The notes under the pieces are model-generated. The model did not search any database. It was not told where the DNA came from and saw only the letters and a program-made list of their open reading frames with translations. A program made the translations under genes and the position numbers. Positions 1 to 21,728 of a stretch of 21,728 bases of DNA are shown here, piece after piece. Within the stretch, counting starts at the first letter, position 1. Every line of letters starts with the position of its first letter. Where the stretch lies: positions 1 through 21,728 of IMG/VR virus record IMGVR_UViG_3300045135_003211, one strand, 5' to 3'. Source of the stretch: a virus.

Positions 1-535
1 CCTGCCGCATCCGTGACACGCAGGACAACATCATGGGTGCCAACATCGGCATTGCCTGGCGTGCCGCTGAGAACGCCGGTGTCGGCGTTAAATGTCAGCC
101 ACTCTGGCAAGGTCTCCGCCGACAGCGTCAGGATATCGCCGTGGATCAGGTCATCATCGTTGCCAGCAAACGTGTAGATGTAGGCCCCATCTTCATTCAC
201 TGTCGTGACCGCAACCTGCGACGTCACCGTTGGCTCGTCGTTGACGTTCTCAACCGTCAGGGTGAAGCTTTCTTCGCTATAAGCACCTGCCGCATCCGTG
301 ACACGCAGGACAACATCATGGGTGCCAACATCGGCATTGCCTGGCGTGCCGCTGAGAACGCCGGTGTCGGCGTTAAATGTCAGCCACTCTGGCAAGGTCT
401 CCGCCGACAGCGCCAGGATATCGCCGTGGATCAGGTCATCATCGTTGCCAGCAAACGTGTAGATGTAGGCCGCGTCCTCATTCACTGTCGTCACCGCAAC
501 CTGCGACGTCACCGTTGGGGTGTCGTTGACGTTCA
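1..535 (-). repeat. 285-bp tandem repeat encoding putative-Ig (He_PIG-like) domains, running off the window
   Basis: The block starting at 286 repeats the block starting at 1 with a 285-bp period (95 codons). Only a handful of mismatches are visible over about 250 bp, for example around 128/413 and 185-206/470-491. Each unit encodes PEWLTFNADTGVLSGTPG followed by a VTDAAG ending. The array is cut by the window edge, so the copy number is unknown. Confidence 0.9.
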
Positions 536-3500
536 GAACCGTTACCGCAACCGCCTGGGTTGTGGCATTTCCGGCCACATCGGTGGCTGTCACGTTCAGG
601 GTCATTGGCCCTTGCCCCGGCGGGGCCATAACCGCGCCCGATGGAAGCAACAGGTCGCTGCCGTTCAGAACGAAGCCGTTTGCGGGGCCGGCGATGCTCC
701 AGACAACGCCGTCTTCGCTGGCCTCCAACGTGCCGACCGTGGTCTCGCGTTCGTTCAGGGTGAAGCTGGCGCCCAGGATCTGCGGGGCAGCGGTATCGAT
801 CACAATTTGCTGGTTGTATGTCTGACCCTCGGTTCCCGACAGGGTGTCCACCACCTTGGCGGTGATCTCGAAATTGGCGGTTCGGGCAGTCGAGGCGGGA
901 TCAAGGACGCTGAAGCTGCGCCCCGAAACGGTTGCCTGCACGGGCGTTCCGCCGGCAAAGCTGACCATCAGCACCTGTCCCGGCGCCAGATCGGCATCAA
1001 GGCTGCCGCGGAAGATGCGCCCGGTAATCGCCTCGCGCGTGATAAAGTCGGAGGCCGAAGCGCCGCTGTCGCGCGTCATCGAGGTGAAGCTGATCGCCTG
1101 AGTGGGAACACGCTGCACGGTCAGGACGCCATCGGCAAAGGGCCACTGCGCGGGATCGCTGGGCAGGCTGGTGCCGATATCGACGCTGCGCAAGAGACCG
1201 CCAGCATCCAAGAATTGCAGCAGTCCGCGTTGGTCTTGCGGCAGGTCGCCTTGGACATGGTATTCTATGCTGCTGCCATCCGCACCGCTGCCAAGCACCA
1301 GACGCTCGCCCAGTTGCAGGTCGGTGATAACCAAAGGCGCCGCCATCCCCTCTGAACTGACAGGCGCCGCCTGAACATCGAATGTGTCGATGCCGCCGCC
1401 CCCGGTCAGGGTGTCCGCGCCGCCGCCGCCATTCAGCGTATCATTCTGCGCGCTGCCGATCAGAGTCTCTGGGGCGGATGTCCCGGTCAGGGTGACGGCG
1501 ATCGTCGCATCGCGCGCGCTCAGCGCCTCGATCGCGGTAATCCCTGTTGCAGCGCCCAGATCGAACGTGCCGCGCAGGCTGAGGGTGTCAATACCATTGC
1601 CCCCGTCGATCGTATCCCCGACGCGGTAGGCGATCACGTCATCGCCTTCGCCAGCAAGGATGGTGTCACCCCCGCCCCCGCCCAGGATCGTGTCGTTGCC
1701 CGCCGATCCGGTGATCGTGTTCGCCGCGGCCGTGCCGATCACGGTCACATCCACCCCGGTCGCGTCCGAGGCATCAACGTTCACCGCCGTGAACAGCGCA
1801 TCGCCATCAACTGCGATCCGCCCGGTCGGGGCCGTCACCGCAACGGCGGGCAGGTCCACCCGCAGGCTGGTTGCAGCGGTTGCACCATCCAGCACAAGCG
1901 TGCCCGATCCGGGCGCCACCGTGGCAAAGGCGGTAGGCGACTGCGATAGCGTGATCGTTGCCGCCTCAGAGGCCAGCGTGTTGGTTGTATCCTGCGCCGT
2001 GACGGTGATTGTGCGCTGCGGGGCCGTCGCGCCCTCGGCAGGTTCGTAGGTGCTGACAAAGGCGACCTGCTGCAGGATCGCATCAAAGGCGCCCAGTGCG
2101 GCCTGCTGCGTGCCCGAGGCCAACACCAGACCGCCATCGGCGCCAGCCGTGACCGTGATCGCGTTTGCTGCGGCAAAGGCCGTTCCGGCTTGCGTCAGGA
2201 CCAGTTGATCGCCGGTCTGGCGGCCAACTTCGTCGATCGTCAGCGTCAGGCTGTGCAGGGTTGTGCTGTCCACGTCGCGGATTTGCGCCCGCGGGGCCAA
2301 CACAAGCCCCTTGCCGTGCAGACCCGCGACAAAGGTTGCCTCGGCGCCGGTTCCAGCCGCGTCGGCGCCATTCAGGTCAACCACCGGGGCGTCGGCGCGC
2401 CCCTTAGTCTGCACCTGGGCAAGGTCGGCGCGCTGAACCAGGCCTTCGGCATCGGTCAGCTCAAGCGTGATGCGCCGCACGCCAGTGCCCGGCGCCTCCG
2501 AGGTATTGGCGAAGGTGATCGCACGGAGCGCGGCCTGATAGTCTGCAACCGTGGCTGCGCCCGTCAGGGTCATGACCCCGGCTTGGGCGTCATAGTCGGC
2601 GGAAATGGCCGAAGCCTGCCCGCTGAGGGCCAGTTCATCGCTGCCCGCCTTGAAACCCGAAGCGATCATAACCCGGGCCGAGGCAACGTCGGTGGCGTCA
2701 GGATCGGTCACTGTCAGCGTGGGGGCAAGCGTTACAGCCGCCTCGCCTTCGACCGCAACAACCGGCGTCGTCGGGGTCGCACCGATCACCAGCGGGTCGT
2801 TTACCGCCTCGACCGTCACGCTGCGCACCACCGACACGGTCTGCCCGGCCTGACCGTTGACAGCATCGACATCGGTCAATTCAATCGTCAAGGCACGTTG
2901 GCCTGCCACGGGGGCATCGCCCTCGGTGGCAAAGGTCACTTGGCGCAGCAGGGACTGATAGGCGGCGCGACTTGCGATGCCGCTGATGCTCAGACTGCCG
3001 GTCCCGGCATCATAGGTTACACCCAGCGTCGTCGATGCGCCCAGCGCAAGCATGTCGCCAACCTCGGGGTTGGAGATCGTGACCACGGCCCCCGCCATCT
3101 GCGCGCTGTCCACATCCGTGATGGTCAGGTTAGGGGCGACGGCAGTTGCCGCACCGCCTTCAACGTGACGTGCCGCCGCAGCCGTCGCAGGCAGGACAAC
3201 GGGTGCATCGTTGACGGGCGTGATCGGGATCGCAACCGTTGTCGCGGCCGAGTTCAGGCTGGGCAAGGCCGCATCCACCACCACATAGCGCAGGCTTGCC
3301 CCGCTGGTGACATCCGCCGCCGGCGTAAAGCGCAGCCCAAGCGCCCCGCCGGTCAGGGCCAAAGGCGTCACGCCTGCGCCAAGGGCAATCGCATTGCCTG
3401 CGGCGTCGCTGAGCGTGCCCCCCGTCACCCCAAGGATCCGGATGGAGGTCGGTGTCGTTCCGTCCGCATCCGACAGCACGGCCGGTTGCAGCGTCAGGTT

Positions 3501-6500
3501 CACGGCTTCTGGTGTCTGATCCTCGGTGATCGGGGCAATCGGCGCGGTTGGAATGCCGCCGGCCTCGGGCGCGACATTGTCGATGGTCTGAAGCGTGATC
3601 GTCACCGGATCGGGATCGGCGCTGGCCACATCGCGGTCCGAGACAGCGACGGTCAGGCTGGGGGATTGCCCTTCGGCAACCGTCAGCGTCAGACCGGCCA
3701 GGCTGGCATTTACTTCCGCTGCCGTGCCGCTCAGCACCAGCGTGGTGCCGCCACCGGTTGCGCCGGGCGCCGACAAGGTGCCACGCGTTGCCGTCAGCGT
3801 TACGTCAAGGATGGCCGAGTCCGCATCCCGGACCGAAATCTCGCCCACGGGCGAGGCGACAGCAACCTTGACCGCGACGGCGTCCGCAGGGGCCGTCAGA
3901 ACGGGCGCCGCCGCCGCGATTGCAACATCGACCCGGCCGCTGGCATCGGCGGTCAGCGCATCATTGTCGCTGAGAATATAGTCGATCTGGCCACCGGTCA
4001 GGCCAGGCCGTGCCACGAAGGTCAGTCCGGCAAGCGCCGCGGTCACCTCGGCTGCGGTGCCCGACACCTGGATCGAATCCGTATCGGGCAACACCGATGC
4101 ACCACCCGGATCCGCAATCGACAAGGCCCCATAGGCCGAGATCAGCGTTAGTGTAACATCGTCACCATCGACATCGGCGACTGTGATCGGGGCGATCGCC
4201 GCCCCGGTTCCCGCAGTGACCGACGCCGTCGCGGGGGCGTCAATCGTGGGCGCATTGTGAACGGTCATGGCGTTCGTGGCGCTGCCAACGCGGCCACCGG
4301 CAGACACCGTCACCTGCACTTCGGCGCTGGATGCCTCGCCCTCGGCGGTGAAGGTCAGCCCCATAAGTTGCACATTCACCTCAGACAGGCTGCCCTGAAC
4401 GGTCGCAAGCGAGGGGGTTCCGTTCTCACCTGTTATCGTCACTGTCAGCGGATCGTCAACGCTATCGCGGAAATACTCCACCATGACCGGCAGCATCACC
4501 GCTTCACCGGCGGCGACATCGGACATGCCCATCATCAGCACTTCGGGAATGAAGGGATCATCATCGTGGATCACGCCGACGGCAGATGACGTGCCCAGCT
4601 TCACCGTGCCGGTAGGATCCGAGAGCGACACAAGAAACGACCGGTCGCCGTCACGGTCTTCGTTGCCCGCCAGCGCGATCTCAATCTCTGCTGTCACCTG
4701 GCCCGCTTCGAAGGTCAGTTGGCCCGAGGGGATCTGGCCGCTGGCGAAATTGGCAGCCCCAACCTGATCCGAGGTGACAACCCGGTAACCTATGGTGGCG
4801 GCCACATCGACATTGCCCGACCGAGTAACGACAAAGCGAAGCGTGGCAGCGTCACCCGTCTGGCCTTCAAGAACATCATCGTTGGCTGCCACCGCTTCGA
4901 TGTCAAAGCGCACTGGCACGACAACCCCGACCGAGGCGGCCTCGACAGCTGAGCTAAAATCATCCCCCGACAGCAGCGTAACATCTTCACCTTTCAGGTA
5001 ATCTGCCAGCACTTGCGCGGCTTCGCCCTGGGCCACAACCTGCACGCGCGCGATCTCGGTCAGCTGCCCGACCGGCGACAGGTCAGCGCCGGCGGCCGCG
5101 ATCTGGGCAACTGCGCCGCCGACCACGGTTGCGAAATCAGCCTGCTGCCCGGATGTCACCGCAGGCACAAGTTCAGACGCCAGGCTGGCAAGAAAGCCGG
5201 TCGGGCTGGCATCGGCAAGCGAGGTTGACAACCCGCCCGAGGTGTAGTCCGTAGCCGCAATCCGCCCGGCCAGTGCCTCGAACACCGCCACACTGGCGCC
5301 GCGCTGATCGTCATAGGTCTCTGGCATAAGGGCGACCATCGCCTCGGACGCAATCTCGACAACGGTCGCGACTGCGGCAGCGATCCGCTGAAATGCCACG
5401 GCATCCGCGGCTGCGGTCGCGTCGCTGCCCGATGCGCTGGCAAAGGGATCGTAGCCGCGCATCTTGGCCTCGTTCGGGCCAGGCATATCGTCCTCATTCG
5501 GACCGCCCGATGTCCCGAACATCGCTGTGCGTACGACATGATAGGCCTCTGCGGTGGTCCCGCCTTCCAGGCGCTCGACCGTGCGGATCAGGGTCGAAAT
5601 CGGGCTGATTACGGAATAGCCCGCCGGCGCCTCGTATTGAGAGTTGAAGTCTAACCCTGTGGAAATGTCGGTGCCGCCATACATAATTAGCGGTCCGCTT
5701 GCGCCCAGGATTGAGAATCCCCCTGTTGGATCGGTCACGGCCACAGCGTCATCGGCGCTGAGGACCCGATTGCCGTCATTATCAGCAAATATCGTCACGC
5801 CATCGAGATAGCCGTCAACCGCACCACCCTGGGTGCTGCCGTCAACAATCACAACGCTGGTTGAGCGGACGTTGAAATCGGTCGTCAAGCTGTTTCCGGC
5901 GGCGTCAGAGGCAACAAGGGTAAGCCCCGTCACTTCAAGGACGTCGCCACCCTCAGCCGTCACGAAGGATTGGTCGTCGTTGGTGACGGTATAAAGGAAG
6001 TCAAACGAAGTGCCGATGGCCGGCGCCTGCGGATCAAGCGTTGCGATCCGCGCGGCGGTCCCTATCGTGATCGCAAGCTCCGCCTGATCCAGTGCCCCGG
6101 TGTCCAACGTAACCCGCTCATTGAAACTGACGGTGAACCGCAAAACGTCGGCCGTATCGCCGGCCGTATAGGTGCCCGCGTCCGGCAGTTCGATTTCCTC
6201 AACCTGCGGCGCCTCAGTGTCAAGGATGACCGTCGTCGTGGAAGACGTCGAGGAGTTACCAGCAGCATCCGTCTGCGCCACAGATACGGTGACACTACCC
6301 TCTCCAAGCGTATCAACCTGGTCAGAGCTCAGCGCAATCGCGTCAGCACCACCTGTCCCGGTGATGGTTTTCGTCACCGTCCCGCTCTGACCGTCAAACG
6401 TCGCGACAATTGATGCTCCGTTCTCACCAGTCGCAGTGATCACGCCTGCGGCAGCCTCAGCAGCTGTCGCTCCTCCGGCAACACCAGTGCCAAGCGCAAG

Positions 6501-8528
6501 TGTCGGCGTGTTCGGAACAACCGTGTCAATCGTGAAGGTCGTCGTGGAAGACGTCGAGGAATTACCAGCAGCATCCGTCTGCGCCACAGACACCGTGACA
6601 CTACCCTCTCCAAGCGTATCAACCTCGTCAGAGCTCAGCGCAATCGCGTCGGCACCACCTGTCCCGGTGATGGTCTTCGTCACCGTCCCGCTCTGACTGA
6701 CAAACGTCGCAACAATCGATGCGCCGTTCTCACCAGTCGCCGTGATCACACCAGCTGCAGCCTCAGCAGCCGTCGCGCCTCCAGCAACACCAGTGCCAAG
6801 CGCAAGTGTCGGCGTGTTCGGAACAACCGTGTCAATCGTGAAGGTCGTCGTCGAAGACGCTGCCGTTTGTGCATTACCAGCAGCATCCGTCTGCGCCACC
6901 GATACGGTGACACTACCCTCTCCAAGCGTATCAACCTGGTCAGAGCTCAGCGCAATCGCGTCAGCACCACCTGTCCCGGTGATGGTTTCCGTCACCGTCC
7001 CGCTCTGACCGTCAAACGTCGCAACAATCGATGCTCCGTTCTCACCAGTCGCAGTGATCACACCAGCTGCAGCCTCAGCAGCCGTCGCGCCTCCAGCGAC
7101 ACCAGTGCCAAGCGTAAGTGTCGGCGCATCGGGTGCTTGCGTATCAACATCATAGGTCGCCGAGGTCACTTCGGCCGTTGGCGCATTCCCTGCACGATCG
7201 ACAAAGTCTGTGGACAGCCGGACAACATTCCCCTCCGCCGTTACATCTGCATCGGCTGTCAGTGTGGCTGTATAGACGAAATGATCGATGTCACCGCTAG
7301 TCTCTCGCACTGGACCAGAAAGGTTGCTGAGTTGCGCGTTCTGGGCGGTCAGATCGTCCAGATCGAAAAACACCACCGCCTCGGAAAAGCGGATCGTAAC
7401 AGTCGCGGTCTCACCCGCCGCCAAGCTAGCGCGGCTGAGCGTGATGACCGCTAGAGGCGGGGTGGTGTCGGGCGTCGAGGGCGAAAGATCGCCCACCAGC
7501 GCACGCGCCTCGGTCACAGCGTCGCGCAGCCCCGTGGCGAAGTCTTCCCCAAGCGTACCGGCCTCAAGCTGCGAAACCAGCACATCGGTGCCTGCGATCT
7601 GCGCGGCGACGATATCGACGAGGCTGCCACCCTCGGCTTCAACCAGCTCGTCAATGACATCGAAAAGGGCCTTTGCCGCAGTCGCCGCCGATGCCGCCTC
7701 GGCCCCATCCCCGAGGCCGGCAGCAGCCCCCAGCGCAGTCTCCAGCAGTTCGTCCCCCAAGGTCAGAGAGGCTTGACCGTCGATCTGCGCGGCGATTACG
7801 CCAAGTGCAGCCCCAACCGCGGCCTGCGCGGCCTCGGCGCCCGCCTCGGGGGCCAGGCTTTGGGCCAGCAGCATCACGGTAGCGATCTTCGCGGCAGCCG
7901 CTTGCGCGGCCAGCGCCCCGTCATCGCCTGCCGCCGCGCCGGCGAAGACATCGGTTGTCAGTAGGTCAATCGATGGGTCAATCCCCAGTGCGATGCCCAC
8001 CTGCGCCTGCGCCTCAGATGCAGAAAGCGTGCCCCCCTCGGCGTCAATCAGCGCCTGGACTAGCGTCGTCAGCGGCGAAACCACCGTCGACCCAGCCGGC
8101 GCCATCATCACCGCATCAAACGGCAGCCCCGTGCTGACGTCAAAACTCCGGTCGGTCGGCTCTGCCACGATAATGCCGCCACTACCGGCAAGGCCCGAAT
8201 AGGCGCCCGAAGCATCTGTCTCTACCGCGTCGCTGGCGATGCCGTTCACCAGTCGGAAGACCCGCGCAAACGCGATGTAGCCATCCGACACAACGCCGTC
8301 GGCGTCATCCGGGCCGGGATCGGCCTCGGGCAGTGCGCCACCGCCGCCACCGCCGCCACAGGCCGCCAGCAGGAACGGCAATACCGCAAGCGCCGACACA
8401 TTGCGCCGAAGACCACGCGCCGGGCTATGCGACAGCCGCCGCAGCGCCTCGGCGAAGCGCTGCGCATCCAACGGGGCGGGGTTCGACAACAACGCATTGC
8501 TGGGGCGGCTTGGGGGTGGCGACATCAT
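1..8528 (-). CDS. Giant multidomain repeat surface protein (lipobox, Ig-like, Calx-beta, cadherin-like, RTX, putative-Ig repeats), C-terminus beyond window
   Basis: One minus-strand frame is open from the ATG at 8528 to the window edge (2842 codons, no stop); I confirmed the phase at several points. A purine-rich GAGAGGA ribosome site lies just upstream. Residues 38-57 give RGLRRN, a hydrophobic stretch and a lipobox ending LLAAC (Cys57), then seven glycines. Residues 82-353 are an Ala-rich domain opening with DGY. About 354-455 is Ig-like. About 461-768 hold three near-identical ~102-aa Ig-like repeats and 769-895 another Ig-like unit. 905-1200 repeats the DGY-type domain. About 1210-1322 is a Calx-beta domain ending in HDDD. 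About 1330-2090 are cadherin-like repeats. 2264-2383 hold RTX nonapeptides such as GSAGNDTILGGGG. From about 2665 come 95-aa putative-Ig (He_PIG-like) repeats. Known relatives are calcium-dependent adhesins; an adhesion or biofilm role and surface location are inference. The C-terminal secretion signal, if any, is outside the window. Confidence 0.93.
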   Translation of the reverse strand, partial: MMSPPPSRPSNALLSNPAPLDAQRFAEALRRLSHSPARGLRRNVSALAVLPFLLAACGGGGGGGALPEADPGPDDADGVVSDGYIAFARVFRLVNGIASDAVETDASGAYSGLAGSGGIIVAEPTDRSFDVSTGLPFDAVMMAPAGSTVVSPLTTLVQALIDAEGGTLSASEAQAQVGIALGIDPSIDLLTTDVFAGAAAGDDGALAAQAAAAKIATVMLLAQSLAPEAGAEAAQAAVGAALGVIAAQIDGQASLTLGDELLETALGAAAGLGDGAEAASAATAAKALFDVIDELVEAEGGSLVDIVAAQIAGTDVLVSQLEAGTLGEDFATGLRDAVTEARALVGDLSPSTPDTTPPLAVITLSRASLAAGETATVTIRFSEAVVFFDLDDLTAQNAQLSNLSGPVRETSGDIDHFVYTATLTADADVTAEGNVVRLSTDFVDRAGNAPTAEVTSATYDVDTQAPDAPTLTLGTGVAGGATAAEAAAGVITATGENGASIVATFDGQSGTVTETITGTGGADAIALSSDQVDTLGEGSVTVSVAQTDAAGNAQTAASSTTTFTIDTVVPNTPTLALGTGVAGGATAAEAAAGVITATGENGASIVATFVSQSGTVTKTITGTGGADAIALSSDEVDTLGEGSVTVSVAQTDAAGNSSTSSTTTFTIDTVVPNTPTLALGTGVAGGATAAEAAAGVITATGENGASIVATFDGQSGTVTKTITGTGGADAIALSSDQVDTLGEGSVTVSVAQTDAAGNSSTSSTTTVILDTEAPQVEEIELPDAGTYTAGDTADVLRFTVSFNERVTLDTGALDQAELAITIGTAARIATLDPQAPAIGTSFDFLYTVTNDDQSFVTAEGGDVLEVTGLTLVASDAAGNSLTTDFNVRSTSVVIVDGSTQGGAVDGYLDGVTIFADNDGNRVLSADDAVAVTDPTGGFSILGASGPLIMYGGTDISTGLDFNSQYEAPAGYSVISPISTLIRTVERLEGGTTAEAYHVVRTAMFGTSGGPNEDDMPGPNEAKMRGYDPFASASGSDATAAADAVAFQRIAAAVATVVEIASEAMVALMPETYDDQRGASVAVFEALAGRIAATDYTSGGLSTSLADASPTGFLASLASELVPAVTSGQQADFATVVGGAVAQIAAAGADLSPVGQLTEIARVQVVAQGEAAQVLADYLKGEDVTLLSGDDFSSAVEAASVGVVVPVRFDIEAVAANDDVLEGQTGDAATLRFVVTRSGNVDVAATIGYRVVTSDQVGAANFASGQIPSGQLTFEAGQVTAEIEIALAGNEDRDGDRSFLVSLSDPTGTVKLGTSSAVGVIHDDDPFIPEVLMMGMSDVAAGEAVMLPVMVEYFRDSVDDPLTVTITGENGTPSLATVQGSLSEVNVQLMGLTFTAEGEASSAEVQVTVSAGGRVGSATNAMTVHNAPTIDAPATASVTAGTGAAIAPITVADVDGDDVTLTLISAYGALSIADPGGASVLPDTDSIQVSGTAAEVTAALAGLTFVARPGLTGGQIDYILSDNDALTADASGRVDVAIAAAAPVLTAPADAVAVKVAVASPVGEISVRDADSAILDVTLTATRGTLSAPGATGGGTTLVLSGTAAEVNASLAGLTLTVAEGQSPSLTVAVSDRDVASADPDPVTITLQTIDNVAPEAGGIPTAPIAPITEDQTPEAVNLTLQPAVLSDADGTTPTSIRILGVTGGTLSDAAGNAIALGAGVTPLALTGGALGLRFTPAADVTSGASLRYVVVDAALPSLNSAATTVAIPITPVNDAPVVLPATAAAARHVEGGAATAVAPNLTITDVDSAQMAGAVVTISNPEVGDMLALGASTTLGVTYDAGTGSLSISGIASRAAYQSLLRQVTFATEGDAPVAGQRALTIELTDVDAVNGQAGQTVSVVRSVTVEAVNDPLVIGATPTTPVVAVEGEAAVTLAPTLTVTDPDATDVASARVMIASGFKAGSDELALSGQASAISADYDAQAGVMTLTGAATVADYQAALRAITFANTSEAPGTGVRRITLELTDAEGLVQRADLAQVQTKGRADAPVVDLNGADAAGTGAEATFVAGLHGKGLVLAPRAQIRDVDSTTLHSLTLTIDEVGRQTGDQLVLTQAGTAFAAANAITVTAGADGGLVLASGTQQAALGAFDAILQQVAFVSTYEPAEGATAPQRTITVTAQDTTNTLASEAATITLSQSPTAFATVAPGSGTLVLDGATAATSLRVDLPAVAVTAPTGRIAVDGDALFTAVNVDASDATGVDVTVIGTAAANTITGSAGNDTILGGGGGDTILAGEGDDVIAYRVGDTIDGGNGIDTLSLRGTFDLGAATGITAIEALSARDATIAVTLTGTSAPETLIGSAQNDTLNGGGGADTLTGGGGIDTFDVQAAPVSSEGMAAPLVITDLQLGERLVLGSGADGSSIEYHVQGDLPQDQRGLLQFLDAGGLLRSVDIGTSLPSDPAQWPFADGVLTVQRVPTQAISFTSMTRDSGASASDFITREAITGRIFRGSLDADLAPGQVLMVSFAGGTPVQATVSGRSFSVLDPASTARTANFEITAKVVDTLSGTEGQTYNQQIVIDTAAPQILGASFTLNERETTVGTLEASEDGVVWSIAGPANGFVLNGSDLLLPSGAVMAPPGQGPMTLNVTATDVAGNATTQAVAVTVLNVNDTPTVTSQVAVTTVNEDAAYIYTFAGNDDDLIHGDILALSAETLPEWLTFNADTGVLSGTPGNADVGTHDVVLRVTDAAGAYSEESFTLTVENVNDEPTVTSQVAVTTVNEDGAYIYTFAGNDDDLIHGDILTLSAETLPEWLTFNADTGVLSGTPGNADVGTHDVVLRVTDAA
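6190..7135 (-). repeat. Three tandem ~306-312 bp repeats encoding Ig-like domains
   Basis: Inside the giant gene the unit containing ATGENGASIVATF and the linker TVVPNTPTLALGTG occurs three times. Equivalent bases lie at 7021, 6709 and 6403, so the periods are 312 and 306 bp (104 and 102 codons). The copies are almost identical in nucleotides. The six-base difference in period matches a short insertion (GNAQTAASS versus GNSSTSS) in the linker. Near identity at DNA level suggests recent duplication or gene conversion. Confidence 0.9.
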
Positions 8529-8837
8529 GGTGAGATCCTCTCTGCGGCGCCTCTTGAGAGCAAAGGCTGATGTTCAAGCGCTTCAGCGCTCATTAAACCC
8601 TAGGACTTTTGTGGCAGGAAACCCTAGGACTTTTGTGGCAGGCCAAAATCGGATTGCCATGGGTCAAGATTTTCGCCTGAAGCCACCCATAATACAAGCC
8701 ATTTTTGGTCCTCAGCGGCTGTGTCGAGCGCGAAAGGCGCTTAAGTGTTCGATCCCGGATGATCACATAGCCCCTCGTCGATCGGCGCTTTTCATGGCAC
8801 GCTGGGTTCTGACCGAGGCGCGGGACTGGAGAGCAAC
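8529..8837. other. Intergenic region between the giant gene and the IS debris
   Basis: This 309-bp stretch holds the ribosome site of the giant gene (adjacent to 8528), the 24-bp tandem repeat and, from about 8746 (TGTTCGATCCCGG), what may be the left non-coding end of an IS481-type element leading to its transposase start at 8838. I see no convincing open reading frame. The IS481 end position is a guess from the TG dinucleotide and its distance from the gene. Confidence 0.5.
8595..8642. repeat. Perfect 24-bp tandem direct repeat upstream of the giant gene
   Basis: The 24-bp unit beginning AAACCCTAGGACTTTTG and ending TGGCAGG occurs twice back to back, at 8595-8618 and 8619-8642, with no mismatch. 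Each unit contains the palindrome CCTAGG. The repeat starts 67 bp upstream of the giant gene's start codon, on its promoter side. It could be a regulator binding site or the scar of a short duplication at an insertion. Confidence 0.9.
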
Positions 8838-9085
8838 ATGCTGATCAAGCTTCACAGCCAAGCCACGACGACGCCGAAGGTCAGGGCGGCGATACAGGGC
8901 AGCGATGAACCGGCCTGGGTTCTTGCGGACCGCCACGGGACGACCAAGCAGACTGTATGGAAATGGCGTAAGCGCGACACCGTCGACGATCGCAGCCATA
9001 CGCCTCATCGGCTTCAAACTACACTGACGCCTGCGCAGGAGGTCGTGGCTGTGGCGTTACGCAAGGCATTCCTGATATCTCTCGA
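8838..9085 (+). pseudogene. IS481-family transposase, N-terminal fragment
   Basis: The ATG at 8838 follows a GGAG ribosome site and opens a frame whose first ~83 residues look like the N-terminus of IS481-type transposases. It reads MLIKLHSQATTTPKVRAAIQ, then a helix-turn-helix with QTVWKWRKRD, then HTPHRLQTTLTPAQE. After LRKAFLISLD (about 9085) the similarity stops. The frame continues only as an out-of-phase reading of another gene fragment. The whole DDE catalytic core is missing, so this is a dead remnant. The family call rests on remembered family sequence, not a search. Confidence 0.8.
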
Positions 9086-9163
9086 CATTTCCGCTCCGCC
9101 CACCAGCCGATCCGCGTGGCAGGCTCGGTCTATTACGAGAACAGCCTCAAGACCCAAGTCTGA
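9086..9163 (+). pseudogene. Short internal fragment of a second phage primase gene
   Basis: From 9089 the plus-strand frame reads FRSAHQPIRVAGSVYYENS and ends in a stop at 9161-9163. The primase of this same window has FKSAHQPIRVAGSVHAKSG at about residues 179-197 (DNA 13903 onward). Across the twelve SAHQPIRVAGSV codons the two DNA stretches differ almost only at third positions. This is therefore a diverged homologue under past protein-level selection, not a recent copy. It is sandwiched between the IS481 stub and the IS1111-type element and has no start of its own. Confidence 0.75.
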
Positions 9164-9175
9164 ACTGATGCGGTG

Positions 9176-9184
9176 GATGCCCCC
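9176..9184 (+). repeat. Left subterminal inverted repeat of the IS1111-type element
   Basis: The 9-bp sequence GATGCCCCC lies 60 bp upstream of the transposase start. It is the exact reverse complement of 10525-10533. Position and length fit the IS1111 group. Confidence 0.6.
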
Positions 9185-9244
9185 ACCCCAACGGCATCAC
9201 GTATGCCATGATGGTTTCATCAGAACCGAATGGAGGGCACATCG

Positions 9245-10261
9245 ATGACGACACGGATCAGCATGCTGGCAATCGACCTGGCAAAGGGCAGCTTTCAAGT
9301 CTGCGCAATTGGAGCGGATGGGGCGGTTCTGTACAACCGCGTATTATCGCGGCCTCGCCTAATAACACTTCTCGCAGAGCAGCCGGCCTGCATAGTTGCG
9401 ATGGAGGCCTGCGCCACCTCGCATTACTGGGGCCGCGTGGCGCAGTCCCACGGCCACGAGGTGCGCCTGGTGCCGGCGGCGTATGTAAAGCCGTTTGTCA
9501 AACGGCAAAAAAACGACATGGCTGATGCGGAAGCAATCGCGGAGGCGGCCTCGCGCCCGACCATGCGGTTCGTGGCCGTGAAGAGTGCCGAGACCCAAGG
9601 GCGCGCGGTGGCGTTCCGAACACATCAATGCTTGGTCAGGCAGCGCACGCAGCTCATCAACGCCCTCCGGGGGCATCTAGCAGAGTTTGGGTTGGTGGCG
9701 CCGAAGGGTCCGGCGAGCCTGAAGGTGCTTGAGAACGCGCTAGTCGATGAGACCAGCGGCCTCCCAGCCGCGGTGCGTGAGATGGGGACGATCTACCTTG
9801 AGCAGATCGAGCGGCTGACTGATGTCATCGAGCGGCTGGCGGGCGAACTCGAGGCAGCTTCGAAGACCGATGTGCAGCTGCGTCGGCTCTGCACCATCCC
9901 AGGGATCGGTCACGTCACGGCTGGTGCCGTCGCGGCGTTCGCACCGGATCTCGATACATTCGACAGCGGGCGCGACTTTGCCGCATGGCTTGGCCTGGTG
10001 CCTCGGCAGAGATCCAGCGGTGGCAAAACCAGGTTTGGTTCGGTCAGCAAGATGGGCCAGACCGACATCCGCCGCCTCCTGATCGTGGGCGCCATGAGCG
10101 TCATCCGCTGGGTGGTCCGCAAGGGCGGCAGCACGAACCGCTGGCTGGCTGCGCTGGTGGCGCGCAAGCCCAAGATGGTCGCGGCCGTCGCGCTGGCGAA
10201 CAAGATGGCTCGCATGATTTGGGCCATAACAACAAAGAAAGAAGATTATCGAATGGCGTGA
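9245..10261 (+). CDS. IS110-family (IS1111 group) DEDD transposase/recombinase
   Basis: A 338-aa protein of normal family length. The start at 9245 is chosen over the in-frame ATG at 9230 because a GGAGG site at 9233-9237 is correctly spaced for it. The N-terminal RuvC-like domain shows the DEDD acidic set: Asp11 in LAIDLAK, Glu54 in AMEACATSHYW, and Asp91 and Asp94 in KNDMADAEAI. The segment YVKPFVKRQKND is typical of the IS1111 group. The C-terminal Transposase_20-type domain starts around IPGIGHVTAGAV and carries SSGGKTR (Ser257/Ser258), where this family's essential serine lies. IS110 enzymes recombine DNA guided by an element-encoded bridge RNA. No frameshift or internal stop is seen, so it may be active. 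Confidence 0.95.
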   Translation: MTTRISMLAIDLAKGSFQVCAIGADGAVLYNRVLSRPRLITLLAEQPACIVAMEACATSHYWGRVAQSHGHEVRLVPAAYVKPFVKRQKNDMADAEAIAEAASRPTMRFVAVKSAETQGRAVAFRTHQCLVRQRTQLINALRGHLAEFGLVAPKGPASLKVLENALVDETSGLPAAVREMGTIYLEQIERLTDVIERLAGELEAASKTDVQLRRLCTIPGIGHVTAGAVAAFAPDLDTFDSGRDFAAWLGLVPRQRSSGGKTRFGSVSKMGQTDIRRLLIVGAMSVIRWVVRKGGSTNRWLAALVARKPKMVAAVALANKMARMIWAITTKKEDYRMA

Positions 10262-10524
10262 TCTGAGCCCGCGGAGGGCTTGGACACGACATGGCCGCAA
10301 GGCCGGGGTGAGCGATCGACGAGGAGTAGGCGACACGGACTTCGAAGTTCAAGGCGGGAGATTCAGTCCCGGGGCTCGAGCGCTTGCAGCTCTCTGAACC
10401 GATGTGAACCCAGCCTTCCGAACAGCATACCGGCCCGTGGCGTCATGGAAGGCCACGCTCAGAGGCCTGACACACGTCCGATCGAAGACCCCGCCGACAA
10501 ACCGAAGATTTCGCTTGCCAAACA
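10262..10524 (+). ncRNA. Candidate bridge RNA region in the IS1111-type right end
   Basis: These 263 bp between the transposase stop and the right inverted repeat have no credible gene. They open with hairpins: GCCC (10267-10270) pairs with GGGC (10276-10279), and GGCC (10293-10296) pairs with GGCC (10301-10304) around a GCAA tetraloop. In IS1111-group elements the bridge RNA is encoded downstream of the recombinase gene, whereas IS110-group elements encode it upstream. The assignment rests on position, length and hairpins. I could not define the target and donor loops. Confidence 0.45.
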
Positions 10525-10533
10525 GGGGGCATC
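10525..10533 (-). repeat. Right subterminal inverted repeat of the IS1111-type element
   Basis: GGGGGCATC here pairs with 9176-9184. It lies 263 bp beyond the transposase stop, leaving a long non-coding right end as expected for IS1111-group elements. Confidence 0.6.
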
Positions 10534-10536
10534 TCC

Positions 10537-10923
10537 TTACAGGATGCGCCCTGAGCGAAGGGACGGCGCGAGATTGCGGATCGGTGGCTGTAGTTCCATG
10601 GCCTTGACCAAGGCTTCCGCAAAGCTGCGTCGATCCAGGGCATGGATGCGCAACGCGTCTCGTGTCACTTCGAGCGATTGGCACGCTTTGGGGCTATCGC
10701 CACAAATGGCGCTAGCGGTTCCGTCGCCATGAATGATGACTTGCCGTGGACAGCCCTCACCGCCGGGGTGCGGGCATGGGAGCGAGGCTGCCATTTTACC
10801 CGTTGCGGGCAAGAATGGCGCCACCGCTTTCCATTCCTCGTCAAGGCGCTGCTGCCAGCCCCAATGCGATGATCCGCCGTCGGTCAGCTCATCAAGCGCT
10901 TTCCAGAACTTCGAAATCATCAT
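10537..10923 (-). CDS. Cys-rich protein of unknown function, probably 3'-truncated by the IS
   Basis: The frame starts at the ATG at 10923 (a second ATG is adjacent) and overlaps the last 32 nt of the upstream minus-strand gene, so the two are probably translationally coupled. It encodes 128 aa beginning MMISKFWKALDELTDGG. A central block CPHPGGEGC...CGDSPKAC (Cys spacing X7 and X6) looks like a metal-binding site. A segment SLEVTRDALRIHALD follows. The stop TAA occupies 10537-10539, exactly where the IS right end is predicted, so the original C-terminus was probably lost. I do not recognise a named family. The operon partner is also unknown. Confidence 0.65.
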   Translation of the reverse strand: MMISKFWKALDELTDGGSSHWGWQQRLDEEWKAVAPFLPATGKMAASLPCPHPGGEGCPRQVIIHGDGTASAICGDSPKACQSLEVTRDALRIHALDRRSFAEALVKAMELQPPIRNLAPSLRSGRIL

Positions 10924-12094
10924 CTCTATCGGCCTCAGTTTGCAGTTTCCAGAAGCCGCGGGCCTTGAGCCAAGCTTCCACCAGGCTCGTGTCGGCATCG
11001 CGCTCGTAACGGGCAACGTTGACGGGACGGATCATCACCGAGCGTTCTTTCTTGTCGCCATCAAATGCCACCTTGAACTTGGCATATGTCAGCCGACCAA
11101 GGCTAAGCCGGGCCGCCCAGTCGCCCCCATAGGTCTCGAAAAGATCATCCGAGCGGCGAGTTTCATATTCGGGACAGGTGCCATCCCACATGCGGCCAAA
11201 CTCCACAAAACGGACCCGCGAAAGGCCAGGGATGTCCGCGCAGACGAGGGCGGCGGGGCCATTATCGATCAGGGGCTGCAGATTGTAGCGTTCAGCCCGT
11301 TCAAAATGCGCATCTTCTCCGAAAAGAACCATGCCGAGCGTTCTGAGATAAAGCTCTCGCTCGCCCTTCGTCTCCGCATTGACGCCAATCTCGTCGATCT
11401 CGGCATCATAGATCAGCACATCGTCCTTTTGCGGACGATAGAAGGCAATTCCATCCTTGCCATCTTCCTTGTGCTCCCCCTCCCGCCGCATGGGCTGACC
11501 ATGGCGCACCAGGATCCAGATGCGGTTCTCTTGGGGGAACACGAACACCCGCGATCCACGACCGCGGCGTTTGCTTTCAAACCATGGATCCATCAGGGCT
11601 TCCATCTCACGGCACTGGGCCTCGGAGATGACAATTTGGCCCTCAGATCCTGCCCTCTTGATCGACGTCCCTGCAAAATATGTGAAATTAGAGCGGTTGA
11701 AGGCGACAGTTTCCGCATGCTGGCGCTCAAGCAGATCAGGCTTTGCCAGCCAGATTTGAACGGCGATATCGGCGGGCGTGCTTTTGTCATCATGCGCAAT
11801 GTCGAGCCCGGCCGCTTCAGCGCGCTCGATCAGCTCATCCATCGGCTCTTTCCGGGCCGTCTCGTGCACGTAATAGAGCGCGTTCACCATGCTTTCGGGA
11901 ACAGCCTGATCCGGATTCATCAGGATGGCGGCGATAGTATCAAAGGGCATGTCTGAGGTGTCTGCAGCGGTCAGGTCGAGGCCTCGGCCGATGAAGTAAT
12001 CCGACCATGTTGATAAAAACAGAATGAGGCGATTAGGATCGATTTCTTTCAATCGAGAGGGGTTAGTGAATACACGAGGGTTGAACGTGGCCAT
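10892..12094 (-). CDS. Conserved-looking 400-aa protein of unknown function
   Basis: The start at 12094 (MATFNPRVFTNPSRL) is preferred over the ATG at 12127 because AGAAGGAAG sits just upstream with good spacing. The protein is acidic and soluble-looking, without signal peptide or membrane segment. Visible features are an N-terminal helical part (LILFLSTWSDYFIGRGLDL), a central SPADIAVQIWL-like segment (TPADIAVQIWLAKPDLLERQ), a charged middle with FESKRRGRGSR, and a C-terminal part ending KARGFWKLQTEADRDDDFEVL. I see no nuclease, ATPase or helix-turn-helix motif. It forms a two-gene unit with the Cys-rich gene downstream and diverges from the phage replication operon. Such accessory pairs beside phage early regions are often defence or exclusion functions, but here that is only speculation. 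Confidence 0.8.
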   Translation of the reverse strand: MATFNPRVFTNPSRLKEIDPNRLILFLSTWSDYFIGRGLDLTAADTSDMPFDTIAAILMNPDQAVPESMVNALYYVHETARKEPMDELIERAEAAGLDIAHDDKSTPADIAVQIWLAKPDLLERQHAETVAFNRSNFTYFAGTSIKRAGSEGQIVISEAQCREMEALMDPWFESKRRGRGSRVFVFPQENRIWILVRHGQPMRREGEHKEDGKDGIAFYRPQKDDVLIYDAEIDEIGVNAETKGERELYLRTLGMVLFGEDAHFERAERYNLQPLIDNGPAALVCADIPGLSRVRFVEFGRMWDGTCPEYETRRSDDLFETYGGDWAARLSLGRLTYAKFKVAFDGDKKERSVMIRPVNVARYERDADTSLVEAWLKARGFWKLQTEADRDDDFEVLESA

Positions 12095-12185
12095 GAGCGA
12101 CTTCCTTCTCCAGGGGGTGTCCTGCACAGGCGAATCGAACAGACCGCGGGCAGTAAAAAGACCTTACATGATCTGTGCTTTTTGT

Positions 12186-12225
12186 CTATATGTTGTTTAC
12201 GGCTGTATTTAAAAACAACATATAG
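12186..12225. promoter_or_regulatory. Perfect 13-bp inverted repeat in the divergent control region
   Basis: CTATATGTTGTTT (12186-12198) and AAACAACATATAG (12213-12225) are exact reverse complements separated by 14 bp. They lie in the most AT-rich stretch between the divergent 12094 and 12420 genes. Promoter-like hexamers overlap the arms; rightward, TTGTCT at 12182 and TATTTA at 12206 with an 18-bp gap are plausible. The arrangement suggests an operator for a dimeric repressor controlling both directions. No repressor gene is in the window. Confidence 0.6.
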
Positions 12226-12242
12226 TGTCATCTGGTGCCGTA

Positions 12243-12260
12243 TGACGTCATTTCGCGTCA
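12243..12260. promoter_or_regulatory. TGACGTCA palindrome with neighbouring GTCAT copies
   Basis: Just right of the large inverted repeat is the 8-bp palindrome TGACGTCA. Further GTCAT copies follow at about 12256 and precede it at about 12227. A cluster of related half-sites next to a promoter may bind a second regulator. The evidence is only the repetition. Confidence 0.3.
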
Positions 12261-12297
12261 TGTGCTACATCTCGATGTTCCTGTATTGTTCTTATCC

Positions 12298-12325
12298 GAC
12301 ATTTTGTAGGTCTCGTCGGTAAGTG
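12298..12325 (+). repeat. Left copy of a 28-bp imperfect direct repeat flanking the replication module
   Basis: This 28-bp stretch matches 17261-17288 at 22 positions, with a perfect 12-bp core GTCTCGTCGGTA at 12310-12321. It lies in the leader of the replication operon. The other copy lies just after the operon's last gene. Confidence 0.75.
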
Positions 12326-12326
12326 A

Positions 12327-12350
12327 AGAAGGTCCCCCTGGAGACCTTCT
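12327..12350 (+). promoter_or_regulatory. Leader hairpin (8-bp stem, 8-nt loop)
   Basis: AGAAGGTC (12327-12334) pairs perfectly with GACCTTCT (12343-12350). It sits in the untranslated leader of the replication operon, directly after the direct repeat. It may take part in attenuation with the hairpin that follows. Confidence 0.5.
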
Positions 12351-12374
12351 CGATGAAAACAGACCTCACACCTT

Positions 12375-12394
12375 CGCTCTTGCGAGAGCGTTTT
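12375..12394 (+). terminator. Terminator-like leader hairpin followed by TTTT
   Basis: CGCTCT (12375-12380) pairs with AGAGCG (12385-12390) around a TGCG tetraloop. Four T residues follow at 12391-12394. It lies 25 bp before the first gene of the operon, so it would act as an attenuator or an antitermination target rather than as an operon end. The short T-tract makes it weak as a simple terminator. Confidence 0.45.
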
Positions 12395-12419
12395 GCCCTT
12401 CCACTGACGGAGGGCGCCG

Positions 12420-12626
12420 ATGATTGATCCCGATGATCGCGAGCGCCAAGCGCTCACGCAGGCCATGAAGTCCATGGGCCTGCTGATGGACGAAATCGGC
12501 TGGTCGACCCGCTTCAAAGACCTCACGGCCATGCAGGCCGGAAAACTGGCTGAAGCGGCGGTCGATGGCTTCCAAGAAAGCCTTTTGGCCTCGGCGCAAC
12601 CCGCAAGTTCGGAGGTGCCGTTTTGA
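12420..12626 (+). CDS. Small phage protein of unknown function (68 aa)
   Basis: The ATG at 12420 follows GGAGGG with a 5-nt gap. The protein starts MIDPDDRERQALTQAMKSMG and is predicted largely helical and acidic, with no Cys cluster or membrane segment. Its stop overlaps the TTG start of the nuclease gene by 4 bp (TTGA), so it is the first gene of the replication operon. Small proteins in this position beside a Cas4-like nuclease and primase recur in alphaproteobacterial prophages. The function is unknown; a replication accessory role is inferred from position only. Confidence 0.8.
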   Translation: MIDPDDRERQALTQAMKSMGLLMDEIGWSTRFKDLTAMQAGKLAEAAVDGFQESLLASAQPASSEVPF

Positions 12627-13372
12627 CCGACGCCCTTTTGGACTTCAATCACCGCGAAAAGCCCCCGAGCTTTGCCGAGGGTGTCAACGCGCTCATCGAC
12701 CATGCTCTTGTCACTGAGAACGACGCGCGGCCAACCCGCGATTATCTGGGCGGCAGTCGGTTGGGCGATGCTTGTGCGCGGCGCCTGCAATACGAATACC
12801 TCAAGACCCCGAAGGATGAAGGCGGCGGTTTTTCAGGCCAGTCGCTTCGGATATTTGCGCTTGGGCATGTTCTGGAAGATCTCGCGATCGACTGGCTGCG
12901 CAAGGCGGGCTTCGATCTGCGTACGCGCAACCGACACGGCGACCAGTTCGGGTTTTCCGTCGCAGGCGGTCGGGTCAAAGGACATGCCGACGGTGTGGTG
13001 GTCGCGGCGCCAAACGGGATGGCGGTGCCTGCGCTTTGGGAATGCAAATCAGCCAACGCCAAAAACTGGCGCGCCATCGAAAAGCATGGGGTGGTCAAGG
13101 CCAAGCCAATCTATGCAGCGCAGATCGCGCTCTATCAGGCCTATCTCGGGCTGACAGAGACGCCGGCGCTCTTTACGGCAATCAACAAAGACACCTGTGA
13201 AATCTGGCATGAGTTGGTGCCCTTTGACGGGGCGCTTGCACAGGCCGCCAGTGATAAGGCTGTCCAGATCCTGCGCGCCTGCGATGCGGGCGAAACTCTG
13301 CCCCGCCACACGACCGACCAAGAACATTTTGAATGTCGGTTTTGCTCCTACGCCGCGAGGTGCTGGGCATGA
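12623..13372 (+). CDS. Cas4/RecB-like PD-(D/E)XK exonuclease with Fe-S cysteines
   Basis: A 249-aa protein starting at TTG (12623). The choice is supported by GGAGGT at 12611-12616 and a 4-bp overlap with the gene before. The nuclease core shows GHVLEDLA (Glu85), GHADGVV (Asp123) and WECKSA (Glu140-x-Lys142), the PD-(D/E)XK set, followed by YAAQIALYQAY, the usual Q-x3-Y helix. Cys51, then Cys238, Cys241 and Cys247 (CRFC...C near the end) are arranged as in Cas4 and AddB, whose four cysteines hold a 4Fe-4S cluster. No CRISPR array or other cas gene is present, so this is a phage recombination and DNA-end-processing nuclease rather than an adaptation protein. The exact polarity is unknown. Its stop overlaps the primase start by 4 bp. 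Confidence 0.88.
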   Translation: MTDALLDFNHREKPPSFAEGVNALIDHALVTENDARPTRDYLGGSRLGDACARRLQYEYLKTPKDEGGGFSGQSLRIFALGHVLEDLAIDWLRKAGFDLRTRNRHGDQFGFSVAGGRVKGHADGVVVAAPNGMAVPALWECKSANAKNWRAIEKHGVVKAKPIYAAQIALYQAYLGLTETPALFTAINKDTCEIWHELVPFDGALAQAASDKAVQILRACDAGETLPRHTTDQEHFECRFCSYAARCWA

Positions 13373-15759
13373 CCGATCATGTGCAAACAGCCGATGTGGC
13401 CGAGCCAGTTGTCCCTGACGCGAATACGATCGCGCTCTATGCAGATGTCGTGTTCGGCTATTGCGAGTTCCTCGCACCCGTCCGGGCGCTCGCCGAAAAG
13501 GGCGCCGCTGACGCCCCACCGCATACGCCGTTTCTGTCAGTTGATGGGGATCTGGCCGTCAAACTGACCCATCAAGCGGACTGGGCCGCGCAAACAGGAA
13601 TGGCGCTCTTCGTCGTGCCGGGGACGGTCCATGAGGCGGGCACTGCACGCTCGGAGCATATCGCCCAGATGCAGGTTGTCCTGGTCGATATTGATCACGG
13701 CGATATCGCAGCAAAGCGCAGCCATCTTATTCAGCACCTCGGCACGCCAACGCTCGAAGTGGCATCTGGCGGCGTTACACCCGAGGGGCAAGATAAGCTC
13801 CACCTCTACTGGCGGCTGACAGAGCCTGCTGAAGGCGAGGATATCGCCCGGGTCTGTCGGGCGCGTCAGATGATTGCGGCCAAGGTTGGTGGTGATCCCT
13901 CGTTCAAATCTGCGCATCAGCCCATTCGGGTGGCGGGGTCGGTTCATGCCAAGTCTGGCGTGAAACGGCTGGTCTCTATCCTCGATTATCGCCCCGTTGA
14001 TTTTGACCTTGGTGAACTGGCGGAGGCCATCTTCGCCATGCCTCCGATGGAGGGCCTTGCAGCTGAGGCGCTGGATTTTAACGCCGTACCCGGTGAGCGC
14101 GGCAGCGTGCCTGAGCTTTTTGCCAAGCCCGTTCGCGAAGGTGGGGTGGATGGCACGACCCGGTTTGACGCGCTTTCACGCGTGATTGGGTATTGGATCC
14201 GGCGCAGTCGCGAAGGGCATGTGACGCCTGCGGAAGCCTGGGCCGAAATTGTGGCCTACAACGACGCGCGCATTGATCCCCCTTGGCCCGATGCGCGCCT
14301 GCGACAAGAGGCAGAGCGGCTATGGCGGCTCGATCAGGCCCGCAACGGGGACATTCCCGATGAGGAAGGCCTCGAGCCTGATGCCACCTATGGGGGTGGG
14401 AATGGCTCAGGCAATGAGGGCCCAACCCCTGTGCGGTTTTCCGAGGATGCACTGGCCTCGACCTTTGCTGCCCAGCATTCGGATGCCTGGCGCTATGTCG
14501 CTGGCTGGGGCCAATGGCTGACCTGGACTGGGCGCATCTGGAAGCGCGAGGACACGCTGCAGGCCTTTGATCTGGCGCGCCAGGTCTGTCGTGCAGCCGC
14601 CGTGCGCTCACCATCCTCAAAGGTCCGCACAAAGCTCTCAGCCGCCTCGACGGTTGCCGCTGTCGAACGATTGGCCCGCAGTGACCGTCGCCTTGCCACG
14701 ACAACCGACGTCTGGGACCGTGACCCATGGCTCTTTAACACAACAGCCGGGGTGCTGGATCTGCGGAGCGGGCAATCCCAGCCACATGATCAGTCACTCT
14801 GCATGACGAAGATCGCGGCCGCGGCGCCGAAGGGCAATTGCCCGACATGGCTCGCCTTCCTCGATACGGTCACAGGCGGCGACGCCGAGCTGCAATCCTA
14901 CCTCCAGCGCATGGCGGGTTATTGCCTCACCGGCGTTACCAGTGAGCACGCGCTTTTCTTCCTCTACGGAACAGGGGCCAACGGCAAATCCGTCTTTGCC
15001 AACACGCTGACGGAAATCCTCGGCGACTACGCCACAGTCGCGCCCATGGACATGTTCATGGCGAGCCACGGGGATCGCCATCCAACCGATATGGCAGGGC
15101 TGCGGGGCGCGCGCGTGGTCACGTCCATTGAGACGGAACAAGGCAGCCGGTGGGCTGAAAGTAAGCTGAAAGCGCTGACCGGGGGCGACAAGATCACCGC
15201 GCGCTTCATGCGGCAGGACTTCTTCGAGTTTATACCGCAGTTCAAGCTGCTGATCGTTGGCAACCACAAGCCCACAATTCGCAATGTGGATGAGGCCATG
15301 AAGCGGCGGCTTCACATGGTGCCGTTCACCGTCACCATCCCTGCCGCCAAGCGCGACAAGCGCCTGCCTGACCGTCTTCTCGCCGAGCGGGATGGGATCC
15401 TCGCCTGGGCGCTCGAAGGCTGTCTGGAGTGGCAACAGCATGGCCTGCGCCCACCGCCCGCCGTGATGGCCGCCACCGAGGATTATTTCGAGGCTGAGGA
15501 CGCCCTTGGACGCTGGATCGAGGAGCGCTGCGAGACCGGCAACAAGGCCTTTTGGGCCGGATCTACAGATCTCTTCAACAGCTGGAAGGCTTGGGCCGAG
15601 GCAAACGGGGAATATGCCGGCTCGATGAAGCGGTTTTCCGAGACGCTGAGCACCAAGGGGTTCACCCGCGAAAACACCCGTAAGGCCCGCGGCTTCCTCG
15701 GGATCAAGCTTTGCGACAACAACTCTGACTTATTCACAGGAGATTACAATGACCAATAA
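13369..15759 (+). CDS. Phage primase-helicase (AEP/RepB-like primase plus D5/P4-type SF3 helicase)
   Basis: A 796-aa protein. The ATG at 13369 is chosen for its 4-bp ATGA overlap with the nuclease gene and the GAGG at 13357-13360. The N-terminal third resembles a RepB-like archaeo-eukaryotic primase, with VDIDHGD (Asp107, Asp109) as metal ligands, SGGVTPEGQDKLHLYW, and SAHQPIRVAGSVH (His183). A linker leads to a D5_N-like region. The superfamily 3 helicase has Walker A GTGANGKS (residues 534-541), then VVTSIETEQGSRWAESKLKA, LTGGDKITARFM, and the sensor-like LLIVGNHKP with MKRRLH. It would prime and unwind the phage origin. The 3' end overlaps the resolvase gene by 11 nt. A fragment of a homologue lies at 9086-9163. 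Confidence 0.95.
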   Translation: MTDHVQTADVAEPVVPDANTIALYADVVFGYCEFLAPVRALAEKGAADAPPHTPFLSVDGDLAVKLTHQADWAAQTGMALFVVPGTVHEAGTARSEHIAQMQVVLVDIDHGDIAAKRSHLIQHLGTPTLEVASGGVTPEGQDKLHLYWRLTEPAEGEDIARVCRARQMIAAKVGGDPSFKSAHQPIRVAGSVHAKSGVKRLVSILDYRPVDFDLGELAEAIFAMPPMEGLAAEALDFNAVPGERGSVPELFAKPVREGGVDGTTRFDALSRVIGYWIRRSREGHVTPAEAWAEIVAYNDARIDPPWPDARLRQEAERLWRLDQARNGDIPDEEGLEPDATYGGGNGSGNEGPTPVRFSEDALASTFAAQHSDAWRYVAGWGQWLTWTGRIWKREDTLQAFDLARQVCRAAAVRSPSSKVRTKLSAASTVAAVERLARSDRRLATTTDVWDRDPWLFNTTAGVLDLRSGQSQPHDQSLCMTKIAAAAPKGNCPTWLAFLDTVTGGDAELQSYLQRMAGYCLTGVTSEHALFFLYGTGANGKSVFANTLTEILGDYATVAPMDMFMASHGDRHPTDMAGLRGARVVTSIETEQGSRWAESKLKALTGGDKITARFMRQDFFEFIPQFKLLIVGNHKPTIRNVDEAMKRRLHMVPFTVTIPAAKRDKRLPDRLLAERDGILAWALEGCLEWQQHGLRPPPAVMAATEDYFEAEDALGRWIEERCETGNKAFWAGSTDLFNSWKAWAEANGEYAGSMKRFSETLSTKGFTRENTRKARGFLGIKLCDNNSDLFTGDYNDQ

Positions 15760-16345
15760 AACAAGGGCTGTGACGGATGTGACGGGTTCCCCCTATATAG
15801 GCGTCACGCGCGCACATGCGCGCACGTGTAACAGTGATAGTGAACTATCCGCTGCATCCGTCACACCCTCTGCACAAGCCAAATCAGTCCTCGCCCTTGA
15901 CCTCGGAACCACCACTGGATGGGCGCTGCGCGGCTTTGATGGACTGATCACAAGCGGCACGGCCAGCTTCAAGCCTGGGCGCTATGACGGCGGCGGCATG
16001 CGTTACCTGCGGTTCACGAATTGGCTCTCAGAGATCGACCGCCTGTCTGGTCCAATCGAGTCAATTTATTTCGAAGAAGTACGCCGTCATCTCGGCACCG
16101 ACGCAGCGCATGTCTATGGCGGTCTCATGGCCACGCTGACCGCATGGGCGGAACTGCGTGGCGTGCCCTATCAGGGCGTGCCGGTTGGCACCATCAAGCG
16201 TCATGCCACGGGCCACGGAAACGCGCCCAAGAAGGCCATGACCGCAGCGGCACGAGCCCGTGGCTATAGCCCGGCAGACGACAACGAGGCCGACGCGATT
16301 GCCATCCTTCACTGGGCTTTGGAAACCCAAGGAGGCGTTGCATGA
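15749..16345 (+). CDS. RuvC-like Holliday-junction resolvase with a ~45-aa N-terminal extension
   Basis: The 198-aa frame starts at the ATG at 15749, preceded by AGGAGA, and overlaps the primase gene by 11 nt. The RNase H-fold core begins at SVLALDLGTTTGWAL (Asp51). It continues with IYFEEVRRH (Glu109/Glu110), GTIKRHATGHGNAPKKAM, and DDNEADAIAI (Asp177/178, Glu180, Asp182), the acidic set of RuvC-type resolvases. Such phage enzymes cut branched DNA before packaging. The first ~45 residues are low-complexity and are encoded by a stretch full of inverted repeats (15769-15865). They may not be part of the folded enzyme. No alternative ATG lies between, although an in-frame GTG exists at 15770. 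The gene ends with a 4-bp overlap into the next gene. Confidence 0.88.
   Translation: MTNKTRAVTDVTGSPYIGVTRAHARTCNSDSELSAASVTPSAQAKSVLALDLGTTTGWALRGFDGLITSGTASFKPGRYDGGGMRYLRFTNWLSEIDRLSGPIESIYFEEVRRHLGTDAAHVYGGLMATLTAWAELRGVPYQGVPVGTIKRHATGHGNAPKKAMTAAARARGYSPADDNEADAIAILHWALETQGGVA
15769..15865. repeat. Nested inverted repeats and TGTGACGG direct repeats at the primase/ruvC junction
   Basis: TGTGACGGA (15769-15777) and TGTGACGGG (15778-15786) are tandem 9-bp repeats. TGTGACGGATG (15769-15779) is the exact reverse complement of CATCCGTCACA (15855-15865). Inside this pair lie GCGCGCA/TGCGCGC (15808-15814, 15817-15823) and GATAGT/ACTATC (15836-15841, 15844-15849). Such a cluster directly after a primase-helicase gene is a candidate replication origin or operator. 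Confidence 0.6.
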
Positions 16346-16596
16346 GTGCCGATCTTCTCGATAAAGCGGCAGCGGTCCTTGAAGAGCGAGGTCAAGCCTA
16401 CGGTGCAGCTGATGCGGCCTTTGAGGCCATTGCTGCGCGTTGGACGCTCACGCTCGGACGTCCCGTGTCGGCAGCGCAGGTTGTCCTTTGCATGATCGAT
16501 CTGAAGCTGGTTCGGCTGGCCCATGACCAAGGCCACGAGGACAGCCTCATCGATGTGATCGGTTACGCGGCCCTCTTCCCGGAGGTGTGCCGATGA
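16342..16596 (+). CDS. DUF6378-like phage protein (84 aa)
   Basis: It starts at the ATG at 16342, overlapping the resolvase stop by 4 bp. The sequence LLDKAAAVLEERGQAYGAAD, followed by LCMIDLKLVRLAHDQGHEDS and DVIGYAAL, matches the pattern I associate with DUF6378, a small helical phage family. The H-x-x-G-HEDS...D-x-x-GYA arrangement recalls all-alpha NTP pyrophosphatase-like folds, but I would not assign that activity. It is the fifth gene of the replication operon, and its stop overlaps the next start by 4 bp. Confidence 0.8.
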   Translation: MSADLLDKAAAVLEERGQAYGAADAAFEAIAARWTLTLGRPVSAAQVVLCMIDLKLVRLAHDQGHEDSLIDVIGYAALFPEVCR

Positions 16597-16793
16597 AATC
16601 CATGCGCTGGCATCCCCCTGGCTATGGCGGCGATCGTCGCGGCCCCGACCAAGTCAAGCGCGACGGTTGGCGCGAGACGGGGCTGCTCGCGGTCAGCGTC
16701 AATGATGACCGGCTGACCTGGCCCGAGCGTGAACTCGTTCGTCAGCTTGGGGAAAAGCTTTATGGCAAGAGGAACGAGGAGACGTCCCGATGA
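16593..16793 (+). CDS. Small phage protein of unknown function (66 aa)
   Basis: The ATG at 16593 overlaps the previous stop (ATGA), and the gene's own stop overlaps the next start in the same way. The protein begins MKSMRWHPPGYGGDRRGPDQ and has a helical C-terminal half (LTWPERELVRQLGEKLYGKR). It is basic and soluble-looking. I do not recognise a family. Its reality rests on the tight 4-bp overlaps at both ends. Confidence 0.75.
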   Translation: MKSMRWHPPGYGGDRRGPDQVKRDGWRETGLLAVSVNDDRLTWPERELVRQLGEKLYGKRNEETSR

Positions 16794-17230
16794 GCGCCTG
16801 GACACCAAAGCTGGTCGAGGCACGCCTCTCGGAAGCGGCCTTCGTCCTCAAGCGCCTGCCCGAGCCTCGGCTGTCAGGGTATTTCAGCACCTGGCCGGAA
16901 GTGGTGCAGAGCTTCGCCGATAAGGTTGGCCAGGAACCGAAACCCATGCGCGTGCTGCCATCGCCTGCCGCCATCAGCCGGATGGAGGAGACGCTGACCT
17001 GGACCGCAGGGCTGGAGCCCATCGATGGCCAGATCGTATGGCTGCGTGCTTACGGCTATCGCTGGCGCGAGGTGTGCAGGGCGGTGGGGCTGCAGCGGTC
17101 TTCGGCGCATCACCACTGGGTCTTTGGCCTCTGCTTTATTGCGCACAAACTGAACCGCCGGCACGTCAGCCAGTACCTGTCGATGCAGCAGGTGATCGAC
17201 CTCGCGCGTGCCGATGATCCGGCGCTCTGA
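16790..17230 (+). CDS. DUF6362-like phage protein with helix-turn-helix (146 aa)
   Basis: It starts at the ATG at 16790, overlapping the preceding stop by 4 bp. The sequence TPKLVEARLSEAAFVLKRLP, then GYFSTWPEVVQSFADKVGQEP, then SPAAISRMEETLTW resembles DUF6362, a family typical of alphaproteobacterial prophages. Residues about 80-115 (WLRAYGYRWREVCRAVGLQR, then SSAHHHWVFGLCFIAHKLN) look like a sigma-factor-type helix-turn-helix, so it probably binds DNA. A role as a late-gene regulator or packaging-linked factor is inference. It is the last gene of the replication operon; the right copy of the 28-bp repeat starts 31 bp beyond its stop. Confidence 0.85.
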   Translation: MSAWTPKLVEARLSEAAFVLKRLPEPRLSGYFSTWPEVVQSFADKVGQEPKPMRVLPSPAAISRMEETLTWTAGLEPIDGQIVWLRAYGYRWREVCRAVGLQRSSAHHHWVFGLCFIAHKLNRRHVSQYLSMQQVIDLARADDPAL

Positions 17231-17260
17231 AAAAAATCGCGTCGATGAAAAAAAGTTCCA

Positions 17261-17288
17261 GACACTTTTGCCGTCTCGTCGGTATGTG
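17261..17288 (+). repeat. Right copy of the 28-bp imperfect direct repeat
   Basis: It matches 12298-12325 at 22 of 28 positions, with the identical core GTCTCGTCGGTA at 17273-17284. It lies inside a small frame at 17245-17316 that could encode a 23-aa peptide (MKKSSRHFCRLVGMW...). Both copies can be read as RHF-x-x-LVG in one frame, so a shared peptide remnant is an alternative to a DNA-site explanation. Confidence 0.75.
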
Positions 17289-17523
17289 GGTGGTAAGTCG
17301 AGAGGTGCGCGCGTGAAGGCGGGCGGTTTGAAACAGGGAAAATGGTGACCGATTTTCCGAAAAAACTGTCTCCGCTCGAAATGCTGCGCCGCGTAAGTCA
17401 TTGAAATTGAACGGGTCCCTCCTGTTCGTGACTGTATTCGGGGGGGCGAGGCCCGAGGGTTTCCCAGTGACACCTGCAAAAATACCCGTTTCGTTTCGCT
17501 TTGAGGCGAACCCCAACAAACAA

Positions 17524-17575
17524 AGGCCTGACGGCCTGACACAACCCGCCTGAACCGAAACGGGGGTCTGACCCC
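17524..17575 (+). promoter_or_regulatory. Paired hairpins upstream of the methylase gene
   Basis: AGGCC (17524-17528) pairs with GGCCT (17533-17537), and GGGGTC (17563-17568) pairs with GACCCC (17570-17575). They lie 34-85 bp before the methylase ATG. The second is better read as a DNA palindrome (one-base centre), perhaps a methylase autoregulatory site. The first could fold in RNA. Confidence 0.4.
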
Positions 17576-17608
17576 ATTTCGCTTTCAAGCATCTCCAAGG
17601 ACATTCCC

Positions 17609-18865
17609 ATGGACGTCGTCGACCTGCCGCTCGAGCAAATCATTCCCTATGCGCGCAACCCGCGGCGCAACGAGCAGGCGATTGCAACGGTCGCAGCCTC
17701 GATCCAAGAATTCGGCTGGCGGCAGCCCATCGTCGTGGACGAGGCGATGGTGGTTCTCGCTGGGCACACGCGGCTGGAAGCGGCCCGCAAGCTCGGCTTC
17801 AAGACTGCGCCGGTGCATGTCGCCAAGGGGCTGACGGTCAGCCAAGCACGCGCCTTCCGGATCATGGACAACCGCTCTAGCGAGAATGCCGAGTGGGACA
17901 AGGACCTCTTGAATCTCGAACTGGCCGATTTGCTCGAGGCGGATTTTGACCTCGGGCTGACCGGCTTTACCGATGACGAGTTGAACGCGCTGATGTCGAG
18001 CCTCGAGGAAGGCACCGGCCCGCAGGAGGGTGAGGACGATGTTCCGGAAACCCCTGAGGACCCGATCAGCCGCCCGGGCGATCTCTGGATGCTCGGTAAC
18101 CACCGGCTGCTCTGCGGCGACAGCACGGTCGTGACCGACTACGAGAAGGTCCTTGGGGGTGTAAAAGCGGATCTCTGTTTTTGCGACCCTCCCTATAACG
18201 TGGATTATGCCGGGGGTGTTGGGGCCGAAAAAGCCGGTAAGGGCCGTCGGATTAAGAACGACGCTTTGGGCGACGCATTCGGCCAGTTCCTCTACGACGC
18301 ATGCGTGCTGATCAACACCTACACGGATGGCGCGGTCTATATTTGCATGTCGTCCAGCGAGCTGCAGACGCTGCAGGCAGCATTCAAGTCCGCAGGCGGT
18401 CATTGGTCGACCTTCATCATCTGGGCGAAGGACCGCTTCACCCTCGGCCGCGCCGATTATCAGCGCCAGTACGAGCCGATCCTCTATGGCTGGCCTGAGG
18501 GCGTAAAGCGCCACTGGTGTGGCGATCGGGACCAGGGCGATGTGTGGAACATCCAGCGGCCATCAAAGAATGACCTGCACCCCACCATGAAGCCGGTGGC
18601 GCTGGTCGAACGCGCTATCCGGAACTCGAGCCGAAAAGGCGATCTGGTGTTTGACCCGTTCGGCGGAAGTGGCACGACGCTGATCGCTGCTGAAAAGACG
18701 GGGCGCCACGCATCGCTGATCGAACTCGATCCGAAATACGTCGATGTCATCATCCGTCGTTGGCAAGAGTTCACCGGTCACGAGGCGCAGTTGTCGGAAA
18801 CGGGGCAAAGCTTCAAAGACGTCGAACGGAAACGGGAGGCGGGACATGCAGCAATCGCTGTTTGA
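17609..18865 (+). CDS. ParB-N-like/DNA (adenine N6?) methyltransferase fusion
   Basis: A 418-aa protein starting at the ATG at 17609 after an AAGGA site. Residues 1-95 are a ParB/Sulfiredoxin-like domain (LPLEQIIPYARNPRRNEQ, then VVLAGHTRLEAARKLGF with the GHTR box). The methyltransferase domain follows, with catalytic DPPY at 193-196 and the AdoMet-binding DPFGGSGTT at 349-357, followed by LIELDPKYVDVIIRRW. This order (motif IV before motif I) is the permuted beta-class arrangement, and DPPY favours adenine-N6. Phage enzymes of this kind typically act as orphan methylases that guard phage DNA or mark it for regulation. Its last 20 nt overlap the nuclease gene, so the two products may work together. 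Confidence 0.93.
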   Translation: MDVVDLPLEQIIPYARNPRRNEQAIATVAASIQEFGWRQPIVVDEAMVVLAGHTRLEAARKLGFKTAPVHVAKGLTVSQARAFRIMDNRSSENAEWDKDLLNLELADLLEADFDLGLTGFTDDELNALMSSLEEGTGPQEGEDDVPETPEDPISRPGDLWMLGNHRLLCGDSTVVTDYEKVLGGVKADLCFCDPPYNVDYAGGVGAEKAGKGRRIKNDALGDAFGQFLYDACVLINTYTDGAVYICMSSSELQTLQAAFKSAGGHWSTFIIWAKDRFTLGRADYQRQYEPILYGWPEGVKRHWCGDRDQGDVWNIQRPSKNDLHPTMKPVALVERAIRNSSRKGDLVFDPFGGSGTTLIAAEKTGRHASLIELDPKYVDVIIRRWQEFTGHEAQLSETGQSFKDVERKREAGHAAIAV

Positions 18866-19370
18866 ACATCTGGGATTTGATTTGCCCGACAGCGAGTTTG
18901 ACAGGCCAGACGTCGAATGCAGTGACGATCTGGAGGTTGGTAAAGCCGCGGAACACTTGGTGTGCGCCGACCTCATCATGAGCGGTTATCGCGCGTTTCT
19001 AAGCGATCAAGGGCTGCCGTACGATATCTTGGTGGATGTCGATGGGGCGCTTCTTCGCGTTCAGGTCAAATCAACCCGGAAGCCGAAAAACCATGATCCC
19101 AAGACAAGGGTCACGCCCGGGTATTTGTTCCAACTTCGACGCGCCGGTAAAGGTGGACGGCGTCGGTATCCAGATAATGCGTTCGACCTTTACGCCTTGG
19201 TCGCGCTCGATAGGCAGGCAATCGCCTATCTACCGGCCATTGATTGCTCCAATCAAACCATTGCCCTGCGCGTACCAGGTGAACGTTATCTCCAAAATGG
19301 CAGTATGAACCGGGAGTTTCAGGAAGCGAGTTTTCGGCATGCCCTGAGCCGCTTGGGGTTTGAGCCATGA
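18846..19370 (+). CDS. PD-(D/E)XK nuclease, group I intron endonuclease-like (174 aa)
   Basis: The start at 18846 is supported by GGAGG at 18835-18839; it lies inside the last codons of the methylase gene. The fold signature is GKAAEHLVCADLIMSGY (Glu36), LPYDILVDVDG (Asp60) and LLRVQVKSTRKP (Gln73-x-Lys75), the pattern of the PDDEXK_5-type endonuclease family. The first ~30 residues (MQQSLFEHLGFDLPDSEF) form an acidic extension. The C-terminal half has FDLYALVALDRQAIAYLPA, common to this family. Sitting directly behind a methylase makes a restriction-modification-like pair possible. Many such nucleases in phages are not restriction enzymes, so this stays open. It ends with a 4-bp overlap into the next gene. 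Confidence 0.85.
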   Translation: MQQSLFEHLGFDLPDSEFDRPDVECSDDLEVGKAAEHLVCADLIMSGYRAFLSDQGLPYDILVDVDGALLRVQVKSTRKPKNHDPKTRVTPGYLFQLRRAGKGGRRRYPDNAFDLYALVALDRQAIAYLPAIDCSNQTIALRVPGERYLQNGSMNREFQEASFRHALSRLGFEP

Positions 19371-19633
19371 AACAGTCACGCCTCATGTCTCTGGTCGAGG
19401 CGGTGACGAATGTCGCGGTCGGCTACGGCCTCGCGGTGGTCACGCAGATCATAGTGTTCCCGTGGTTCGGTCTCGAGGCCGAGCTCGGCGAACATATGGC
19501 GATCGGCATGGCCTTCGTCGGTGTCTCGCTCATCCGAAGTTACCTGCTGCGTCGCATGTTCGAGCGGATCACGGTCGCCACTCGCTCTGGCGGCCATGGC
19601 GAACATGTAGAACCTGAACAGATCCGTCGATGA
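19367..19633 (+). CDS. Small membrane protein, DUF7220-like (88 aa)
   Basis: It starts at the ATG at 19367, overlapping the nuclease stop by 4 bp. Two hydrophobic segments are visible, about residues 10-32 (VEAVTNVAVGYGLAVVTQII) and 42-58 (EHMAIGMAFVGVSLIRSYLL), separated by a short FPWFGLEAELG loop and followed by basic RRMFER. The pattern matches a two-span inner-membrane family common in alphaproteobacterial phages and known to me as DUF7220; the role is unknown. The last ~21 codons overlap, on the opposite strand, the 3' end of the ParE toxin gene, and that tail is polar and unlike the core. Confidence 0.8.
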   Translation: MKQSRLMSLVEAVTNVAVGYGLAVVTQIIVFPWFGLEAELGEHMAIGMAFVGVSLIRSYLLRRMFERITVATRSGGHGEHVEPEQIRR

Positions 19634-19880
19634 CGGCGTAGTAGACGCGCCAGCGCGTCGCCTTGCCGTAGAGCGCTCGGCGGATCGGTAGGTCGAGTTC
19701 ACGCGATTCCGGGGCAATGGGATGCGCATCCGGCATTGTGCCGAGGGCGAGAATTGTGTCGCGGATGCCCGCCAACCATTCATCTGCAGCCCTTGGGTTG
19801 CGATCGCGCAGGTAGTTCCATGACGCGTTTAGATCATCTGCCGCATTTGGCGTAATGATTACGGGCAGCGTGGAAGTCAT
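19569..19880 (-). CDS. ParE/RelE-superfamily toxin (103 aa)
   Basis: It begins MTSTLPVIITPNAADDLNAS and contains WNYLRDRNPRAADEWLAGIR, LPIRRALYGKATRWRVYYAV and a VLHVRHGRQSEW ending, the typical order of ParE-type toxins: two helices, then a beta-sheet with conserved Arg and a terminal HxR-x-x-x-W. The start at 19880 overlaps the antitoxin stop by 4 bp, the usual coupling. ParE members poison DNA gyrase while RelE members cleave mRNA; the sequence favours ParE, but the target is not proven. Its 3' end overlaps the convergent membrane-protein gene by 65 bp. Confidence 0.9.
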   Translation of the reverse strand: MTSTLPVIITPNAADDLNASWNYLRDRNPRAADEWLAGIRDTILALGTMPDAHPIAPESRELDLPIRRALYGKATRWRVYYAVIDGSVQVLHVRHGRQSEWRP

Positions 19881-20152
19881 TTGGTCCGCGCGAGGCCATC
19901 GAAGAAGGTGTTAGCATCGGTGCCCTCACCAGCACGAGCCTGCATCAGACCCTTGCGGATGCCCGCGACGGTTTCGGCATAATCGAGTTGGTCCTGCATA
20001 TCCTGCCACGCGGCTGCATCCATCACGACGACTGAGGGTTTACCATTTACGGTAAGAATCTGCGGTCGACCGGTTTCCTTGATCTGGGCGATAAGGCGAG
20101 CGGAGTCGCGTTTGAACTGCGTGAGAGGGCTGATGTCCTCAGTGATGTTCAT
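19877..20152 (-). CDS. Phd/YefM-type antitoxin (91 aa)
   Basis: The start at 20152 (MNITEDISPLTQFKRDSARL) is chosen because AGGAG lies 6 nt upstream. A longer reading from 20230 is open but includes the repeats of the presumed operator. The N-terminal domain (LIAQIKETGRPQILTVNGKP, then SVVVMDAAAWQDM) is the Phd/YefM DNA-binding fold. The C-terminal tail (VAGIRKGLMQARAGEG...FFDGLARTK) would wrap the toxin. It should neutralise the downstream toxin and repress the shared promoter. Confidence 0.92.
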   Translation of the reverse strand: MNITEDISPLTQFKRDSARLIAQIKETGRPQILTVNGKPSVVVMDAAAWQDMQDQLDYAETVAGIRKGLMQARAGEGTDANTFFDGLARTK

Positions 20153-20179
20153 GATGAGCTCCTGCAAAGCATCTAATTC

Positions 20180-20199
20180 AGTGCGAATATAGTGCGAAT
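20180..20199 (-). promoter_or_regulatory. Presumed toxin-antitoxin operator: two AGTGCGAAT repeats
   Basis: AGTGCGAAT occurs at 20180-20188 and again at 20191-20199, an 11-bp period that is about one helical turn. It lies 28-47 bp upstream of the antitoxin start. Phd/YefM proteins autoregulate through repeated sites at this position, so this is a reasonable operator candidate. Confidence 0.55.
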
Positions 20200-20265
20200 T
20201 TCGATGCGCGTCGAGAGGTGCCTCGCTCACTCTAGCGCGTAAATCCGAGTGGCGGGTGGGTGAGT

Positions 20266-20484
20266 TTAGATCAAGCCGAGGCCTTTCAGGCAGCTTGCTG
20301 TGTCCATCAGCTGATGGGTTGGGACCTCGACCGTGATGGTGAAGCTGTCGGCTGAGGTTTTGGCGTAAACGCCGCCATCATCCATCAAGGCCATCTCAAG
20401 TTCGTCGAGCACGGCGGTGATGCGGCTGCGGTCAAAATGCTTCGGCAGGTTTCGGATGGGGAAGCGAATGCTGGTGGTTTCCAT
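20266..20484 (-). CDS. Small phage protein of unknown function (72 aa)
   Basis: The start at 20484 (METTSIRFPIRNLPKHFDRS) is preferred over an upstream in-frame ATG at 20580 because a GGAG sits 8 nt before it, within the end of the preceding gene. The product looks like a small alpha-beta protein with alternating segments (FTITVEVPTHQLMDTASCL). No motif points to a function. It is the second gene of a minus-strand pair lying between the toxin-antitoxin genes and the terminase. Confidence 0.7.
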   Translation of the reverse strand: METTSIRFPIRNLPKHFDRSRITAVLDELEMALMDDGGVYAKTSADSFTITVEVPTHQLMDTASCLKGLGLI

Positions 20485-20489
20485 GGGGT

Positions 20490-20702
20490 TCACTCCGCGT
20501 GCTCGCCCTCCTTGAAGGCGCTGTCTGTGATGCGCTTCAGGAGTTCGGCGTAGTAGTCGAGGTTGCTGACATGGCCCCAATGGACCGCGTCGAGGTGGGT
20601 GTCGAAGTGCTCTGCGCTCAGCGCCTGCAGCCGCGCGAGCATCGTGTCGATCGCGGCCTTCTTGGCGATGAACGCGTCTTTGGCTGTTGGTCGGTAGCTC
20701 AT
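20490..20702 (-). CDS. Small phage protein of unknown function (70 aa)
   Basis: It begins MSYRPTAKDAFIAKKAAIDT and is predicted helical throughout (MLARLQALSAEHFDTHLDAV, then NLDYYAELLKRITDSAF). Its stop is 5 bp before the start of the next minus-strand gene, so the two form an operon. No family is recognised. It diverges from the terminase gene, with a 115-bp gap between that must hold both promoters. Confidence 0.7.
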   Translation of the reverse strand: MSYRPTAKDAFIAKKAAIDTMLARLQALSAEHFDTHLDAVHWGHVSNLDYYAELLKRITDSAFKEGEHAE

Positions 20703-20817
20703 CTCGAGGCGTCCTGAGTTGTGTTTTCTGCTGTCGTGAGCTTCGCTCTGGCGGCCGGGCTTATCCAGTGAATTCGGCGCAATTACATACGGTTAATCGC
20801 ACTCTCGAGGTCTGCGA
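20703..20817. promoter_or_regulatory. Divergent promoter region before the terminase genes
   Basis: This 115-bp gap separates the minus-strand small genes from the plus-strand terminase. It includes an AT-rich patch around 20770-20797 and a GAGG ribosome site at 20807-20810 for the terminase. I cannot identify convincing -35/-10 pairs. Confidence 0.4.
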
Positions 20818-21414
20818 ATGTCATCCGCCACCCAACCTATCGGCGTGATCTCACGGCTGCTCGACCTTTCGGAGCGGCGGGTTCAGCAGTTGAGCCGCGA
20901 GGGTGTGATCCCGAAGGCCGAACGCGGTCAGTACGACCTGATTGGATCGGTCCGCGGCTATGTCCGCTACCTGCGCGATCAGGCGCTGAAGGCGCAGGCG
21001 GGTGCGCCAGACTATGCCGCTGAACGCGCACGTTTTATCCGAGCGCGGGCCGACCTTGCCGAGATGGAAGCGGAGGAAAAGCGCCGCTCGCTGATCGCCG
21101 CCGAGCAGATCGAGGTGGCCTGGATCGCCGTGCTCGCGCTCTTGCGCACCCGTCTGCTGGCGCTCCCTGACCGGCTGGCACCACAAGCCTTTGAACAATC
21201 AACCGTCGGAGACACTCGGAACCTGATCCGAACTGCGATCCGCGAGGTGCTCGATGATCTCGCGCAGCCAGACATTGAACTTGAAGCCGACATTGACCTT
21301 GAGAGGGTCAGCGATCCTGAAGCGGACGGTGGCAAAGGCGCTGGCGGTGCTGAAGCCGCCGCCGGATTTGACGATCAGCGATTGGGCGGATCAGAACCGC
21401 CGGCTGAGCTCTGA
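20818..21414 (+). CDS. Phage terminase small subunit (Nu1-like)
   Basis: A 198-aa protein with a good ribosome site at 20807. Residues about 8-50 form a winged helix-turn-helix (ISRLLDLSERRVQQLSREGV, then IPKAERGQYDL and GSVRGYVRYLRD) like the Nu1 DNA-packaging subunit of lambda-type terminases, which binds the packaging site. A long charged helical segment follows (YAAERARFIRARADLAEMEAEE), ending in a hydrophobic multimerisation part (VAWIAVLALLRTRLLALPDRL). The last ~20 codons overlap, in another frame, the conserved start of the large subunit, and the C-terminal residues are Gly/Ala-rich and may be unconserved. Confidence 0.9.
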   Translation: MSSATQPIGVISRLLDLSERRVQQLSREGVIPKAERGQYDLIGSVRGYVRYLRDQALKAQAGAPDYAAERARFIRARADLAEMEAEEKRRSLIAAEQIEVAWIAVLALLRTRLLALPDRLAPQAFEQSTVGDTRNLIRTAIREVLDDLAQPDIELEADIDLERVSDPEADGGKGAGGAEAAAGFDDQRLGGSEPPAEL

Positions 21415-21728
21415 GGCTAGCGCCGAGCCGGGCCAATGGCGCACGAGCCGTGCGGAATACCAGCGCGGGATTATGGAGGCGGTGTCAGATGCTGCCACCG
21501 AAACCGTCGTGATCATATCCAGTTCACAGGTGGGTAAGACGGAAGTGGTGAATAATTGCGTCGGCTACCACATCGACCAAGATCCTGCACCGATCATGGT
21601 TGTGATGCCGACCGAGCGGGATGCAGAGACCTGGTCGAAGGACCGCTTCTCGCCGATGGCGCGGGATACGCCGTGTTTGCAGGATAAGATCGCTAATCCA
21701 AAGTCGCGAGACGGCAACAACAAGATCC
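21299..21728 (+). CDS. Phage terminase large subunit, GpA-like, N-terminal part (cut by window)
   Basis: The reading frame beginning near 21299 (TTG) or 21329 (GTG) encodes KPPPDLTISDWADQNRRLSS, then PGQWRTSRAEYQRGIMEAVS and VIISSSQVGKTEVVNNCVGY. This is the N-terminal region of GpA-type large terminases, with SSSQVGKT as the Walker A-like ATPase loop. It then reads VVMPTERDAETWSKDRFSPM and leaves the window open. There is no ATG; GAGAGGG at 21301-21307 may serve a start near 21314-21329, so the exact start is unsure. Conserved sequence begins before the small-subunit stop, so the two genes overlap by at least about 59 nt. Confidence 0.88.
   Translation, partial: MRGSAILKRTVAKALAVLKPPPDLTISDWADQNRRLSSEASAEPGQWRTSRAEYQRGIMEAVSDAATETVVIISSSQVGKTEVVNNCVGYHIDQDPAPIMVVMPTERDAETWSKDRFSPMARDTPCLQDKIANPKSRDGNNKI

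Follow-up and report, generated by a model that had tools for sequence, protein, structure and literature searches.

A candidate LexA-repressed, sigma-driven induction switch in temperate prophages of Alphaproteobacteria

The window analysed here is a virus contig from IMG/VR, 21,728 bases long. Gene A, encoding 400 aa, was located on the minus strand at 10892..12094 (ATG at 12094, stop ending at 10892), and gene B followed it on the same strand. The genes to the right of A were, in order, a DUF6511 protein of 68 aa (12420..12626, plus strand), a Cas4-type exonuclease (12623..13372, plus; phrog_1990, E 5e-70), a D5-type phage primase/helicase (13333..15759, plus), a RuvC-like Holliday junction resolvase (15749..16345, plus; phrog_159, E 9e-29), DUF6362, a ParB-domain DNA methyltransferase (17609..18865, plus) and terminases. 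The DUF6511 gene was the first of the divergent early operon. The earlier note had described A and B as divergent from the phage replication operon, and this was upheld. A ParE-type toxin with a Phd/YefM antitoxin was also found within the phage region on the opposite strand (19569-20230, minus).

On the left, the window departed from the intact prophages. Prophage homology (96% identity to a related locus, L002, over 7.6 kb) ended at base 10558. The reading frame of gene B (10558..10923, minus) continued to 10537, and its residues past 10558 were foreign sequence. Thus, of a ~370-aa protein, the B of the window retains just ~120 residues, corresponding to its N-terminal third with the Cys4 ribbon region. 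The break was adjoined by an IS110-family transposase (9230..10261, plus) that was full-length and not the IS debris supposed earlier. Beyond it lay an RTX/Ig-like adhesin-type frame, a single 2,841-aa ORF (6-8528, minus) with bacterial Ig-like, cadherin-like, Calx-beta and RTX calcium-binding repeats. This is an adhesin-type secreted protein foreign to the prophage, so the contig may contain a rearranged or mixed junction. The rest of B, a sigma gene, a second outward site and the Sak4-helicase operon were lost at the break. Since the window lacks the greater part of B as well as the sigma gene and the right-hand operon, the switch proposed below is broken in it. The conclusions on this defective element are therefore drawn from its relatives.

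Gene A showed a helical N-terminal part followed by an alpha/beta part in alignments, and the latter carried a conserved basic segment, KRRGRG(S/C)R...VRHGxPMRREG. The dN/dS ratio was about 0.1 (0.019/0.198 against L012 and 0.032/0.407 against L004), which indicated purifying selection on the gene. No match to A was found in Pfam, NCBIfam, PHROGs, PADLOC (E<=10) or PDB sequences, or in the isolated-phage collection. The plasmid search gave one weak match, which belonged to the A-like fusion family described below. The profile of A matched in 4 of 385 alphaproteobacterial genomes, so such prophages are uncommon per genome.

Structure searches were performed with predicted models. The AlphaFold2 model of A had a pLDDT of 74 and a pTM of 0.56. 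Foldseek gave human CENP-N as the best match (E 2.6e-5, probability 1.00) and E. coli RdgC as the next, and the closest viral models included phage proteins annotated as RdgC. The RdgC structures 2owl/2owy were matched with probabilities of 0.97-0.99 and TM-scores of 0.27-0.41 on the model of pTM 0.56, and TM-scores of the fold matches were mostly 0.3-0.5 on this mid-confidence model. The RdgC family PF04381 gave no match for A at E<=10. Comparison of A with an RdgC alignment by hhalign was not significant (probability 0.4%, E 0.15), and neither was that with lambda RexA (E 0.7). Membership of A in the RdgC or RexA family by sequence was rejected on these profile comparisons. Lambda RexA has the RdgC/Iml3-Chl4 fold and binds DNA nonspecifically (PMC11077077). 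As the profile comparisons with RdgC and RexA were not significant, the predicted resemblance of A to RdgC and CENP-N, the fold group of RexA, is a fold-level lead.

Gene B starts at ATG 10923 or 10920, which gives an overlap of 32 or 29 nt with A. The overlap was also counted in 111 loci from the last Met before a conserved FW. It measured 32 nt in 50 of them, 29 nt in another 28 and 35 nt in a further 16. Its recurrence across related loci means that the coupling of A and B, proposed from a single overlap, is conserved. B had also been called Cys-rich, and this held in the relatives: C50, C58, C74 and C81 (L012 numbering) were conserved in at least 90% of a set of 40 diverse homologues. Full-length B of ~370 aa, which the earlier note had suggested seeking, was found in intact relatives, and its dN/dS between relatives (0.074/0.544) indicated purifying selection. 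The B fragment of the window had no match in Pfam, NCBIfam, PHROGs or PADLOC (E<=10), full-length B had none in Pfam, PHROGs or PDB sequences, and the plasmid search gave none to B. The AF2 model of the full-length homologue from L012 (pLDDT 86, pTM 0.79) contained the Cys4 ribbon region, a central part of alpha/beta type and a domain at the C-terminus. The order of strands and helices in the model suggests that this last domain is a winged helix. A Foldseek search of the PDB with the B model gave no match. The description of the pair as unrecognised was upheld in Pfam, NCBIfam, PHROGs and PADLOC, and the unit is apparently undescribed.

Searches of viral and genome contigs recovered about 120 loci. 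A and B occurred together in about 90 related loci, as the co-occurrence check had called for, and a third partner was present there, a sigma-70-like gene (Sigma70_r2, E 3e-9) that also matched phrog_1740, RNA polymerase sigma factor. The order A-B-sigma was identical in all loci whose contig was long enough to be informative, and A lacked B only where a contig ended and in L059, a degenerate locus. Two flanking arrangements were observed, and A was the first gene of the operon in both. In Rhodobacterales-type phages, the trio was divergent from Cas4-primase-RuvC-ParB-methyltransferase and downstream of it came a small gene, a Sak4-like ATPase, a 211-aa protein, a helicase and a DUF2924/serine-recombinase module. 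The Acetobacteraceae-type phages had this last module on the divergent side of the trio instead. Within the temperate-phage family of Rhodobacterales/Acetobacteraceae, the trio occupies a fixed position in the core early region. This place was invariant in all informative loci, which contradicts the accessory-gene position assigned to the pair earlier.

The DUF2924-serine recombinase-small protein module was itself conserved in the trio family, in the second family described below and in Acidithiobacillus phage AcaML1. It was seen in L010 (14944-17104) and other loci, and in L010 a weak ParB-HTH match was obtained.

A LexA/SOS box, GTTCCTGTATTGTTC, was found upstream of A at 12277..12291 on the plus strand. 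It has the alphaproteobacterial form GTTC-N7-GTTC and reads GAAC-N7-GAAC toward A, which is the consensus of the alphaproteobacterial LexA box (PMC3091678). Of 41 distinct regions upstream of A, 26 contained the exact box, compared to 0.14 expected from shuffles, and always in one orientation. It was absent from the other 15, and the most distant trio, L101, showed neither the SOS box nor the paired site described next. The presence of a predicted LexA box in the promoter region suggests that the operon of A is LexA-repressed. A phage repressor was also searched for in two genomes with two Pfam families. Neither the G001 prophage region nor the A-carrying contig of G006 had a match to an HTH_3 or S24 repressor, and the only S24 match in G001 fell on another contig.

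A second signal accompanied the SOS box. The pattern TACC-N16-TGTCGG was found upstream of A in 38 of 41 regions, compared to 0.06 expected from shuffles. In the outward direction it reads CCGACA-N15-CGGTAnGTG, that is, two short blocks at near-fixed spacing. In the window, outward site 1 (CCGACA-N15-CGGTAAGTG; 12296..12325, plus) reads into DUF6511-Cas4-primase. Two inverted copies flanked the trio, the first preceding A and the second lying across the sigma gene's end, and both pointed outward, one into each early operon. A weight matrix built from these flanking sites recovered a third copy before the ParB-methyltransferase gene, both in an Allgaiera indica prophage and in the window (CAGACA-N15-CGGTATGTG; 17259..17288, plus), and the copy was at the same place in 14 of the loci scanned, these other relatives included. 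In complete genomes, the pattern CCGACA-N15-CGGTAnGTG was nearly restricted to these prophages. In G001 (4.3 Mb) it had three matches, all in the prophage. There were two in G006 and three in G232, and the matches in these three genomes were spaced and oriented like the sites of the trio and the methyltransferase. The reversed control pattern gave zero matches in six genomes or records. In G003, a second match adjoined a second A fragment. This is a mostly lost A gene (first 44 codons; G003:C1 1879930-1880195) with the outward site still in front of it. From their form and placement, we infer that the outward sites are sigma-dependent promoters.

Two other readings of the paired sites were considered. 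They might be operators bound by A and/or B rather than by the sigma factor, in which case the pair would be a lysogeny regulator that may repress or loop. The inverted sites bracket A-B-sigma as OL and OR bracket the lambda immunity genes (CI, cI-rexA-rexB), the C-terminus of B appears winged-helix-like in the secondary structure of its model, and A resembles nonspecific DNA-binding proteins. However, two blocks at near-fixed spacing that read into operons and recur as a third copy resemble a promoter more than a dimer operator, and we regard this reading as unlikely. The inverted 26-bp sites, with a serine recombinase linked to them, could also be crossover sites at which the phage enzyme inverts the A-B-sigma cassette. 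This invertible cassette was rejected because no informative locus carried an inverted cassette; in addition, the third copy lies elsewhere in direct orientation. We give it almost no credence, and the sites are treated below as putative promoters.

A second family of proteins gave further information on this point. It was reached from a distant match and consists of ~740-aa proteins with a central region homologous to A (hhalign probability 96%, E 2e-9). These A-like fusions were carried by viral contigs L165-L171, genome G418 and Shinella. They adjoined the DUF2924/serine-recombinase module, and a different sigma-like gene came after them, whose product matched Sigma70_r4_2 and phrog_1740. 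A different outward site, TGTCCC-N14-GRTGGCTTTT, was present at both ends of the A-like/sigma pair; L169 had the right-hand copy only, and the left-hand copy was a variant in L164 and L165. The SOS box was present in 4 of 8 second-family loci. The layout was thus kept while the site and the sigma gene changed, and among the evidence this argues most strongly for assigning the sites to the sigma factor. It also speaks against the operator reading, as the site changed along with the sigma-like gene and the A domain did not.

Other features of this family were noted. A third copy of its site, TGTCCC-N14-GGTGGCTTTT, was located after the Sak4 gene in Shinella (L172, 13585), so the second-family regulon may be larger. 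The C-terminus of the fusion was suspected to be B, which was not supported by hhalign. The fused A-like protein of L166 (7917-10145) matched phrog_37634, a family of function unknown (E 2e-19), and this family could be linked to the A-B-sigma switch.

Based on the above results, we propose that A-B-sigma is a LexA-repressed, sigma-driven prophage induction switch. The genomic evidence for it is strong, and comprises the co-occurrence and order of the genes, the SOS boxes, the outward sites with their specificity, and an independent second family in which sigma gene and site both differ. The biochemistry is inferred, and on balance we favour this reading. The SOS box and the outward promoter-like site together would account for the A-B-sigma unit. 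A and B would be the first two genes of a three-gene immediate-early operon in alphaproteobacterial temperate phages. In the lysogen, host LexA would repress the operon through the GAAC-N7-GAAC box upstream of A. DNA damage would remove LexA, and A, B and the sigma-70-like protein would be made. The sigma factor would then direct RNA polymerase to the phage promoters CCGACA-N15-CGGTAnGTG. The left promoter would serve the divergent early operon, which is Cas4-primase-resolvase or, in Acetobacteraceae phages, DUF2924-serine recombinase. The right promoter, reading from the end of the sigma gene, would serve Sak4-helicase, and in many phages a third would serve the ParB-methyltransferase genes. 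A, with its RdgC/RexA/CENP-N-like predicted fold, and B, with its Cys4 ribbon and winged-helix-like domain, may be DNA-binding partners that help or gate the sigma step. A wider version can be entertained more tentatively, at somewhat below even chances. It holds that there is a widespread alphaproteobacterial temperate-phage superfamily without a CI-type repressor, in which host LexA directly gates an operon for A, as a DNA-binding protein of kinetochore/RdgC fold, a zinc-ribbon regulator and a dedicated sigma factor, private promoters of this sigma factor launch the early operons, and sigma factor and promoter have co-diverged between lineages.

The earlier note had placed the pair among defence or superinfection-exclusion modules. 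A RexA-like exclusion role agrees with the predicted fold group of A, which includes lambda RexA. However, the pair lies at an invariant core position in an early operon, under apparent SOS control, with a sigma partner and bracketing promoter-like sites. No PADLOC match, no RexB-like membrane partner and no significant RexA profile match were found. A defence or exclusion module is therefore very improbable as an account of the unit. A side role of A in exclusion is conceivable through the RexA-type predicted fold. Rather than defence, the probable role of A-B-sigma is that of a new switch by which dormant phages are awakened.

For A, a role as an RdgC-like DNA clamp in replication and recombination of the phage was also considered. 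The linkage to the sigma gene would then reflect operon membership only, with no part in a switch. The RdgC-like fold matches are in line with such a role, as are the neighbouring genes for Cas4 exonuclease, Sak4 annealing ATPase, RuvC, primase and serine recombinase. Phage AcaML1 bears on this reading as well, since its A-like gene occurs with DUF2924 and serine recombinase. The hypothetical protein gp6 of this phage (L178, 8845-11100) was 27% identical to an A-like fusion over 88% of its length. It resembled the second family in adjoining DUF2924 and serine recombinase, and is a relative from outside Alphaproteobacteria. In contrast to the trio, the AcaML1 gene lies in the serine-recombinase operon, with a PIN/HTH pair beside it and no adjacent sigma gene, which counts against the induction switch. 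In both alphaproteobacterial families, however, A adjoins B/sigma directly under the SOS box and outside the recombination operons. A clamp role alone seems doubtful to us, a little more so than the operator reading, and the induction switch is preferred. In the PIN/HTH pair, gp8 is annotated as an excisionase and has an HTH_17 domain, and it adjoins gp7, a PIN-domain protein; the two may be a toxin-antitoxin pair.

If the proposed switch is true, lysogeny in these phages would be controlled by a host-LexA-gated sigma cascade in place of CI/Cro. A role would be assigned to two protein families without annotation, and a CENP-N/RdgC-type fold would be placed in a phage regulatory operon. The short DNA pattern could then locate SOS-inducible prophages that carry the A-B-sigma switch. 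In addition, the two families would provide two natural sigma-promoter pairs that differ in sequence and share a layout, by which sigma specificity would be directly testable.

The trio was compared with known systems. Xpf of the Bacillus prophage PBSX is an SOS-induced, prophage-encoded sigma-like factor, as is proposed for the trio sigma. However, Xpf serves the late genes of PBSX, is under the Xre repressor and has an unrelated gene neighbourhood.

Lambda RexA has the fold that is predicted for A, and its gene lies next to the lysogeny switch, on which RexA exerts a bias (PMC11077077). A differs from RexA and RdgC in its extra helical N-terminus of ~130 aa and in the absence of a significant sequence-profile match. 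The partners are also different, namely a Cys4-ribbon protein and a sigma factor for A, and the membrane protein RexB and CI for RexA. In LexA-controlled temperate phages such as GIL01 (PMC6182141), an early phage promoter is under host LexA, and this is apparently also the case for the trio. The trio differs from GIL01 in its downstream phage sigma-like factor, its own promoter motif and its two new protein families. GafA/GafYZ, activators of alphaproteobacterial gene transfer agents (GTAs), form a small regulator operon of a phage-like element by which RNA polymerase is recruited to a few phage promoters (PMC11150451), as is proposed for the trio. Split and fused forms exist in GafA/GafYZ (PMC11150451), just as separate A and the long A-like fusion were found here. 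GafYZ act on the GTA cluster together with RpoD and IHF (PMC11150451), whereas in the trio early operons would be served and LexA is implied.
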